From positions 248,001-312,000 of the forward strand of contig NZ_JPKG01000059.1 in NCBI RefSeq assembly GCF_000735605.1: 64,000 nt of DNA, given 5' to 3'. The stretch is from Allobosea sp. LC85. GTDB taxonomy: Bacteria > Pseudomonadota > Alphaproteobacteria > Rhizobiales > Beijerinckiaceae. Positions 1 to 64,000 of this stretch are shown here, in pieces (position 1 is the first letter of the stretch; each line of letters opens with the position of its first letter). A program made the translations under genes and the position numbers. The notes under the pieces are model-generated. The model was not told the origin of the DNA. It did no database searches and saw only the letters and a list, made by a program, of their open reading frames with translations.

Positions 1-1650
1 GTCGCCGATGATGTCGCCGCGCTGGATGCCGCACTCGACGGCGTGATGCTCGACCTGATCAGCCTGAGGATCGACCCCGCTGCGGGCGGCCGCATCAACG
101 CGCTGCTGCTTGCCGCGCTTGTCGAACGTCGTGGAATAGACCCCGCGACGACGACAATCGACTTCGGACTCGACCCGGTCGGCATCCTGGCCAGCCGGGG
201 CGCATTCGCGGCCTCCTGGCCCGAGATCGGTCGCCGCCTCGTCGAAACCATCGCAGCGCTGAAGGCGCGCGGCTTCGCCGGACCGTTCCTTACGGCCGAT
301 GCACGCCCCTATCATGAGGCTGGCGCGACCGAGGCGCAGGAGCTCGGCGCGGCCATGGCGACCGCGGTTGCCTATCTGCGCGCGCTGGAAGCCGGCGGCA
401 TGCCCCTCGATCAGGCCCGCGACGCCATGTCCTTCATTCTCGTCGCCGATACCGACGAGTTCATGACCATCGCCAAGTTCCGCGCCGCGCGGCTGCTCTG
501 GCAGCGCGTGCAGCAGGCCTGCGGGCTTGAGCCCAAGCCCATGGTGCTGAACGCCGAGACGGCATGGCGCTCGCTGACCCGGCGCGACCCCTGGGTCAAT
601 CTGCTGCGTGCGACGGTCGCGACCTTCTCGGCCGGAATCGGCGGGGCAGATTCTCTCACCGTCCTGCCATTCACCGCCGCGCTCGGCCTGCCCGATGGCT
701 TCGCCCGCCGGGTCGCCCGCAACACCCAGCTCGTCCTGCTGGAGGAGGCCAATCTCTGGCGCGTCGCCGACCCTGCCGCGGGAGCCGGCGGTTTTGAGGC
801 TCTGACGCAGGCGCTGTGCGAACAGGCCTGGACCAAGTTGCAGGATCTGGAGCGCGAAGCCAGTGGTGATCAGCCCGGCATCGTCGCGGCACTCGCCAAT
901 GGACATGTCCAGCAGGGCCTTGCCCGCCAGCGCGACGTCCGCGCCAAAGCCATCGCGACCCGCCGCGAGCCGATCACCGGGACCAGCGAGTTCCCGAATC
1001 TGGCGGAGGCTCCGGTCAGGGTGCTCGAGATTGCGCCGGTCAAGCGGACAGGATCGTCGCCGTCCTCGACCAGGGCAGCCGATCAGAACCAGGCGGCCCT
1101 GATCGACAAGCTTGCAGAGGGCGCAACGCGCGCCGACGCCACGACGGCCCCAGAACAGGATGGGCTGAAGGTCGCCCCCCTCCCCTCGGCGCGGCTTGCG
1201 GAGGCTTTCGAGGCCCTTCGCGACAAGGCGGATATGCTGACGCAGGAGCGCGGCACGCGTCCGACCGTTTTCCTCGCGACGCTGGGCCCCGTCTCCGACT
1301 TCACGGCGCGTGCCGGCTTTGCCCGGAACCTGTTCGAGGCCGGTGGCCTGTCGACTCCCGGCCATGACGGCTTCCCCGGCAATGGCGGGACCGACATGGC
1401 GGCGCTGGTCGCGGCTTATCAGGCTTCGGGCGCACGGCTCGCCTGCCTCTGTGGCTCGGATCCCGGCTATGCGGCCGAGGCGGTTGCCGCCTCGGAGGCC
1501 TTGCGCGCCCAGGGCGCAACGGTCTGGCTCGCCGGCAAGCCCGGCGAACTCGAGCATGCGTTGAACCAGGCCGGCGTAGCCGCGTTCATTTTTGCGGGAG
1601 CCGATGTCGTCGCCACGCTTGAACAGGCGCAGGCGATCGCGGCCGCCTGA
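1..1650 (+). CDS. mutA: Methylmalonyl-CoA mutase small subunit (MutA), 5'-truncated by the window edge
   Basis: The frame is open from base 1 and gives 549 visible residues. Its N-terminus lies upstream of the window. The TIM-barrel part contains segments such as LIDRxxLR-like SLRIDPAAGG, DEFMTIAKFRAARLLW and NTQLVLLEEANLWRVADPAAG, which match the mutase alpha/beta barrel. The C-terminal 130 residues resemble a B12-binding fold but lack the DGHDRG cobalt-ligand motif, as expected for the non-catalytic small subunit. It pairs with the large subunit at 2488-4656 to convert (R)-methylmalonyl-CoA to succinyl-CoA in the cytoplasm. thiD follows 16 bp downstream. The identity is secure from the partner gene and the barrel motifs; the upstream start and any promoter cannot be judged. 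Confidence 0.93.
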   Translation, partial: VADDVAALDAALDGVMLDLISLRIDPAAGGRINALLLAALVERRGIDPATTTIDFGLDPVGILASRGAFAASWPEIGRRLVETIAALKARGFAGPFLTADARPYHEAGATEAQELGAAMATAVAYLRALEAGGMPLDQARDAMSFILVADTDEFMTIAKFRAARLLWQRVQQACGLEPKPMVLNAETAWRSLTRRDPWVNLLRATVATFSAGIGGADSLTVLPFTAALGLPDGFARRVARNTQLVLLEEANLWRVADPAAGAGGFEALTQALCEQAWTKLQDLEREASGDQPGIVAALANGHVQQGLARQRDVRAKAIATRREPITGTSEFPNLAEAPVRVLEIAPVKRTGSSPSSTRAADQNQAALIDKLAEGATRADATTAPEQDGLKVAPLPSARLAEAFEALRDKADMLTQERGTRPTVFLATLGPVSDFTARAGFARNLFEAGGLSTPGHDGFPGNGGTDMAALVAAYQASGARLACLCGSDPGYAAEAVAASEALRAQGATVWLAGKPGELEHALNQAGVAAFIFAGADVVATLEQAQAIAAA

Positions 1651-1666
1651 TCTGGAGAGCATTGCC

Positions 1667-2491
1667 GTGACACCCATCGCCCTTACCATTGCCGGCTCCG
1701 ATTCCAGCGGCGGCGCCGGGATTCAAGCCGATCTCAAGACCTTTGCGGCGCATCAGGTCTATGGCGCCAGCGTCATTGTCGCGCTGACCGCACAGAACAC
1801 CACCGGCGTCACCGCCATCCATGCCGTGCCGGCCGATTTCGTCGCCCAGCAGATCGACGCCGTCTTTTCCGATCTCGACGTGGCAGCGGTGAAAATCGGC
1901 ATGCTCGCCACGGCCGAACTGATCGAGACGGTTGCCGCGGGCCTGGTGCGGCACAAGGCCCGCAACATCGTGCTCGATCCGGTCATGGTCGCGGCTTCAG
2001 GGGCTCGCCTGCTTGAGGACAAGGCCGTTGACGCCATCCGGCTCCTGCTGTTTCCGCTCGCCACCCTGGTCACGCCCAATCTGCCGGAAGCAGCGGCGCT
2101 ACTCGGCGCCGCGATGGCGACCAGCGATGCGGCGATCGACGAGCAAGCCGAAAGGCTGATCAGCTTCGGCGCCGAGAACGTGCTGCTGAAAGGCGGGCAT
2201 GGCAGCGGCGAGACCAGCACGGATCTGCTGGTCCTGGCGGGCGGCCAGCGCCAGCACTTCAGCGCGCCGCGCCATGATACGCGCAACACCCACGGCACCG
2301 GCTGCACATTGTCCTCGGCAATCGCATCCGGCCTCGCCAAGGGATTGGCACTGCCTGAAGCGATCGGCCAGGCAAAGACCTATATCTCGGCGGCCATCGC
2401 CGCCGCCGACCAGGTTCCGGTTGGCCATGGCCATGGACCGGTGCATCATTTCCACCATTGGTGGGACAGGACCGACGGGAGGAAGCCATGA
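1667..2491 (+). CDS. thiD: Hydroxymethylpyrimidine/phosphomethylpyrimidine kinase ThiD
   Basis: 274 residues, the usual ThiD length. It phosphorylates HMP and then HMP-P in thiamine pyrophosphate synthesis. Diagnostic segments are the N-terminal [18 protein letters not shown], the QNTTGV loop, KIGML, LDPVMVA, LLKGGHG and the C-terminal [17 protein letters not shown] anion-hole/catalytic-base motif. The GTG at 1667 is chosen because GGAGAG at 1654-1659 sits 7 nt upstream and the family N-terminus ([15 protein letters not shown]) follows at once. The longer in-frame extension to 1592 overlaps mutA. The stop overlaps the mutB start as ATGA, so thiD is translationally coupled inside the mut operon. 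That is an unusual place for a thiamine gene. No TPP riboswitch fits in the 16-bp gap. Confidence 0.95.
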
Positions 2492-4656
2492 CCGCGATCC
2501 CGGATTTCACGACGCTCGCCTTCGAGGATCGCACCCCGGTAGCAGCTCCGCTTCCGGCCTCGGCAGCCGAGCCCTGGCTGACGCCGGAGGGCATCCCGGT
2601 CAAGCCCGCCTATACCGCCGCCGACCGCGACGGGCTTGCCTTCGTCGACAGCCTGCCGGGCCTGCCGCCCTATCTGCGCGGCCCCTACCCGACCATGTAT
2701 GTGAACCAGCCCTGGACGATCCGGCAATATGCCGGCTTCTCCACGGCGGAGGATTCGAACGCCTTCTACCGGCGCAATCTCGCCGCCGGGCAGAAGGGGC
2801 TCTCGGTCGCCTTCGATCTCGCGACCCATCGCGGGTATGACAGCGACCATCCGCGCGTCGGCGGCGATGTCGGCATGGCAGGCGTCGCGATCGACTCGAT
2901 CTACGACATGCGCACGCTGTTCTCCGGCATCCCGCTCGATCAGATGAGCGTGTCGATGACGATGAACGGCGCGGTCCTGCCGGTTCTCGCGCTCTATATC
3001 GTCGCGGCCGAGGAACAGGGCGTGCCGGCAGCCAAGCTCTCGGGGACCATCCAGAACGACATCCTCAAGGAGTTCATGGTCCGCAACACCTATATCTATC
3101 CGCCATCGCCCTCGATGCGGATCATCGGCGACATCTTCGCCTATACCTCGGCGAACATGCCGAAATTCAACTCGATCTCGATCTCCGGCTATCACATGCA
3201 GGAGGCAGGAGCGACGCAGGACCTGGAGCTCGGCTACACGCTTGCCGATGGCGTCGAATATATCCGCGCCGGGCAGCAGGCCGGTCTCGGCGTCGATGTC
3301 TTCGCGCCGCGGCTCTCGTTCTTCTGGGCCATCGGCATGAACTTCTTCATGGAAGTGGCGAAGCTGCGCGCGGCCAGGCTGATCTGGGCCAAGCTGGTCA
3401 AGGATTTCGGCGCCCAGAACGAGAAATCCCTGCCGCTGCGCACGCATTGCCAGACCTCCGGCTGGTCCTTGACCGCGCAGGACGTATTCAACAACGTGCC
3501 GCGCACGATGATCGAGGCGATGGCGGCGACGCAGGGCCACACCCAGTCGCTTCACACCAATGCGCTCGACGAGGCGCTGGCATTGCCGACCGACTTTTCC
3601 GCGCGCATCGCCCGCAACACCCAGATCCTGCTGCAGCAGGAGAGCGGCACGAGCCGGATCATCGATCCCTGGGGCGGTTCCTATTATGTCGAGCGGCTCA
3701 CCGCCGAACTCGCGGCCAAGGCCTGGGACCATATCCAGGAGGTCGAGGCGCTCGGAGGCATGGCCAAGGCGATCGAGGCCGGCATTCCGAAGCTGCGCAT
3801 CGAAGAAGCAGCCGCCAAGACCCAGGCACGCATCGACGGCAAGCAACAGGCGATCATCGGGGTCAATATCTTCAAGCCGGAGAACGAGGCCTCGATCGAC
3901 GTGCTCAAGGTCGACAACGCCTCGGTCCGGACCCAGCAGTTCGACAAGCTCCGTCGCCTCAAGGCCGAGCGAAACGAGGCCGAGACGCAAGCCGCACTGA
4001 CGGCGCTCACCAATGGTGCCGCCGGGGACGCCAACCTGCTCGATCTCGCGGTCAAGGCGGCCCGCGCCAAGGCGACGGTCGGCGAGATTTCCATGGCGAT
4101 GGAGACAGTCTTCGGGCGGCACCGAGCCGAGATCAAGTCGATCTCCGGCGTCTACAAGCGGGAGGTCGGCATGGAGAATCCGGCGGTGACGCGCGTGCAG
4201 ATGATGACGCAGGCGTTCGAGGAGGCCGATGGTCGCCGGCCGCGCATCCTCGTCGCCAAGATGGGCCAGGACGGGCACGACCGCGGTCAGAAGGTGATCG
4301 CGTCGGCCTTCGCCGATCTCGGTTTCGACGTCGACATCGGACCGCTCTTCGCGACGCCGGACGAGGCGGCGCGACAGGCCGTGGAGAACGACGTCCATAT
4401 CGTCGGCGTCTCCTCGCTGGCGGCGGGGCATCTGACGCTGGTGCCGGAACTGAAGGCGGCGCTCGGCAAGGCAGGCAGGCCCGACATCATGATCGTCGTT
4501 GGCGGCGTGATCCCGCCGCAGGATTTCGAGGCGCTGATCGAAGCTGGCGCGAGCGCCATATTCCCGCCGGGCACGGTGATCGCCGATGCCGCCGAGAAGC
4601 TGCTCGAGGAACTCAACCAGCGGCTCGGCTACAGCCAGCGCACGGCTGCCGAATAG
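2488..4656 (+). CDS. mutB: Methylmalonyl-CoA mutase large (catalytic, B12-binding) subunit
   Basis: 722 residues, full length. The N-terminal half is the substrate-binding TIM barrel ([63 protein letters not shown]). The C-terminal 130 residues are the cobalamin-binding domain with DGHDRG at residues 595-600, where His597 would be the cobalt ligand. The end, [15 protein letters not shown], is typical. It converts methylmalonyl-CoA to succinyl-CoA in propionyl-CoA, odd-chain and branched-chain catabolism, or in a methylmalonyl/ethylmalonyl cycle. It overlaps thiD by 4 bp and has GGGAGGAAG just upstream. Its protective G-protein MeaB is encoded about 10 kb away at 14409-15392. A 9-bp hairpin follows the stop. 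Confidence 0.98.
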
Positions 4657-4661
4657 CAAAC

Positions 4662-4686
4662 GGGCGCGGCTGGAAGTGCCGCGCCC
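4662..4686 (+). terminator. Hairpin after mutB, probable transcription terminator
   Basis: GGGCGCGGC (4662-4670) pairs perfectly with GCCGCGCCC (4678-4686) around a 7-nt loop, 5 bp past the mutB stop. There is no T tract, so it may be Rho-assisted or serve both converging genes (mutB and the minus-strand gene ending at 4719). Confidence 0.55.
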
Positions 4687-4718
4687 GCGCCACGACTACC
4701 GGCTGTCGCTACACGACA

Positions 4719-4988
4719 TCAACGCCAGCCGTAGCCATGGCTCTCGTAGTGGCGGGGACGAGCATAGCGCCGGTTGTCCTCGCCGAAGCGACGCCACTGA
4801 CGGTGCCCCCAATAGCCATGGAAAGCGGGCGGAGCCGGGCGCCAGCCATAGGCCGGGCGATCCTGATGGCGATCCCAGCGGCCATCATAGGCCGCGGCGG
4901 AGCCCGTTCCCGCGAGGCTTGCCGCGCCCAGGGTCGCAGCGCCGATGATGAAGGTCGCGAGTCCGGCTGAGGCGAGTTTGCGGAACAT
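4719..4988 (-). CDS. Small secreted protein rich in Arg, His, Tyr and Trp
   Basis: 89 residues. It starts at ATG 4988 because residues 1-28 form a signal peptide (MFRKLASAGLATFIIGAATLG, then an Ala-rich cleavage region ending near SAAAYDG), and AGGATCAGGA lies just upstream. The mature part (about 55 residues) is full of Trp, Tyr, His and Arg (HGYWGHRQWRR, ARPRHYESHGYGWR), a composition common in small uncharacterised exported proteins of Rhizobiales. No catalytic motif is seen. It is convergent with mutB and downstream of nothing on its own strand, so it is probably monocistronic. Function unknown. Confidence 0.7.
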   Translation of the reverse strand: MFRKLASAGLATFIIGAATLGAASLAGTGSAAAYDGRWDRHQDRPAYGWRPAPPAFHGYWGHRQWRRFGEDNRRYARPRHYESHGYGWR

Positions 4989-5088
4989 GGTCCTGATCCT
5001 GTGTGGCGGCCCGGGCGATCCCCTTGCCTGACACCGACATTCGCAGGTTCCGGCTGAACGGCCCTTGAGGGAGCCATTCACCAGCCGT

Positions 5089-5877
5089 TCAAGCGCCGGC
5101 CAGTTGATCGCGCTTGAGGAGCAGCGAGGCCGCGATGACGACGAGCGCGACGGCGCCGATCATGATCGTGCAGGCCGCGTTGATTTCAGGAGAGACGCCC
5201 AGCCTGACCGCGGAATAAAGCCGCATCGGCAGGGTCGTCGCGCCTGGACCGGTCGTGAAGCTCGCGATCACGAGATCGTCGAGCGACAGCGTGAAGGCGA
5301 GCATCCAGGCGGCGGCAACGGCCGGCCAGATCAGCGGCAGGGTCACGGTCCAGAAGGTGATGACAGGCGTGGCACCGAGATCGCGCGCCGCTTCCTCCAG
5401 CGAGCGGTCGAAGCCGGCGAGCCGCGACTGCACGACGATGCAGGCGAAGCCGAGGCTGAAGGTGGCGTGGGCGATGGTGACGGTCCAGAAGCCGCGCTCC
5501 ACCTGCGCCGAAACGAAGAGCAGCAGCAGCGACAGACCGGTGATCACCTCCGGCATCACCAGCGGCGCCAGCACCATGCCCGAGAACAGGGTGCGTCCGC
5601 GAAATGCGCCATGGCGTGCGAGCGCCAGCGCGGCCAGCGTCCCGAGCACCGTCGCAGCCGTCGCCGAGACGAAGGCCAGGCGGATGCTGAGCCAGGCCGC
5701 ATCGAGCAGCGGCTCGTTCGCCATCAGCGCGCCATACCAATGCGTCGAGAACCCGCCCCAGACCGTGACCAGCCGGGAGGCGTTGAAGGAATAGGCGATG
5801 AGCGCGAGGATCGGCAGGTAAAGGAAGGCGAACCCCGCCACCAGCGCCATGATCAAGCCGGGGCCGAGCCGCTTCAT
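5089..5877 (-). CDS. potI: Polyamine ABC transporter permease (PotI/PotC-like)
   Basis: 262 residues with about six membrane segments and the inner-membrane permease EAA loop (RSLEEAARDLGATPVITFWTVTLPLIWPAV, about residues 170-199). Order and length match PotI/PotC, the second permease of putrescine/spermidine importers. The start at 5877 overlaps the upstream permease stop by 4 bp (ATGA). The chain from potF to this gene is fully coupled, so this is the last gene of the operon. Substrate is inferred from the binding protein; putrescine versus spermidine cannot be decided here. Confidence 0.9.
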   Translation of the reverse strand: MKRLGPGLIMALVAGFAFLYLPILALIAYSFNASRLVTVWGGFSTHWYGALMANEPLLDAAWLSIRLAFVSATAATVLGTLAALALARHGAFRGRTLFSGMVLAPLVMPEVITGLSLLLLFVSAQVERGFWTVTIAHATFSLGFACIVVQSRLAGFDRSLEEAARDLGATPVITFWTVTLPLIWPAVAAAWMLAFTLSLDDLVIASFTTGPGATTLPMRLYSAVRLGVSPEINAACTIMIGAVALVVIAASLLLKRDQLAGA

Positions 5878-6779
5878 GCCACCCCTCCCCGCGCCAGCCG
5901 CGCCCGCTGCAGCAGAGCGAGCGGCGCGACCAGCACGAACAGCAGGACCACCGCGACGGCGGAGGCAAGCGGCCAGTCGCGGTTCGAGAAGAATTCGCTC
6001 CAGAGCACCTTGCCGATCATCACCGTATCGGGGCCGCCGAGCAGATCGGGAATGACGAACTCGCCGACCGCCGGAATGAAGACGAGCGCCGAACCCGCCA
6101 GGATGCCGGGAATGGACAGGGGCAGCGTCACCGTCGCGAAGGCCGTCAATGCGGGGGCACCGAGATCGGCGGCAGCCTCCAGCAGCGAGCGATCGAGCTT
6201 CTGCAGCGTCGCAAAGAGCGGCAGCACCATGAAGGGCAGATAGGAATAGACCATGCCGATCAGCACGGCGGCTTCCGTGTTGAGCAGCCGCAGCGGTTCG
6301 CTCGTCACTCCCATGCCGGTTAGGACGATGTCGAGCAGCCCCTCGGGCCGCAGGATTCCGATCCAGGCGTAGACGCGGATCAGGAAGGAGGTCCAGAACG
6401 GCAGGATGACCAGCACCAGCAGCATGCCCTGCCAGCGCCTCGGCACGCTCGCCATCGCATAGGCCAGGGGATAGCCGATCGCGAGCGCGATCAGCGTCGT
6501 CAGCGCGGCGATGCGCAGCGAATACAGATAGCTCTGCCAATAGAGCGCGTCGTCGCCAAGGAGCCTGAAATTCTCGAGATCCAGCGCGGCGATGAACTCG
6601 CCAAGTTGGGAGAAGCCCTGGAAATGCGGCGCATAGGGCGGCAGATCGGTCGCTGCATCCGAGAATGCCATGCGCAGGACGATCGCGAACGGCGCCAGGA
6701 AGAACAGCAGCAGCCAGAGATAGGGCACGGCCACAACGAGGTGGCCGCGCCGATGCGCGGGACCATTCCCCGTCTTCAT
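5874..6779 (-). CDS. potH: Polyamine ABC transporter permease (PotH/PotB-like)
   Basis: 301 residues. An N-terminal membrane segment (VAVPYLWLLLFFLAPFAIVL) is followed by a periplasmic loop and five more helices. The EAA loop is LDRSLLEAAADLGAPALTAFATVTLPLSIPG. It resembles PotH/PotB, which pairs with the permease at 5089-5877 to form the heterodimeric channel. It has 4-bp overlaps (ATGA) at both ends, with potG upstream and potI downstream. Confidence 0.9.
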   Translation of the reverse strand: MKTGNGPAHRRGHLVVAVPYLWLLLFFLAPFAIVLRMAFSDAATDLPPYAPHFQGFSQLGEFIAALDLENFRLLGDDALYWQSYLYSLRIAALTTLIALAIGYPLAYAMASVPRRWQGMLLVLVILPFWTSFLIRVYAWIGILRPEGLLDIVLTGMGVTSEPLRLLNTEAAVLIGMVYSYLPFMVLPLFATLQKLDRSLLEAAADLGAPALTAFATVTLPLSIPGILAGSALVFIPAVGEFVIPDLLGGPDTVMIGKVLWSEFFSNRDWPLASAVAVVLLFVLVAPLALLQRARLARGGVA

Positions 6780-7972
6780 GGCGGCAGGACCAGCCCGGCT
6801 TCGACATCCCAGGAGAGCCAGACGCGGTCCTCCCAGGCAAAGGGGCGCTCGATTCGGCGGGTGCGGTTGGCCAGCGCAACCTTGAGCAACTGCCCGTCAT
6901 CGCCGCCGACCATGACCTGCACCATGGTGAAATCGCCGAGATAGCCGATATCCCAGATCTCGCCGGCGACCTTGTTGACCACCTGCGCTGGCTCGTCATG
7001 GCTCAGCGTGATCTTTTCGGGCCTGAGGCCAACGAAGATCGCCTCACCGATGGCAAGCGAAGCCGCCTCCTCGTCGAGCTCGACCGCGCCGGCCATCGCC
7101 GTCTCGACCCGAACGATCTCGCCGGCGACGGACGCAACCCGACCTTCAAGAATGTTGATGTCCCCGACGAACTCGGCGACGTAGCGGCTGGTCGGCGCCT
7201 CGTAGATCTCATCGGGCGGGCCGATCTGGACAAGCCGGCCATGGTTCATCACCGCCATGCGGTCGGCCATGGTCATCGCCTCGTCCTGGTCGTGGGTGAC
7301 GACCATGAAGGTGAGCCCGAGTTCGCTCTGCAGATCCATCAGCTCGAACTGCGTCGACTCGCGCAGCTTGCGATCAAGCGCCGCCATCGGCTCGTCGAGC
7401 AGCAGGAGCTTCGGACGCTTGGCGAGCGAGCGTGCCAGTGCGACGCGCTGGCGCTGGCCGCCGGAGAGCTGGTCCGGGCGGCGCTTCTCGAGCCCGTCGA
7501 GCTTGACCAGAGCCAGCATCTCCGCGACGCGCCGCGCGATCCTCTCGCGCGGCAGCCCTTCCCGCCTCAGGCCATAGGCGATGTTGTCGCCGACGCTGAG
7601 ATGCGGAAACAGCGCATAGGACTGGAACATCATGTTGATCGGCCGACGATGCGGCGGCACGGCGGTGATGTCGACACCATCGAGCAGAATCTCGCCCGCA
7701 TCCGGCTGCTCGAACCCCGCCAGCATCCGCATCAGCGTGGTCTTGCCGCAGCCTGACGCGCCGAGCAGCGCGAAGAATTCGCGCGGGTAAAGCGCAAGCG
7801 ACAGGTTGTCGACCGCCGTCACCGTGTCGAAGCGCTTGGTGACATTGCGGAAGACGACCAGCGGCTCCGCCGCGGGGTCATTCCATGGCTGGAAGGCCCG
7901 GCGAACGCTACCGGGCGAAGCCTTGCGCTTCCCCCGGAGCGGAGCCCCAGCCCCGGCATCGCGTGGGTTCAT
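6776..7972 (-). CDS. potG: Polyamine ABC transporter ATP-binding protein (PotG/PotA-like)
   Basis: 398 residues. Walker A is GASGCGKTT (71-79), the signature is LSGGQRQRVALARSL, Walker B is LLLLDEPMAALD and the H-loop is VVTHDQDEAMTMAD. A C-terminal TOBE-type regulatory domain (about 300-398, GLRPEKITLS onward) marks the PotA/PotG/MalK class. It powers the potH/potI channel. The roughly 35 N-terminal residues before the ABC domain (rich in Arg and Pro) are longer than usual, so an internal start is possible, but the ATG at 7972 overlaps the potF stop as in the rest of the operon. Confidence 0.92.
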   Translation of the reverse strand: MNPRDAGAGAPLRGKRKASPGSVRRAFQPWNDPAAEPLVVFRNVTKRFDTVTAVDNLSLALYPREFFALLGASGCGKTTLMRMLAGFEQPDAGEILLDGVDITAVPPHRRPINMMFQSYALFPHLSVGDNIAYGLRREGLPRERIARRVAEMLALVKLDGLEKRRPDQLSGGQRQRVALARSLAKRPKLLLLDEPMAALDRKLRESTQFELMDLQSELGLTFMVVTHDQDEAMTMADRMAVMNHGRLVQIGPPDEIYEAPTSRYVAEFVGDINILEGRVASVAGEIVRVETAMAGAVELDEEAASLAIGEAIFVGLRPEKITLSHDEPAQVVNKVAGEIWDIGYLGDFTMVQVMVGGDDGQLLKVALANRTRRIERPFAWEDRVWLSWDVEAGLVLPP

Positions 7973-9084
7973 TTACCGGTCTTGATGCGGGTCCAGAGCC
8001 GGTTGACCACCTTCTGGCTCTTCTGATCGTAGGGGGTGATCGTGTAGAGCCGGCTCATCACGGCCTCCGAGGGATAGATGCCGGGATTGTCGCGCACCGC
8101 CGCCGAAAGCAGCGGTTTCGAGGCGATGTTGCCATTGGCATACTGGATGAAGTCCGAGTTCTTCGCCGCCATCTCGGGCCGGTTGACGAAATCGATGAAC
8201 TTCAGCGCGGCATCCGGATTGGCGGCATCCTTCGGAATGACGAAGGAGTCGAACCACATCAGCGCGCCTTCCTTTGGAATGGAATAAGCGATCTCGACCT
8301 TGTTCTTGGCCTCTTCCGCCCGCTTCTTCGCCTGCAGGATGTCGCCGGAATAGCCGACCGCGAGGCAGATATCGCCATTGGCGAGCGCGTTGATGTATTC
8401 CGAGGAATGGAACTTCTGGATATGCGGGCGGATCTTGCGCAGCAATTCGCCGGCCTTGTTCAGATCCGCCTCGTTCTTCGAATCCGGGTTCAGGCCGAGA
8501 TAGCGCAGCGCCGCCGGGAACATTTCCTCGACCGCATCGAGAACATGCACGCCGCAATTCGAGAGCTTCTTGAGCTGGTCGGGTTCGAACAGGATGCGCC
8601 AGGAATCGATCACCGCGTCCGGGCCAAGCCGCTCCTTTATCTTGGCGACATTGTAGCCGATGCCGGTCGTGCCCCACATGTAGTTCACGGCGAACGTGTT
8701 GCCGGGATCGTATTTCGCGAGCCGCTGCTGGATCTCGAGCCAGGCGTTCTTCAGGTTCGGAACGGCGGCTGCATCGATCGGCCTGTAGAGATTGAGCGGG
8801 ATATGGCGCGGCAGGAACGAGGCCGTGACCACGATCAGGTCATAGCCGGTCTTGCCTGCGAGCAACTTTGTCTCGACCGTCTCCATCTGGTCGAACGTGT
8901 CGTAGACGACAGTGATGCCGGTTTCCTTCTTGAAGGCATCAAGCACCTCCGGATCGACATAGTCCGACCAGTTGAAAATCCGCAGCTGCTTGTCCTGCGC
9001 GCTAGCGGCCGTTCCCGAAACCAGCGCCCATCCAAGCGCGATGGCTGTCGCAAGGCCCTTCAGCCCCCGTACCGATGAACCCAA
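7969..9084 (-). CDS. potF: Periplasmic polyamine-binding protein (PotF/PotD-like)
   Basis: 371 residues. I start it at TTG 9084 because AAGGAGG (complement of 9091-9097) sits exactly 6 nt upstream. From there the protein opens with a compact signal peptide (MGSSVRGLKGLATAIALGWA, cleavage after TAASA). A GTG at 9114 would give 10 more residues but has no Shine-Dalgarno. The mature protein begins with LRIFNWSDYVDPEVL, typical of PotD/PotF, and has the TGIGYNV and GDICLAVGYSGDILQA segments of the family. It captures a polyamine in the periplasm for PotGHI. It is the first gene of the minus-strand operon. Confidence 0.92.
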   Translation of the reverse strand: MGSSVRGLKGLATAIALGWALVSGTAASAQDKQLRIFNWSDYVDPEVLDAFKKETGITVVYDTFDQMETVETKLLAGKTGYDLIVVTASFLPRHIPLNLYRPIDAAAVPNLKNAWLEIQQRLAKYDPGNTFAVNYMWGTTGIGYNVAKIKERLGPDAVIDSWRILFEPDQLKKLSNCGVHVLDAVEEMFPAALRYLGLNPDSKNEADLNKAGELLRKIRPHIQKFHSSEYINALANGDICLAVGYSGDILQAKKRAEEAKNKVEIAYSIPKEGALMWFDSFVIPKDAANPDAALKFIDFVNRPEMAAKNSDFIQYANGNIASKPLLSAAVRDNPGIYPSEAVMSRLYTITPYDQKSQKVVNRLWTRIKTGK

Positions 9085-9090
9085 TCTGCC

Positions 9091-9097
9091 CCTCCTT
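9091..9097 (-). promoter_or_regulatory. Strong Shine-Dalgarno that fixes the potF start
   Basis: On the minus strand this is AAGGAGG, six nucleotides before a TTG codon at 9084. It supports a TTG start for potF over the upstream GTG at 9114. Confidence 0.7.
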
Positions 9098-9226
9098 AGC
9101 GAGTGAATCTCCACCCGGCGCGCGGCACGCTATCAGCTTGCTGCCAAGCCTCAACCACCTTTTCGTGAAGTCATGTCGCAGTGTCTTTTCTTGCGATGCC
9201 ACAATCCGGCTCACTATCGTCCAGTC

Positions 9227-9964
9227 ATGCACCATCTACGCCGCGTCCTGACCCTTTTCCTCGTCCTTTTCCTGCTGCCTGTCGCCACGCATGCGGCCTG
9301 GTGGCAATGGCAGCCGCTCGCCGCCGACTGGCGCCGGGCGGACTGGTCCAGCGCCAGGCTCCTGCCGGCCGCGGCAACCGTGCCCGAGGCGACGATCCAT
9401 GTCTTCGCTGCCCGCGTCGGACGCTGGCGCGGGATCTTCGCGCATCATTCCTGGGTGGTGGTCAAGGAGGCGGGCGCGCGCGCCTATACGCGCTTCGATG
9501 TCGTCGGCTGGGGCAATCCCGTGCGCGTCAACCATCGTGAGGCCGATGGCCGCTGGTTCGGCAACGTGCCGGAATTGGTGACGGAGGTGAAAGGCGACGC
9601 GGCGGAAGCGCTGATCCCGCGCCTTCGTGCTGCCGTGCAGAGCTATGCCTATAGCGCGTCAGGCAGCTATTCCGCTTGGCCGGGCCCCAATTCGAACAGC
9701 TTCGTGCAACATGTGCTCGCCGAGATTCCCGAACTCGCCCATGCCTTGCCGCCAACCGCGATCGGGAAGGACTGGCGCGATGAAGGCCTGTTTGTCGGCA
9801 TGGCGCCGAGCCGCACCGGCGTCCAGGCCTCGCTCTTCGGAGTTGCCGGCATCACGCTGGCCTGGGTCGAAGGCGTCGAGATCAACCTGCTAGGGCTCGT
9901 CACCGGCTTCGACATCCGCCAGCCGGCACTGAAGCTGCCGGGCTGGGGGAGATTGGGCTTCTAG
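9227..9964 (+). CDS. DUF3750 family exported protein
   Basis: 245 residues from ATG 9227. A signal peptide (MHHLRRVLTLFLVLFLLPVA) runs to about residue 23, then WWQWQPLAADWRRADWSSARLLP. Conserved-looking blocks match the DUF3750 family as I remember it: GIFAHHSWVVVKEAG, YDVVGWG-like FDVVGWGNPVRVN, SAWPGPNSNSFVQHVL and LPPTAIGKDW. The HSWVVVK and SNSFV blocks (a His, and an Asn/Ser-rich turn) could suggest a papain-like fold, which is only an inference. It is monocistronic and divergent from potF. Function unknown. Confidence 0.8.
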   Translation: MHHLRRVLTLFLVLFLLPVATHAAWWQWQPLAADWRRADWSSARLLPAAATVPEATIHVFAARVGRWRGIFAHHSWVVVKEAGARAYTRFDVVGWGNPVRVNHREADGRWFGNVPELVTEVKGDAAEALIPRLRAAVQSYAYSASGSYSAWPGPNSNSFVQHVLAEIPELAHALPPTAIGKDWRDEGLFVGMAPSRTGVQASLFGVAGITLAWVEGVEINLLGLVTGFDIRQPALKLPGWGRLGF

Positions 9965-10059
9965 GCGCCGTCTCTTCATAGCGCGCGCCAGGCCAGGCAC
10001 GGCGCGCTGCAGCTCGCGAACAGGGATGGCCGGCTCGAGACCGGCCATGATGCTGCCGC

Positions 10060-11343
10060 TCACACCGCCTCGAAGGCCTGCGCCAGATCCGAGATCAGGT
10101 CCTCGATATTCTCGATGCCGACCGAGATGCGGATCAGCGCATCGGTGAGCCCGATCTCCTCGCGCAGCTCGCGGGCGACACCCGAATGGGTCATCGCGGC
10201 CGGATGCGAGACAAGCGTCTCCGTGCCACCAAGGCTGACCGCGAGCTTCATGATCTGGAGATTGTCGAGCAGTGCGAATGCTTCCTTCTCGCCACCCTTG
10301 ACGTCGAAGGAGAAGGTCGAGCCCGGCGCCGAGCACTGCTTGTCGAAGACGGGCTTGCGCGGATCGCCGTCCTTCAGATCGCCAAGGTAATGCAGCTTGG
10401 CAACCTTGGGATGGCCAGCGAGATACTCCGCCACAAGTCGGGCGTTCTCGTTGGCGCGGCTCATGCGGATGTCGAGCGTCTCCAGCGAGCGCATCAGCAT
10501 CCAGCAGGAATTCGGATCGAGCTGCGTGCCGAGCGACGAGCGCCAGCCCTTGACCTGGCGGACGAGCGCATCCTTGCCGCTGATCGAGCCGCCGACGAGA
10601 TCGCTATGGCCGCCGACATATTTGGTGAGCGAAAGCAGCGAGAGATCGGCGCCATGCTGCAGCGGCTTCTGGAATTTCGGGCCAAGCATGGTGTTGTCGA
10701 CCACGACGGGCGGGCGATGTCCCTGCGACTTCTCGAGTTCGTCGGCGATCGTCGCGCAGGCTGCGAGATCGACCAGCCCATTGGTCGGGTTGGCCGGAGT
10801 CTCGACCAGGATCATCCCGACGCGCCCCTTGGCGGCCGCAGCCTTGGCGGTCGCACGCATCTGCGCGACATCGACGCCGTCGGTGAAGCCGAAAGGCGTC
10901 ACCCCGAAGGCGCCCATCTGGTTCTTCAGCAGGGTCTCGGTTCCGCCATAGAGCGGCCGGCTGTGGATGATTGTGTCGCCCGGGCGGAGGAAGGCGAAGC
11001 AGGTCGTCGCGATGGCCGCCATGCCGCTGGCGAAGACGGCGCAGCGTTCGGCCTCGTCCCAGATCGCCAGGCGATCCTCGAGGATCTCCATGTTCGGATG
11101 GTTGAAGCGCGAGTAGACCAGACCGGATTTCTCGCCGGGCTTGAGCTGGCGACGCCCCGCGGTGAGGTCGAAGAAATCCTTGCCCTGCTGGGCGCTCTCA
11201 AAAACAAAGGTCGAGGTCAGGAAGACCGGCGGCTTGAGCGAGCCCTCCGACATCGCCGGCGAGTAGCCATAGCCCATCATCAGCGTCTCGGGATGGAGCT
11301 TGCGGTTGGCGATGCGGTCCTTGTGATAATTGTCCTGGCTCAT
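10060..11343 (-). CDS. Cys/Met-metabolism PLP enzyme (methionine gamma-lyase / cystathionine synthase family)
   Basis: 427 residues. The PLP lysine is Lys241 in SLLSLTKYVGGHSDLVGG. Other family blocks are YSRFNHPN, FASGMAAIATT, PLYGGTETLL, ETPANPTN and VDNTM. The C-terminal TLVSHPAAMTHSGV binds the substrate carboxylate. It would catalyse alpha,gamma-elimination or replacement on methionine-type substrates. The position of the Cys typical of Pseudomonas methionine gamma-lyase (PLYGC) is Gly134 here, so a strict methionine gamma-lyase assignment is doubtful. An Lrp-type regulator is transcribed divergently 151 bp away, the same arrangement as mdeR-mdeA in Pseudomonas, which supports regulation by an amino acid. 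Confidence 0.85.
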   Translation of the reverse strand: MSQDNYHKDRIANRKLHPETLMMGYGYSPAMSEGSLKPPVFLTSTFVFESAQQGKDFFDLTAGRRQLKPGEKSGLVYSRFNHPNMEILEDRLAIWDEAERCAVFASGMAAIATTCFAFLRPGDTIIHSRPLYGGTETLLKNQMGAFGVTPFGFTDGVDVAQMRATAKAAAAKGRVGMILVETPANPTNGLVDLAACATIADELEKSQGHRPPVVVDNTMLGPKFQKPLQHGADLSLLSLTKYVGGHSDLVGGSISGKDALVRQVKGWRSSLGTQLDPNSCWMLMRSLETLDIRMSRANENARLVAEYLAGHPKVAKLHYLGDLKDGDPRKPVFDKQCSAPGSTFSFDVKGGEKEAFALLDNLQIMKLAVSLGGTETLVSHPAAMTHSGVARELREEIGLTDALIRISVGIENIEDLISDLAQAFEAV

Positions 11344-11494
11344 CGCGCTCTCCTCTGCCGGTCAGGGGCGCCGACCTTGCGGCTCCGGAAAAGCAGGTTA
11401 GGCCGATCCGCGCGGCATTGCATGAATGATCCCGCCCGGATTACATCCCGTTTGCGCATCTTCCTGCTCAGATACCGAATTCGAGGAGCATCTT

Positions 11495-11953
11495 ATGCTC
11501 GATACGACCGACCGCCGTATGCTTGCCGTGCTGCAGGAGGACGGGCGCATCACCAATCAGGACCTGTCGCAGAAGATCGGCCTGTCACCGACGCCCTGCC
11601 TGCGTCGGCTGAAACGACTGGAAGAGACCGGCGTGATCAAGGGCTATGCCGCGATCGTCGATCCCAAGGCTTACGGCCTGCCCTTCAGCGTCTTTGTCTC
11701 GATCCGCTTGAGCCAGCAGACCCAGGAGCATATCAGCGAGTTCGAGAAGGCGGTAGAGAGCTGGAACGAGGTCGCCGAGTGCTACCTGATGACCGGGTCG
11801 CAGGATTACCTGTTGCGGGTGCTGACGGACGGGATCGAGGGCTATGAGCGCTTCCTGAAGCAGAAGATCACGCGGCTGAAATGCATCCAGTCGGTCGAGT
11901 CCAATTTCGCCATGGCAACCATCAAGAAGCGCAACGGCCTACCACCGCTCTGA
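11495..11953 (+). CDS. Lrp/AsnC family transcriptional regulator
   Basis: 152 residues from ATG 11495, with GAGGAG 7 nt or so upstream. The N-terminal winged helix (LDTTDRRMLAVLQEDGRITNQDLSQKIGLSPTPCLRRLKRLE) is followed by an RAM/AsnC effector domain (about 65-145, ending SVESNFAMATIKKRNGLPPL). It most likely controls the divergent PLP-lyase gene at 10060-11343 and itself, by analogy with MdeR. The shared 151-bp intergenic region (11344-11494) should hold the operator. It ends 3 bp from the convergent hydrolase gene. Confidence 0.92.
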   Translation: MLDTTDRRMLAVLQEDGRITNQDLSQKIGLSPTPCLRRLKRLEETGVIKGYAAIVDPKAYGLPFSVFVSIRLSQQTQEHISEFEKAVESWNEVAECYLMTGSQDYLLRVLTDGIEGYERFLKQKITRLKCIQSVESNFAMATIKKRNGLPPL

Positions 11954-11956
11954 GCC

Positions 11957-12850
11957 CTATTTGCCGCCGAACAGCGCCTGCGCCGCCGCATTGGCCATCT
12001 TCCCCTGCTCATGCCCAACGCCCGGCACGACGCCCTCGCGCCATGGACTGGCAACACCGAGACGCTTCGCCTCTGCAGCCGCAACTTGCGTGAAATTCTG
12101 TCCGCGCGCGAAGCGGCTGGGGCCTTGCGCCTCGGCGCCCTTGGATTTGTTGAGTTGGGAGTGGTTCGGATCGGTGTCCTGGTCGCCCAGCATGATCAGC
12201 ATCGGTTTGGCGAAGGCGGCCTTCGTGCTCGCCTCGGTCGCCGGCGTGCCATCGAGCGAGTAGGGATAGCTGAAGCCGCCTGCCGCCTCCTTGCCGACAG
12301 GCAAGGTGTAGTAGCCGGCATTGGCGATGATCGCCGTCGAAAACCGTGCCTCCGGCACCAGGAGCGCCATGCGGTGGACGAACTGCGCTCCGGCGGAATG
12401 GCCGAACAGCACATAGCCCGTGTCCGTGACGCGACCGCTTTTCAATGCCCGATCATAGAAGCGCTCGATGACGGAGTAGACCCATTTCGCCCGGTCCGGC
12501 TCCCCCTGGACTCCGCCCTGCTGGTAAAGGCGCGTCGGAAAGCGCTCCTTGTCGAAATGCGGGGCGGCGATGATCAGGCCGTGCCGGTCTGCGGCTTCAA
12601 CCCAGTTGTCGCGCGCCGAGGCTGCATTGCGCAACAGACCGTGCAGCGAGATCACCAGCGGGCAGCGCGTGTCGGCACAGGCCTGCGGCACATAGGTCTC
12701 GATGTTGATGGTCTCGGTGCCGGCGGGCGAAACGTCCTCATGCAGGACATGCGAGCGCCCGGGTTCCTGGAACGGCGTCAGGTCATGCGCCTGCCCGGCC
12801 AGAGGCATGAGCACAAGCAGGCAAGCAGCACGCAACAATACTCGTGGCAT
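11957..12850 (-). CDS. Exported alpha/beta hydrolase, polyhydroxyalkanoate-depolymerase/feruloyl-esterase-like
   Basis: 297 residues with a signal peptide (MPRVLLRAACLLVLMPLAGQA). The mature part has CPLVISLHGLLRNAAS (oxyanion region), the nucleophile elbow FGHSAGAQFVHRMA, LIMLGDQDTDPNHS (likely acid) and GVGHEQG (likely catalytic His). The layout resembles the LpqC/PHB-depolymerase type of small secreted esterases. Substrate unknown. It is 58 bp downstream of the DUF900 lipoprotein gene on the same strand, so the two may be co-transcribed. Confidence 0.78.
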   Translation of the reverse strand: MPRVLLRAACLLVLMPLAGQAHDLTPFQEPGRSHVLHEDVSPAGTETINIETYVPQACADTRCPLVISLHGLLRNAASARDNWVEAADRHGLIIAAPHFDKERFPTRLYQQGGVQGEPDRAKWVYSVIERFYDRALKSGRVTDTGYVLFGHSAGAQFVHRMALLVPEARFSTAIIANAGYYTLPVGKEAAGGFSYPYSLDGTPATEASTKAAFAKPMLIMLGDQDTDPNHSQLNKSKGAEAQGPSRFARGQNFTQVAAAEAKRLGVASPWREGVVPGVGHEQGKMANAAAQALFGGK

Positions 12851-12908
12851 CGGCGTCTCCTTGACGGCAAGCGCGATGCTGCCCCCAAGACGAGCCGTTC
12901 TGCAAGCG

Positions 12909-13910
12909 TCAGGAGCCCGTGCGGTCCATGGCGCGCCGCACCACCTGCGTGACCTCGCTGTCCGTCAGGAAGAGATCGTGCCTGAGCATGCTCCAGCCGC
13001 GGCCGGAAGTGTCGGCGACACGCACGCCCAGAGCCTCGAGCCGCGAGCGTTCGGCTGCGCCGGCTCGCGCCACGCCACCGGCGATACGCGAGGAAACTGC
13101 GAGTGCCCTATCGCCCGGGTCGATGATCAGGGTCATGCGCTGGGCAAGCGGGCCCAGCCGGGAGACCGTCTGCTCGAATGCGTCGATGTCGATATCGGGC
13201 GATGCGAAAACAACCGAGCCAATCTGCGAGGAGACGTCCGACGAGTCCCGGAGCTCGCGCAGGCCTTCCAGCGTCAGGAAGGTGCCCATCGAGTGCGCAA
13301 CGATGTGGATGCGCCCCACGGTCGGGTTGGCGACGAGGGCGCGCAAGGCCTGGACGAAGCCCTCGCGCGACCAGAGTGCGCTCTCGCGGTCATAGCCGTA
13401 ATCGAAGAGCTTGCCGCCGGAAGGCCAGGTGAAGAGCGCGGTGCGCCCCTGGAATTTCAGCGCATGCGAAAGCTGCCCGGCGCTGCGGGCGGCGGATTCG
13501 AATGTCTCGTTATAGCCGTGGACGTAGAGCAGCACGTCGCGCCCGGTCGCAGCGTCGGCGAAGGCGCGGGCGGCATTGGTGGACGTCCGGTTGCTGACAC
13601 CAACGACGCGCCAGTCGCTGCCGACGGTCGCAGCGACAACGCCGCGTCCCGGAGGCGAGAGCCGCGCTTCGGCGAAACTCAGGCCCGAACCACGATCCGG
13701 CCCGAAGAACGGCTCGCGGTCGCCGAGAGACTTCCGCGTGGTCGCAACCAGGAGCACAGGCTCCCTGCCGAACGTGGACGACTCCGCGTGAGCCGTTTCG
13801 GAGAATGGCGAGATCGCGGCCTCGGTCTGCGCGCAGGCCGACAATGCGAGCGAAAGCAGCGCTGCAAGCGCAACGAAGCGACGGGAAGGGGCGTGCCGCA
13901 CAGCGGACAT
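12909..13910 (-). CDS. DUF900-type alpha/beta hydrolase, predicted lipoprotein
   Basis: 333 residues from ATG 13910. The lipobox-like LALSAC near residue 22 predicts a lipid anchor. Then come VATTRKS, VLLYVHGYNETFESAARSAGQL, the nucleophile elbow HIVAHSMGTFLTLE and FASPDIDIDAF, all typical of DUF900 hydrolases. The C-terminal H of MLRHDLFL may complete the triad. Substrate unknown. The next gene on the strand (11957-12850) is another exported hydrolase. The in-frame extension to 14000 would precede the signal peptide with a non-hydrophobic stretch and is rejected. Confidence 0.82.
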   Translation of the reverse strand: MSAVRHAPSRRFVALAALLSLALSACAQTEAAISPFSETAHAESSTFGREPVLLVATTRKSLGDREPFFGPDRGSGLSFAEARLSPPGRGVVAATVGSDWRVVGVSNRTSTNAARAFADAATGRDVLLYVHGYNETFESAARSAGQLSHALKFQGRTALFTWPSGGKLFDYGYDRESALWSREGFVQALRALVANPTVGRIHIVAHSMGTFLTLEGLRELRDSSDVSSQIGSVVFASPDIDIDAFEQTVSRLGPLAQRMTLIIDPGDRALAVSSRIAGGVARAGAAERSRLEALGVRVADTSGRGWSMLRHDLFLTDSEVTQVVRRAMDRTGS

Positions 13911-14054
13911 GGTCGATCGAGAATTCCAGTGTTGCAGGAAGGCAGGCCGAAATGGCCAGCCCGGCCTTAAAGCCAAGCTAACGCGGCCATAATGCGGCAA
14001 CCCTGCAGCAATCTTCGCGCAAGGCTCGTGCGTGTCTCTGGCGCAACAGCTGCC

Positions 14055-14300
14055 CTATTGCTGGACAATCGCGGCCGGGGCCGTGACCACGAACTCCAGC
14101 GTGCCGCCCACGGTGCCGACCACGCCACCGGCGATATCGCCCAGGCGATCACCGAATTGAGGTCCGCGCATCGCGATACCCCTGTCCGCCTGCAGCCGCT
14201 TGCCGATCATCTGGACGACCTTGAGCGAGGCGGCGAACTTGCCGTGGTTGAGACTGTCGCTGGTCGAGACCTCGGAAAGATCGACAATGGAGCGCCGCAC
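14055..14300 (-). CDS. Small conserved-looking hypothetical protein
   Basis: 81 residues from GTG 14300. Codon third positions are strongly G/C, like real genes nearby. The sequence has an ordered feel: SLNHGKFAASLKVVQMIGKRL, then IAMRGPQFGDRLGDIAGGVVGTVGGTLEFVVTAPAAIVQQ with a Gly/Val-rich semi-hydrophobic stretch. No known domain recognised. The start codon lacks a clear ribosome site, so the N-terminus is uncertain. Confidence 0.45.
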   Translation of the reverse strand: MRRSIVDLSEVSTSDSLNHGKFAASLKVVQMIGKRLQADRGIAMRGPQFGDRLGDIAGGVVGTVGGTLEFVVTAPAAIVQQ

Positions 14301-14408
14301 GCATCATGACCGATCTTCGGCTCATTGACGTAGCGGATGTTCAAGAGACGCGGATGACACAGTGATGACCGAACTCGTGGCTTGTCGCCCGAGCCCAAGG
14401 CTTGCTAG

Positions 14409-15392
14409 GTGCCTGTCATGGTTGATGTCTCCACCCTCGCCGACGCAATTCTCTCCGGTCAACGGGCGGCCCTGGCGCGTGCCATCACACTGGCGGAATC
14501 CCGCCGGGCCGATCATCGCAGGCAGGCCCATGCACTGATCCAGCAATTGCTGCCGCATACCGGAAAGTCGATCCGGGTCGGCATCACCGGCGTCCCCGGC
14601 GTTGGCAAGTCGACGACCATCGATGCACTCGGCACTTACCTGACAGGGCTGGGTCACAAGGTCGCCGTGCTGGCGGTCGACCCATCCTCGACGCGGACCG
14701 GCGGTTCGATCCTCGGCGACAAGACGCGGATGGCTCGCCTTGCCGTCGATCCCAATGCCTATATCCGCCCTTCTCCCTCTTCCGGCACGCTCGGCGGCGT
14801 CGCGGCCAAGACGCGTGAAACGATGCTGCTCTGTGAGGCTGCCGGCTTCGACGTCATCCTGGTCGAGACGGTGGGGGTCGGCCAATCAGAAACCGCGGTC
14901 GCCGATCTCACCGATTTTTTTCTCGTGCTGATGCTGCCCAATGCCGGCGACGAATTGCAGGGCATCAAGAAGGGTATCATCGAGCTCGCCGACATGATTG
15001 CAGTCAACAAGGCGGATGGCGCCGGAGCCGTGGCGGCGAAGGCGGCAGCCGCGCAATATCGTGCGGCCCTGCACATTCTCGCCCCGACATCGAGCGTCTG
15101 GTCCACTCCGGTAGTGACGGTCTCGGGGCTGACGGGTGAAGGCCTCGACGCACTCTGGGCGAAGGTCGAGGATCATCGCCAGCGGCTGGATGCCAAGAAC
15201 CTGATCCAGGAGAAGCGTCGTCAGCAGGACGTCAAATGGATGTGGGCCATGGTCGAAGACCGCCTGCGCGCCAGGCTCCGGCATGATCCTGCCCTCAAGG
15301 CCCGGACTCCCGCGCTTGAAGCGGCCGTCGGGGCAGGTGAACTCAACCCGACCCTGGCCGCCGACGAAATCGCGCGGGCACTCGGCCTTTGA
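14409..15392 (+). CDS. meaB: MeaB/ArgK-family GTPase, methylmalonyl-CoA mutase chaperone
   Basis: 327 residues. The G-domain has Walker [10 protein letters not shown] (about 61-69), the VDPSS and [11 protein letters not shown] switch regions, and NKADG for guanine specificity. MeaB gates cobalamin loading of methylmalonyl-CoA mutase and protects it from inactivation, so it belongs functionally with mutAB at 1-4656, though it is transcribed alone here. GTG 14409 has AAGG 8 nt upstream; an ATG at 14418 is the alternative. The stop is followed within 6 bp by a nested-hairpin repeat (15399-15449). Confidence 0.95.
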
Positions 15393-15398
15393 GCTACA

Positions 15399-15449
15399 GC
15401 ATCGGCCCGAAAAGTGGATTGCGGTTTTCGGGAAAGCCGACGCAAACAC
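15399..15449 (+). repeat. Dispersed nested-hairpin repeat, copy A (after meaB)
   Basis: The element is GCATCGGC, CCGAAAA, a spacer GTGGATTGC, GGTTTTCGG, GAAAGCCGACGCAAACAC. The outer arms (15399-15406 with 15436-15443, one mismatch) and inner arms (CCGAAAA with TTTTCGG) form a nested stem. A nearly identical copy lies at 23440-23494 on the other strand. It starts 6 bp after the meaB stop and could act as a terminator or mRNA-stabilising 3' element. Confidence 0.8.
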
Positions 15450-15558
15450 GAAGAGGTTGGACCATCGGCGGACGGGCTTGTCCGGCGGGTGCGCGAGCCT
15501 GAACGACACAACCAGGCCGGCACGCCGCTTGTACCCTTGCGGCGACCTGGAGGCCCTC

Positions 15559-16935
15559 ATGGCGATTTCTCGGCGTTCCCTGCTGGCGGCGACATTTTTT
15601 GGGACAGGAGGGTGCGCCGCTCCGGCCGCAGCGCAGCAGGCAGCGCGGAACGAACCATCGCGCGCACTCGGCCAGTTCGGGCTGGAGGCCACTCATTTCG
15701 GACTGCGCCCCGGCTCCGCCGACGATCAGTCGCGGCTGCTTCAGAATGCGCTCGCGGAAGCGGCCAAGCGCAGCGCGCCCTTGCTGCTGCCGCCGGGGCG
15801 CTATCGCGTGTCCAATGTCGCCCTGCCCGAAGGCTCACGGCTGGTCGGCATTCCGGGCGCCACACAGCTCGTCGCGGCGCAAGCAGGCCCGCTGCTCATC
15901 GCCCGCCGCATCAAGCGCGCGGCGCTGACAGGGCTCAGTTTCGACGGTCTCGACATCCGCGCCAGCGAACGTGCCGGGCTTGTGGCAGCCGAGGAGGTCC
16001 TGGAACTGACCGTGAATGACTGCGACCTCGCCAATGCGGGCTCGGTCGGCCTGGTCCTGACCCGGACGGCAGGGCGCATCCAGGCCAGCAGGTTTCGCAA
16101 CATGCGCGAATCGGCGCTGTTCTCGCTCGATTCGCGCGGGCTCTCGATCGAAGGCAACCAGATCGAGGATTGCGGCAATAACGGCATCCAGATCTGGCGC
16201 AGCCAGGCGGGGGACGATCAGTCGCTCATTCGCGGCAACCGGATCAACCGCATCCGTTCCGATTCCGGCGGTGACGGCCCCAACGGCAACGGCATCAGCC
16301 TGTTCCGCGCCGGCGGTGTCATCATCGAGAGCAACAGCCTGCGCGACTGCGCGCTGACCTTCATCCGGAACAACTCCGGCTCAACCGTGCAGATCATCGG
16401 CAACCAGGGCAAACGCTGCGGCGAGACCGCGCTCTATTCGGAATTCGCCTTCGAGGGCGCCATCATCAGCGGCAATCTGCTGGAGGATTGTGCGATGGGC
16501 GTGAGCCTCACCAATCTCGACCATGGCGGACGGCTCGCTGTCGTCGCCAACAACATCATCCGCAACGCTCAGAAGGGCTACGCCCCGAAGGGCAAGGAGC
16601 CGGTCGGTGGCATGGGCGTGCATGTCGAGGCGGAAGCCACCGTGACCGGCAATGTCGTGGAGAATGCCAGCGATGTCGGCATCTCGCTCGGCTGGTCCTG
16701 GGCCATGCGCAATCTGGTGGCCACCGGCAACATCGTCCGCAAGACCGGGATCGGCATCTCGGTCTCGCTGGTCCCGAAGGAGCGCAACGCCCTGATCGCC
16801 AACAATGTCATTGCGGAAGCGAAGCTCGGCGCCGTCCTCGGTACCGAATACGGCAAGATCGTCACGGGCGACCTGACGCAAGCTGCCGACAAGCGGGCAA
16901 CCGGCATCCGCGTCGAGAACAACGCGGTGAGCTAG
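15559..16935 (+). CDS. Tat-exported right-handed beta-helix repeat protein (TIGR03808-like)
   Basis: 458 residues from ATG 15559. The N-terminus MAISRRSLLAATFFGTGGCA carries a twin-arginine motif (SRRSLL). From about residue 40 it has a pectate-lyase-like opening (GSADDQSRLLQNALAEA), then many short repeats of the type GNxIxxxxxxGI (IEGNQIEDCGNNGIQI, IRGNRINRI, ISGNLLEDCAMGVSL, VTGNVVENASDVGISL, ATGNIVRKTGIGISV), which predict a parallel beta-helix. This matches the Rhizobiales family TIGR03808 as I recall it. Role unknown; possibly periplasmic polysaccharide binding or cleavage. It appears monocistronic. Confidence 0.85.
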   Translation: MAISRRSLLAATFFGTGGCAAPAAAQQAARNEPSRALGQFGLEATHFGLRPGSADDQSRLLQNALAEAAKRSAPLLLPPGRYRVSNVALPEGSRLVGIPGATQLVAAQAGPLLIARRIKRAALTGLSFDGLDIRASERAGLVAAEEVLELTVNDCDLANAGSVGLVLTRTAGRIQASRFRNMRESALFSLDSRGLSIEGNQIEDCGNNGIQIWRSQAGDDQSLIRGNRINRIRSDSGGDGPNGNGISLFRAGGVIIESNSLRDCALTFIRNNSGSTVQIIGNQGKRCGETALYSEFAFEGAIISGNLLEDCAMGVSLTNLDHGGRLAVVANNIIRNAQKGYAPKGKEPVGGMGVHVEAEATVTGNVVENASDVGISLGWSWAMRNLVATGNIVRKTGIGISVSLVPKERNALIANNVIAEAKLGAVLGTEYGKIVTGDLTQAADKRATGIRVENNAVS

Positions 16936-17044
16936 GCGTCATTTCCAAGAAGGTTGTCCAGTCTAGTCCGGGGCTGCTTTCCGCCGAGGTCTGAGTGTGG
17001 TGGGGAGAGATTGGTCTGTCCCTTCCACGCAATCTCCAAGGCGA

Positions 17045-17923
17045 TCACTCCGCTGCAAGCGAATGATGGCGATGGCGTAGCTCCGGATGCTCTGAAAATG
17101 GCTGCAACGGCGTCATCCAGCGCCGAAGCGTGTCGGCGGCATCGAGTTTCGCAACGAAGGGGTCGTTGCCATAGACCGTCCAGACGATCCTCTCGCTGAG
17201 CTCCAGCAACCCCCAGGCGCCCGCCGGCCGCGGCATGGTGGTGAAGCTCTCGGTCAGCGATTGCAGCGTCAGATGCGGGATGCCGTCGACGGTGGTCAGG
17301 GTGTTCCAGTGGACATGCCCTGAGAGGCAGATGACCGGAACACGGGCCTGGCGCAGCACGGCGCGCGCCCGCTCAGCTCCGGGATAGGTCGAGAATTCGG
17401 GATTGCGCTCGAAATAGTAGTTGCCGGTCTGGGCGTGGCCCGAAAGCGGGACATGGCTCATGATCGCGAGCGGGCGGTCGGCGGCGTTGACGGTCGCGGC
17501 GAGCCAGAGCAGGTCGGCCTCGGTCAGCACAAAGCCGCCCGGCCGGTGGATTTTCGAATCCGCCGCCCAGAGCACGAGGCGCCAATCGCCCAGATCGACA
17601 GTCCGATGGCCGAGCGGCTGGCCGAGGATCGCCTCGTTTTCGACGACAGTCAGATGATCGCGGTCATGGTTGCCGCAGAGGTGAAAGCGCGGTGCGGCGA
17701 TGGCAGCGAAGGCGTCCGCCACCTCCTGCTCCAGCCGGAGGTCGGTCGCATGGTCGCGATCGGAGATGCGGTCGCCGAGATCGATGACGGCGTCGGGCCG
17801 GGCTTCCGCGACGAAACGGCGGAATTCGGCCATGAGCGGCAGGGCCTCGCTGCCCTTCTTGGTGAAGCTGTTCTCACCGTGATGGATATCGGCGACGACG
17901 GCGAGGCGAAGGGTTTTGGCCAT
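17045..17923 (-). CDS. Calcineurin-like metallophosphoesterase
   Basis: 292 residues from ATG 17923. All dimetal phosphoesterase motifs are present in order: VVADIHHG (DxH), VIDLGDRISD (GD), LCGNHDRDH (GNHD), IMSHVPL (H) and LSGHVHWN (GHxH). It lacks a signal peptide, so it acts in the cytoplasm on a phosphomonoester or phosphodiester. It is the last gene of the minus-strand operon permease-permease-binding protein-phosphoesterase, 71 bp after the binding protein with a hairpin in the gap. With the divergent HAD phosphatase and RpiR regulator this suggests catabolism of an imported phosphorylated compound (inference). Confidence 0.88.
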   Translation of the reverse strand: MAKTLRLAVVADIHHGENSFTKKGSEALPLMAEFRRFVAEARPDAVIDLGDRISDRDHATDLRLEQEVADAFAAIAAPRFHLCGNHDRDHLTVVENEAILGQPLGHRTVDLGDWRLVLWAADSKIHRPGGFVLTEADLLWLAATVNAADRPLAIMSHVPLSGHAQTGNYYFERNPEFSTYPGAERARAVLRQARVPVICLSGHVHWNTLTTVDGIPHLTLQSLTESFTTMPRPAGAWGLLELSERIVWTVYGNDPFVAKLDAADTLRRWMTPLQPFSEHPELRHRHHSLAAE

Positions 17924-17959
17924 GGCTGGGCTCACGATGCGAGGGACGGCGAAGGAACT

Positions 17960-17985
17960 GAGGGGCCGGCGCGAGCGGGCCCCTC
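17960..17985 (-). terminator. Intercistronic hairpin between binding-protein and phosphoesterase genes
   Basis: GAGGGGCC (17960-17967) pairs perfectly with GGCCCCTC (17978-17985) with a 10-nt loop. There is no T tract. It lies directly 3' of the highly expressed class of gene (binding protein) and would reduce readthrough or protect the upstream message. Confidence 0.45.
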
Positions 17986-17994
17986 TCGATGAAT

Positions 17995-19563
17995 TCAGCG
18001 GGCGGCGAGCGTCACGCGGCCGGCACGGAAATCGAGGACATAAGGGATATGCCCAGGCAGCGGCCGCCAGGCGAGCGCGCGCTTCATGCCGTATGACTCG
18101 TAGGGCTGGTAGAGCGGCAGGACCGGTGGGTCGTTCTTGATCGCCTGCATCAGCTCGGCATAGGCCTTCTTGCGCTCGCCGAGATCGGTCGAGAAGCGGA
18201 AGCGCTCCCATAGTGCGATATAGGCGTCGTCAGCCTTGAAGCGGCCTTCCGAGGCCGAGTTGCCGGTGGGCGCCCACATGATGCCGAAGGCGCCCGCGGG
18301 ATCGGGGAAATACATCGGGTTCGACCAGGCGCGGGCCATCATGGTCGGATCGGAGCCGGTCCATTGCTCGGTGACGTTGAGTTGGGTCTTGACGCCGATG
18401 GCGGCCCACATTTCCTGGATCGCCTGCGCGGCGAGCAGGCCGTTGGTGTAATAGGCCGCCTGGACATCGTAGCGGATCGGGGTGCCGTCGTAGCCGGCTT
18501 CCTTGAGCAGGGCCTTGGCCTTCGCCGGATCGTATTCGAAGGTGCTGAGCTCGGGCATGTAAAGCTGGCCGAACTGCTGGAAGCTATGGCTCGTCGGTAC
18601 CTTCGCCTTGCCGAACCAGAGCGCCTCGTTCAGCGTCTTGCGGTCGATGGCGTAGGAGAGCGCCTGGCGCAGCTTCGGATTGGCCATCTTCGGGTTCTGC
18701 GTATTGAAGATGACGACGTGGAAGAGCGGCGTCTGCATGCCCTCGACCTTGAGCTTCGCGTCCGAGGCGATCGGCTCGAGCTGGTCCGGCGGGACATTGG
18801 TGATCAGGTCGACTTCGGCATTCTTCAGCGCCGTCAGCCGGCCGGAGAGTTCCGGGATGCGTTGCAGCGTGATCTTCTGGAACGGCGCCTTCTCACCCCA
18901 GAAGCCATCGAAACGCTCATAGACGAGGCGCTGGTTCGGCACGAATTCGGTGATCTTGTAGGGGCCGGTGCCGACGGGCTTCAGCGCGAAGGCTTCGAAA
19001 TCGGCCGGCTCGGCGACGTTCGGATCGCCAGTCAGGGCCAGGATGTATTTCTTCGGCACGATCATGCCCTGCTGCACATTGAGCAGCGTCTCGAACAGCG
19101 GTTCGGGCTTCGTCGCGGTGATCCGCACCGTCTCGGCATCGACCGCCTCGACCTTCGCCATGTTGGGCAGCGTGTCGCGCTTGCGCACGGTATAGGGCGC
19201 GAAGGTCGAGTTGATGATGCGGTCGAAGGAGAAGACCACATCCTCGACCGTCATGGGAGCGCCGTTGTGGAAGGTCACGCCCTGGCGGATCTTGAGCTCG
19301 ATCTCGGTCGGCGAAACCTGCTTCCAGCTTGTCGCGATGCCCGGCTGCCAGACGCTCTCGGCGCGGTTCGCATCCTTGCCGATCAGCGGGTCGAAGGCGT
19401 TGAAATAGAACTGCGAGCCGACATTGGAGAAATCGCGGCCGGGGTCGAGCCAGGGCGCCATGTTCTGCACGCCGACCTTGAGGTCCTGGGCTCGGGCAAG
19501 CCCGGTCAGAGCGGTTGTCGCGAGCGCGGCGGCGAGCGCGGTCTTCAGCAAGGTCTTGAGCAT
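17995..19563 (-). CDS. Family-5 ABC transporter substrate-binding protein
   Basis: 522 residues with a signal peptide (MLKTLLKTALAAALATTALT, cleavage after LARAQ). Family-5 (DppA/OppA-like) blocks are WQPGIATSWKQVSPTEIELKIRQGVTFHNGAPMTVEDVVFSFDR, KPVGTGPYKITEFVPN and KLRQALSYAIDRKTLNEALW. Such proteins bind peptides, glycosides, opines or nickel chelates, so the ligand cannot be fixed from sequence. It is preceded by its two permeases and followed by a metallophosphoesterase. No ATPase gene is in this operon. Expression is probably governed by the RpiR regulator across the divergent promoter. Confidence 0.92.
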   Translation of the reverse strand: MLKTLLKTALAAALATTALTGLARAQDLKVGVQNMAPWLDPGRDFSNVGSQFYFNAFDPLIGKDANRAESVWQPGIATSWKQVSPTEIELKIRQGVTFHNGAPMTVEDVVFSFDRIINSTFAPYTVRKRDTLPNMAKVEAVDAETVRITATKPEPLFETLLNVQQGMIVPKKYILALTGDPNVAEPADFEAFALKPVGTGPYKITEFVPNQRLVYERFDGFWGEKAPFQKITLQRIPELSGRLTALKNAEVDLITNVPPDQLEPIASDAKLKVEGMQTPLFHVVIFNTQNPKMANPKLRQALSYAIDRKTLNEALWFGKAKVPTSHSFQQFGQLYMPELSTFEYDPAKAKALLKEAGYDGTPIRYDVQAAYYTNGLLAAQAIQEMWAAIGVKTQLNVTEQWTGSDPTMMARAWSNPMYFPDPAGAFGIMWAPTGNSASEGRFKADDAYIALWERFRFSTDLGERKKAYAELMQAIKNDPPVLPLYQPYESYGMKRALAWRPLPGHIPYVLDFRAGRVTLAAR

Positions 19564-19624
19564 CGTTTTCAGCCCTTTTCGGTTCGAGCAAAGGTCATTC
19601 GGCAGGCAAGGCGGCGGCGGTGCG

Positions 19625-20527
19625 TCAGCGTTCGCGCAAACGCACGTCGAAATGGTCGCGCAGGAAATCGCCGAGCAGCATGGCGGCGAGGCTGACGAGC
19701 ACGATCACCACGGCCGGCACCACCACGATCCAGGGTGCGGAGGCCATGTAGTCGCGCCCCTGACCGACCATGGAGCCGAGCGTGGCAGTCGGCGGCTGGA
19801 CGCCGAGCCCGAGGAAGGAGAGGGCGGATTCGAGCAGGATCAGGTTCGAGAAATTCAGGCTCGCCATCACCACGACCGGCGAGACGATGTTCGGGATCAT
19901 GTGGACGGTCGCGATGTGCCAGCGGGTCGCGCCGGCGGCTCGGGCAGCCTCGATGAAAGGCATCTCCCGCAAGCCGAGGACCTGGGCCCGCACCAGCCTG
20001 GCGAAATGGGCCCAATAGGCGACGCCGAGCACGCAGATCAGCACCGCGACATCGGTTCCCGCCAGCGCAATGACGAGCAGCGCGACGAGCGTGAAGGGCA
20101 GTGACAGCTTGATGTCGACGAGCCCCATGATCAGCGCATCGACCCGGCCTCCGAGCTGCCCGGCGACGAGCCCGAACGCAACACCAATGACGAGGCCGAT
20201 CAGCGTTCCGAACAGCGCGAGCGCCAGCGTCAGCCTGAGGCCGTAAAGGCAGCGCGACAGCAGATCGCGGCCGAGTTGATCATTGCCGAGCCAATGCGCC
20301 GGATTGGCGCGCTCGAACCCGAGCGGCGGACGCAGCCGCGCCAGCAGCTTCTGCTGATCGGGGTCGAAGGGTGCGAGCACGGGCGCGAGCACGGCCAGGA
20401 TCATGAGCGCGAGCGCCAGAAGCGCAGCCGCGACGACCAGGGCGTTCATGCCCGCGGGAAGCACGAAGCGCCCGCGCGGCTTGCGCTGCGGCGCGAAGGC
20501 GATCTTGGGGTCGAGAGTGTCGGTCAT
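19625..20527 (-). CDS. ABC transporter permease, DppC-like
   Basis: 300 residues. It has an N-terminal cytoplasmic tail, a first helix (LVVAAALLALALMILAVLAP), the LGNDQLGRDLLSR motif typical of DppC, and the EAA loop FIEAARAAGATRWHIATVHMIPNIVSPVVV. It pairs with the permease at 20534-21457 (6-bp gap) and serves the binding protein encoded 61 bp downstream. Confidence 0.92.
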   Translation of the reverse strand: MTDTLDPKIAFAPQRKPRGRFVLPAGMNALVVAAALLALALMILAVLAPVLAPFDPDQQKLLARLRPPLGFERANPAHWLGNDQLGRDLLSRCLYGLRLTLALALFGTLIGLVIGVAFGLVAGQLGGRVDALIMGLVDIKLSLPFTLVALLVIALAGTDVAVLICVLGVAYWAHFARLVRAQVLGLREMPFIEAARAAGATRWHIATVHMIPNIVSPVVVMASLNFSNLILLESALSFLGLGVQPPTATLGSMVGQGRDYMASAPWIVVVPAVVIVLVSLAAMLLGDFLRDHFDVRLRER

Positions 20528-20533
20528 GACCGC

Positions 20534-21457
20534 TCAGGCTCCAGCCAGGCGCACGCGCGGATCGACCAGCGCATAGGCGAGATCGACCAGCAGGTTGACG
20601 ACGATGACGGCGGAGGCGACGACGAGGACGCCAAATTGCAGGACGGGATAGTCGCGGCGCAGCGTCGCGCCGACCAGAAGGTCGCCGACGCCGTTCCAGG
20701 CGAAGACGGTCTCGACCACCACTGCGCCCGAGACGAGCGTGGTGATCTGCAGGCCGAGCACCGTGATGACCGGGATCAACGCATTGCGCAGGCCGTGATG
20801 GAGAATGATGCTGCTCTCGGGGAGCCCCTTGGCCCGGGCCGTACGCATATAGTCCTGCGAGAGGACGTCGAGCATGGCGTTGCGGGTGTAGCGCACCAGC
20901 GCCGCGACGAAATAGGCCGAGAGCGCGACTGTCGGCATGATGTAATGCGCGAAGGTGGCCGAGCCGGCGCTGGGCAGCCAGTGCAGCGTGTAGGAGAAGA
21001 CCAGCAGCAGCAGGATGGCGAGCACGAAGTTCGGGATGGCGTAGCCGAGAAAGGCCGTGAAGAGCACGGCGCTGCCGCGCGCCTGGCCGCGCCAGACGGC
21101 CGCCAGGATACCGACCGGCACGCCGACACAGATCGTCAGTGCCAGGGTCGCGACCAGGAGCGAGGCGCTCTGCCAGAGCCGTTCGGTGAAGATCGTCGCG
21201 ACCGGCCGCCGCTCCATCAGTCCGAGGCCGAAATCGCCTGACAGAAGCGAGCGCCAGAAGAGCCAGTACTGCTCGGCGACGGACCGATCGAGCCCCCAAT
21301 AGGCGATCATCTCGCGCCGCGAGGCGGCATCCAGCCCTTCCGGCATCAGGAAGTCGATCGGGTTGCCGGTCAGGCGCGTCGCGAGGAAGACGACCGAGGC
21401 GATCGCCCAGAGCGTTATCCCCATGCGCAGCAGCCGGCCTCCGAGGAATTCGACCAT
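20534..21457 (-). CDS. ABC transporter permease, DppB-like
   Basis: 307 residues beginning MVEFLGGRLLRMGITLWAIA. DppB features include TRLTGNPIDFLMPEG, the GDFGLGLMERRPV stretch, the EAA loop YMRTARAKGLPESSIILHHGLRNALIPVITVLG and the C-terminal LVDLAYALVDPRVRL. It is the first gene of the minus-strand operon. The start faces a promoter region shared with the HAD/RpiR genes, where two related dyads lie at 21562-21612. TTTCCTCCTGCC on the plus strand (GGCAGGAGGAAA on the minus) gives a strong ribosome site. Confidence 0.93.
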   Translation of the reverse strand: MVEFLGGRLLRMGITLWAIASVVFLATRLTGNPIDFLMPEGLDAASRREMIAYWGLDRSVAEQYWLFWRSLLSGDFGLGLMERRPVATIFTERLWQSASLLVATLALTICVGVPVGILAAVWRGQARGSAVLFTAFLGYAIPNFVLAILLLLVFSYTLHWLPSAGSATFAHYIMPTVALSAYFVAALVRYTRNAMLDVLSQDYMRTARAKGLPESSIILHHGLRNALIPVITVLGLQITTLVSGAVVVETVFAWNGVGDLLVGATLRRDYPVLQFGVLVVASAVIVVNLLVDLAYALVDPRVRLAGA

Positions 21458-21561
21458 GTTTTCCTCCTGCCATGGAGCCGCGGAACGTCGCCTTGCATGC
21501 CCGGCTTCGGCCGTGGCGCGTCCTGCGACGGTCTCGTTCTAGGCGGCGTTTCATGACAGGA

Positions 21562-21580
21562 TGATGAAATAATCTCATCA
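21562..21580. promoter_or_regulatory. Operator-like dyad 1 in the RpiR/ABC divergent promoter
   Basis: TGATGAAATAATCTCATCA: perfect 6-bp arms around AATAATC. It contains TGAAATAATCTCA, which recurs with two changes 33 bp downstream. Its position between a family-5 ABC operon and a HAD-RpiR operon makes RpiR the likely ligand (inference). Confidence 0.6.
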
Positions 21581-21595
21581 CATATCGAATTTGAC

Positions 21596-21612
21596 ACTGA
21601 GTTAATCTCAGT
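21596..21612. promoter_or_regulatory. Operator-like dyad 2 in the RpiR/ABC divergent promoter
   Basis: ACTGAGTTAATCTCAGT: perfect 6-bp arms around TTAAT. The core TGAGTTAATCTCA matches dyad 1 in 11 of 13 bases. Spacing between equivalent bases is 33 bp, about three helical turns, so two dimers could bind on the same face. It ends 43 bp before the HAD start. Confidence 0.6.
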
Positions 21613-21655
21613 TCATGGACTCGCCTCACTCGCTGTCAGGTTTTGGATTCGCGCG

Positions 21656-22414
21656 ATGGGCTCGCTTCACGACATTCAGGGTTGTCTCGTTGATCTCGAC
21701 GGCACCCTGGTGCGCGGCCGGCAGGTTCTTCCCGGCGCACATGCCTTTCTCGAAAGGCTGGGAGGCCGCTTCGTCATCGTCTCGAACGATGCCGAGCATA
21801 CCCCGCTCGAATTGTCCCGCGGCCTCAAGCGCCTCGGCCTGGTTGCCGAGCAGCACCGGATCGTTCTCGCCGGCGCGACCGCGCTCGACGAGATCGCGCG
21901 CCGGCGGCCCCGGGCCCGCATCTACATTATGGCCAGCAAGAGCCTGATGAGCCATGCCCGCGACCGCGACCTCGTCCCGGTGCAGGAACGGCCAGACATC
22001 GTCTTTCTCGGACGCGACCGGCATTTTTCCTACGAACGCCTGATGGTTGCGGCCAATGCGGTGCGCGACGGCGCCGAGCTCGTCGCGGCCAATCCCGATC
22101 TCGTCCATCCCGGCCCCGATGGTGCGGTGGTGCCGGAGACCGGCGCACTCATGGCGGCGCTGCTCGCCTGCACCGGCCCCGTGCCGTATCGCATCATCGG
22201 CAAACCGGAACCCGCATTGTTCGAGGCCGGCCTGGCGCTGCTCGGGCTGCCCAAGAGGGTCGTGCTGATGGTTGGTGACAACCCGGCGACCGACGGCGAG
22301 GGCGCACGGGGCTTCGGCCTGCGCTATTTCGAAGTTCGCAACGGGATCTTCCCTGCCATCGCGGCGAATGCGCCTTGTCGTGATGCGGTCGACATGCTGG
22401 CGTTCTCTGCATGA
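21656..22414 (+). CDS. HAD-superfamily phosphatase, NagD-like
   Basis: 252 residues. HAD motif I is CLVDLDGTLVRG (DxD), motif II is IVSNDAEHTP, motif III Lys is in IIGKPEPALF and motif IV is MVGDNPATDGEGA. The cap between motifs II and III is of the NagD/PGP type. It would dephosphorylate a small sugar or glycerol phosphate in the cytoplasm. It overlaps the RpiR gene by 4 bp (ATGA), so the two form an operon divergent from the ABC transporter. The ribosome site is weak. Confidence 0.87.
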   Translation: MGSLHDIQGCLVDLDGTLVRGRQVLPGAHAFLERLGGRFVIVSNDAEHTPLELSRGLKRLGLVAEQHRIVLAGATALDEIARRRPRARIYIMASKSLMSHARDRDLVPVQERPDIVFLGRDRHFSYERLMVAANAVRDGAELVAANPDLVHPGPDGAVVPETGALMAALLACTGPVPYRIIGKPEPALFEAGLALLGLPKRVVLMVGDNPATDGEGARGFGLRYFEVRNGIFPAIAANAPCRDAVDMLAFSA

Positions 22415-23343
22415 CGGCGTCGAATCGCAATTCCAGACCGGCCGAGGCTGCCCCCGGCGAACCGGGCACCGAGCGGCGCAAGGGCAACGTCACGCCCAAC
22501 CTTGAGGGTGCGCGCGAACGCCTGCAGGCGCTGCGCGCCAAGCTGCCGCCCACGGCTGCACGCATCGCCGATTTCTTCATGACCCATACCGCCGAGGTGG
22601 TGCACATGTCGGTCACCGAAGTGGCCGAACGCACCGGAGCGAGCGAAGGCAGCGTCATCTCGCTCTGCCAGCAGCTCGGCGCGCGCGGCTTCCAGCAGGT
22701 CAAGATCGCCCTGGCGCGCGATCTGGTGCAGCCGGTTCAGTTCATCCATGAGGATCTGGCCCGCTCCGACGACACCGGCACGGTGATCGAAAAGATCTTT
22801 CGCAGCGATCTCCAGGCTCTGCATGACACCATGAAGGTGCTCGACACCAAGGCGATGGAGGCGGCGGTTGCCGCGATCCTGAAGGCGCGTCGCGTCGAGC
22901 TCTACGGCATCGGCAGCGCGGCTCCGATTGCCGAGGATGCCAATTACCGCCTGCTGCGCGTCGGTATCGAGGCGAAGGTCGTGGTTGATTCCCACATCCA
23001 GGCGATCAGCGCCTCGTTGACCGGGCCAGACGTGGCGGTGATCACCATCTCCCACTCCGGCAGCACGCTTGAGACGGTTGCAGCCACGAAACTTGCCAAG
23101 GAAGCCGGCGCGACGACGATCTGCATCACCAATTTCGGCAAGTCGCCGCTGCTCGCCCATGCCGATATTGTGCTGCACACGATGGCGCGCGAAACGCAAT
23201 TCCGCACCGAGGCGATGACGAGCCGGATCGCACAGCTCGCCATCATTGACGCGCTGATCGCCTGCTTGTCGCTCGCCACCTACGACAAGGCTCTGGCGAC
23301 GATAGGCAAGACCTTCGACGTCCTGTCGACCAAGCGCTTCTGA
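22411..23343 (+). CDS. RpiR-family transcriptional regulator (HTH + SIS)
   Basis: 310 residues. There is a charged, Pro/Gly-rich N-terminal extension of about 27 residues, then the HTH_6 domain (LPPTAARIADFFMTHTAEVVHMSVTEVAERTGASEGSVISLCQQLGARGFQQVKIALA). The SIS phosphosugar-binding domain spans about 150-285 (VELYGIGSAAPIAEDANYRLLRVG, VITISHSGSTLETVAATKLAKEAGATTICIT). RpiR proteins respond to sugar phosphates. It is coupled to the HAD phosphatase. The two dyads at 21562-21612 are its probable targets, controlling itself and the divergent ABC operon. Confidence 0.94.
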   Translation: MTASNRNSRPAEAAPGEPGTERRKGNVTPNLEGARERLQALRAKLPPTAARIADFFMTHTAEVVHMSVTEVAERTGASEGSVISLCQQLGARGFQQVKIALARDLVQPVQFIHEDLARSDDTGTVIEKIFRSDLQALHDTMKVLDTKAMEAAVAAILKARRVELYGIGSAAPIAEDANYRLLRVGIEAKVVVDSHIQAISASLTGPDVAVITISHSGSTLETVAATKLAKEAGATTICITNFGKSPLLAHADIVLHTMARETQFRTEAMTSRIAQLAIIDALIACLSLATYDKALATIGKTFDVLSTKRF

Positions 23344-23390
23344 GCCGTCGGCAGGGGGAGCTTCATTCAGACGAACATGTTTGCGCCGCT

Positions 23391-23435
23391 GCTAGATCAT
23401 CGGATCGGATATCGTATCCGATCCGATGATCTAGC
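23391..23435. terminator. Perfect 21-bp inverted repeat with 3-nt loop
   Basis: The arm CTAGATCATCGGATCGGATA (23392-23411) is exactly complementary to 23415-23434, with one more G-C pair outside and a loop of only TCG. It lies 48 bp after the RpiR stop, between converging genes. It may be a bidirectional terminator, a cruciform or a palindromic repeat. It is AT-richer than the surroundings. Confidence 0.6.
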
Positions 23436-23439
23436 CTGA

Positions 23440-23494
23440 TGTGTTTGCATCGGCTTTGCCCCGAAAACCGCAATCCACTTTTCGGGCCGATGCT
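23440..23494 (-). repeat. Dispersed nested-hairpin repeat, copy B (after asparaginase)
   Basis: Read on the minus strand it is AGCATCGGCCCGAAAAGTGG, then ATTGCGGTTTTCGGG and GCAAAGCCGATGCAAACAC, almost the same as 15399-15449. Outer arms 23448-23455 and 23486-23493 pair perfectly. It begins one base after the asparaginase stop, in the same sense orientation to the gene as copy A is to meaB. Confidence 0.8.
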
Positions 23495-24496
23495 TTAGGC
23501 GCTGGCCGCCGCCCTCACCCGCCCGACCTCGATGCCGTTCCAGTTCTTCAGGACGCTTTCGCGCAGCGGCGCGAAGCTCGCCGCTTCCGTCTCGCTCATC
23601 GGCAGGAAGCGCGCGATCAGCGAGGCCATCACGACCTCGGCGGCGCGGCCCGCCCCGTCATCGCATTTCAGCGCGATCCCAAGCCCGAGCTCCGGAATCG
23701 CTCCGCAATAGACGCCTTCCGCCCCGGTCTTGATGAAGATGCGCTCGCGCAGGAGTTCCATCGCCCGCGTGTCGAACCGGCCGGTACCCGCCACCATGAA
23801 GGGATGGGCTGCGACCGCCTTGCGGATGCGGAGTGCGGCCTCGGCGCGCTTCGGTCCTAGCCCGTGGCCGGACCCGAGGCGGGCGAAGCCGAGCGCCAGA
23901 GACGTCAGCGGCACGGCGTAGGTCGGAATGGAGCAGCCGTCGGTGCCCATGAGATCAGTGGTGTGGGCGGCGCCTGTCACCTCTTCGAGCGCGCCGCGCA
24001 CCGCCTTCTGCACGGCGTGACCGGCCTTCACGTAACCGGTCGGGTCCTCATCCAGACCGCAGGACAGGCAGACGAAACCGGCATGTTTGCCCGAGCAGTT
24101 GTTGTTGAGAGCGGTCGGCTCCTGGCCGTCCTTGGAGATGGCACGCGCCGCTGCTTCGTTCATCGGCCAATGCGCGCCGCATTCGAGGCAGCCGGCGTCC
24201 CGCCCGGCCTTCCTCAGCATGCCGAGCGAGGTTTCGGCATGAGCCGACTCGCCGGAATGCGAGGCGACGGCAAGCGCGATCTCGGCTTCGGTCAATCGGT
24301 AGCGGTCGGCAGCGCCGCTCTCGAACAGCGGCAGGGCCTGGATCGCCTTCACCGCCGAGCGCGGGAACACCGGGCGCTCGACATCCCCCAGCGAAAGCAC
24401 CGCGGCGCCGTCAGCGTCCACCACGATTGCCGCGCCGCGATGGCGCGATTCGACGACGGCGCCGCGCATCACCTCGGCAAGAACGGGGTTTTCCAT
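23495..24496 (-). CDS. L-asparaginase, Rhizobium etli (PF06089) type
   Basis: 333 residues from ATG 24496. The catalytic residues described for the R. etli enzyme ReAV are recognisable. Two Ser-Lys tandems are suggested by RS47AVK50 and Ser79 in SHSGES with a Lys in FIKTGAEG. The zinc-site residues are Cys134 and Lys137 in NNNCSGKHAGF and Cys188 in GTDGCSIPT. It hydrolyses asparagine to aspartate and ammonia and is cytoplasmic (no signal peptide). The longer frame to 24568 is rejected because the family N-terminus ENPVLAEVMRGAVVESRHRG starts at 24496. It is divergent from the esterase at 24646 and ends next to repeat copy B. Confidence 0.93.
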   Translation of the reverse strand: MENPVLAEVMRGAVVESRHRGAAIVVDADGAAVLSLGDVERPVFPRSAVKAIQALPLFESGAADRYRLTEAEIALAVASHSGESAHAETSLGMLRKAGRDAGCLECGAHWPMNEAAARAISKDGQEPTALNNNCSGKHAGFVCLSCGLDEDPTGYVKAGHAVQKAVRGALEEVTGAAHTTDLMGTDGCSIPTYAVPLTSLALGFARLGSGHGLGPKRAEAALRIRKAVAAHPFMVAGTGRFDTRAMELLRERIFIKTGAEGVYCGAIPELGLGIALKCDDGAGRAAEVVMASLIARFLPMSETEAASFAPLRESVLKNWNGIEVGRVRAAASA

Positions 24497-24645
24497 AACG
24501 ATCTCCAGGCTCGCAGAGGCCATGCACATGGGGCCCAGCCTTGTGGCGTTTGCGGCTCGACCTGTCAAAAGCCATGGCGCAGACTGGCGAGGTCTGCGAT
24601 TCAGGACGTCGTCCGCAACCGCAGAGCCGGAGAGCCGAGCCAGCC

Positions 24646-25470
24646 ATGTCGACGGATTACGAGACAGAGTACAATAACCGCGCCCGCGTGCCGGAGCATC
24701 CTGAGATCATCGCCGGCTGGCAGGCCGACGCTGCCGCCTATCGCGCTGTCGCCGTCAGCGAACTCGGCATTTCCTATGGCCCGGGCGAGCGCCAGCATTA
24801 CGACCTGTTCAAGCCCGAGGCGGTCAAGGGCAATGCGATCGTGCTCTTCATCCATGGCGGCTACTGGCAGGCGCTGGACCGCTCCTATTTCTCGCATATG
24901 GCGCGCGGCGTGAACCGGCTCGGCGTCCCCATGGCGGTCGCGGGCTACGATCTCTGCCCGCAGGTCGAGCTCGGCCACATCGTCTGGGAACTGCAGCAGG
25001 CGGCCGCAGCCCTCTGGCGGCAGTTCCGCCGACCGATCGTTGCAGCCGGCCACTCGGCCGGCGGGCACCTCGCCGCCTGCCTGCTCGCCACCGACTGGAA
25101 GAATGTCGACCACGACCTGCCGGTCCACCTGGTGCCGGCGGCCTATGGCATCTCCGGCCTCTACAACCTCAAGCCCCTGACAGAGACCAGTATCAACGCG
25201 GCGCTGGGGCTCGACATGGCATCGGCCGAGCGGGAAAGCCCCCTGTTCTGGCCGGCTCCCTCCGGGTTGCTGATGGACGCGGTGGTCGGCGGGGCCGAGA
25301 GCGGTGAGTACCTGAAACAGAGCCGTCGGATCACCGATGTCTGGGGCCTGGAAGGCGTCAGGACGCATTATGGCGAGATCGACGGCGCAAACCATTTCAC
25401 CGTTCTTGCCGATCTTCCGGATCCGGAAAGCGCGATGAGCAAGCGCCTGGCCGAACTCGCAGGCGCTTGA
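24646..25470 (+). CDS. Alpha/beta hydrolase, arylformamidase/carboxylesterase-like
   Basis: 274 residues from ATG 24646. It opens with DYETEYNNRARVPEHPEII, common in kynurenine-formamidase-like hydrolases. It has VLFIHGGYWQALDRSYFSHMA (HGGYW oxyanion motif), the nucleophile elbow AAGHSAGGHLAACLL and a C-terminal DGANHFTVL with the catalytic His. No signal peptide. It could be a formamidase, but no kynurenine-pathway genes are nearby, so a general amide or ester hydrolase is equally likely. It precedes the Lrp-effector-domain gene by 50 bp. Confidence 0.85.
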   Translation: MSTDYETEYNNRARVPEHPEIIAGWQADAAAYRAVAVSELGISYGPGERQHYDLFKPEAVKGNAIVLFIHGGYWQALDRSYFSHMARGVNRLGVPMAVAGYDLCPQVELGHIVWELQQAAAALWRQFRRPIVAAGHSAGGHLAACLLATDWKNVDHDLPVHLVPAAYGISGLYNLKPLTETSINAALGLDMASAERESPLFWPAPSGLLMDAVVGGAESGEYLKQSRRITDVWGLEGVRTHYGEIDGANHFTVLADLPDPESAMSKRLAELAGA

Positions 25471-25520
25471 TCTTCCGGCGCGAGGCTCTATCCAGAGGGA
25501 CAGGATTTTCGGAGCGCGTG

Positions 25521-25757
25521 ATGCAGACCTTCTTCGTCGAGATCAAATGCAAGCTCGGCAAGACCTATGAGGTCGCCAGCGAACTCGCCGATCGCGAGAT
25601 CGCCTCGGAGATCTACTCGACCGCCGGCAACTACGACATCCTGGCCAAGTTCCACGTCGCCGCGGATGTCGATATCGGCCATTTCGTCGCGCAGAAGGTG
25701 CAGTCGATCCCCGAGATCGCCGACACGCACACGATCATCACCTTCAAGGCGTTCTAA
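25521..25757 (+). CDS. Stand-alone Lrp/AsnC effector-binding (RAM) domain protein
   Basis: 78 residues from ATG 25521. The whole protein is an AsnC_trans_reg/RAM domain (MQTFFVEIKCKLGKTYEVASELADREIASEIYSTAGNYDILAKFHV...TIITFKAF) with no helix-turn-helix. Such SraA/LrpA-like proteins bind amino acids and form ring oligomers. It lies just before the dppABCDF-like operon and may sense imported amino acids or interact with full-length Lrp proteins (inference). Confidence 0.88.
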   Translation: MQTFFVEIKCKLGKTYEVASELADREIASEIYSTAGNYDILAKFHVAADVDIGHFVAQKVQSIPEIADTHTIITFKAF

Positions 25758-25812
25758 GGCCTTTCACCACCCTCTTCCTGCCACACGCAGGCATGCACCG
25801 GCTTTACGAATC

Positions 25813-25835
25813 CGTGGAGAAGAAAATTCTCCACG
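25813..25835 (+). promoter_or_regulatory. Inverted repeat upstream of the peptide importer
   Basis: CGTGGAGAA (25813-25821) pairs perfectly with TTCTCCACG (25827-25835) around GAAAA. It lies 67 bp before the binding-protein start and could be an operator, or a terminator of the 25521 gene. Confidence 0.4.
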
Positions 25836-25901
25836 CGGTGACTGCTGGCCATGCCGGCACCAATCCGCCAAAACATCCGCTGAACTCGGGAGGTTCTTTC
25901 A

Positions 25902-27494
25902 ATGAGAAACGTCGCCACATTCGCCAGCCGCGCTGCCATGGCCGCGGCGCTGTCCCTGGTCGCGGGCGCCGCTGTCGCGCAGGAATTGCGCATCGGCATC
26001 TCGGCCGAGCCGAGCGCGATGGACCCGCATTATCACAACCTGACCCCCAACAACATGCTGGCCCGGCACATCTACGAGCCGCTGGTCGGCCAGGACGCCT
26101 CGCAGCGGCTGGTTCCCGGCCTCGCCGAAAGCTGGAAGGCAGTCGACGACACGACCTGGGAGTTCAAGCTCCGGCAGAACGTCAAGTTCCATGACGGCTC
26201 GCCCTTCACCGCCGACGACGTGCTCGCGACCTTCCAGCGCGCGCCGAACGTGCCCAAGAGCCCGTCGAGCTTCTCGGCCTATGTGCGCGGCAAGGAGATC
26301 AGCAAGGTCGACGACCACACGATCCGCATCAAGACGGCCGCGCCCGCGCCGCTGGTGCCGACCGACCTGTCGACGTTCGGCGTCATCTCGGCCAAGTGCA
26401 AGGACACCACGACCGAGGAATTCAATGCCGGCAAATGCGCTGCTGGCGGTACCGGCCCCTACAAGCAGGCCGAATTCGTCTCGGGCGACCGCGTCGTCAT
26501 GACCGCCAATGAGAACTGGTGGGGCGGCAGCAAGGGCCTCTGGAAGAAGGTGACGTTCCGGATCGTCACCTCGGCGCCCACCCGGGTCGCAGCCCTGCTC
26601 GCCGGCGATGTCGACATGATCGAAGCCGTGCCGACCTCGGATGTCGCCAAGCTCAAGGGCGACAAGAACCTTAACGTCGTCAGCCAGGTCTCCAACCGCG
26701 TGGTCTATTTCCACATGGACCATTTCCGCGACGTCTCGCCCTTCATCAAGGGCAAGGACGGCTCCGAGATCAAGAACCCGCTCAAGGATGTCCGCGTCCG
26801 CAAGGCGCTTTCGATGGCGATCAATCGGCCCGGCATCGTCGAGCGCATCATGGAGAAGGAAGCGATCCCCGCCGGCCAGCTCCTGCCCGATTCATTCTTC
26901 GGCACCTCCAAGAACCTGAAGCCTGTCGCCTTCGATCTCAACGGCGCCAAGAAGCTGCTCGCCGAGGCCGGTTACCCGAACGGCTTCAAGATGAAGATGC
27001 ATGGGCCGAACGGGCGCTACACCAACGACACCAAGATCATCGAGGCCGCCGCCCAGATGTTCGCACGGCTCGGCATCGAGACCGAGGTCGAGACGCTGCC
27101 CCCGGCGAATTTCTTCACCCGTGCCTCGCAGGGCGCACCGGGCAATGTGCCGGAATTCTCCTTCATCCTCGTCGGCTGGGCCGCCGGGACGGGCGAATCC
27201 TCGGACTCGCTCAAGGCGCTGCTTGCAACCTTCAACCCGCAGAAGGGCATGGGAGCGACCAATCGCGGCCGCTACTCGAACGCGGCCTTCGACGCGAAGG
27301 TCGAGGAAGGCCTGCGCACGGTCGACGACAAGAAGCGCGATGCCATCTTCGGCGAGGCGATGGAGATCGGCATGAACGATGTCGGGCTGATCCCGACACA
27401 TTTCCAGCTCAACACCTGGGCTGCCCGCAAGGGCTTCAAGGTCGAGCCGCGCTCGGACGAGTACACGCTCGCAACCTCCGTCGCCAAGCAGTGA
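25902..27494 (+). CDS. Family-5 ABC transporter substrate-binding protein (DppA-like)
   Basis: 530 residues with a signal peptide (MRNVATFASRAAMAAALSLV, cleavage near AVAQE). It contains LRIGISAEPSAMDPHYHNLTPNN, LVPGLAESWKAVDDTTWEFKLRQNVKFHDGSPFTADDV and DVRVRKALSMAINRPGIVERIM, all typical of family 5. Two cysteines about 20 residues apart (AKCKD and GKCAAGG) may form a disulfide. It is first in a complete operon with two permeases and two ATPases. GGGAGG provides the ribosome site. The ligand is likely a dipeptide or peptide-like compound, but is not provable from sequence. Confidence 0.93.
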   Translation: MRNVATFASRAAMAAALSLVAGAAVAQELRIGISAEPSAMDPHYHNLTPNNMLARHIYEPLVGQDASQRLVPGLAESWKAVDDTTWEFKLRQNVKFHDGSPFTADDVLATFQRAPNVPKSPSSFSAYVRGKEISKVDDHTIRIKTAAPAPLVPTDLSTFGVISAKCKDTTTEEFNAGKCAAGGTGPYKQAEFVSGDRVVMTANENWWGGSKGLWKKVTFRIVTSAPTRVAALLAGDVDMIEAVPTSDVAKLKGDKNLNVVSQVSNRVVYFHMDHFRDVSPFIKGKDGSEIKNPLKDVRVRKALSMAINRPGIVERIMEKEAIPAGQLLPDSFFGTSKNLKPVAFDLNGAKKLLAEAGYPNGFKMKMHGPNGRYTNDTKIIEAAAQMFARLGIETEVETLPPANFFTRASQGAPGNVPEFSFILVGWAAGTGESSDSLKALLATFNPQKGMGATNRGRYSNAAFDAKVEEGLRTVDDKKRDAIFGEAMEIGMNDVGLIPTHFQLNTWAARKGFKVEPRSDEYTLATSVAKQ

Positions 27495-27517
27495 CGGCTC
27501 GGGCGGATTGACGTCGT

Positions 27518-27538
27518 TCCCGGGCTTAAAGCCCGGGA
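27518..27538 (+). terminator. Intercistronic hairpin after the binding-protein gene
   Basis: TCCCGGGCTT (27518-27527) and AAGCCCGGGA (27529-27538) form a perfect 10-bp stem with a single central base. It lies in the 152-bp gap between the binding protein and permease, where it could set up differential expression. Confidence 0.5.
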
Positions 27539-27646
27539 CCCTCTTGCCGGAGACCGCTGGTCACGGAATGGTCGGGCCCAACCCGGCCACGCTGCTTTGA
27601 GCGCTGCGTTCGCGCACACCATCCTGCTCGCGAAGGAACCAACCCC

Positions 27647-28624
27647 ATGGCTGCCTTCATCCTTCGTCGCCTGGCGCAGGCACTCTTCGTCATCGGGGCG
27701 ATGCTGGTCATTGTCTTCTTCGGCGTGAACGTCGTTGGCGATCCGATCTACATGCTCGTCTCGCCGGAGATGAACCAGGAGCAGATCGCCGAAACGGCCC
27801 GCTCGCTCGGCCTCGACCGGCCGATCTGGGAACAGTTCCTGATCTTCCTCAGGAATGCCGTGCAAGGCGATCTCGGCCGCTCCTTCGTGCATGGCGAGTC
27901 CGCGATCAAGCTCATCCTGTCGCGCATGCCGGCGACGCTGGAGCTCGCCCTTGTCGCACTTTTCATGGCGATCGTGATCGGGCTGCCGCTTGGCCTCTAT
28001 GCGGGGCTGAAGCCGGAGAGCAAGGCGTCCCGCGCGATCATGGCGATCTCGATCCTCGGCTTCTCGCTGCCGACCTTCTGGGTCGGGCTGATGCTGATCC
28101 TCGCCTTCGCCGTGGGATTGGGCTGGCTGCCCGCCACGGGCCGGGGCGAAACCGTCTCCGTACTCGGCATCGAGACCTCGCTGCTCACGGTGGACGGCTG
28201 GCAGCATGTGGCCCTGCCGGCGCTGAATCTCGCGCTGCTCAAGATCTCGCTTGTCATCCGCCTGGCGCGGGCGGGGGCACGCGAGGCCGCCCTGATGGAC
28301 TATGTCAAATTCGCCCGTGCCAAGGGCCTGTCGCAGAGCCGGATCATCGGCGTTCACATCCTGAAGAACATCATGATCCCGATCGTCACCGTGCTCGGAC
28401 TCGAATTCGGCTCGCTCGTCGCCTTCTCCGTGGTGACGGAGACGATCTTCGCCTGGCCCGGCATGGGCCGTCTCCTGCTGGAGGCGATCACCCGGCTCGA
28501 TCGACCGGTCATCGTCGCCTATGTCATGGTCGTCGTCGTGCTGTTCGTGACGATCAACCTGCTGGTCGATCTCGTTTATTCCGCGCTCGATCCGCGCGTC
28601 CGCCTGACGGAGGCCAGCACGTGA
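27647..28624 (+). CDS. dppB: Peptide ABC transporter permease, DppB-like
   Basis: 325 residues beginning MAAFILRRLAQALFVIGAML. It has the family block VNVVGDPIYMLVSPEM, GDLGRSFVHGESAIKLI, the EAA loop YVKFARAKGLSQSRIIGVHILKNIMIPIVTVLG, and the C-terminal LVDLVYSALDPRVRL. The stop overlaps the next permease start (GTGA), indicating coupling. Confidence 0.93.
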   Translation: MAAFILRRLAQALFVIGAMLVIVFFGVNVVGDPIYMLVSPEMNQEQIAETARSLGLDRPIWEQFLIFLRNAVQGDLGRSFVHGESAIKLILSRMPATLELALVALFMAIVIGLPLGLYAGLKPESKASRAIMAISILGFSLPTFWVGLMLILAFAVGLGWLPATGRGETVSVLGIETSLLTVDGWQHVALPALNLALLKISLVIRLARAGAREAALMDYVKFARAKGLSQSRIIGVHILKNIMIPIVTVLGLEFGSLVAFSVVTETIFAWPGMGRLLLEAITRLDRPVIVAYVMVVVVLFVTINLLVDLVYSALDPRVRLTEAST

Positions 28625-29547
28625 GCGAGACCAGCCTGCCCCCGGTCACGACGACCCCGGCCGCCCCGACCAGGGAGGAGACGCCGCTGCGGCGCTTCGC
28701 CCGCAGCTTCATCGAGGACCGCGTTGCGTTGCTCGGTCTCCTGGTCTTCGCGACGATCGTGCTGCTGGCGCTCGCCGCGCCGCTGATCGCACCGCAGAAC
28801 CCCTATGACCTTGCAGCGGTCGACGTGATGGACTCCCGCCAGCCGCCAGGTGCCGTGGCCGGCGAAGGGTTTACGATGTGGCTGGGCTCGGATGGCGTCG
28901 GCCGTGACCTGCTCTCCGGCATTCTCTACGGCCTGCGCATTTCGCTGATGGTGGGAGCCTTCTCCGGGCTGATCGCCGCCACCGTCGGCATGACCGTCGG
29001 ACTGATCGCCGCCTATGCCGGCGGCAAGGTCGAGACCGTGATCATGCGGCTCGTCGACCTGCAATTGTCGCTGCCCTCGGTCCTCGTCGCGCTGATCCTC
29101 GTCGCGGCGCTCGGCAAGGGCGTCGACAAGATCATCATCGCCCTCGTCATCGTGCAATGGGCCTATTACGCCCGCACGGTCCGCGGCTCTGCGCTGGTCG
29201 AGCGACGCAAGGAATATGTCGAGGCCGCGCAGTCGCTCGGCCTTTCCCATGCGCGCACCGTCTTCCGCCATATCCTGCCAAACTGCCTCGCCCCGGTCAT
29301 CGTGATCGCGACCGTGCAGACCGCTCACGCGATCTCGCTGGAGGCGACGCTGTCCTTCCTCGGGGTCGGCCTGCCGCAGACGGAGCCCTCGCTCGGCGTG
29401 CTGATCGCCAACGGCTTCCAGTACATGATCTCGGGCAGCTACTGGATCTCGGTCTTCCCCGGCCTCGCCTTGCTCATGACCATCGTCTCGATCAACCTGG
29501 TCGGCGACAGGTTGCGCGACGTGCTGAACCCGCGCCTGGAGAAGTGA
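28621..29547 (+). CDS. dppC: Peptide ABC transporter permease, DppC-like
   Basis: 308 residues from GTG 28621, with GGAGG about 8 nt upstream inside dppB. It shows a Thr/Pro-rich cytoplasmic N-terminus, LGSDGVGRDLLSGILYG, and the EAA loop YVEAAQSLGLSHARTVFRHILPNCLAPVIV. It forms the channel with the DppB-like protein. Confidence 0.93.
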   Translation: MSETSLPPVTTTPAAPTREETPLRRFARSFIEDRVALLGLLVFATIVLLALAAPLIAPQNPYDLAAVDVMDSRQPPGAVAGEGFTMWLGSDGVGRDLLSGILYGLRISLMVGAFSGLIAATVGMTVGLIAAYAGGKVETVIMRLVDLQLSLPSVLVALILVAALGKGVDKIIIALVIVQWAYYARTVRGSALVERRKEYVEAAQSLGLSHARTVFRHILPNCLAPVIVIATVQTAHAISLEATLSFLGVGLPQTEPSLGVLIANGFQYMISGSYWISVFPGLALLMTIVSINLVGDRLRDVLNPRLEK

Positions 29548-29551
29548 AGCC

Positions 29552-30538
29552 ATGAGCGATCACGTGCTCCAGGTCAGCGATCTCAAGACCCATTTCTTCA
29601 CCCGCGCCGGCACGGTGAAGTCGGTCGACGGGGTCTCGTTCCATGTCAGTCGCGGCGAGGTGCTGGGCCTGGTCGGCGAATCCGGCTCGGGCAAATCCGT
29701 CACCGGCTTCTCGATCATGGGGCTGATCGATCCCCCCGGCCGTATTGTCGAGGGCTCGATCAAGCTCAACGGCAAGGAGCTCGTCGGTCTCGGTGAAGGC
29801 GAATTCCGGAAGGTCCGCGGTCGCGAGGTCGCGATGATCTTCCAGGATCCGATGATGACGCTGAACCCGGTCCTGCGCATCGACACGCAGATGATCGAAG
29901 CCGTCACCGCCCATGACAAGGTCTCGCACAAGGCGGCGCGTGCACGCGCCCGCGATGCCCTCGCCAAGGTCGGCATCCCCTCGCCCGAGGAGCGGTTGAA
30001 GGCCTATCCGCATCAGTTCTCGGGCGGCATGCGCCAGCGTGTCGCCATCGCGATTGCGCTGCTGCATCGACCACCGCTGATCATTTGCGACGAGCCGACG
30101 ACCGCCCTCGACGTCACCATCCAGAGCCAGATCCTTGCCGAGATGCAATCGCTCTGCGCCGAGACCGGGACGGCCCTGGTCTGGATCACCCATGACCTCG
30201 GCGTCGTCGCCGGGCTCGCGGACCGGATCGCGGTGATGTACGCCGGCCGCATCGTCGAGGCGGGCGCGGTCGATCCCGTGCTGGACACCCCCTTGCACCC
30301 CTATACGGCCGGCCTGCTCGGCTCGCTACCGAGCGAGGGCGAACCAGGTGAGATGCTGCGCCAGATCAGGGGCTCGACACCCTCGCTCGCTCGCCTGCCG
30401 CAGGGCTGCGCCTTTGCTCCGCGCTGCGACTACGCGCAGGCCGACTGCCTCACTATCGCCCCCGCCACGACGGCTTTCCCCGGCGAGCGCGGCGTGCGCT
30501 GTCATCACCCCCTGAGCGGAACCGGGGTTGCGGCATGA
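29552..30538 (+). CDS. dppD: Peptide ABC transporter ATP-binding protein, DppD-like
   Basis: 328 residues. Walker A is GESGSGKS (42-49), the signature is FSGGMRQRVAIAIALL, Walker B is LIICDEPTTALDVTIQ and the H-loop is WITHDLGVVAGLAD. The C-terminal oligopeptide-type extension has Cys residues (GCAFAPRCDYAQADC) of the class that can bind an Fe-S cluster in some DppD proteins. The 4-nt gap to dppC and 4-bp overlap with dppF indicate one operon. Confidence 0.94.
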   Translation: MSDHVLQVSDLKTHFFTRAGTVKSVDGVSFHVSRGEVLGLVGESGSGKSVTGFSIMGLIDPPGRIVEGSIKLNGKELVGLGEGEFRKVRGREVAMIFQDPMMTLNPVLRIDTQMIEAVTAHDKVSHKAARARARDALAKVGIPSPEERLKAYPHQFSGGMRQRVAIAIALLHRPPLIICDEPTTALDVTIQSQILAEMQSLCAETGTALVWITHDLGVVAGLADRIAVMYAGRIVEAGAVDPVLDTPLHPYTAGLLGSLPSEGEPGEMLRQIRGSTPSLARLPQGCAFAPRCDYAQADCLTIAPATTAFPGERGVRCHHPLSGTGVAA

Positions 30539-31554
30539 ACGATAGACCGATCCTCACCCTCGAAGGCGTCTCGAAGCGCTTCGCCAAACCGCTCGACGCA
30601 GCTGCGAAATTCGCGAACTGGTTCGGCGCCGGCAATACCGAAGAGGTCGTGCACGCGGTCGACAGCGTCGATCTCTCGATCGGGGCCGGCGAGGTCGTCG
30701 GGCTGGTCGGCGAATCCGGCTGCGGCAAATCAACGCTCGGGCGGGTCGTTGCAGGGATCCACAAGGCAAGCGCCGGCCGCGTGAGCTGGCGCGGGCGCTA
30801 TACCGACGAGATGAGCGCCGAGGAGCGCCACGCCGCAACGCTGGCGATCCAGATGATCTTCCAGGATCCGATGTCCTCGCTCAATCCGCGCATGCGGGTC
30901 AGCGATATCGTCGGCGAAGCGCCGGTCGTGCACGGGCTGACGACACGCGCCGGCCAGGCCGATTATGTCGACGACATTCTCAATCGCGTCGGCCTCGATC
31001 CGACCTACAAGCGCCGCTATCCGCACCAGTTCTCGGGCGGACAGCGGGCCCGCATCGGCATCGCGAGAGCGCTGGCGGTGAAGCCGGAATTCCTCGTCTG
31101 CGACGAAAGCGTGGCTGCTCTCGATGTCTCGATTCAGGCTCAGGTGCTGAATCTTTTCATGAAGCTGCGCGACGAACTCAACCTGACCTACCTCTTCATC
31201 AGCCACGACCTCGGCGTGGTCCGGCACCTCTCGGACCGGGTCGTGATCATGTATCTCGGTCGTGTCGTCGAAGCCGCGCCCGCGGCCGCCCTCTTCAAGG
31301 GGCCGCAGCACCCCTATGCCCAGGCGCTGCTCGCCAATGTGCCGACGATCACGGCCCGCAAGAAGCGTTTTTCGCCGCTCAGCGGCGAGATCCCCTCGCC
31401 GCTTCACCCGCCATCAGGCTGCCATTTCCACCCGCGCTGCCCGCATGCCGGCCCGCGCTGCAAGGTGGAACGGCCGGCTCTGAAGACGATCGCGTCCGGC
31501 CATGTCGCGGCGTGTCACCTGCATGACGGCGGCGTCGGAGCGATGGCGGCCTGA
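30535..31554 (+). CDS. dppF: Peptide ABC transporter ATP-binding protein, DppF-like
   Basis: 339 residues. Walker A is GESGCGKST, the signature is [15 protein letters not shown] and the H-loop is [14 protein letters not shown]. Walker B reads [16 protein letters not shown], with Ser in place of the usual Pro after Asp-Glu; the catalytic Glu is kept. The insert [25 protein letters not shown] before Walker A is typical of DppF. The C-terminus has the [14 protein letters not shown] cysteine-rich segment. It is the last gene of the operon; malic enzyme starts 118 bp downstream. Confidence 0.94.
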
Positions 31555-31672
31555 AGCGATCTTGTCGTTTCGGTCGAATGATTGTTGCCCCCGGCACGCT
31601 TGACGGCACATCGTTTCCGGGCGACCTCCAAGCTGATTTGGCCTTGGGCCGCGGAGCTAGGAACGCAGGACG

Positions 31673-33970
31673 ATGAAAAGCACCTTGTCGACGGATCTTC
31701 GCTCGGGCGCGCTCGTCTACCACCGCCAGCCCCGGCCCGGTAAGCTCGAGATCCAGGCGACGAAGCCTCTCGGCAACCAGCGCGACCTGGCGCTCGCCTA
31801 TTCTCCCGGCGTGGCGGCCGCCTGCGAGGCGATCGTCGACGATCCGGCGGAAGCCGCCGAACTGACCTCGCGCCAGAACCTCGTCGCGGTCATCACCAAC
31901 GGCACGGCCGTTCTCGGCCTCGGCGATATCGGCCCGCTCGCCTCCAAGCCCGTGATGGAGGGCAAGGCGGTCCTGTTCAAGAAATTCGCCGGGATCGACT
32001 GCTTCGACATCGAAGTCGACCAGAAGAACATCGAGAAATTCGTCGATGTCGTCGCGGCGCTGGAACCGACCTTCGGCGGCATCAACCTTGAGGACATCAA
32101 GGGTCCCGAATGCTTCGAGATCGAGGAGCAGCTCAAGGCCCGGATGAACATCCCGGTCTTCCATGACGACCAGCACGGCACGGCGATCATCGTCAGCGCC
32201 GCGATCCTGAACGGGCTCGATCTCGCGGGAAAGCAGATCGGCGACGTCAAGATCGTGGTCTCCGGCGCCGGCGCAGCCGCGCTTGCCTGCCTCAATCTTC
32301 TGGTCGAGCTCGGCGCCAAGCGTCGGAACATCTGGGTCACCGACCTTGAAGGCGTGGTCCACAAGGGCCGCAACACGCTGATGGACCGCTGGAAGGAGGT
32401 CTATGCGCAGGAGACCGATGCGCGGACCCTCAGCGACGTGATCGGCGACGCGGATGTCTTCCTCGGCCTCTCCGCCGCCGGCGTCCTGAAGCCCGAGATG
32501 GCCAAGCGCATGGCGGCGAGCCCGCTGATCCTGGCGCTGGCCAACCCCAACCCGGAGATCACGCCGGAGGATGCGCTCGCCGCACGTCCTGACGCGATGA
32601 TCTGCACCGGCCGCTCGGACTATCCGAACCAGGTCAACAACGTCCTGTGCTTCCCCTATATTTTCCGCGGCGCGCTCGATGTCCACGCCACGACGATCAA
32701 CGAGGCGATGAAGCTCGCTGCCGTGCACGCCATTGCATCGCTGGCGCGGGAGGCCACGTCCGACATCGCGGCGCGCGCCTATGGCGGCGAGTCGCAGACT
32801 TTCGGTGCGACCTCGCTGATTCCGAATCCATTCGATCCGCGCCTGATCCTGCGGATTGCACCGGCCGTCGCGCAGGCCGCGATGGATACCGGCGTCGCCC
32901 GCAAGCCGCTGGCCGATATCGAGGCCTATCGCGAGGATCTCTCGCGCTTCGTCTTCCGCTCCGGCTTCATCATGAAGCCGCTCTTTGCGCAGGCGAAGGC
33001 CGATCCCAAGCGCGTCATCTACGCCGAGGGCGAGGATGAGCGCGTGCTGCGCGCCGCCCAGGTGGCGCTGGAGGAAGGCATGGCCGTGCCGATCCTGATC
33101 GGCCGCCCGAGCGTCATCGAAACCCGGGTGAAGCGCTTCGGGCTGACGATCCGGCCAGGCGTCGATTGCGAGGTGATCAACCCCGAGGATGATCCGCGCT
33201 ATCGCGACTACGTGCAGACCTATCTCGAAATCGCCGGCCGGCGCGGCATCACGCCGGAGGCCGCGCGTGTGCTGGTGCGGACCAACAACACCGTAATCGC
33301 CGCACTTGCAGTCATGCGCGGCGAGGCCGACGCCATGATCACCGGCCTGGAAGGGCGCTTCCTGTCGCGCCTGCGGCACATCAAGGACATCATCGGGCTT
33401 GCGCCCGGCGCGCGCGACATCTCGGCGATGACGCTGATCATCACCAACAAGGGCGCCTTCTTCCTCGCCGATACCCATGTGAAGCATGATCCGACCGCCG
33501 AGGAGATCGCCGACATGGCCGTGATCGCGGCGAGCCATGTCGCGCGCTTCGGCATCACGCCCAAGATCGCCCTGCTCTCGCATTCCGATTTCGGCGCCGC
33601 CGACACCTCCTCCTCGCTGAAGATGCGCAAGGCGGTCTGCCTGATCCGCGAGCGCGCGCCGGACCTCGAATGCGACGGCGAGATGGAAGCCGACACCGCC
33701 CTCCTGCCGATGGTGCGCGACAGGGTCCTGCCCTCCTCGCATCTCAAGGGCGTCGCCAATGTGCTGATCTTCCCGAATCTCGACGCCGCCAACATCGCCT
33801 ACCAGTTCGCCAAGGTGCTGGCGGACGCGCTCCCCGTCGGCCCGATCCTGATCGGAGCGGACAAGCCGGTGCATATCCTGACCGGCTCGGTGACGGCGCG
33901 CGGCGTCGTCAACATGACGGCTGTGGCCGTGGTCGAGGCGCAGGAACGCGCAGCGGCATTGCCAGCTTAG
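31673..33970 (+). CDS. maeB: NADP/NAD malic enzyme with C-terminal phosphotransacetylase-like domain
   Basis: 765 residues, the size of the chimeric MaeB/TME class. The N-terminal malic-enzyme domain has the Tyr/Lys region ([38 protein letters not shown]) and metal site ([29 protein letters not shown]). The NAD(P) fold has [13 protein letters not shown]. From about residue 430 a phosphotransacetylase-like domain ([16 protein letters not shown] ... [25 protein letters not shown]) follows; in this class it is regulatory rather than catalytic. It converts malate to pyruvate and CO2, drawing carbon made by the mutase pathway out of the TCA cycle. Monocistronic. Confidence 0.96.
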
Positions 33971-34048
33971 TCAGGAGGACGTTGCAGCGACGCCGTTTCC
34001 TGCCATTCTGCGGTTAAGCCGACCGGGCGGACTTGCGGGGAACAGGCT

Positions 34049-35167
34049 ATGCGCATCATCGGGATGCTGCTGCGGCTCACGGCTTTCATGCTTCCGATCC
34101 TGGCCGCTACAGCGGTCAGCGCGCAGGAGCCCCTGCGCGAGGAGAGCACCTTTCTCCGGATCAAGCTCGACGGACGTGACGTCAGACTCGAAGCGCTGAT
34201 CGTCAGGCCGGAGCGTGCGGAGGGCCGCCTCCCGCTGGCGCTGATCACCCACGGCAAATCCTCGAGCAGCGTCAGCATGGGGGATTTGCGGGCGGCCTCC
34301 TACACCACCGTCGCCCGGGATTTCGCCCGGCGTGGCTGGCTCGCTGCCGTTGTCATGCGTCGTGGCTTCGGTCAGTCGGATGGGCCCTTTCCCGCCTCGA
34401 CCTCCTGCGCCGATCTCGAATTCACCAGCCGCTTCGAGGCTGATGCCAGCGAGCTCGAAGCCGCCCTGCGGGTGCTGCAGCAGCGCGAGGATGTCGACCC
34501 GGGGCGCGCCATAGCGGTCGGAGAATCGGCCGGCGGCGCGGCGGTCCTGGCACTCGCCCAACGCAAGCCTGCGGGCTTGCGCGGCATCGTCAATGTCGCC
34601 GGCGGCCTGAATATCGACACCTGTGTCGACAAGGCGCGCGATGCACTGGTCGGCGTCGTCAAGGGCAGGCAGTCGCCGGGCGCGCCGCCACAGCTCTGGA
34701 TCTATGCGAAGAACGACGAGCTGTTTCCGCCCGAACTCGTCGACCGCATGCGCGGTGCCGCACGCGATGCCGGTGGCGATATCCGCTTCGTCGAACTGCC
34801 TGAAATCAGGCCCAACGGCCACCTGATCTTCCGTCACGGACAGGCCCGCTTCTTCTGGCTGCGCGAGGTCGACGCGTCGCTGCGTGCCTGGAAGCTGCCG
34901 ACCTGGTCGCCCGCACAGGCAAAGGACCTCTTCGCCAAGCTGGGGCTGACGGCGCGCGCCGCGGCCTTCGAGCAGTATTTTGCAGCGCCCGGCGAGAAAG
35001 CGATGGCGCTCAGCCGGTCACGCAAGCATTTCCGCTACACTTTCGGCTCCCAGACGCTTGATCGCGCCAAGGAAGCGACGCTCGGCGATTGTGCCAAGGC
35101 CGCAGGCGACTGCGTGATCGCCTTCGAAAACAACACGTTCATCCTTCCCGCCGACAGCGCCCCGTAA
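34049..35167 (+). CDS. Exported alpha/beta hydrolase, dienelactone-hydrolase-like
   Basis: 372 residues with a signal peptide (MRIIGMLLRLTAFMLPILAA, cleavage after AVSAQ). It has LALITHGKSSSS, RGWLAAVVMRRGFGQSDGPF, the nucleophile elbow AVGESAGGAAVLALA, LWIYAKNDELFPPEL (acid) and RPNGHLIF (His). A C-terminal domain of about 110 residues after the fold is unusual and unassigned. It lies 131 bp upstream of the oppA-like gene on the same strand, but the two appear to be separate units. Confidence 0.82.
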   Translation: MRIIGMLLRLTAFMLPILAATAVSAQEPLREESTFLRIKLDGRDVRLEALIVRPERAEGRLPLALITHGKSSSSVSMGDLRAASYTTVARDFARRGWLAAVVMRRGFGQSDGPFPASTSCADLEFTSRFEADASELEAALRVLQQREDVDPGRAIAVGESAGGAAVLALAQRKPAGLRGIVNVAGGLNIDTCVDKARDALVGVVKGRQSPGAPPQLWIYAKNDELFPPELVDRMRGAARDAGGDIRFVELPEIRPNGHLIFRHGQARFFWLREVDASLRAWKLPTWSPAQAKDLFAKLGLTARAAAFEQYFAAPGEKAMALSRSRKHFRYTFGSQTLDRAKEATLGDCAKAAGDCVIAFENNTFILPADSAP

Positions 35168-35298
35168 ACGAAACTGGGATCAAGATTTTTTCCTGCTTGG
35201 AAGGTTCTTTCCTGCTTGGCAGCGCGCGAGCAGCGCGCTCTACTCTCCCGGTCATGTCAGGAACAGGCAGGAATACCTGCCCTCAGGGGAGTTTCGTC

Positions 35299-36900
35299 AT
35301 GTTCAGGATCACGCGCCGCGCGGCGCCGCTCGCATTTGCCGCGGTTCTGGCGCTCGCCACCACCACCGTCGCGCTGGCCCAGGTCACGTTCCATCGCGGC
35401 AACGACTCCGATCCCGAGACGCTCGACGCGCACAAGACCTCGACCGTCTCGGAAGCGCATCTGCTGCGCGATCTCTCCGAGGGACTCGTGATCCACCACA
35501 TCAACGGCACCGTCGTGCCGGGAGTGGCCGAGAGCTGGACGATCAGCCCGGACGGCAAGACCTATACGTTCAAGCTCCGCCCCAATGCGAAATGGTCGAA
35601 CGGAGACGCGGTAAAGGCCTCGGATTTCGTCTTCTCGCTACGGCGCATGGTCAACCCCGAGACGGGCGCGAAATACGCCAGCATCCTGTACCCGATCCTG
35701 AATGCCGAGAAGATCAACAAGAGCGACGGGGGCGCGAAGCCGGCCGATCTCGGCGTGGCGGCCATCAATGACACGACGCTCGAGATCAAGCTGGAGCGAT
35801 CGACCCCCTATTTTCTCGAATTGCTGACGCACCAGACCGGACTTCCGGTCCATCCGGCCTCCGTCGCGAAGTTCGGCAGCGATTTCGTCAAGCCCGAGAA
35901 CTGGGTTTCGAACGGCGCCTATGTGCTCAAGGAGTTCGTGCCGAACTCCCATATCAAGCTTGAAAAGAACAAGGCCTTCCACGACGCCGCCAACGCCAAG
36001 ATCGATACGGTGATCTATTATCCGTCGCCGGATCTCGCCGCCGCCGCCCGGCGCTTCCAGGCCGGCGAACTGCATATGACGACCGACATACCCGCCGACC
36101 AGATCAAGCAGCTGCGCGAGAAGCTGGGCGATCAGGTCAAGGTCGCGCCCTATCTCGGCACCTATTTCCTCATCATCAATAGCTCAAAGAAGCCCTTCGA
36201 CGATGTCCGCGTTCGCCAGGCCCTGTCCATGGTGCTCGACCGCGAGTTCATCGCCGACGAGATCTGGGGCGGCACGATGCTGCCGGCCTATGGCGTCATC
36301 CCACCGAATATCGGCAATTACGGCACCGCCGCCGAAGCCGACTTCAAGAACACCTCGCCGCTCGATCGTGAGGACAAGGCCAAGCAGCTGCTCAAGGATG
36401 CGGGCTTCGGGCCGGGCGTGCCGTTGAAGATACAGCTCCGCTACAACACCACCGACAACAACCGCCGCACCGTCATCGCCATTGCCGAGCAGTGGAAGGC
36501 GCTCGGCGTCGAGACCAGCTTCATCAACACCGACGGCAAGACCCATTTCGCCCTTCTGCGCGACGGCGGCGATTTCGACATCGCCCGCTATGGCTGGATC
36601 GGCGATTTTTCGGACCCTCAGAACTTCCTGTTCCTGTTCCTCAGCGACAACAAGGGGTTCAATTCCGGCAAGTACAACAACCCGACCTTCGATGGCTTGC
36701 TGGCCAAGGCCGCCGACGAGATCGACCTGACCAAGCGCGCCGCGATCCTGCGCGAGGCGGACGCGATCCTCGCCGCCGAGGTGCCGTGGATTCCAGTGAT
36801 GTACTATTCGTCGAAGAACCTGGTCTCGCCCAAGCTCGTCGGCTTCCAGCAGAACCTGCGCGGCGCGCTGCCGACACGCTTCATGAGCCTGAAGCCGTAA
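35299..36900 (+). CDS. oppA: Oligopeptide ABC transporter substrate-binding protein (OppA-like)
   Basis: 533 residues from ATG 35299. A signal peptide (MFRITRRAAPLAFAAVLALA) is cleaved near VALAQ. OppA-type blocks are VTFHRGNDSDPETLDAHKTSTVSEAHLLRDL, PGVAESWTISPDGKTYTFKLRPNAKWSNGD, FDDVRVRQALSMVLDREFIAD and FDIARYGWIGDFSDPQNFLFLF. It is first in an importer operon with two permeases and a fused ATPase. The 131-bp leader carries a 12-bp direct repeat TTTCCTGCTTGG (35189 and 35208) and a 6-bp hairpin (35266-35281) just before the gene; their role is unknown. Confidence 0.94.
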   Translation: MFRITRRAAPLAFAAVLALATTTVALAQVTFHRGNDSDPETLDAHKTSTVSEAHLLRDLSEGLVIHHINGTVVPGVAESWTISPDGKTYTFKLRPNAKWSNGDAVKASDFVFSLRRMVNPETGAKYASILYPILNAEKINKSDGGAKPADLGVAAINDTTLEIKLERSTPYFLELLTHQTGLPVHPASVAKFGSDFVKPENWVSNGAYVLKEFVPNSHIKLEKNKAFHDAANAKIDTVIYYPSPDLAAAARRFQAGELHMTTDIPADQIKQLREKLGDQVKVAPYLGTYFLIINSSKKPFDDVRVRQALSMVLDREFIADEIWGGTMLPAYGVIPPNIGNYGTAAEADFKNTSPLDREDKAKQLLKDAGFGPGVPLKIQLRYNTTDNNRRTVIAIAEQWKALGVETSFINTDGKTHFALLRDGGDFDIARYGWIGDFSDPQNFLFLFLSDNKGFNSGKYNNPTFDGLLAKAADEIDLTKRAAILREADAILAAEVPWIPVMYYSSKNLVSPKLVGFQQNLRGALPTRFMSLKP

Positions 36901-36910
36901 GCAACCTGCG

Positions 36911-36942
36911 CGTCATGGCCGGGTCCGCCCCCGGTCATGACG
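36911..36942 (+). terminator. Intercistronic hairpin after oppA-like gene
   Basis: CGTCATGGCCGGG (36911-36923) pairs with CCCGGTCATGACG (36930-36942), 13 bp with one G-T wobble, loop TCCGCC. It lies in the 67-bp gap before the permease gene. Confidence 0.5.
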
Positions 36943-36967
36943 CCGCCATCGGCCCGGTTCATTCGGA

Positions 36968-37888
36968 ATGCTCTCCTTCATCCTGCGTCGCCTCGCCATC
37001 GCGATCCCGACCCTGTTCGTGATCGTGACGATTTCCTTCTTCCTGATGCGCGTCGCACCGGGCGGGCCGTTCGACCTCGAACAGCCGCTGGAAGCGAAGG
37101 TGATGGAGAACCTGCGTCGGATCTATCAGCTGGACCGTCCACTCCATCAGCAATATCTGACCTATCTCGCAGCATTGATCAGAGGTGATTTCGGCCCCTC
37201 CTTCTACTTCCGCGACTTCTCCATCGCAGAACTCTTCGCGCAGGGACTGCCGGTCTCGATGCGGTTGGGTGCATCGGCGCTCGTGCTGGCCCTGCTGGTC
37301 GGCGCCCCGCTCGGCGTGCTCGCAGCCTTCCGCCAGAACCAGCATGCCGACCATGCCGTGATGGGCTTTGCAACGGCCGGTATCACCATTCCGAATTTCG
37401 TGGTCGCGCCCGTGCTGCAGATCGTCTTCGGGCTGATGCTGGCCTGGCTGCCGGTCGGCGGCTGGAACGGCGGCGCTGCGCGCAACACCATCCTGCCGAT
37501 CGTGACGCTGGCGCTGCCGCAGATCGCGGTGATCGCGCGGATGACCCGCGCAGCGATGATCGAGACCCTGCGTGCCAACCACATCCGCACTTTGCGGGCG
37601 CAAGGGCTTTCCAGCGTGACGGTCGCGCTGCATGCCCTGCGCGGCGCGGCCTTGCCCGTCGTCTCCTATCTCGGGCCGGCGGCCGCGGCCTTGCTGACAG
37701 GCTCGGTCGTGGTCGAGAGCATCTTCGCCATTCCCGGCATCGGCCGCTATTTCGTCGAGGGCGCGCTCAACCGCGACTACACCCTGGTGATGGGCACGGT
37801 CGTCGTCGTCGCGATCTTCGTGCTGGTCTTCAACCTCGTCGTCGACATTCTCTATGCGCTGCTCGATCCGCGCGTCAGGCTGGAGTGA
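36968..37888 (+). CDS. oppB: Oligopeptide ABC transporter permease, OppB-like
   Basis: 306 residues starting MLSFILRRLAIAIPTLFVIV. It has MRVAPGGPFDLEQPLEAKVMENL, GDFGPSFYFRDFSIAEL, the EAA-type loop HIRTLRAQGLSSVTVALHALRGAALPVVSYLG and the C-terminal VVDILYALLDPRVRLE. It is followed 4 bp later by the OppC-like gene. Confidence 0.93.
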   Translation: MLSFILRRLAIAIPTLFVIVTISFFLMRVAPGGPFDLEQPLEAKVMENLRRIYQLDRPLHQQYLTYLAALIRGDFGPSFYFRDFSIAELFAQGLPVSMRLGASALVLALLVGAPLGVLAAFRQNQHADHAVMGFATAGITIPNFVVAPVLQIVFGLMLAWLPVGGWNGGAARNTILPIVTLALPQIAVIARMTRAAMIETLRANHIRTLRAQGLSSVTVALHALRGAALPVVSYLGPAAAALLTGSVVVESIFAIPGIGRYFVEGALNRDYTLVMGTVVVVAIFVLVFNLVVDILYALLDPRVRLE

Positions 37889-37892
37889 GCGC

Positions 37893-39014
37893 ATGAGCGA
37901 GATCACGCTTGCTCCCCCGCCGGTTGCCGGACGCTCGCTCTGGCAGGATGCGCGCATCCGGCTGATGCGCAACCGCGCGGCGGTCGCGAGCCTGATCGTG
38001 CTGGCGCTGATGACGCTGGCCTGCCTGATCGGCCCGTTGATGACCGGGCACGCGCATGATCGGGTCTACCAGGACTATGTCCGTGTTCCCGCCAGCCTCG
38101 ACAGCTATCCCAAGGCCGAGACGATACCGGCCGCCGTGCAGCGCATCGCCTCCCGCGTCCGGGCGACGGCGAGCGATGTCGCAATAGGCCAGGACGGCGT
38201 GCGCCTGACGCTGATGTCACAGCGCCCGATCGATCAGCGCCTTCTCGTCTATTTCGATCGCTCCGACCAGTTCGGCACGCCGAAGATCATGGCCAATGAG
38301 GAAGATGGCCGCAGGCTCTCGCTGGAAGTCCCGCTCAAGCGGCAGCGCTTCTGGTTCGGCACCGACGCCAATGGCCGCGACCTGCTGACCCGCACGCTGA
38401 TCGCCGGGCGGGTTTCGCTGGCGATCGGGCTGCTCGCGACGGGCGTCGCGCTCGTGATCGGCGTGAGCTACGGCGCCACGTCGGGCTATCTCGGCGGGCG
38501 CATCGACATGCTGATGATGCGCATCGTCGACGTGCTCTATTCGCTGCCCTTCATCTTCTTTGTCATCCTGCTGGTCGTCTTCTTCGGCCGGAATTTCATC
38601 CTGATGTTCCTCGCGGTCGGCGCGATCGAATGGCTCGACATGGCCCGGATCGTTCGCGGGCAGACGCTCTCGATCAAGCGGCAGGAATACGTGCTGGCGG
38701 CCGAGGCGCTCGGCGTCACGACCGGCGGCATCCTCAGGCGCCATGTCATTCCCAACACGCTTGGCCCGGTCATCATCTATGTCACGCTGCTGGTGCCGAA
38801 GATCATCCTGCTGGAGAGCTTCCTCTCCTTCCTCGGCCTTGGCGTACAGGAGCCCATGACGAGCTGGGGCGTGCTGATCTCGGACGGCGCCCGCTCGATC
38901 CAGGGCGCCCCCTGGATGCTGATCTTCCCGGCGGCCTTCCTCGTGACCACGCTGTTTGCTCTGAACTTCCTCGGCGATGGCCTGCGCGATGCGCTCGATC
39001 CGAAAGATCGCTGA
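37893..39014 (+). CDS. oppC: Oligopeptide ABC transporter permease, OppC-like, with long periplasmic loop
   Basis: 373 residues from ATG 37893, about 70 longer than most OppC/DppC proteins. The extra length is between the first helix (about 31-51) and WFGTDANGRDLLTR (about 152-165). That roughly 100-residue periplasmic segment has no helix and includes KAETIPAAVQRIASRVRATASD. The rest is typical, with the EAA loop YVLAAEALGVTTGGILRRHVIPNTLGPVII. An extended loop here is also seen in YejE-type permeases, and the fused ATPase downstream fits that comparison. Confidence 0.92.
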   Translation: MSEITLAPPPVAGRSLWQDARIRLMRNRAAVASLIVLALMTLACLIGPLMTGHAHDRVYQDYVRVPASLDSYPKAETIPAAVQRIASRVRATASDVAIGQDGVRLTLMSQRPIDQRLLVYFDRSDQFGTPKIMANEEDGRRLSLEVPLKRQRFWFGTDANGRDLLTRTLIAGRVSLAIGLLATGVALVIGVSYGATSGYLGGRIDMLMMRIVDVLYSLPFIFFVILLVVFFGRNFILMFLAVGAIEWLDMARIVRGQTLSIKRQEYVLAAEALGVTTGGILRRHVIPNTLGPVIIYVTLLVPKIILLESFLSFLGLGVQEPMTSWGVLISDGARSIQGAPWMLIFPAAFLVTTLFALNFLGDGLRDALDPKDR

Positions 39015-39015
39015 G

Positions 39016-40611
39016 ATGGCGGACGCACCGATCCTCGATATTCGCGGCCTGCGCGTCCGCTTCCGGACCAATGACGGGCTGCTCGACGCGGTGAACGGCG
39101 TCGATATCGCCGTCGGAGCCGGCGAATTCGTCGCCATCGTCGGCGAATCCGGTTCCGGCAAAAGCCAGACGGTGATGGCTGCGATGGGCCTGCTCGCCGC
39201 AAATGGCGAGGCGGAAGGCTCGATCCGCTATCGCGGCACGGAACTGCTCGGGCTGAAGCCCAAGGAACTCAACGCCTATCGCGGCCGGAAGCTCGCGATG
39301 ATTTTCCAGGAGCCCATGACATCGCTCGATCCGCTGTTCCGGATCGGCAGCCAGATGGCTGCGCCGCTGCGCAAGCACCAGGGATTGTCACGCAGCGCAG
39401 CGCAGGCGCGGGCGCTCGAACTCCTGAAACTCGTCCAGATTCCCCGGCCGCAGGAACGGCTCGATGCCTATCCGCACGAACTCTCAGGCGGGCAGCGCCA
39501 GCGCGTCATGATCGCGATGGCGCTTGCCAATGACCCCGACATCCTGATTGCCGACGAACCGACGACGGCGCTCGACGTCACCATCGAGGCCGAGATTCTG
39601 GCGCTGATCGCCGATCTCCGGAGGCGCCTCGGCATGGCCGTTGTCCTGATCAGCCACGATCTCGGGCTGGTGCGGAAATATGCAGAGCGCGTCTACGTGA
39701 TGAAGTCCGGCGAAGTGGTGGAGAGCGGCACCACCAAGGCCCTTTTCGCAGCACCGAGCCATCCCTACACCAAGCTGCTGCTCTCGGCCGAGCCCGCAGG
39801 CCATAAGGAGCCTGCGCCGAGCGGCGCCCCGATCCTGCTCGAGGCCCATGACCTGCGCGTCAGCTATGATCTCGGTCGTGGCTTTCTCTGGCGCAGGCAA
39901 GCGCTGCTCCACGCCGTCGACGGTGTCGATCTGACGCTGAAGCAAGGCCAGACCATCGGCATCGTCGGAGAATCCGGCTCGGGAAAGTCCACGCTCGGAA
40001 AGGCCCTCCTCAAGCTCGTGCCGGCAAGCGGGCAGATCCGGTTCGAGGACCGGGCGCTGGCGCCTCTCGGTCGTTCGCAGATGCGGCCGCTGCGCAAGAG
40101 CCTGCAGGTCGTCTTCCAGGACCCGTTCGGCTCGCTCTCGCCGCGACTCACCGTGGGCGAAATCGTCAGCGAGGGGCTGCTCGTCCATGCGCCCCATCTG
40201 ACGCGCGCCGAACGCGACATGCGCGCGGCGCAGGCCTTGGAGGAGGTCTCGCTCGATCCGCGCCTGCGCAACCGCTATCCGCATGAATTCTCGGGCGGGC
40301 AGCGCCAGCGCATCGCGATCGCGCGCGCCATGATCCTGCACCCGGCGCTCGTCGTGCTCGACGAGCCGACCTCGGCGCTCGATCGCACCGTGCAGAAGAG
40401 CATCGTGGCGCTGCTCAAGGACCTCCAGGCCCGCCACGCCCTCTCCTATCTCTTCATCAGCCACGACCTCGCCGTGGTCCGCGCCATGGCCGACACGATC
40501 ATGGTGATGAAGGATGGCAGCGTCGTCGAAAGCGGGCCGACCGAGGCGATCTTTGCGGCGCCGCGCGAAAGCTACACGCAGAGGCTGATCGCGGCCGCGC
40601 TGAAGGCGTGA
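39016..40611 (+). CDS. Fused double ABC ATPase for peptide import (OppDF/YejF-like)
   Basis: 531 residues with two complete ABC domains. The first has Walker A GESGSGKSQ, LSGGQRQRVMIAMAL and LIADEPTTALDVT. The second (from about 270) has GESGSGKST, FSGGQRQRIAIARAM and VVLDEPTSALDRTV. Each has its H-loop (ISHDLGLV, ISHDLAVV). The fusion replaces separate OppD and OppF, as in YejF and GsiA. It starts 1 bp after the OppC-like stop and completes the importer operon 35299-40611. Confidence 0.95.
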   Translation: MADAPILDIRGLRVRFRTNDGLLDAVNGVDIAVGAGEFVAIVGESGSGKSQTVMAAMGLLAANGEAEGSIRYRGTELLGLKPKELNAYRGRKLAMIFQEPMTSLDPLFRIGSQMAAPLRKHQGLSRSAAQARALELLKLVQIPRPQERLDAYPHELSGGQRQRVMIAMALANDPDILIADEPTTALDVTIEAEILALIADLRRRLGMAVVLISHDLGLVRKYAERVYVMKSGEVVESGTTKALFAAPSHPYTKLLLSAEPAGHKEPAPSGAPILLEAHDLRVSYDLGRGFLWRRQALLHAVDGVDLTLKQGQTIGIVGESGSGKSTLGKALLKLVPASGQIRFEDRALAPLGRSQMRPLRKSLQVVFQDPFGSLSPRLTVGEIVSEGLLVHAPHLTRAERDMRAAQALEEVSLDPRLRNRYPHEFSGGQRQRIAIARAMILHPALVVLDEPTSALDRTVQKSIVALLKDLQARHALSYLFISHDLAVVRAMADTIMVMKDGSVVESGPTEAIFAAPRESYTQRLIAAALKA

Positions 40612-40756
40612 GTGCATCCGGTCGGGCCTGGCGCTCGACATTCCGGCGCCCCAGTGTTGCGCCAAACGCCGATCTGCAAGCCGGCTTTGGCACTCGCCTC
40701 CCGCACGCGCCTCCGCTACCAATGCCGGCGTTCCTGCAACCACGAGACCGAAGCCG

Positions 40757-41614
40757 ATGAGCCGCATTGTCTATGTGAATGGTGAGTACCTGCCCGAGGA
40801 AGAGGCCAGGATCTCGATTTTCGACCGCGGCTTCATCTTCGGCGACGGCATCTACGAGGTCTCGGCCGTGCTCGGCGGCAAGCTGGTCGACTGCGACGCG
40901 CATCTCGCCCGGCTGGAGCGCTCCTGCGGTGAAATCCGGCTCGCCCTGCCCTGGTCGCGCGCCGAACTGATCGCCATCCATGAAGAGCTGATCAAGCGCA
41001 ACGATATCGACGAAGGCGGCATCTATCTGCAGGTCTCGCGCGGCGCTGCCGACCGCGACTTCGCCTTCCCGGCAGATGCGGCGCCGACCCTGGTGATGTT
41101 CTCGCAGGCTCGCAACCTGAGCCAGGCGCCGGCCGCCAAGACCGGCATCAAGGTCGTCTCCTGCCCGGACCTGCGCTGGGCCCGCCGGGACATCAAGAGC
41201 GTCAACCTGCTCGGGCCGGTGCTGGCCAAGCAGTTCGCCGCCGAGAGCGGCGCGCAGGAAGCCTGGCTGGTGGAAGATGGCGTCGTCACCGAAGGCGCGT
41301 CCTCGACCGCCTGGATCGTCAAGGGCAAGACGCTGATCTCGCGTCCGCTCACAAACAAGGTCCTGCCCGGCATCACCCGCAAGGCCGTTCTGGCTTTCCT
41401 GGCCGAAACCGGCTTCACCTTCGAGGAGCGCACGTTCACGCTGGATGAGGCGCTCGATGCCGAGGAGGCCTTCATCACCTCGGCCAACAGCTTCGTGATG
41501 CCGGTGGTCTCGATCGACGGCCACACGGTCCATAATGGCGCGCCGGGACCGACGGCGATCCGCCTGCGCGAGATCTATATCGACTTCGCCAGAAAGGGTG
41601 GCGTGCTGGGCTGA
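40757..41614 (+). CDS. dat: D-amino-acid transaminase (class IV aminotransferase)
   Basis: 285 residues, the D-alanine aminotransferase length. The PLP lysine is Lys147 in ARRDIKSVNLLG. The FDRGFIFGDGIYEV and EEAFITSANSFVMPVV motifs are typical of DAAT rather than BCAT. It interconverts D-amino acids and 2-oxo acids, such as D-Ala with 2-oxoglutarate to D-Glu and pyruvate. It lies 145 bp after the peptide importer on the same strand, suggesting use of D-residues from imported peptides (inference). Its last 40 bp overlap the 3' end of the convergent guaD. Confidence 0.9.
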   Translation: MSRIVYVNGEYLPEEEARISIFDRGFIFGDGIYEVSAVLGGKLVDCDAHLARLERSCGEIRLALPWSRAELIAIHEELIKRNDIDEGGIYLQVSRGAADRDFAFPADAAPTLVMFSQARNLSQAPAAKTGIKVVSCPDLRWARRDIKSVNLLGPVLAKQFAAESGAQEAWLVEDGVVTEGASSTAWIVKGKTLISRPLTNKVLPGITRKAVLAFLAETGFTFEERTFTLDEALDAEEAFITSANSFVMPVVSIDGHTVHNGAPGPTAIRLREIYIDFARKGGVLG

Positions 41615-42915
41615 ATGCCCACCCGCTCCCCCGCGACATAGGTCGCGGCGACATTGCGCTCGTCACCCAGCGTGACGAGCACGAACAGCTCCTCGGCGAG
41701 ATCCCGCACCGTTTCCAGCCGGTGCGCCATGGCCCGCGTCGCAGCGGGGTCGAGCACCACGACATCCGCCTCACGGCCGGGCTCGAGCGAGCCGATGAGA
41801 TGATCGAGCCCGAGCGCCACCGCATTGCCGCGCGTGATCGCATGCAGCGCTGCGAACGCGGAAAGCGACTGGCCCTGCAGCTGCAGCACCTTGTAGGCCT
41901 CGGCCATGGTCCGCAGCATCGAGTAACTGGTGCCGCCGCCGATATCGGTCGCGACCGCAACCCGCACGCCTTCCCGCTTCGCCCGGGCCCAGTCGAACAG
42001 ACCTGAACCGAGAAAGAGGTTCGACGTCGGACAGAACACGGCGACGGCTCCAGCCTCGGCAAAGGCCCGCCATTCATGCTTGGTCATGTGGATGCAGTGG
42101 CCCATCAGGCTCTTGGCGCCGAGCAGGCCGTAATCCCGGTAGATGCCGGCGTAATCATCGGCATCCGGGTAAAGCTGGCAGGCGAACGAGATCTCGGCCT
42201 GGTTCTCGTTGATATGGGTCTGGACGAAGCAGTCCGGATGTTCCGAGGCGAGCCGCCCCGCGGCCGCGAGCTGCTCGGGCGTCGAGGTCACCGCAAAGCG
42301 TGGCGTGATCGCATAGAGCTGGCGTCCCCTGCCGTGCCAACGCTCGATCAGGGCCTTGCTGTCGGCATAGCCGCTCTCGGCCGTGTCGGTCAGTGCTGGC
42401 GGGGCGTTGCGGTCCATCATCACCTTGCCGGCGATCATCCGCGTGTTGCGGCGCTCGGATTCGGCAAAGAAGGCGTCTGCCGACTGGCGGTGGACAGAGC
42501 AGTAGACCGCCGCCGTGGTGGTGCCGCTTGCCAGCAACTCGTCCAGCAGGAAACGCGTCAGCTTCTCCGGATGTCCCTGCTGCGCCAGCTTCTGCTCCTC
42601 GACGAACGTGTATTTGTTCAGCCATTCCATCAGCTGCGCACCATAGGAGGCGATCACCTGCGTCTGCGGCATATGCAGATGCGCATCGATGAAGCCCGGC
42701 ATGATCAGGTTCGGCCGGTGATCGACGATCTCCGTCCCCTCCGGCAGCGTTGGCAGCAGCTCCGAACTGTTGCCGACGGCCTCGATCAAACCATCGGCGA
42801 TGAGGATCAGGCCGTCCTCGATATGGCGATGCGCCGCTTCGCCCGTGAGCTCGGGATCGTCGACGAACCAGAGCAGGCGGCCACGCAGGGCGCGAAGGCG
42901 ACGGTCTTCGTTCAC
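41575..42915 (-). CDS. guaD: Guanine deaminase
   Basis: 446 residues, amidohydrolase superfamily. Metal and substrate motifs are MPGFIDAHLHMPQTQVI, TTAAVYCSVH, FVQTHINENQAEI, MGHCIHMTKHE, FCPTSNLFLGSGLF and AVATDIGGGTSYSML, all characteristic of GuaD. It converts guanine to xanthine and ammonia, feeding the xanthine dehydrogenase encoded divergently at 43033 onward. The start faces a 117-bp divergent promoter with nested dyads. It overlaps dat tail to tail by 40 bp. Confidence 0.96.
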   Translation of the reverse strand: MNEDRRLRALRGRLLWFVDDPELTGEAAHRHIEDGLILIADGLIEAVGNSSELLPTLPEGTEIVDHRPNLIMPGFIDAHLHMPQTQVIASYGAQLMEWLNKYTFVEEQKLAQQGHPEKLTRFLLDELLASGTTTAAVYCSVHRQSADAFFAESERRNTRMIAGKVMMDRNAPPALTDTAESGYADSKALIERWHGRGRQLYAITPRFAVTSTPEQLAAAGRLASEHPDCFVQTHINENQAEISFACQLYPDADDYAGIYRDYGLLGAKSLMGHCIHMTKHEWRAFAEAGAVAVFCPTSNLFLGSGLFDWARAKREGVRVAVATDIGGGTSYSMLRTMAEAYKVLQLQGQSLSAFAALHAITRGNAVALGLDHLIGSLEPGREADVVVLDPAATRAMAHRLETVRDLAEELFVLVTLGDERNVAATYVAGERVGIQPSTPPFLAKSI

Positions 42916-42953
42916 AGGCTCGTGCTCCGGCTCAAAATCAGGTCATATCTGCA

Positions 42954-43010
42954 CCAAATCAAAGCTTTCGGCCAAGCGCCGAACATGCCTAATCTGGAGG
43001 CATGATTTGG
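42954..43010. promoter_or_regulatory. Nested inverted repeats in the guaD-xdhA divergent promoter
   Basis: Outer arms CCAAATCA (42954-42961) and TGATTTGG (43003-43010) and inner arms CATGCCT (42984-42990) and AGGCATG (42998-43004) are all perfect. They sit between two purine-catabolism transcripts and are a natural place for a purine-responsive repressor. The regulator itself is not in this window. Confidence 0.5.
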
Positions 43011-43032
43011 ATCTGTGAGCGGCTGGGCCGCC

Positions 43033-44511
43033 ATGCGTGAGATAGTGCGCTTCCTCTGTGGCGATGAGCTGGTCGAGATCGCGTCCTGCGATCCGACGCT
43101 GACGCTGCTCGACTGGCTGCGCCTCGAGCGCCGCGCGACCGGCACGAAGGAAGGCTGCGCCGAGGGCGATTGCGGAGCCTGCACGGTTGTCATCGGGCGG
43201 CTCGATGGCGGCCGGTTGCGCTATGAGGCGATCAACGCCTGCATCCGCTTCCTGCCGACGCTCGACGGCTGCCATCTGCTCACCGTCGAGCACCTGAAGA
43301 GCGCCGACGGACGCCTGCACCCGGTGCAGCAGGCGTTGGTCGATTGCCATGGCTCGCAATGCGGCTTCTGCACGCCGGGCTTCGTGATGTCGCTCCTCGC
43401 GCTCTGGCTGAACGAGACCGCGCCGGACCTCGCGCGAATCGAGGACGCGCTCGCGGGCAATCTCTGCCGCTGCACCGGCTACGAGCCGATCATCGCCGCG
43501 GCACAGCGCCTCTACGAAGGCGCCGACCGGGCGCAGGATCGCTTCGCCCTGGCGGCGCCCGGCATTGCCTCCCGGCTACACGCTTTTGCGGATCAGGAGA
43601 CGCTGACACTCGCCCATGGCGCACGGCGCTTCCTGTCCCCGGCAACGACTGACGCCCTGGCTGATCTCGTCATTTCCCATCCCGAGGCGATCCTCGTCGC
43701 TGGCGCGACCGATGTCGGTCTCTGGATCACCAAGGGGATGCAGCAGCCGCAAACCACCATCCATCTCGGTCGCATCGAGGCCCTGCGTGCGGTCAGCGAC
43801 GAGGGCGAGCATCTGCGCATCGGTGCCATGGCGAACCTTATCGACGTCCGCAAGGCACTGATGGCGCTCTCACCGCAGCTCGACGAGCTGATGCGCCGCT
43901 TCGGCGGCGAACAGGTGCGCAATGCCGGGACGATCGGCGGCAATATCGCCAATGGCTCGCCGATCGGCGATCTGCCGCCTGCGCTGATCGCGCTCGGTGC
44001 AACCCTGGTGCTGCGGCGCGGCACTGAGCGGCGCGAGCTGCCACTCGAGGATTTCTTCCTCGACTATCGCCGGCAGGACCGGAAGCCGGGCGAATTCGTC
44101 GAGGCCGTGCTGGTACCAAAGCTGCGTACCGACGCCCTGTTCCACATCTCGAAGATCTCAAAACGCTTCGATGAAGACATCTCGGCGGTTTGCGGCGCCT
44201 TCCTGCTACGTCTCGACGAAGCCGATCGGGTGAGCGAGGCAAGGCTCGCCTATGGTGGCATGGCCGGTATCCCCAAACGGGCCGCCGCCGCGGAAGCCGT
44301 GCTGCTCGGGCGGGATTGGGACGAGGCTGCTATTGCGGCCGCTATCGCCGCTCTGCCCCAGGATTTCACACCGATGACCGACATGCGCGCCTCGGCGGCG
44401 TACCGCCTCAAGGTGGCTGGCAATCTCCTGCGCCGGTTCCTGATCGAAACGACGGCACCTGACGTCAACACGCGGGTCGCCGGCCTGCTCGCGGAGGCCG
44501 CCCATGGCTGA
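43033..44511 (+). CDS. xdhA: Xanthine dehydrogenase small subunit (2Fe-2S and FAD)
   Basis: 492 residues from ATG 43033; GTG 43015 is an alternative. The N-terminal 2Fe-2S cluster is at GTKEGCAEGDCGACTVV, the second cluster at HGSQCGFCTPGFVMS...NLCRCTGYEPI. The FAD domain starts about residue 190 (ILVAGATDVGLWITKG, NAGTIGGNIANGSPIGDLPP), with the CO-dehydrogenase-type C-terminal domain after. It passes electrons from the Mo site of XdhB to NAD. It overlaps xdhB by 8 bp. Confidence 0.96.
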   Translation: MREIVRFLCGDELVEIASCDPTLTLLDWLRLERRATGTKEGCAEGDCGACTVVIGRLDGGRLRYEAINACIRFLPTLDGCHLLTVEHLKSADGRLHPVQQALVDCHGSQCGFCTPGFVMSLLALWLNETAPDLARIEDALAGNLCRCTGYEPIIAAAQRLYEGADRAQDRFALAAPGIASRLHAFADQETLTLAHGARRFLSPATTDALADLVISHPEAILVAGATDVGLWITKGMQQPQTTIHLGRIEALRAVSDEGEHLRIGAMANLIDVRKALMALSPQLDELMRRFGGEQVRNAGTIGGNIANGSPIGDLPPALIALGATLVLRRGTERRELPLEDFFLDYRRQDRKPGEFVEAVLVPKLRTDALFHISKISKRFDEDISAVCGAFLLRLDEADRVSEARLAYGGMAGIPKRAAAAEAVLLGRDWDEAAIAAAIAALPQDFTPMTDMRASAAYRLKVAGNLLRRFLIETTAPDVNTRVAGLLAEAAHG

Positions 44512-46855
44512 TGCGCGCAAGCGGCTTGAGACAGAGGCCGTGGCCGGGCCGCTCGGCCGGGCCAGCAATCATGATTCCGCCGCCAAGCATGTCGCGGGTG
44601 AAGCTCTCTATATCGACGACATCGCCGAGCCGGCCGGCCTCGCGCATGCGTATCTCGGTCTTTCCGAGGTCGCGCATGGGCGCCTGATATCGCTCGACCT
44701 CGCGGCCGTGCGCACGGCCCCCGGCGTTCTCACCGTGCTGACGGCAGAGGATATTCCGGGTGCGAACGACATCAGCTCGACGCATCGGCATGACGAGCCT
44801 GTCTTCACGACACGGAACATCCTGCATCACGGCCAGCCGCTCTTCGCGGTCATCGCGGAAACGCGGGATCTGGCGCGCCGCGCCGCCGGGCTGGCCAAGG
44901 CGACCTATGAGGAAGCCACTCCCCTCCTCGACGTTGCAGCGGCCCGCGCGGCCGGCGGCGAGCTTGTCACCGACCCGCTGAAACTGGAGCGCGGCGATGT
45001 CGCCGGCGCACTGGCAGCGAGCCCGCGCCGGCTCAAGGGGGCGATGGAGATCGGCGGGCAGGATCATTTCTATCTGGAAAGCCAGATCGCGCTCGCCATC
45101 CCGGGCGAGGACGAAGACATGCTGGTGCTGTCCTCGACGCAGCATCCGAGCGAAGTCCAGCACATGGTCGCGCAGGTGCTCGGCGTCGGTTCCCACGCCG
45201 TTACCGTCGAGGTCCGGCGCATGGGCGGCGGCTTTGGCGGCAAGGAGACGCAGGCCAATCTCTTCGCCTGCGTCGCCGCGCTCGCTGCCCGCAAGCTGAA
45301 GCGACCGGTGAAGCTCCGGCCCGACCGCGACGACGACATGGTCATCACCGGCAAGCGCCATGACTTCGTGGTCGATTACGAGATCGGCTTCGATGACGAG
45401 GGGCATATTCACGCGGTCGACGCCGTCTATGCGGCGCGCTGCGGCTGGAACGCCGATCTCTCGGGCCCGGTCACCGACCGCGCGCTGTTCCACATGGACA
45501 ACTGCTATTTCTATCCGGCGGTGCGCGGACGTTCGCAACCGCTGCGGACCCACACGGTTTCGAACACGGCCTTCCGCGGCTTCGGCGGGCCCCAGGGCAT
45601 GGTCGGAGCAGAACGGTTCATCGAGGAGGTTGCGTTTGCGACCGGGCTCGACCCGCTCGAAATCCGCAGGCGCAATCTCTATGGCGCGATCGGTCGCGAC
45701 ATCACGCCCTATCACCAGCAGGTCGAGGACAATATCGCCGGAGAGGTGATCGCCGAGCTTGAACGGCGTTGCGATTACCGTGCGCGCCAGACTGCCATCC
45801 GTGAGGCCAACCGCAAGAGCCCGGTCATCAGGCGCGGCATCGCGCTGACCCCGGTCAAGTTCGGCATCTCCTTCACCGCGACCTGGTACAATCAGGCGGG
45901 CGCCCTGGTGCATGTCTATACCGACGGGACGGTGGCGCTGAACCATGGCGGCACCGAGATGGGCCAGGGCCTCCATGTGAAGGTGGCGCAGGTCGTGGCG
46001 CAGGCCTTCGGGATCGGCCTCGACCGGATCAAGATCACCGCGACGACCACCGGCAAGGTGCCGAACACCTCGGCGACGGCCGCTTCCTCCGGCTCCGATC
46101 TCAACGGCATGGCCGCGCTCGATGCCTGCGAGACGATCAAGGCACGGCTCATCGCCTTCGCGTCGAAGCGCTGGGAGGTTTCAGCCGAGGAGATCGCCTT
46201 TCTGCCGGGCCGGATCAGGATCGGCACGCAGGAGATGAGTTTCGCCGAATTGGTCGCGGCGGCCTACATGGCCCGCGTCCAGCTCTCGGCAACCGGCTTC
46301 TACGCGACGCCGAAGATCCATTGGGATCGCAAGGCCGGGCGCGGCCACCCGTTCTATTATTTCGCCTATGGTGCGGCGGCGGCCGAAGTCGCGATCGATA
46401 CGCTCACCGGCGAATACAAGGTCGAGCGGGTCGACATCCTGCATGATTGCGGCACCTCGCTGAACCCGGCGATCGACAAGGGCCAGATCGAGGGCGGCTT
46501 CGTGCAGGGCATGGGCTGGCTCACCACCGAGGAACTCTGGTGGGACGACAGGGGCCAGCTCAAGACCCATGCGCCCTCGACCTACAAGATTCCCGTCGCC
46601 TCCGACCGGCCGCGCATCTTCAATGTCGATCTGCTGGAGAAAGCGCCCAATCGTGAGCCGACGATCCATCGCTCGAAGGCGGTCGGGGAGCCGCCGCTGA
46701 TGCTGGCGATCAGCGTGCTCCACGCCTTGTCGGACGCGGTCGCGAGCGTCGGCGACCACCGCTTCTGTCCCCGTCTCGACGCGCCGGCGACGCCGGAACG
46801 CATCCTCGATGCGGTCGACCGCATGCGGGAGCAGGCACGAGGCGCGGCACCATGA
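44504..46855 (+). CDS. xdhB: Xanthine dehydrogenase large subunit (molybdopterin)
   Basis: 783 residues. Motifs include GGQDHFYLESQIALAIPGE, MGGGFGGKETQANLFA, FRGFGGPQGMVGAERFIEE and the active-site Glu in SKAVGEPPLMLAIS near the C-terminus. The GGTEMGQGLHVKVAQV molybdopterin segment is present. It hydroxylates hypoxanthine and xanthine to urate in the cytoplasm with XdhA; XdhC delivers the cofactor. It overlaps xdhA by 8 bp and xdhC by 4 bp. Confidence 0.97.
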   Translation: MADARKRLETEAVAGPLGRASNHDSAAKHVAGEALYIDDIAEPAGLAHAYLGLSEVAHGRLISLDLAAVRTAPGVLTVLTAEDIPGANDISSTHRHDEPVFTTRNILHHGQPLFAVIAETRDLARRAAGLAKATYEEATPLLDVAAARAAGGELVTDPLKLERGDVAGALAASPRRLKGAMEIGGQDHFYLESQIALAIPGEDEDMLVLSSTQHPSEVQHMVAQVLGVGSHAVTVEVRRMGGGFGGKETQANLFACVAALAARKLKRPVKLRPDRDDDMVITGKRHDFVVDYEIGFDDEGHIHAVDAVYAARCGWNADLSGPVTDRALFHMDNCYFYPAVRGRSQPLRTHTVSNTAFRGFGGPQGMVGAERFIEEVAFATGLDPLEIRRRNLYGAIGRDITPYHQQVEDNIAGEVIAELERRCDYRARQTAIREANRKSPVIRRGIALTPVKFGISFTATWYNQAGALVHVYTDGTVALNHGGTEMGQGLHVKVAQVVAQAFGIGLDRIKITATTTGKVPNTSATAASSGSDLNGMAALDACETIKARLIAFASKRWEVSAEEIAFLPGRIRIGTQEMSFAELVAAAYMARVQLSATGFYATPKIHWDRKAGRGHPFYYFAYGAAAAEVAIDTLTGEYKVERVDILHDCGTSLNPAIDKGQIEGGFVQGMGWLTTEELWWDDRGQLKTHAPSTYKIPVASDRPRIFNVDLLEKAPNREPTIHRSKAVGEPPLMLAISVLHALSDAVASVGDHRFCPRLDAPATPERILDAVDRMREQARGAAP

Positions 46856-47730
46856 CCGGGCTGGCGACTTTCCTCGAAGCCCATCTCGAGCAAGGCGCCA
46901 TCCTTGTCAGCATCGAGCGTGCTGAAGGATCGACCCCGCGCGAAGCCGGCGCGACAATGATCGTCACCAGCGAAGACAGCTTCGGGACGATCGGCGGCGG
47001 CCAGCTCGAATTCCACTGCACCGACATCGCCCTTGAGATGCTGGCGAGCGGCGAGACCTCGCGACGCCTCGATATTCCGCTGGGGCCGCAGATGGGCCAG
47101 TGTTGCGGCGGCCGGGTCGGTGTCGTGCTGGAACGGGCCAGGCCACCCCATCTCGCTACCCTCCAGGCTGCCGAAGCGGCAAGACGCGCGGCGCAGCCTG
47201 CCGTCCTCATCCTCGGCGCCGGCCATACCGGGCGCGCCCTTGCCGAGGCCCTCATACGCCTGCCGCTGACGGTCATTTTGATCGACGACCGCGAAGGCCG
47301 CATGCGCGATCTTCCCGATGGGGTTGCATGGCTGCGACTGGACGACCCGGTCGAGGCCATCGCCTCGGCCCAGCCCGGTACCGCCTTCGTCATCCTCTCC
47401 CATAGCCATGCGCTCGATTATCGACTGACCGAGGCTGCGCTCCTGCGCGGGGATGCCGCCTATGTCGGCATGATCGGCTCTAGAACAAAGCGCGCGCGCT
47501 TCGCGGCCAGCTTTCGCCGGCTCCACCCTGCAAGCGATGCCTTGACACGCCTGACCTGCCCGATCGGCGGGGACGATGTGGACGACAAGCGCCCCGAGGT
47601 CATTGCTGCCTTGACGGCAGCCGAACTGGTGCGGAGCTTGCTTGCCAAGCAACAGGCTTCCGGGCAAAGCGTGGCGCAGGCCCGACAGGGTCCGGGGAGA
47701 AGGGCAGGAGATGACGGCGTCGCCGCATGA
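46852..47730 (+). CDS. xdhC: Xanthine dehydrogenase accessory protein XdhC
   Basis: 292 residues. The XdhC/CoxI N-terminal part has EGSTPREAGATMIV, GTIGGGQLEF and the MGQCCGGRV cysteine motif. The C-terminal Rossmann part has VLILGAGHTGRALAEAL and YVGMIGSRTKRARF. It binds and sulfurates molybdenum cofactor and inserts it into XdhB. The last 20 bp overlap the following transporter ATPase gene, so the import and oxidation genes form one transcript. Confidence 0.94.
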   Translation: MTGLATFLEAHLEQGAILVSIERAEGSTPREAGATMIVTSEDSFGTIGGGQLEFHCTDIALEMLASGETSRRLDIPLGPQMGQCCGGRVGVVLERARPPHLATLQAAEAARRAAQPAVLILGAGHTGRALAEALIRLPLTVILIDDREGRMRDLPDGVAWLRLDDPVEAIASAQPGTAFVILSHSHALDYRLTEAALLRGDAAYVGMIGSRTKRARFAASFRRLHPASDALTRLTCPIGGDDVDDKRPEVIAALTAAELVRSLLAKQQASGQSVAQARQGPGRRAGDDGVAA

Positions 47731-49276
47731 CAGGACGGATACGCCGCCCCGACTCGTGCTGTCGGGCGTCTCCAAGAGCTTTCCCGGCGTGAAAGCCAAT
47801 GATGACATCAGCTTCAGCGTAAAGCCCGGCGAGATCCACGCCCTGCTCGGCGAGAACGGGGCTGGCAAGTCGACGCTGGTCAAGGTCATCTACGGCGTTC
47901 AACAAGCTGATTCAGGCAGCATTTCCTGGGATGGCCAGCCTGTTTCGATCCCCTCGCCCAAGGCGGCGCGGCGGCTCGGCATCGGCATGGTCTTCCAGCA
48001 TTTCTCGCTGTTCGATGCGATGACGGTGATCGAGAATATAGCGCTCGGCCTCGACGAGGCCGTGGATCGCGAGGAGCTGAAGACCCGCGTCGCCAAGGTT
48101 CTGCAGAGCTATTCGCTGCCGCTCGATCCCGAGCGCGAGGTCCATACGCTCTCGGTGGGCGAGCGCCAGCGCATCGAGATCGTCCGCTGCCTGCTGCAGA
48201 AACCAAGGCTCCTGATCATGGACGAGCCGACTTCGGTCCTGACTCCGCAGGAGGTCGAGCGACTGTTCGAGACCCTGCGGCAGATCGCGTCCGAAGGCTG
48301 CTCGATCCTCTACATCAGCCACAAACTGCACGAGATCAAAGCCTTGTGCGACACCGCCACGATCCTGCGCGCCGGCCGGGTCGTCGCGACCTGCGATCCC
48401 CAGCAGGAGACGACACGGCGCATGGCCGAGTTGATGATTGGCGCCGAACTGCGGCAGATCGAGAACACCCATTCCGGCAGGATCGGCAAGCGACGGCTGA
48501 TCGTTTCAGGTCTCACCCTGCCCGGCGAACCGCCCTTCGGCACCAGCTTGCGCGACATCAGTTTCGAGGCACGGGCCGGCGAGATCCTCGGCATCGCCGG
48601 TGTTGCGGGCAACGGCCAGGCCGAACTGCTCGGCGCCCTGTCGGGCGAGCGCCTCAGCGCGGTGCCGAACGCCATCATGCTCGACGGCAAACCCGTCGGC
48701 AGCGAGGGGGCGGGCGCGAGGCGCAGCGCCGGCCTCGCCTGCGTTCCGGAGGAGCGCAACGGACACGCCGCAGTGCCCGACTTCTCGCTGGCCGAGAATG
48801 CCATCCTGACGGCGCGCTACCGGCTGCCTCTGGCACCACGCGGCTTCATCCGCCTTGCAGCGGTCCGGCGCTTCGCCCAAGCCGTCATCGGCCGGTTCGA
48901 TGTGCGCACCACCGGCCCCGGCTCTCCCGCCCGCGCCTTGTCCGGGGGCAATCTGCAGAAATTCATCATGGGCCGCGAGATCGGCCAGGAGCCAGGGGTC
49001 CTCGTGGTCTCGCAGCCGACCTGGGGGGTCGACGCGGGCGCGGCAGCGGCGATCCGGCAGGCGCTGGTCGATCTGGCGGCGAAGGGCTCTGCGGTCGTGG
49101 TGATCTCGCAGGACCTCGATGAACTGCTCGAGCTGGCCGACCGGCTCAGCGTCATCAATGAGGGCCGGCTCTCGCCCCCGCGTCCGGTCGCGGAGCTCGC
49201 GATCGACGAGATCGGCCTGATGATGGGCGGCGTCCATGGCGCAGCGCAGGCCGAGGGAGCGCCACTTCATGCTTGA
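47711..49276 (+). CDS. Nucleoside/purine ABC transporter ATP-binding protein (two ABC domains)
   Basis: 521 residues from ATG 47711, with GGCAGGAG upstream. The first domain is intact: GENGAGKST, LSVGERQRIEIVRCLL, LLIMDEPTSVLTPQE. In the second, Walker A is degenerate (GVAGNGQAE) and Walker B reads VLVVSQPTWGVD, without the Asp-Glu pair, while the signature LSGGNLQKFIMGREI is kept. This asymmetry is usual for BmpB/NupA-type importers. It energises the permeases at 49269 and 50345. With xdhABC upstream, purines or nucleosides are the likely cargo. Confidence 0.93.
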   Translation: MTASPHDRTDTPPRLVLSGVSKSFPGVKANDDISFSVKPGEIHALLGENGAGKSTLVKVIYGVQQADSGSISWDGQPVSIPSPKAARRLGIGMVFQHFSLFDAMTVIENIALGLDEAVDREELKTRVAKVLQSYSLPLDPEREVHTLSVGERQRIEIVRCLLQKPRLLIMDEPTSVLTPQEVERLFETLRQIASEGCSILYISHKLHEIKALCDTATILRAGRVVATCDPQQETTRRMAELMIGAELRQIENTHSGRIGKRRLIVSGLTLPGEPPFGTSLRDISFEARAGEILGIAGVAGNGQAELLGALSGERLSAVPNAIMLDGKPVGSEGAGARRSAGLACVPEERNGHAAVPDFSLAENAILTARYRLPLAPRGFIRLAAVRRFAQAVIGRFDVRTTGPGSPARALSGGNLQKFIMGREIGQEPGVLVVSQPTWGVDAGAAAAIRQALVDLAAKGSAVVVISQDLDELLELADRLSVINEGRLSPPRPVAELAIDEIGLMMGGVHGAAQAEGAPLHA

Positions 49277-50345
49277 ATGGCGCCGCCGCCGCGAACCAAG
49301 CCGGGCGATGCTCTATCTGAGCCCGCTGATCGCGATCGCGCTCACCATGGTGACCGGCGCCATGGTCTTCACGGCGATGGGGTATGACGGACTGACCGCG
49401 GTCTTCGACTTCTTCCTCGTGCCCTTCCTCGAGCCGCATCGCTGGCCGGATCTCGGCGTCAAGGCTGCGCCGCTGGTGATGATCGCGCTCGGCCTCGCCA
49501 TCGGCTTTCGCGCCAATGTCTGGAATATCGGCGCCGAGGGCCAGTACATCATGGGCGCCATCGCCGGCACCGGCGTTGCCCTCGCAACCTATGAGATGAG
49601 CGGCTGGTGGATCCTGCCGGCCATGGCTCTCGCAGGCATCCTCGGCGGCATGGCCTGGGCCGCAATCCCGGCGCTGCTGCGCGTCAGGCTTCAGGTCAGC
49701 GAAATCCTGACCAGCCTGATGCTGACCTATGTCGCGGTGCAGGCCCTGTATTATCTCGTGCGCGGCCCGTGGAAGGATCCGGACGGCTTCAACTTCCCGC
49801 AAACGCGAATGTTCACGGCCGATCAGACGCTGCCGGTCATCATCCCGGAGACGCTCGTCCATCTCGGCATTCCGCTTGCACTCCTCATTGCTGTGATTGC
49901 CTGGCTTGTGATCGAGAAGACGACTGCGGGCTATGCGGTGAAGGTTGTCGGCCTCGCACCGGCTGCGGCGCGTCACGGCGGCTTCAGCGCGGAACGGACA
50001 ACCTGGGTGACGATGCTGATCGGAGGCGGGCTCGCGGGTCTTGCGGGAATCTTCGAGGCGGCAGGCCCCTTCAGCCAGCTCACCCCGCAATTCCCGGTCG
50101 GCTACGGTTTCACTGCCATCATCGTTGCCTTCCTCGGCCGCCTGCATCCGCTCGGCATCGTGCTTGGCGGTGTCGTTCTGGCCGCAACCTATGTCGGCGG
50201 CGAGATCGCCCAGACGACCGTCCGGCTGCCACAGGCCGCGACCGGCATGTTCCAGGCAATGTTGCTGTTCTTCCTGCTCGCGACCGATGTGCTGGTCCGT
50301 TATCGCATCGCCTTCAGGGCACGGCCGGCAAAGGTCTTGCCTTGA
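49269..50345 (+). CDS. Nucleoside/purine ABC transporter permease 1
   Basis: 358 residues from ATG 49269, overlapping the ATPase gene by 8 bp. It has about eight to ten membrane helices of the BPD_transp_2 class, with GFRANVWNIGAEGQYIMGAIAG and the cytoplasmic loop EKTTAGYAVKVVGLAPAAARHGGF. It is the larger of the two permeases, as in BmpC/NupP systems. Its stop overlaps the next start by one base (TGATG). Confidence 0.92.
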   Translation: MLEWRRRREPSRAMLYLSPLIAIALTMVTGAMVFTAMGYDGLTAVFDFFLVPFLEPHRWPDLGVKAAPLVMIALGLAIGFRANVWNIGAEGQYIMGAIAGTGVALATYEMSGWWILPAMALAGILGGMAWAAIPALLRVRLQVSEILTSLMLTYVAVQALYYLVRGPWKDPDGFNFPQTRMFTADQTLPVIIPETLVHLGIPLALLIAVIAWLVIEKTTAGYAVKVVGLAPAAARHGGFSAERTTWVTMLIGGGLAGLAGIFEAAGPFSQLTPQFPVGYGFTAIIVAFLGRLHPLGIVLGGVVLAATYVGGEIAQTTVRLPQAATGMFQAMLLFFLLATDVLVRYRIAFRARPAKVLP

Positions 50346-51268
50346 TGAACAGCGTGATCCTGGTCTCGATCATCATGACCCTCGTCGCAGCGTCGACGCC
50401 GATCCTGCTCGCGGCGCTCGGCGAGCTCGTCGTCGAGAAGTCCGGCGTCCTCAATCTCGGTGTCGAGGGCATGATGCTGACCGGAGCCGTTGCCGGCTTC
50501 GCGGTCGCCTTCAGCACCGGCAGCGTTGCGCTCGGGCTCGTCGCCTCCGTGATCGCCGGCATTGCAACCGCGATGATCTTCGCCGTTCTGACCCTCAGCC
50601 TGACCGCCAACCAGGTCGCGACGGGCCTGGCGCTGACGATTTTCGGCGTCGGCGCCTCCTCGCTGATCGGCGCCGGCTTTGTCGGCCGCACGATCGATCG
50701 TCTCGGACCCTTGTTTCCCGAAGTGCTTGCCAGCCATCCCTGGCTGCGCGCGCTCTTCGGGCACGACATCATCGTCTATCTCTCGCTCGCCCTGGTTCTC
50801 GGCGTGAGCGTCTTCCTGCGTCGGACGCGCGCAGGATTGATCCTGCGAGCGGTCGGCGAGAATGATGCCTCGGCCCATGCCATCGGCTATCCCGTCATTG
50901 GCATCCGCTATGCGGCGATCGCCTTCGGCGGCGCGCTTGCAGGCCTTGGCGGCGCCTATTTCTCGCTGGCGCTGACGCCGATGTGGGCTGATCGCCTCAC
51001 GGCCGGGCGCGGCTGGATCGCGCTCGCGCTCGTCGTCTTCTCCGCCTGGAAGCCCGGCCGGCTCCTGCTCGGAGCCTATCTTTTCGGCGCGGTAATGACC
51101 TTCGAGCTTCAGGCGAAGGCTGCCGGCATCACCTGGCTCGCGCCGGAGGTGCTGGCGATGGCTCCCTATCTTGCGACAATCCTGGTTCTGACGATGATGT
51201 CGCTCGGTCGCAAAACGGGCCGGCTCGATGCGCCCGCCTGTCTCGGCAAACCCTTCTCGGTGTCCTGA
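50345..51268 (+). CDS. Nucleoside/purine ABC transporter permease 2
   Basis: 307 residues of BPD_transp_2 type. It has ALGELVVEKSGVLNLGVEGMMLTGAVAGF, NQVATGLALTIFGVGASSLIG, RRTRAGLILRAVGENDASAHAIGYPVIGIRY and YFSLALTPMWADRLTAGRGWIALALVVF, all standard for NupQ/BmpD-type permeases. It pairs with the protein at 49269-50345; the binding protein follows 30 bp later. Confidence 0.93.
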   Translation: MNSVILVSIIMTLVAASTPILLAALGELVVEKSGVLNLGVEGMMLTGAVAGFAVAFSTGSVALGLVASVIAGIATAMIFAVLTLSLTANQVATGLALTIFGVGASSLIGAGFVGRTIDRLGPLFPEVLASHPWLRALFGHDIIVYLSLALVLGVSVFLRRTRAGLILRAVGENDASAHAIGYPVIGIRYAAIAFGGALAGLGGAYFSLALTPMWADRLTAGRGWIALALVVFSAWKPGRLLLGAYLFGAVMTFELQAKAAGITWLAPEVLAMAPYLATILVLTMMSLGRKTGRLDAPACLGKPFSVS

Positions 51269-51298
51269 CGACGCCGCCAACCCATGGGGAGAACAACC

Positions 51299-52378
51299 AT
51301 GTCATCCATCATCACCCGCCGCACGCTCGTTGCCGGCGCCGCCGCGGCCTCCACCCTGCCCCTGCTCGGCCGCAGCGCCTTCGCGCAGGCGCCGCTTGGT
51401 GTCGGCTTCATCTATGTCGGTCCGGTCGGCGATCATGGCTGGAGCTGGACGCATGATCAGGGCCGCAAGGCGCTCGAGAAGCAGTATGGCGACAAGATCA
51501 AGACCAGCTTCATCGAGAACGTCGCCGAGGGGCCGGATGCGGCGCGCGCGCTGCGCCAGCTGGCGCAGGCCGGCAACCAGCTGATCTTCGCGACCTCCTT
51601 CGGTTTCATGAACCCGACCATCCAGGTCGCAAAGCAGTTCCCGAAGCTGAAATTCGAGCACGCCACCGGCTATCAGCGCGCCGAGAACGTCGCGACCTAC
51701 AATGCCCGCTTCTATGAGGGCCGCGCCGTGATCGGCACGATTGCGGGCCACATGTCGAAGAGCGGACAGGCCGGCTACATCGCCTCCTTCCCGATTCCGG
51801 AGGTCGTGATGGGCATCAACGCCTTCACGCTCGCCGCCCGCAAGGTGAACCCGAACTTCAAGACCAAGGTCATCTGGGCGTCGACCTGGTACGACCCGGC
51901 CAAGGAAGCCGACGCCGCCAAGGCGCTGATCGACCAGGGCGCCGATGTGATCACCCAGCATACCGACAGCCCCGCCGCCCTGCAGGCGGCCGAGCAGCGC
52001 GGCGTCTTCGCCTTCGGCCAGGCTTCCGACATGAGCGCCTTCGCCCCCAAGGCGCATCTCTCGGCGATCGTCGACGACTGGTCGGGCTACTACATCAAGC
52101 GCGTCAAGGACGTCATGGACGGCAGCTGGAAGTCCGGCGACGTCTGGGGCGGGATCAAGGACGGTTTCGTCAAGCTCGCCCCCTTCAATGCCGCGGTGAC
52201 GCCGGCTGCACGCGCAGCCGCGGAAGAGGTCCAGAAAGGCATCGTTGCCGGCACGCTCCACCCCTTCACCGGCGAGCTCAAGGACCAGAAGGGCGTGTTG
52301 CGCCTCAAGTCCGGCGAGACGGCCTCCGACGAGATGCTGTCGAAGATGGACTGGTACGTCGAAGGCGTGCAGGCCTGA
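51299..52378 (+). CDS. BMP-family (PnrA-like) nucleoside/purine-binding protein
   Basis: 359 residues from ATG 51299. The N-terminus MSSIITRRTLVAGAAAASTL has twin arginines (TRRTLV), suggesting Tat export, with cleavage near SAFAQ. The mature protein has VGFIYVGPVGDHGWSWTHDQGRKALEKQ, IFATSFGFMNPTIQVAKQFP, FYEGRAVIGTIAGHMSKSGQAGYIASFPIPEVVMGINAFTLAA and VITQHTDSPAALQAAEQ, typical of PnrA/TmpC-like proteins. It captures purine nucleosides or bases for the importer encoded upstream. It is the last gene of the xdh-transporter unit. Confidence 0.93.
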   Translation: MSSIITRRTLVAGAAAASTLPLLGRSAFAQAPLGVGFIYVGPVGDHGWSWTHDQGRKALEKQYGDKIKTSFIENVAEGPDAARALRQLAQAGNQLIFATSFGFMNPTIQVAKQFPKLKFEHATGYQRAENVATYNARFYEGRAVIGTIAGHMSKSGQAGYIASFPIPEVVMGINAFTLAARKVNPNFKTKVIWASTWYDPAKEADAAKALIDQGADVITQHTDSPAALQAAEQRGVFAFGQASDMSAFAPKAHLSAIVDDWSGYYIKRVKDVMDGSWKSGDVWGGIKDGFVKLAPFNAAVTPAARAAAEEVQKGIVAGTLHPFTGELKDQKGVLRLKSGETASDEMLSKMDWYVEGVQA

Positions 52379-52401
52379 GCCCGCAGACCGCCTTTTCCCG
52401 A

Positions 52402-52447
52402 CGTCATCCCGACAGCCCTGTCGACACTTCGGCTGACCGGGATGACG
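52402..52447 (+). terminator. Hairpin after the purine-transport operon
   Basis: CGTCATCCCG (52402-52411) pairs perfectly with CGGGATGACG (52438-52447). The internal 26 nt contain a further short stem. It begins 24 bp after the BMP gene stop and probably ends the operon or stabilises its 3' end. Confidence 0.5.
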
Positions 52448-52494
52448 GAGGCGGCATGACACGCCGAACGATTCAGCATCAAAGCCTCTTGCAG

Positions 52495-52517
52495 ATATTT
52501 TAAGCTTGAAACAAAAT
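52495..52517. promoter_or_regulatory. Putative shared operator upstream of the liv-type operon
   Basis: The core TATTTTAAGCTTGAAACAA (52496-52514) is an imperfect dyad about AAGCTT and matches 17 of 19 bases of the site at 60265-60283 in front of the FAD monooxygenase. It is sharply AT-rich against its surroundings and ends 80 bp before the binding-protein start. Confidence 0.6.
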
Positions 52518-52596
52518 GGGGAACATACCGGCTGGAAGGGGATGGGGATCTCCGCTGGCCAGTAGGCTCCTTGCAGGTCCCGGGAGGACATCGGAC

Positions 52597-53766
52597 ATGA
52601 AGCTCAAACTCGCATTGTCTATCGGCACGGCGCTCATTGCGCTGGGGATTGCCGGCGCACAGGCCCAGGAGCCGATCAAGATCGGCGTCGTCAGCGTTCT
52701 TTCCGGCCCGCAGGCCGCGCTTGGCCAGCAGTTGCGCGATGGCTTCCAGCTCGCAGTCGACCAGATGGGCGGCAAGCTCGGCGGACGGCCGGTGCAGATC
52801 ACGGTGATCGATGACGAGCTGAAGCCCGATGTCGCAGTCGGCAAGGTTCGCGGCTTCGTCGAGGGCGGCAAGGTCGATTTCGTCGTCGGCCCGGTGTTCT
52901 CGAACATCCTGGGCGCGATCGCCAAGCCGGTTCTGGACTCCGGCGCGGTACTGATCAGCCCGAATGCCGGCCCTTCGACGCTCGCAGGCAAGGCCTGCCA
53001 CCAGAACTTCTTCGTGACCTCGTACCAGAACGACCAGGTCCACGAGGTGCTGGGCAAATACGCGCAGGACCAGGGCTTCAAGCGCGCCTACATCATGGCG
53101 CCGAACTACCAGGCGGGTAAGGACTCGCTCGCAGGCTTCAAGAACTATTTCAAGGGCGAGGTCGTCGACGAGGTCTATGTCCCGCTGAACCAGCTCGATT
53201 TCTCAGCAGAGCTCGCCAAGATCGCCGCGGCCAAGCCCGACGTCGTCTTCGCCTTCATGCCGGGTGGTCTCGGCGTGAATCTGGTCAAGCAGTGGTCGCA
53301 GGCCGGCCTGCAAGGCAAGATCCCGTTCCTCTCCGCTTTCACGGTCGATGAATCGACCCTGCCCGCACAGCAGGACGCAGCGGTCGGCCTCTTCGGCGGC
53401 ATGACCTGGGCGCCCAACACGGACAATCCGCAGAACAAGAAGTTCGTCGCGGATTATGAGGCTGCCTACAAGATCGTGCCCGGCTCCTACGCCATGCAGG
53501 CTTATGATGCCGCCCTGCTGATCGACTCGGCGGTCAAGGGCGCGGGCGGCACGGCAGACAAGGACAAGCTGCGAGCCGCGATCAAGAAGGCCGACTTCAA
53601 GTCGCTGCGCGGCAACTTCAAGTTCAACACCAATGGCTACCCGATCCAGGACTTCTATCTGGTCAAGGTGGCCAAGCGCGCGGACGGCAAGTTCCAGACC
53701 GAGATCGCGCAGAAGGTGTTCTCGGACTATGCCGACCCGCATGCGAAGGATTGCGCGCTGAAGTGA
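52597..53766 (+). CDS. livK: Liv-type ABC transporter substrate-binding protein
   Basis: 389 residues from ATG 52597, with GGGAGGA upstream. A signal peptide (MKLKLALSIGTALIALGIAG, cleavage after AQAQ) precedes a Peripla_BP_6 fold: IKIGVVSVLSGPQAALGQQLRDGFQLAVDQMGGKLGGRPV, VVGPVFSNILGAIAKPVLDSG, SPNAGPSTLAGKACHQNFF. Two Cys (GKACHQ and the C-terminal KDCALK) may matter for folding. This fold binds leucine-type amino acids but also aromatic acids and amides. The shared operator with an aromatic monooxygenase and the cupin at the operon end favour an aromatic acid ligand (inference). Confidence 0.9.
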   Translation: MKLKLALSIGTALIALGIAGAQAQEPIKIGVVSVLSGPQAALGQQLRDGFQLAVDQMGGKLGGRPVQITVIDDELKPDVAVGKVRGFVEGGKVDFVVGPVFSNILGAIAKPVLDSGAVLISPNAGPSTLAGKACHQNFFVTSYQNDQVHEVLGKYAQDQGFKRAYIMAPNYQAGKDSLAGFKNYFKGEVVDEVYVPLNQLDFSAELAKIAAAKPDVVFAFMPGGLGVNLVKQWSQAGLQGKIPFLSAFTVDESTLPAQQDAAVGLFGGMTWAPNTDNPQNKKFVADYEAAYKIVPGSYAMQAYDAALLIDSAVKGAGGTADKDKLRAAIKKADFKSLRGNFKFNTNGYPIQDFYLVKVAKRADGKFQTEIAQKVFSDYADPHAKDCALK

Positions 53767-53967
53767 GGAGACTGCCCGGGGGAGCTCGTGTCCCTTCGTC
53801 TCTCTGGGAGGAGAGAACAGCTTGGATGATGGCAGGGTGCCGGAGAGCATCCACCCGTCATCGGAGCAGGACATCAGCTCCCCTTGGCGACATCCTCGCC
53901 CTCGCCGCCCCTGCCCTTTCCGGGGAAGGGAGCCCGTGTCTGACTTGCGTCCCGCTGCGGCCGCCGA

Positions 53968-54015
53968 GAGCATGCTGCGAAAAAGTGGCAACGGTTTTTC
54001 GCATAAAGCATGCTC
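53968..54015 (+). repeat. Nested hairpin repeat, related to the 15399/23440 family
   Basis: Outer arms GAGCATGCT (53968-53976) and AGCATGCTC (54007-54015); inner arms TGCGAAAAA (53976-53984) and TTTTTCGCA (53995-54003); loop GTGGCAACGG. The layout (GCAT outer arm, CGAAAA-GTGG-...-GG-TTTTCG inner arm) is the same as the two repeats at 15399 and 23440, with diverged arms. Confidence 0.7.
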
Positions 54016-54030
54016 TAAACTATGAGAATC

Positions 54031-54078
54031 GATCACGTTTTCTGCGTTTGGACGGTTTCGTCCAAACGCAGCGTGATC
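54031..54078 (+). repeat. Second long hairpin beside the nested repeat
   Basis: GATCACG (54031-54037) pairs with CGTGATC (54072-54078), and CTGCGTTTGGAC (54042-54053) pairs perfectly with GTCCAAACGCAG (54060-54071), with a TTTT bulge on one side and loop GGTTTC. It ends 37 bp before the permease start. Confidence 0.7.
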
Positions 54079-54115
54079 GAGGGGCGTGCCGCGCCAGTCA
54101 ACGAACATCGAGCTG

Positions 54116-55042
54116 ATGACCACCAGTCTCCTCATCGTCCAGATCCTGAACGGATTGCAGCTCGGCATCCTGCTGTTCCTGGTGGCAGCGGGGCTGACGC
54201 TGGTCTTCGGTGTCATGGATTTCATCAATCTGGCCCATGGCGTGCAGTACATGCTGGGCGCCTATCTCGCCGTGACCTTCGTCGGGCTGACCGGGAGTTT
54301 CGTGCTGGGGCTGTTGCTCGCGCTGGCGGCAGCGCTCGTCATCGGGCTTGCCCTCGAATTCCTGGTCTTCCGCCATCTCTATGAACGCGATCATCTCGAC
54401 CAGGTTCTCGCGACCTTCGGGCTCATCCTGCTCCTGAACCAGGGCGTCAAGATCGTCTGGGGTGCGGCCCCCCTCTCCGTCCCGGTCCCGGGATTCCTGT
54501 CGGGCTCGGTGCGGTTGATGGACGGCATTCTCTATCCGACCTACCGCTTCGCCTTGATAGGCGCCGGCCTGGCGGTCGGCGGATTGCTCTGGTTCATCGT
54601 CGAGCGGACGCGCACCGGCATGCTGCTGCGGGCCGGCGCCTCGAACGCGCCGATGGTCTCGGCACTCGGCGTCGATATCCGCAAGCTGTTCATGGTCGTC
54701 TTCGCCTTCGGAACCATGCTGGCCGGATTTGCCGGCGCGATGGCGGCACCGATCCTTTCGGTCGAGCCCGGCATGGGCGACACCGTGCTGATTCTCGCCT
54801 TCGTCGTCATCGTCGTCGGCGGCATCGGTTCGATCCGCGGCGCCTTCGTCGGCGCGCTGATCGTCGGACTGGTGGACACGCTCGGGCGCTCGTTCATGAA
54901 CGACCTGCTGCGCCTGTTCATGAGCGCCCCCTCGGCCCGTGCGACCGGAGCTGCGCTCTCTTCCATGCTGATCTATCTGGTGATGGCCATCGTCCTGTTC
55001 GTGCGCCCCGAAGGCCTGCTGCCCGCCAAGGGCCGGACATGA
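54116..55042 (+). CDS. livH: Liv-type ABC transporter permease LivH
   Basis: 308 residues from ATG 54116, beginning TTSLLIVQILNGLQLGILLFLVAAGLTLVFGVMDFINLAHG, which is the LivH hallmark. GTG 54086 would add ten residues, but its GAGGGG is only one base away, so I prefer the ATG. The loop TRTGMLLRAGASNAPMVSALGVDIRKLFMVVFAFG contacts the ATPase. It overlaps livM by 4 bp. The large hairpin region in front probably reduces its expression relative to the binding protein. Confidence 0.93.
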   Translation: MTTSLLIVQILNGLQLGILLFLVAAGLTLVFGVMDFINLAHGVQYMLGAYLAVTFVGLTGSFVLGLLLALAAALVIGLALEFLVFRHLYERDHLDQVLATFGLILLLNQGVKIVWGAAPLSVPVPGFLSGSVRLMDGILYPTYRFALIGAGLAVGGLLWFIVERTRTGMLLRAGASNAPMVSALGVDIRKLFMVVFAFGTMLAGFAGAMAAPILSVEPGMGDTVLILAFVVIVVGGIGSIRGAFVGALIVGLVDTLGRSFMNDLLRLFMSAPSARATGAALSSMLIYLVMAIVLFVRPEGLLPAKGRT

Positions 55043-56034
55043 GCGCGGCGCCCACCATCGCCGGCGCAGCCGGGCCTGCCCAATCCCGGCCAAGGTCGCG
55101 CCCGGTCCTGGCGCTGGTGCTCTTCGCAGCGCTCGCACTCGTCCCCGTCGCCGTCTCGCTCGGTGTTCCCGCCCATTGGCTGTCGCTGGTGACGCGGGCG
55201 ATGATCTTCGCCATCGCGGCCCTGTCGCTCGATCTCATCCTGGGTGTCGGCGGGCTGGTCTCCTTCGGGCATGCCGCCTTCATCGGCATTGGCGCCTATG
55301 TGACCGGCATCATGATCACCGAGGGCCGCACCGAGACGCTGCTGATCCTGCCCGTGCTCTTCGTCATCTGCGCCCTCTTCGCGGCGATCACAGGCGCGGT
55401 CTCGCTACGCACGCGCGGCGTCGCCTTCATCATGATCACGCTGGCCTTCGGGCAAATGGTGTTCTTCCTGGCGCAGGCGCTTTCCGCCTATGGCGGCGAC
55501 GATGGCTTGACGCTCCATGCGCACAGCACGATCGCCGGCTTCGACATCGCCGCAAGCCGGACCGGCTTCTTCTACATCGTGCTTGGCGCGCTTGTCGGCT
55601 GCTACGGGCTGGTCCGCATCATCGTCGCCTCCCGCTTCGGCCGCGTGCTGCGCGCGGCGCGCGAGAACGCGACCCGCGTGACCGTGACCGGGTACGATGT
55701 CGGGCGCGTGCGCCTCATCGCCTATGTCATCAGCGGCATGATCGCGGGCCTGTCCGGCTTCTTCCTCGCCAACCAGACCGAATTCGTCAGCCCCGCCTTC
55801 ATGTCCTGGCAGCGCTCGGGCGAATTGATCTTCATGGTGGTGCTCGGCGGCGTCGGCTCGCTGCATGGCGCGATCATCGGCGCGCTCGCCTTTCTCTTCG
55901 CCGAAGACGTGCTCGCCGGCATCACCGAGCACTGGAAGGCGATCTTCGGGCCGCTCATCGTTCTCTTCGTGCTGTTCACGCGGGGCGGCATCGTCGGCAT
56001 CCTCGCAAAGATGCGGGGAAACAGCGATGGCTGA
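55039..56034 (+). CDS. livM: Liv-type ABC transporter permease LivM
   Basis: 331 residues with a proline/arginine-rich cytoplasmic N-terminus of about 22 residues. LivM blocks are AALSLDLILGVGGLVSFGHAAFIGIGAYV, LRTRGVAFIMITLAFGQMVFFLA, GRVLRAARENATRVTVTGYDVGRVRLIAYVISGMIAG and GGVGSLHGAIIGALAF. It forms the channel with LivH. It overlaps livH by 4 bp and livG by 8 bp. Confidence 0.94.
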   Translation: MSAAPTIAGAAGPAQSRPRSRPVLALVLFAALALVPVAVSLGVPAHWLSLVTRAMIFAIAALSLDLILGVGGLVSFGHAAFIGIGAYVTGIMITEGRTETLLILPVLFVICALFAAITGAVSLRTRGVAFIMITLAFGQMVFFLAQALSAYGGDDGLTLHAHSTIAGFDIAASRTGFFYIVLGALVGCYGLVRIIVASRFGRVLRAARENATRVTVTGYDVGRVRLIAYVISGMIAGLSGFFLANQTEFVSPAFMSWQRSGELIFMVVLGGVGSLHGAIIGALAFLFAEDVLAGITEHWKAIFGPLIVLFVLFTRGGIVGILAKMRGNSDG

Positions 56035-56776
56035 GCCCGTTCTCGTCCTCGATGGCGTCCGCAAGTCCTTCGGTGCCCTGAAGGTGACCGACGGCGTCAG
56101 CTTCTCCGTCGCTCCGGGCGAGTTGCATGCGCTGATCGGCCCGAACGGTGCCGGCAAGACTACGCTCGTGCACCAGATTTCCGGCATGCTGCGTCCGGAC
56201 GCAGGCAGCATTCGCTTTCGCGGCACCGACATCACCGGACTGTCGCCGGAGAAACGCGCGCGCGCCGGGCTCGCTCGCACCTTTCAGATCACCTCGACCA
56301 TCGCTTCGCTCTCGGTGCTGGAGAACGTGGCTCTCAGTGTGCAGGCGCGGGCGACACATCCGCTGGCCCTGTTCCGCAACGCAGCCCGCGACGAGCGCCT
56401 GAACGGCCCCGCATGGGCAGCGATCGCCTCAGTCGGGCTCAGCGAGCGAGCGCATGTTCCGGCCGGCCGGCTCTCGCATGGCGAGAAACGCGCGCTCGAG
56501 ATCGCGATGGCACTGACCCTCGAGCCAGCTGCGATTCTGCTCGACGAGCCGCTGGCCGGCGTCGGACACGAGGAAGGCGCGCGCCTGATCGCGCTGCTGA
56601 AGAGCCTCAAGGGCCGCTACGCCATGCTGCTGGTCGAACACGACATGGAGGCGGTGTTCGCGCTCGCGGACAAGGTCAGCGTGCTGGTCTATGGCCGTGT
56701 CGTCGCCTCGGGTGATCCGGCCGCCGTGCGTGCCGACCCGACCGTGCGCGAAGCCTATCTCGGCGAGGAGGGCTAG
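56027..56776 (+). CDS. livG: Liv-type ABC transporter ATP-binding protein LivG
   Basis: 249 residues from ATG 56027. Walker A is GPNGAGKTT. The family segment FRGTDITGLSPEKRARAGLARTFQ follows. The signature is LSHGEKRALEIAMAL, with His in place of the second Gly, a LivG-typical deviation. Walker B is ILLDEPLAGVG, followed by VEHDMEAVFALAD. The gap to livF is 3 bp. Confidence 0.93.
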   Translation: MAEPVLVLDGVRKSFGALKVTDGVSFSVAPGELHALIGPNGAGKTTLVHQISGMLRPDAGSIRFRGTDITGLSPEKRARAGLARTFQITSTIASLSVLENVALSVQARATHPLALFRNAARDERLNGPAWAAIASVGLSERAHVPAGRLSHGEKRALEIAMALTLEPAAILLDEPLAGVGHEEGARLIALLKSLKGRYAMLLVEHDMEAVFALADKVSVLVYGRVVASGDPAAVRADPTVREAYLGEEG

Positions 56777-56779
56777 GGC

Positions 56780-57478
56780 ATGCTCGTCGTCGAAGCTCTG
56801 GATGCCGGCTACGGCGAAGCGCAGATCCTGTTCGGCGTCGATCTTGCGATCGCCGAGGGCGAGGTGGTGACGTTGCTCGGCCGCAACGGCATGGGCAAGA
56901 CCACGACGATCCGCGCCATCATGGGACTGATTCCGGCCAGGGCCGGCCGCATCAGCGTCTCCGGCCGCGATCTGACCGGCGCTCCGCCCTTCCGGATCGC
57001 GCAGGCCGGAATCGGCTTGGTGCCGGAAGGCCGCCAGATCTTTCCGACGCTCAGCGTGGAAGAAAACCTGATCGCCACGGCAGCCAGCCGCTTCGGCACG
57101 CCACGCTGGAATATCGAGCGCATCTACGCATTCCTGCCGCGCCTCAAGGAGAGGCGGACCAATCGCGGCAACCAGCTTTCCGGCGGCGAGCAGCAGATGC
57201 TGGCGATCGGCCGGGCCCTGATGACCAACCCCAAGCTGGTCATTCTCGACGAGGCGACGGAAGGGCTGGCGCCGATCATCCGCCAGGAAATCTGGTCCTG
57301 CCTTGCCGCGCTGAAAGCTGACGGCGAATCCATCCTGGTCATCGACAAGAATGTCGACGCGCTGGCCAGGATCGCCGATCGACATATCGTCCTGGAAAAG
57401 GGCCGCGTCGTCTGGCGCGGATCGAGCGACGACTTGCGCAGCGACAGCGCTGTGAAAGATCGCTTCCTGCACCTTTAG
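56780..57478 (+). CDS. livF: Liv-type ABC transporter ATP-binding protein LivF
   Basis: 232 residues. Walker A is GRNGMGKTT, then PPFRIAQAGIGLVPEGRQIFPTLSVEENL, typical of LivF. The signature is LSGGEQQMLAIGRAL. Walker B reads VILDEATEGLAPII; Ala replaces the common Pro after Asp-Glu. The usual LVEQN near the H-loop is LVIDKNVDAL here, so the H-loop His is not in its normal place, which is worth noting. The cupin gene follows 14 bp later. Confidence 0.93.
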   Translation: MLVVEALDAGYGEAQILFGVDLAIAEGEVVTLLGRNGMGKTTTIRAIMGLIPARAGRISVSGRDLTGAPPFRIAQAGIGLVPEGRQIFPTLSVEENLIATAASRFGTPRWNIERIYAFLPRLKERRTNRGNQLSGGEQQMLAIGRALMTNPKLVILDEATEGLAPIIRQEIWSCLAALKADGESILVIDKNVDALARIADRHIVLEKGRVVWRGSSDDLRSDSAVKDRFLHL

Positions 57479-57492
57479 AGAAGGAGAGACCG

Positions 57493-57951
57493 ATGAAGCC
57501 ACTGACAGCCGGCGTAACGAGGGCCAATCAGGGCATCGATGCCATTTCGTGGAACATTCTCGGCCAGACTTATGTCCCCAAGACACTGAGCCAGGATAGT
57601 TTCTCCTGGCATGCGACCTTCCCGCCCGGCACCTTCGTACCGCCGCATGTCCACCCGACGCAGGACGAGTTCATCTATCTGCTCGAGGGCCGACTTGATC
57701 TCGTTCTCGATGGAGAGGAAGCGCATGCCTTGCCCGGCGACCTGATCCGCCTGCCGCGCAACGTTCCGCACGGCATCTTCAACAAGAGCGACAGCCCGGC
57801 AAAGTGCCTGTTCTGGGTCGCACCCACCGGCCGCCTCTACGACCTGTTCTGGGCGATCCATTCGATGCCGGAGCAGAACCCCGCAGAGGTCGTCGCGCTC
57901 GCCGCCAAATACGAGATCGACTTCCTGCCGCCGCCTCCAGACGGGGCGTGA
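57493..57951 (+). CDS. Small cupin-domain protein
   Basis: 152 residues forming one cupin barrel. The metal-ligand motif 1 is PPHVHPTQDEFIYLLEG (two His, one Glu) and motif 2 is LPGDLIRLPRNVPHGIFN (His). It could be a dioxygenase, isomerase or binding protein for the imported compound. GAAGGAGAG gives a good ribosome site. It is the last gene of the liv-type operon, which hints that it acts on the transported substrate. Confidence 0.88.
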   Translation: MKPLTAGVTRANQGIDAISWNILGQTYVPKTLSQDSFSWHATFPPGTFVPPHVHPTQDEFIYLLEGRLDLVLDGEEAHALPGDLIRLPRNVPHGIFNKSDSPAKCLFWVAPTGRLYDLFWAIHSMPEQNPAEVVALAAKYEIDFLPPPPDGA

Positions 57952-57957
57952 CGAACC

Positions 57958-57980
57958 TGCCGGAAACGGAAAGTCCGGCA
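57958..57980 (+). terminator. Hairpin after the liv-cupin operon
   Basis: TGCCGGA (57958-57964) pairs perfectly with TCCGGCA (57974-57980) around a 9-nt loop, 6 bp past the cupin stop. No T tract. Confidence 0.5.
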
Positions 57981-58054
57981 CCAGCGGAACCCGGGCCCGT
58001 GCACCCTGCGTTCATCTGCCGGCGCTAATCTGCCGCAATGATGGAGGTTGGAAC

Positions 58055-58399
58055 ATGAGGAAGGCGACGCTTTCCCTTGGCTTGCTCGCCGCGTTAGCAG
58101 CGGGCAACGCTACAGCAATGCCAGTCCCGGCGCTCGGCGAAGCGGGCCTGCCGCTCACGCAGGCCCAGATGCGCTGCAACGAATTCCGCTGCATCAACCC
58201 GCGCACCGGCGTCTACACCGAAAGCACCTGCGACTATCGCGGCTGCTATCCGAGCAGCCGCCCGCGTGGACGGCTTGGCCCTTATGGCGAGGACTATCGC
58301 TTCGGCCGCCGGCGGTTCGACAATGATGACGACTATCCGCGCTACCGGGGATATCGCCGCGACCGCTATCGCGATGACGACGATGATGATGACGATTGA
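58055..58399 (+). CDS. Small secreted protein with Arg/Tyr/Asp-rich tail
   Basis: 114 residues. A signal peptide (MRKATLSLGLLAALAAGNAT) is followed by a domain with four Cys (RCNEFRCINPRTGVYTESTCDYRGCYPSS), possibly two disulfides. The C-terminal 40 residues are Arg/Tyr/Asp-rich and end in nine acidic residues broken by none (DDDDDDDD). Such acidic tails can bind metals or basic surfaces. No family recognised. Codons look normal for the region. Monocistronic. Confidence 0.75.
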   Translation: MRKATLSLGLLAALAAGNATAMPVPALGEAGLPLTQAQMRCNEFRCINPRTGVYTESTCDYRGCYPSSRPRGRLGPYGEDYRFGRRRFDNDDDYPRYRGYRRDRYRDDDDDDDD

Positions 58400-58622
58400 T
58401 TCGCGCGTGGACGCCTTGCCGTTCGCGTTCGAGCACGATCGGCGATCCGAAATGCGGCGGCTTGGGAGGGCAACGAACGCGGAACGGCGCCCGAGAGGAT
58501 TTTGCTGAACAGCCGTTAAGGTTAAGGCAAGGTTAAAGCTGCAAGGCTCGGGTTAAACTGGCAATTCTCGCTCTTACGTAGCGGCACGCAAAATGCGTGC
58601 GGCAGAAGTTGGGGGCGGCATC

Positions 58623-58988
58623 ATGACGACCGAACGCCGTGAAGCACCACGGCAGCGTACCTTGCTGGGCGCGCGTATCGTTTTCAACAACCGCCATTCC
58701 ACGCTCGACTGCGTGGTGCGCAACCTTTCCGACGCAGGCGCTATGTTACTCATCTCCGATGCTATTGCCTTGCCGGCAGCATTCGAGCTTGAGATCGAGC
58801 ATAAGCGGCGCGTCTACGGCGCGCGCTTTCGGTGGCGCGATGGCGAGCGGGTCGGGATCGCCCTGGACGGGCGGCCTTCCTCAACCGCCGAAATCGTGCC
58901 CCTCGACCAGGCCCGTCGCCTGAAGCAATGCGAACAGAACAACGCGCAGCTCAAGGCACGCATTCAGCAACTGACCGAAGCCGGCTGA
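58623..58988 (+). CDS. PilZ-domain protein
   Basis: 121 residues from ATG 58623. The N-terminal RRxxxR motif appears as ERREAPRQRTLLGARIVFN, and the DxSxxG-like motif as VRNLSDAGAMLLIS, both of the c-di-GMP-binding PilZ domain. The tail (about 100-121) is a short amphipathic helix. It probably acts as a c-di-GMP receptor in motility or polysaccharide control. The 223 bp upstream include AT-richer, TTAAGG-repeating sequence (58514-58545) that may be the promoter. Confidence 0.85.
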   Translation: MTTERREAPRQRTLLGARIVFNNRHSTLDCVVRNLSDAGAMLLISDAIALPAAFELEIEHKRRVYGARFRWRDGERVGIALDGRPSSTAEIVPLDQARRLKQCEQNNAQLKARIQQLTEAG

Positions 58989-58998
58989 TCAATCCGTT

Positions 58999-60240
58999 TC
59001 AGCGCCGGGTCAGTTGCTCCGGTGCAAAGCCGGCCTTGCCGGCATAGGATTTCACGATCGCCTCGCGCCGGGCGTAGCTCATGACCCGTTCGACATCGTC
59101 GAAGCCGTTCGGCGCGAGCGCCTCGACGGCGTCGATTACCCGTTCCGGGCCGCCGATCCGGTTCAAGGCCACAATTTGCGCGGTTGCAGGCAGGCGCACC
59201 GCCTCATAGGCCGCCAGTGCCTGGCGCGGATGCTCGCTGCTGACCAGCGCATCGGCAAGCGCGCGCGCATCGAGAATCGCCTGCGAGGCACCGTTGGAGC
59301 CGACCGGATACATCGGATGAGCGGCATCGCCGAGCAGCGTGACGCGGCCATGGGTCCAGCGCGGCAGCGGATCGCGGTCGCACATCGGGTAATCCCAGAA
59401 TCCGGGAGAGGCCTGGATCAGCGCAAGGATATCGACGCCGGGAATCGAGAAGCGACGCGCATAGGGCAGTACATCCTCAAGCCTGCCCGGTTTCGACCAG
59501 GCCTCCTTCGGAGGCGGCTTCGCCGGATCGCCGGTCCGGATATTGACGACCCAGTTGGTCAGGCGAGTGCCGGGCTTGCTGCCCGCAGCGATCGGATACA
59601 GCACCAGCTTTCCGGCCATGCCGCCGGCGATGATCATGCTCTCGCCGTCGAGGAAGGCCGGCCAGTCACAAGCCCCGCGCCACATCTGCACGCCATTCCA
59701 GCGCGGCGCCCCCTGGTTCGGAAAATATTGTCCGCGCACGCTGGAGTGGATGCCATCGGCGGCGATCAACACGTCGGCACGCGCCGTCTCGCCAGCCTCG
59801 CCGCGCCGTGCATCGGTAAAATGGGCAGTCACGCCGCCCTCGTCCTGGACGAACCCCTGCAGCCGGCGCCCGGTTCGCAGAGCCCCCTCCCCCAGGCGCT
59901 CGCGCACAGCCGCGCAGATCACGCCCTGCAAGCGGCCGCGATGAATCGAGAACTGCGGCACCGGCGCCCCGGCATGGAGCCCGCGCGGCTCGCGCCAGAC
60001 AGTCTGGCCAAAGCGGTTCATGTAGATGAGTTCGCGCGTTCTGATCGCGACGGCATCAAGCGCCGGCAGCAGGCCGATCTCGGCCAGTTCGCCGATCGCA
60101 TGCGGCAAGGTGTTGATGCCGACGCCGACCTCGCGGATCTCGCTCGACTGCTCGTAGACGGTTGCGGCAATGCCGCGCGCGTGCAGCATCAATGCGAGCG
60201 TCAGGCCGCCGATTCCGCCTCCGACGATGACAACCTTCAT
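58999..60240 (-). CDS. FAD-dependent aromatic monooxygenase (salicylate/hydroxybenzoate hydroxylase-like)
   Basis: 413 residues from ATG 60240, chosen because GGGGGGAC lies just upstream and [17 protein letters not shown] starts the FAD fold. Group A flavin monooxygenase motifs are GxGxxG (7-14), ADVLIAADGIHSSVRGQYFP (DG motif) and VTLLGDAAHPMYPVGSNGASQAILDARAL (GD motif). It would hydroxylate a hydroxylated aromatic acid using NAD(P)H and O2. It is monocistronic. A dyad at 60264-60283, almost the same as one before the liv operon, lies 24 bp upstream of its start. Confidence 0.9.
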   Translation of the reverse strand: MKVVIVGGGIGGLTLALMLHARGIAATVYEQSSEIREVGVGINTLPHAIGELAEIGLLPALDAVAIRTRELIYMNRFGQTVWREPRGLHAGAPVPQFSIHRGRLQGVICAAVRERLGEGALRTGRRLQGFVQDEGGVTAHFTDARRGEAGETARADVLIAADGIHSSVRGQYFPNQGAPRWNGVQMWRGACDWPAFLDGESMIIAGGMAGKLVLYPIAAGSKPGTRLTNWVVNIRTGDPAKPPPKEAWSKPGRLEDVLPYARRFSIPGVDILALIQASPGFWDYPMCDRDPLPRWTHGRVTLLGDAAHPMYPVGSNGASQAILDARALADALVSSEHPRQALAAYEAVRLPATAQIVALNRIGGPERVIDAVEALAPNGFDDVERVMSYARREAIVKSYAGKAGFAPEQLTRR

Positions 60241-60263
60241 GCGTCCCCCCGCATCAGCATTCA

Positions 60264-60283
60264 TTATTTTAAACTTGAAATAA
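60264..60283. promoter_or_regulatory. Putative shared operator upstream of the FAD monooxygenase
   Basis: TTATTTTAAACTTGAAATAA is a dyad with 8 of 10 paired positions matching. It agrees with the site at 52496-52514 in 17 of 19 bases. Half-sites of this kind (TTTCAAG/CTTGAAA) resemble MarR-type operators, but no MarR gene is in the window. Confidence 0.6.
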
Positions 60284-60529
60284 CAGGGTGAGATTTGTCA
60301 ATGACTCCTGTCATGGTGGCCGCACCGCTGATTTTTTGCACTCCTGAGGCGGGAACGAAGCGAAATGCTGTGCGTATCTAGCCCCAATGCCGTGTTTTTG
60401 GACGCCAACCGTGCCAAGTGGCAGTTTCGCACAGGGCGGACATGCAGTCGTCGCGCGATTCGCGGCGGCAGCAGGAGTTAGCATCCTCCCCAGCGACGAC
60501 TAACCAACACCGTTCTTCAGGAGACTTTC

Positions 60530-60802
60530 ATGACCAAGAACGAACTGATCGCCGCCATCGCCGACGAAACCGGCAAGACCAAGACCGACGTGTCCGCCAT
60601 CCTCGGCTCGCTCGCAGCCGTTGTCGCCAAGACGCTGAAGTCCGGCGACGATGTCACCCTCGGCGGCGTCGGCAAGCTGTCGGCGGCCAAGCGCGAAGCC
60701 CGCGAGGCCCGCAACCCCTCGACCGGCGCCATGATCAAGGTTCCGGCCAAGACCGTCGTCAAGTTCAAGGTCACCAAGGACCTTGCCGACGCAGTGGCGT
60801 AA
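60530..60802 (+). CDS. hup: DNA-binding protein HU
   Basis: 90 residues, the standard HU length. MTKNELIAAIADETGKTKTDVSAILGSLAAVVAKTLKSGDDVTLGGVGKLSAAKREAREARNPSTGAMIKVPAKTVVKFKVTKDL shows the dimerisation helices, the GxGKL turn and the arm RNPSTGAMIKVPA that wraps DNA. It is a nucleoid architecture protein. GGAGAC precedes the start. The roughly 245 bp upstream (60284-60529) hold no gene; they should carry the HU promoter. A strong terminator follows. Confidence 0.96.
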   Translation: MTKNELIAAIADETGKTKTDVSAILGSLAAVVAKTLKSGDDVTLGGVGKLSAAKREAREARNPSTGAMIKVPAKTVVKFKVTKDLADAVA

Positions 60803-60818
60803 GCCGATCCTATTTTAG

Positions 60819-60849
60819 AGCAGCACCTGGCCTTCAGGCCGGTGCTGCT
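60819..60849 (+). terminator. Terminator after hup
   Basis: AGCAGCACC (60819-60827) pairs with GGTGCTGCT (60841-60849), and GGCC pairs with GGCC inside, with loop TTCA and one bulged T. It starts 16 bp past the hup stop; there is a short TATTTTAG before it but no T tract after. Confidence 0.7.
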
Positions 60850-60882
60850 TGACCCCGCCGCCGCCTTCCGCACAGTGGGGCG

Positions 60883-62058
60883 ATGTTCCTTCGCCTGTTC
60901 ACCGATCTGCGCGCCGCCAAGGTTCCCGTCACGCTGCGGGAGTACCTGGCCTTGCTCGAAGGCGTGGAAGTCGATCTCGCCGAACACCGCGTCGACGAAT
61001 TCTATTATCTCGCTCGCACCTGCCTGGTGAAGGACGAGCGCCATCTCGACAAATTCGATCAGGTCTTCGCTCAGGTGTTCAAGGGCATGGAGACGCTGCA
61101 GCAGGCCATCGAACAGGCCGGCATTCCCGAGGAATGGCTGCGCAAGCTCGCCGAGAAATTCCTGACCGACGCGGAAAAGCGCGAGATTGCGGCGATGGGC
61201 TGGGACAAGCTCTGGGAGACGCTGAAGCAGCGGCTCGCCGAGCAGCAGGGCCGGCATCAGGGCGGTTCGAAATGGATCGGCACCGCAGGGACCTCGCCTT
61301 ATGGCGCCTATGGCTATAATCCCGAGGGCGTCCGCATCGGCCAGGATAGCAACCGCAACTTCCGGGCGATCAAGGTATGGGACAAGCGCGAGTTCAAGGA
61401 TTTCGACGACACGCGCGAACTCGGCGTGCGCAATCTGCGCGTTGCATTGAGGCGGTTGCGCCGCTTTGCCCGCACGGGGGCGGCTGAGGAACTCGACCTC
61501 GACCACACCATCTCGGAAACGGCCAAGCACGGCTATCTCGACGTGCAGCTGCGGCCCGAGCGCCGCAACGCGGTCAAGGTACTGCTATTCCTCGATGTGG
61601 GCGGCTCGATGGACTGGCATGTCGAACTCGCCGAGGAGCTGTTCTCGGCGGCGCGGGCCGAGTTCAAGCATTTCGAGCACTTCTACTTCCATAACTGCCC
61701 TTACGAGCGGGTCTGGCGCGAGAACAAGCGCCGGCACGATCAGGTCATACCGACTTGGGACATCCTGCGGACCTATTCGGCCGAGTATCGCATCGTCTTC
61801 GTCGGCGATGCCTCGATGAGTCCCTATGAGGTTGGGATGCCCGGGGGCTCGGTGGAACACTGGAACGAGGAAGCGGGCGAGGTCTGGATGCAGCGCCTGA
61901 CCGGTCATTTCCCGAAATCGGTCTGGCTCAACCCGGTCCAGCAGCATCTCTGGAGCTATACCCAGTCGATCCGGCAGATCGGCGGGTTGATGGGCGGGCG
62001 CATGTTTCCGCTGACGCTGGACGGGCTCGACGGCGCCATGAAGGCACTGGCCCGCTGA
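60883..62058 (+). CDS. CoxE-like VWA-domain protein
   Basis: 391 residues. The N-terminal 200 residues (MFLRLFTDLRAAKVPVTLREYLALLEGVE) are typical of CoxE/DUF58-like proteins. The VWA domain starts near 230: NAVKVLLFLDVGGSMDWHVELAEELFSAARAEF, where DVGGSM replaces the classic DxSxS metal site, then FVGDASMSPYEV. These proteins normally work with a MoxR-type AAA+ ATPase to insert metals or assemble complexes; no such ATPase is beside it here. A membrane protein gene follows 20 bp later. Confidence 0.87.
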   Translation: MFLRLFTDLRAAKVPVTLREYLALLEGVEVDLAEHRVDEFYYLARTCLVKDERHLDKFDQVFAQVFKGMETLQQAIEQAGIPEEWLRKLAEKFLTDAEKREIAAMGWDKLWETLKQRLAEQQGRHQGGSKWIGTAGTSPYGAYGYNPEGVRIGQDSNRNFRAIKVWDKREFKDFDDTRELGVRNLRVALRRLRRFARTGAAEELDLDHTISETAKHGYLDVQLRPERRNAVKVLLFLDVGGSMDWHVELAEELFSAARAEFKHFEHFYFHNCPYERVWRENKRRHDQVIPTWDILRTYSAEYRIVFVGDASMSPYEVGMPGGSVEHWNEEAGEVWMQRLTGHFPKSVWLNPVQQHLWSYTQSIRQIGGLMGGRMFPLTLDGLDGAMKALAR

Positions 62059-62078
62059 CAAGTCCCTGGCGAGCCGCT

Positions 62079-62687
62079 ATGGCTGCCGCCATGCAAGATG
62101 ACAATGATGCGCTCCCGCCGTCCTGGCGCCAGCGTCCCAAGCCGGTCGGATTCGAAATCACGTACCGGCTGAAGGGCGATACGCTCGAGATCGACAGCAC
62201 ACGCAAGGTCGATCAGGTCAGGCTCTCGGCGGTCGAGCACGTGCGCTTCGTCTATGCGCCGAGCAATATCTCCTCGAAGGGCTTCAAGACGCAGCTCAGG
62301 TTGAGCGACGGCAAGAGCATCACCTTCGGCAACCTGTCCTGGCGCTCGCTCACCGACATGGAGCGCGACGATGCCGGCTATCGCGCCTTTGTCGAAGCGC
62401 TGTCGGCAGCAATCGTCAGGGCCAATCCGCGTGTCCGCTTTCTCGCCGGCAAGCCGAACTGGAACTGGTGGCTGCTGACTGTGGTCAGCGGCCTGTCCTT
62501 GCTCATGTTGATCATGTTCACGCTGCGCGCCTTCCTGCAGGGCTCCAACTCGGCGGGATGGCTGGGTATCCTGCTCGCCATCGCCTCGCTCTGGCAGGTC
62601 GGGCCGATGGTCAAGCTAAACCGCCCCCGCGAGTTGCAGTCAGGCGAAGTGCCGGACGATCTGGTGCCGCGCGCCTCGACAGGCTGA
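62079..62687 (+). CDS. Membrane-anchored protein of unknown function
   Basis: 202 residues; an alternative start is ATG 62091. The first 130 residues are soluble and beta-rich (FEITYRLKGDTLEIDSTRKVDQVRLSAVEHVRFVYAPSNISSKGFKTQLRLSDGKSITFGNLSW), resembling a PH-like fold as an inference. Two helices follow (WLLTVVSGLSLLMLIMFTL and AGWLGILLAIASLWQV). The layout suggests a membrane protein with a cytoplasmic PH-like N-terminus. No function recognised. Probably co-transcribed with the VWA gene. Confidence 0.75.
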   Translation: MAAAMQDDNDALPPSWRQRPKPVGFEITYRLKGDTLEIDSTRKVDQVRLSAVEHVRFVYAPSNISSKGFKTQLRLSDGKSITFGNLSWRSLTDMERDDAGYRAFVEALSAAIVRANPRVRFLAGKPNWNWWLLTVVSGLSLLMLIMFTLRAFLQGSNSAGWLGILLAIASLWQVGPMVKLNRPRELQSGEVPDDLVPRASTG

Positions 62688-62708
62688 CCGGCCCGCGTTT
62701 CGCCGACC

Positions 62709-63137
62709 TCAGCCGCTGCGCACGACCAGCACCGAGCATTTCGCGCGGCGCACGATGGCCGATGCATTGGAGCCAATGACATAGGCGAGCATACCGGGCT
62801 CGTGCGAGCCGATCACGATGAGATCGGCGCCGCTGGCATCAGCTTCCGCCAGCACTTCGCCATGGATCGAACCGACCAGCACTTTTGCGGAAACACGATC
62901 TGGCGGCAACGGAATGCTGGCCGCGATATCGGCGAGTTTGGCCTCCGCCTCACTCTGTTGCTCGGTGTCGAAATCGGCCGGCACGAACTCCATGTAGGTG
63001 ATCGGCACGAGCGACCGGACATATACCAGTCTTATGGTGCCGCCGGACGCCTCGGCGAAGGAAACCGCCGCTTTGATGGCGAGCGCCGCGAAGTCGACCT
63101 CGGCAAGATCAACGGGAACCAGAATCGATCTGTACAT
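62709..63137 (-). CDS. Universal stress protein (UspA family)
   Basis: 142 residues from ATG 63137; GGGGGGAT is just upstream. It starts MYRSILVPVDLAEVDFAALAIKAAVSFAEAS and ends with the nucleotide-binding loop DLIVIGSHEPGMLAYVIGSNASAIVRRAKCSVLVVRS. The first part of the G-2x-G-9x-G(S/T) motif is changed (GSHE instead of GSHG), so ATP binding is doubtful. Cytoplasmic stress-response role. Monocistronic and convergent with the gene ending at 62687. Confidence 0.88.
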   Translation of the reverse strand: MYRSILVPVDLAEVDFAALAIKAAVSFAEASGGTIRLVYVRSLVPITYMEFVPADFDTEQQSEAEAKLADIAASIPLPPDRVSAKVLVGSIHGEVLAEADASGADLIVIGSHEPGMLAYVIGSNASAIVRRAKCSVLVVRSG

Positions 63138-63342
63138 CGCATCCCCCCGATTTTCGGCATCGTCAGATTGCGTAGTTGCCGCCCTATGATACCACATCCA
63201 GGCACGCGCGGCGTCCTGCGTGGTCGCCATGTTGGGGCGGAATTGACGCAGCCCGGACCTCGCCTAAGAGTATCGCCGCACGGAACCAGTCTTGTGAAGT
63301 CCGTGGCGACGCCAATGGCCGTTCCTCCTGCCCGGTAATCCG

Positions 63343-64000
63343 ATGACCGACGCCCAGCCCGCTTCACGCGCCCGACGCGCGCTGCTGCACTCGCCTGCCG
63401 CCTTCCTGATGGTGCTGGCCTTCGTCAACTGGCTCGGCTTTGCAAGCTGGAGCGCGCTGCTCAACAATTTCGCCAAGGAAGCTGCCGGTTTCACCGGGCA
63501 GGATATCGGTATCCTGCAATCGGTCCGGGAGATTCCCGGCTTTCTCGCCTTCACGGCGATTATCCTGTTCTGGTTCATGCGCGAGCAGATCCTCGCCTAT
63601 CTCAGCCTGCTCACGCTCGGTTTCGGCGTTGCGATCACCGGTTTCTATCCCAGTCTCGGCGGGCTCCTGATCACCACCACGATCATGTCGCTCGGCTTCC
63701 ACTACTATGAGACCGCGCAGCAATCCCTGCAGCTGCAGTTGCTGCCCAAGGCGGAGGCCCCAAGGCTCCTTGGCAAGATCGCCGGCGCCTCGGCCGCCGC
63801 ACAGCTGCTTGCCTTCGGCTCGATCGCGCTGATCTGGCGGCTTTTCCAGCCGGGCTACACCATCGTCTTTGTGGTGGCGGGCCTCCTCACCATCGGCCTG
63901 ACCGTCGCCGCCTGGCTGCTGTTTCCACGCTTTCAGGGCGCGGTGCCACAAAACAAGGGCTTCGTCCTGCGCAAGCGGTACTGGCTCTATTACGCCCTGA
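63343..64000 (+). CDS. MFS transporter, 3'-truncated by the window edge
   Basis: 219 visible residues from ATG 63343, open to the window end. There are about six membrane helices: AAFLMVLAFVNWLGFASWSALLNNFAKEAAGF, LAFTAIILFWFM, LSLLTLGFGVAITGF, LLITTTIMSLGFHYYE, AAQLLAFGSIALIWRLF and VVAGLLTIGLTVAAWLLF. This is the N-terminal half of a 12-helix major facilitator. Substrate unknown; the rest lies outside. Confidence 0.85.
   Translation, partial: MTDAQPASRARRALLHSPAAFLMVLAFVNWLGFASWSALLNNFAKEAAGFTGQDIGILQSVREIPGFLAFTAIILFWFMREQILAYLSLLTLGFGVAITGFYPSLGGLLITTTIMSLGFHYYETAQQSLQLQLLPKAEAPRLLGKIAGASAAAQLLAFGSIALIWRLFQPGYTIVFVVAGLLTIGLTVAAWLLFPRFQGAVPQNKGFVLRKRYWLYYAL

Follow-up and report, generated by a model that had tools for sequence, protein, structure and literature searches.

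A shared 19-bp dyad as the predicted operator of a MarR-type regulon for anthranilate uptake and tryptophan breakdown in Bosea and its relatives

In this study, we have analyzed a 64-kb stretch of DNA (the window) in which a palindromic dyad precedes both a liv-type importer operon and a flavin monooxygenase gene; these dyads are very probably the binding sites of a single repressor that also controls tryptophan and anthranilate breakdown in Bosea and related bacteria. On the sequence evidence, we give a probability of about 85% to the reading that a MarR repressor governs the uptake of an anthranilate-type acid together with the breakdown of tryptophan via kynurenine and anthraniloyl-CoA. The sites, their positions and conservation, the gene content, and the linkage of the regulon genes across genera are features of the sequences themselves.

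Results

The dyad TATTTTAARCTTGAAAYAA occurs in the window at 52496-52514 (+) and 60265-60283 (+), with 17 of 19 bases alike, which agrees with the preliminary description of this DNA; no match with three or fewer mismatches arose in 100 dinucleotide-shuffled versions of the window (expected number, 0). The first copy (TATTTTAAGCTTGAAACAA; 52496 to 52514, + strand) lies 82 bp 5' of the livK ATG (52597) and fills the spacer of a weak promoter-like element, TTGCAG-17-CAAAAT (52489 to 52517, + strand), which has 7 of 12 consensus bases and lies in a block conserved in 27 loci. The second copy (TATTTTAAACTTGAAATAA; 60265 to 60283, assigned to neither strand) lies 24 bp 5' of the monooxygenase ATG at 60240, directly upstream of which is a GGGGGGA stretch; an alternative in-frame ATG at 60264 directly adjoins the dyad, and a -35-like TTGACA (60296 to 60301, - strand; a match to consensus only) is found upstream of it. 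From the genome motif search and promoter conservation, the two copies are candidate MarR operators of the liv operon and of the monooxygenase gene, respectively. The A+T-rich islands described earlier were also recovered: in Bosea-type orthologues, the G+C content of the dyads is 0.17 (livK) and 0.21 (monooxygenase), compared with 0.60 and 0.65 in the flanks.

The importer operon, all on the + strand, comprises genes for a livK-type substrate-binding protein (Peripla_BP_6; 52597 to 53766), LivH-type (54086 to 55042) and LivM-type (55039 to 56034) permeases, LivG-type (56027 to 56776; start chosen by eye at MAEPVLVL) and LivF-type (56780 to 57478) ATPases, and a single-domain cupin (57493 to 57951), the permeases, ATPases, and cupin being assigned by model matches and the cupin also by alignment. 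Importers of the liv type are known for aromatic acids, and the solved chain closest to livK is 4evq, which we take to be RPA0668 of Rhodopseudomonas palustris. In the cupin, H52, H54, E59, and H93 are invariant in 17/17 aligned sequences and, by the cupin motif, are presumably metal ligands; the protein has partial similarity to quercetin dioxygenase chains.

The group A FAD monooxygenase (58999 to 60240, - strand) scores above the cut-off of the PRK07538 subfamily, and its closest solved chains are 2rgj and 3c96 (E about 1e-93; labelled flavin-containing monooxygenase), which we take to be PhzS. It falls far below the cut-offs of the models for salicylate 1-monooxygenase (102 versus 446 bits) and 3-hydroxybenzoate 6-monooxygenase (161 versus 459 bits). 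Homologues at an E value of 1e-120 or better were present in 10 of the 289 genomes of the class-level search; for the monooxygenase-cupin pairs of Actinobacteria (L053, L055, L058, and L059), no pathway context was seen when the open frames were inspected by eye.

Across the 74 contigs of the genome (6.56 Mb), the dyad occurs three times exactly and once with two mismatches. Five matches carry three mismatches: two exact sites and the two-mismatch site read in reverse, and two solitary matches on contigs C19 and C46 (loci L013 and L014). The proposed search at up to three mismatches found further promoter sites, before a tryptophan 2,3-dioxygenase (TDO) gene and an ACMR/MarR operon. The third exact dyad, on contig C63, lies 25 bp 5' of the TDO gene, which is followed by a divergent kynureninase-like gene. 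TDO scores 293.9 bits against a cut-off of 34.9 for PF03301 and misses the NCBIfam TDO model (164 versus 390.7 bits). The kynureninase-like protein is above the cut-off for Aminotran_5 and below it for KYNU_C. Since its AlphaFold model was poor (mean pLDDT, 57.9), a profile search was used rather than a fold search; the sole solved match was kynureninase 1qz9 (E value, 9.4e-11), and hhalign against the annotated kynU gave a probability of 93.6. A single kynurenine formamidase candidate (PF04199) was noted on contig C52, apart from the contigs that carry the other parts.

The two-mismatch dyad, on contig C7, precedes a gene for a CoA-ester hydroxylase/reductase fusion (ACMR-type) that is divergent from an operon in the order SDR, MarR, enoyl-CoA hydratase, acyl-CoA dehydrogenase, CoA ligase, and RidA. 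The fusion, of an FAD monooxygenase with OYE, passes PRK08255 (named salicylyl-CoA 5-hydroxylase; 1131.2 versus 1078 bits). The CoA ligase belongs to the benzoate-CoA ligase family (TIGR02262, 410.8 versus 375.25 bits), and its specificity is predicted to be for aryl-CoA; RidA is above the gathering score for PF01042. The candidate regulator (L011:4620-5183, - strand) exceeds the gathering scores of PF12802 and PF01047 (winged-helix MarR domain), so that the off-window MarR repressor foreseen in the preliminary description has a counterpart with the dyad at its own promoter, its role as a repressor being predicted. There, as elsewhere, the palindrome overlaps promoter elements (consensus matches only).

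The dyad is conserved at promoters of the proposed regulon. At up to two mismatches it was present in 27/27 Bosea-type livK promoters, in 31/31 Bosea-type monooxygenase promoters (counted from residue 9 of the protein rather than from an extrapolated start), and in 10 of 11 TDO promoters, the exception being L092; all seven outgroup livK loci examined also carried it. ACMR promoters had it in 30/30 cases at up to four mismatches (28 at up to three), these sites being weaker in the genus, with three mismatches in 19 of the 30. For a second TDO type, with the divergent kynureninase-like gene, the count was 17 of 19 at up to four mismatches (16 at up to three), and no site was found in L117 or L118. 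None of 139 control upstream regions had a dyad (BMP, 0/20; PilZ, 0/29; LivH, 0/29; LivF, 0/30; cupin, 0/31). Conservation peaks at both window sites (livK, 0.99, with flanks at 0.56 and 0.61; monooxygenase, 0.79, with flanks at 0.48 and 0.50). The monooxygenase gene lacked a dyad in 7/7 outgroup and 7/7 more distant loci; in five of the seven outgroup loci, pathway genes of the same orientation lie upstream of it.

The motif is not scattered genome-wide, the outcome that had been set against a regulon: the 61 genus genomes hold 189 matches versus 2 for a reversed control (palindromic copies counted in both readings), and 56 of them have a site at up to two mismatches. No dyad at that threshold was found in G016, the sole genus genome with neither a close MarR orthologue nor the fusion gene. 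Among further genus sites picked from the match list, 10 of 16 are upstream of livK-type genes.

Beyond the genus, promoters in the neighborhood of related MarR genes carry the dyad across much of the class. Among the 29 best related MarR loci at class level (the genome's own excluded), 17 have it at up to four mismatches, and in 21 it lies before the SDR-MarR unit and is better than in shuffles (P of 0.035 or less). The shuffle test failed in eight: in four of these ACMR directly precedes SDR, and the promoter would therefore lie outside the tested stretch; two have a diverged palindrome, and L182 and L197 are the remaining two. Further MarR loci from the phylum search had the dyad in 16 of 26 cases (one of these loci belongs to the genus). 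It is found near related MarR genes on plasmids of Mesorhizobium, Aminobacter, Ensifer, Sinorhizobium meliloti, and Rhizobium leguminosarum; the plasmid loci L209, L214, and L218 have none at up to five mismatches, and L210 has only two, both at five. Outside the class, seven of eight MarR loci lack the dyad (L268 has one at four mismatches), and the operator is therefore not universal. The recognition-helix pattern is identical whether or not a locus has the dyad and thus does not discriminate between the two groups.

The genes for livK, the cupin, the monooxygenase, MarR, CoA ligase, and RidA are clustered in other genera (L041, L209, L210, and L275), with kynA in two of these four clusters; L213 and L215 are comparable, the monooxygenase being absent from the stretch. 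L275 packs kynU-kynA, RidA-ligase, MarR, livK-cupin, ACMR-monooxygenase, and SDR-ECH into 16 kb with five dyads, none of which was found directly before livK.

Discussion

The conserved common dyad supports the earlier proposal that importer and flavin monooxygenase form a single regulon. Because their partner genes encode TDO, a kynureninase-like protein, an aryl-CoA ligase, RidA, and a CoA-ester hydroxylase/reductase, the pathway points to kynurenine and anthraniloyl-CoA. We infer the binding of the dyad by the MarR protein of C7, repression, the ligand, and the substrate of the importer. In the proposed mechanism, the dyad would be the operator of this repressor, whose dimer, in the absence of inducer, would occupy the -35 and -10 elements or the spacer between them, blocking at least four promoter regions: those of livKHMGF-cupin and the FAD monooxygenase in the window, that of TDO and the divergent kynureninase-like gene on C63, and that between the ACMR-type gene and the divergent SDR-to-RidA operon on C7. 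An aromatic pathway metabolite, most likely anthraniloyl-CoA or anthranilate, would release MarR and jointly switch on uptake of the anthranilate-type acid, conversion of tryptophan to anthranilate, and the aerobic CoA-ester route.

The monooxygenase and cupin probably have an accessory part, either supplying the pathway or cleaning it up. An unlikely elaboration is that they form a hitherto unrecognized entry route of two steps, by which anthranilate would be released from a compound with fused rings (for example, a 4-quinolone): the PhzS-like flavin enzyme would hydroxylate the position adjacent to the carbonyl, the metal cupin, which is quercetinase-like, would open the ring, and anthranilate would enter the CoA pathway under an anthraniloyl-CoA-sensing MarR, with the liv system importing the compound or anthranilate.

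The same MarR regulon could instead serve a hydroxybenzoate, for example, by converting salicylate to salicylyl-CoA and gentisyl-CoA, with TDO as a side member. The NCBIfam name of the fusion enzyme favors this, as does the importer, if livK is linked to RPA0668 through our equation of that protein with 4evq; R. palustris RPA0668 is reported to bind benzoate, 4-hydroxybenzoate, and salicylate (PMC3223731). We consider a hydroxybenzoate substrate quite improbable, since RidA, kynA, and kynU or kynureninase-like genes lie in the clusters or bear the dyad, and the genome has no match to TIGR02272 (gentisate 1,2-dioxygenase). With the latter result and the sub-cut-off monooxygenase scores, a gentisate/salicylate route is not supported, nor are the substrates suggested in the preliminary description (salicylate, 3-hydroxybenzoate, or gentisate).

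It is very doubtful that an unrelated regulator binds the dyad and that the MarR gene co-occurs with it simply as a second marker of one pathway. GntR or other regulators are also present in some clusters, and the dyad is missing near related MarR genes beyond the class and near a few within it; however, in the 21 class-level loci (of 29) its place before the SDR-MarR unit is kept while the other neighbors vary, and its palindrome has the length to be expected of a site for a MarR dimer. Chance similarity of two promoters, for which the A+T-richness of both sites might speak, is refuted by the shuffle, reversed-control, and control-upstream counts.

The MarR regulon favored here is reminiscent of known systems. 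An aerobic 2-aminobenzoyl-CoA (anthraniloyl-CoA) pathway is known from Azoarcus (Aromatoleum) evansii, to which the aryl-CoA ligase, FAD-OYE fusion, enoyl-CoA hydratase, SDR, and acyl-CoA dehydrogenase presumably correspond; RidA is also present here. Unlike in A. evansii, a common operator would tie in separate operons that encode TDO, the kynureninase-like protein, the liv importer, the cupin, and the PhzS-like monooxygenase. Bacterial kynurenine genes are controlled by KynR, an Lrp/AsnC-type regulator, whereas here the regulator family and operator differ, and MarR would span the steps from tryptophan to CoA esters. Likewise, the enzymes nearest to the window monooxygenase among solved chains, those of the PhzS type, belong to phenazine synthesis, whereas its own setting would be anthranilate catabolism. 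The kind of regulon is already known; a description of this particular one was not found among the literature matches listed, where neither titles nor abstract openings described a MarR of the anthraniloyl-CoA pathway and none of six dyad strings occurred.

These data supply a candidate operator, together with a predicted list of genes, for a MarR subfamily found alongside anthranilate-CoA-type genes in many members of the Alphaproteobacteria, give the liv importer, cupin, and flavin monooxygenase a predicted pathway assignment, and point to a divergent kynureninase that receives no name from the NCBIfam models tried. The iad auxin-degradation locus resembles the candidate regulon in having MarR regulators, the repressors IadR and IadR2, and anthranilate in its pathway, as a product (PMC9613470). 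In that study, neither the ligand nor the DNA site of IadR2 was found, and when IadR2 was deleted, gene 51 alone in the iad locus appeared highly upregulated, independently of IAA (PMC9613470). If the MarR described here is truly kin to IadR2, this would also hint at the signal to which that orphan regulator of the auxin locus responds. In searches for Rieske genes near MarR genes, aimed at iad loci, a Rieske dioxygenase was found to adjoin a MarR 45 to 48% identical to the candidate regulator; this was in L272 and L273, stretches in which the only dyad has five mismatches.

Dyad-marked promoters in the genome

The 19-bp A+T-rich dyad lies where the preliminary description had placed it, in the livK promoter (52496-52514) and the FAD monooxygenase promoter (60265-60283), and shuffles of the window yield no dyads, so this pair stands against chance. 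A search of the whole genome (6.56 Mb; the window is on contig C59) added a third exact dyad on contig C63 and a 2-mismatch dyad on contig C7, both shortly before gene starts. The repressor gene that had been placed outside the window also has a candidate, since C7 encodes a MarR protein whose SDR-MarR unit is preceded by a second, weaker dyad (4 mismatches). Judged from its sequences, the dyad set marks a regulon that is real and conserved and whose kind is known; in it, one MarR repressor would govern uptake of anthranilate-type acids and breakdown of tryptophan through kynurenine and anthraniloyl-CoA. Our literature searches found no description of its operator and gene content.

The C63 dyad precedes by 25 bp a gene whose product scores above the cut-off of the Pfam tryptophan 2,3-dioxygenase (TDO) model. 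The adjacent gene scores over the Aminotran_5 cut-off and below that of KYNU_C; a profile of 14 relatives had one solved match, kynureninase 1qz9 (E 9.4e-11), and a probability of 93.6 against two annotated kynU. The TDO dyad sits inside a longer inverted repeat, GGAGCAGTTATTT...AAATAACTGCTCC (L010:7170-7203), directly after a heme-transport-like ATPase gene. On C7, the 2-mismatch dyad is about 26 bp before a gene for a 775-residue FAD-monooxygenase/OYE fusion, labeled ACMR for its presumed likeness to 2-aminobenzoyl-CoA monooxygenase/reductase; the protein scores 1131 bits with the salicylyl-CoA 5-hydroxylase model (cut-off, 1078). Divergent from ACMR are genes for SDR, MarR, enoyl-CoA hydratase (ECH), acyl-CoA dehydrogenase, a benzoate-CoA-ligase-family ligase, and RidA.

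Within the window, the closest solved chain to LivK of the livKHMGF-cupin operon (52597-57951, plus strand) is 4evq, which we take to be RPA0668. The presumed metal ligands of the cupin are invariant across the 17 aligned sequences, and a segment of about 54 residues is similar to quercetin dioxygenase (E 1e-13); the monooxygenase (58999-60240, minus strand) is PhzS-like. RPA0668 is reported to bind benzoate, 4-hydroxybenzoate, and salicylate (PMC3223731). Directly before the liv operon, at 47642-52378, lies a dyad-free operon for another ABC importer, whose BMP-type binding protein falls below the ABC_BMP_B6 cut-off, and a short gene starting MTKNELIAAIADETGKT (60530 onward, plus strand) is HU-like by eye.

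Promoter layout

In the liv promoter, the dyad takes up all 17 bases between TTGCAG and CAAAAT, a weak promoter-like pair. It covers the -10 region after TTGACA in the monooxygenase promoter and overlaps the best -10 match in the ACMR and TDO promoters. This placement fits a mechanism in which MarR bound at the dyad would exclude RNA polymerase from the promoter. MarR repressors control other aryl-CoA pathways; by analogy with these, and from the gene content, the inducer may be anthraniloyl-CoA or anthranilate.

Conservation and evidence against the regulon

The closest named relatives of the genome are Bosea, and 56 of 61 genus genomes carry the dyad at up to 2 mismatches, with 189 matches versus 2 for the backward-read pattern (palindromic copies count in both readings). 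Thirty-one of 45 monooxygenase loci, some of them MAGs or records under other names, are Bosea-type (82 to 98% identity). At up to 2 mismatches, all 31 have the dyad 15 to 38 bp before the monooxygenase start, and 27/27 have it before livK, the other four lacking the gene or promoter in the stretch. Control upstreams in these loci have none (BMP of the preceding operon, 0/20; PilZ, 0/29; LivH, 0/29; LivF, 0/30; cupin, 0/31), and conservation of the dyads exceeds that of their flanks. Among the best 30 loci of each TDO, MarR, and ACMR search of the 61 genomes, the dyad marks 10/11 TDO promoters at up to 2 mismatches, 30/30 ACMR promoters at up to 4 mismatches (28/30 at up to 3), and, at up to 4, 17/19 promoters of a second TDO type (29 to 48% identical, divergent from a 53 to 57% identical kynureninase-like gene). 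G016, the sole genus genome that lacks a close MarR orthologue and also lacks the fusion gene, has no dyad at up to 2 mismatches. Four others (G002, G027, G038, and G052) have MarR and no dyad at up to 2 mismatches; in two of them, the ACMR promoter has one at 3 mismatches (L147 and L172).

Counted against the regulon are the weak ACMR dyads, the salicylyl-CoA name of the fusion enzyme's model, three TDO loci without a dyad (L092, L117, and L118), and the absence of the monooxygenase dyad outside Bosea-type loci (0/7 and 0/7). At class level, the dyad tracks the MarR gene in most loci. A related MarR (E 1e-25 or better) occurs in 49/289 class-level genomes, and we took the 29 top-ranked loci other than that of this genome, scanning the 300 bp ahead of SDR, or ahead of MarR in loci where SDR was not found. 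The 18-base palindrome occurred in 17 of them with no more than 4 mismatches, four copies being perfect, and 21 loci scored better than 200 dinucleotide shuffles (p 0.035 or less); the eight that failed count against the regulon. In four of these, ACMR is directly upstream of SDR, so that the promoter lies outside the tested stretch, two have a diverged palindrome, and the other two are L182 and L197. At L185 and L194, the palindrome ahead of the fusion gene has diverged to a TTTAGATCTAAA or TTTAGACCTAAA type, which may reflect a change in operator specificity.

Distribution and gene linkage

The phylum search found a related MarR in 70/398 genomes. Twenty-six additional loci were read, one of them a genus locus, and 16 of the 26 had a dyad with no more than 5 mismatches, versus 0 in one shuffle each. 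Eight (L247 to L254), from large genomes of one family, perhaps Bradyrhizobium, have a livK 64 to 72% identical to that of the window and the CoA ligase in one 3.5-kb stretch with MarR. The palindrome is absent from seven of the eight loci outside the class; the eighth carries it with 4 mismatches. V[ST]xGNxT is present in the MarR recognition-helix region of all 37 rows printed, with or without a dyad. At L272 and L273, where the only dyad has 5 mismatches, a Rieske dioxygenase gene adjoins that of a MarR relative (45 to 48% identical), and relatives of SDR, RidA, and acyl-CoA dehydrogenase are encoded nearby, a gene set reminiscent of an iad auxin locus.

On plasmids from Mesorhizobium, Aminobacter, Ensifer, S. 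meliloti, and R. leguminosarum, a dyad (1 to 5 mismatches) separates MarR from the fusion gene, and the Mesorhizobium, Ensifer, and S. meliloti plasmids have another before the ligase. In the plasmid set, no dyad at up to 5 mismatches was seen at L209, L214, or L218, and L210 has just two, each with 5 mismatches. In Rhabdaerophilum (L041), the monooxygenase comes after the ligase and a frame that by eye is RidA-like, next to cupin-liv; L044 to L047 resemble it for the genes searched, and the ACMR cluster was not seen at L043 and L049. On Paroceanicella and Roseivivax plasmids, liv-cupin-monooxygenase adjoins the MarR/ACMR genes; Roseivivax has kynA there too. Ensifer and Aminobacter plasmids bring together ligase-kynA-liv, kynU, and MarR-ACMR in a stretch without the monooxygenase. 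A 16-kb stretch of L275 holds kynU-kynA, RidA-ligase, MarR, livK-cupin, ACMR-monooxygenase, and SDR-ECH, with five dyads, none directly before livK. Since the same genes cluster in these genera, the scattered Bosea operons correspond to pieces of one cluster elsewhere. L275:6708-8681 also encodes another cupin next to a frame that looks flavoprotein-like by eye, with a dyad upstream at 8905; these are perhaps an additional accessory branch.

Sixteen additional dyads picked from the genus-wide list were read for neighboring genes: 10 lie upstream of livK-type genes (7 before a 47 to 51% relative and 3 before a 69 to 71% relative), 3 beside ECH-type genes, 2 before a gene judged by eye to be carboxylesterase-like, and 1 in an unclear setting. 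The second liv-type importer, with LivK 47 to 51% identical, has its dyad upstream at L219 to L221, L223, L224, L227, and L230. The dyads by ECH-like genes have two mismatches and come from three genomes (L222:2560, L225:2490, and L226:2464), and a one-mismatch dyad adjoins the carboxylesterase-like gene start at L232:2697 and L233:2372.
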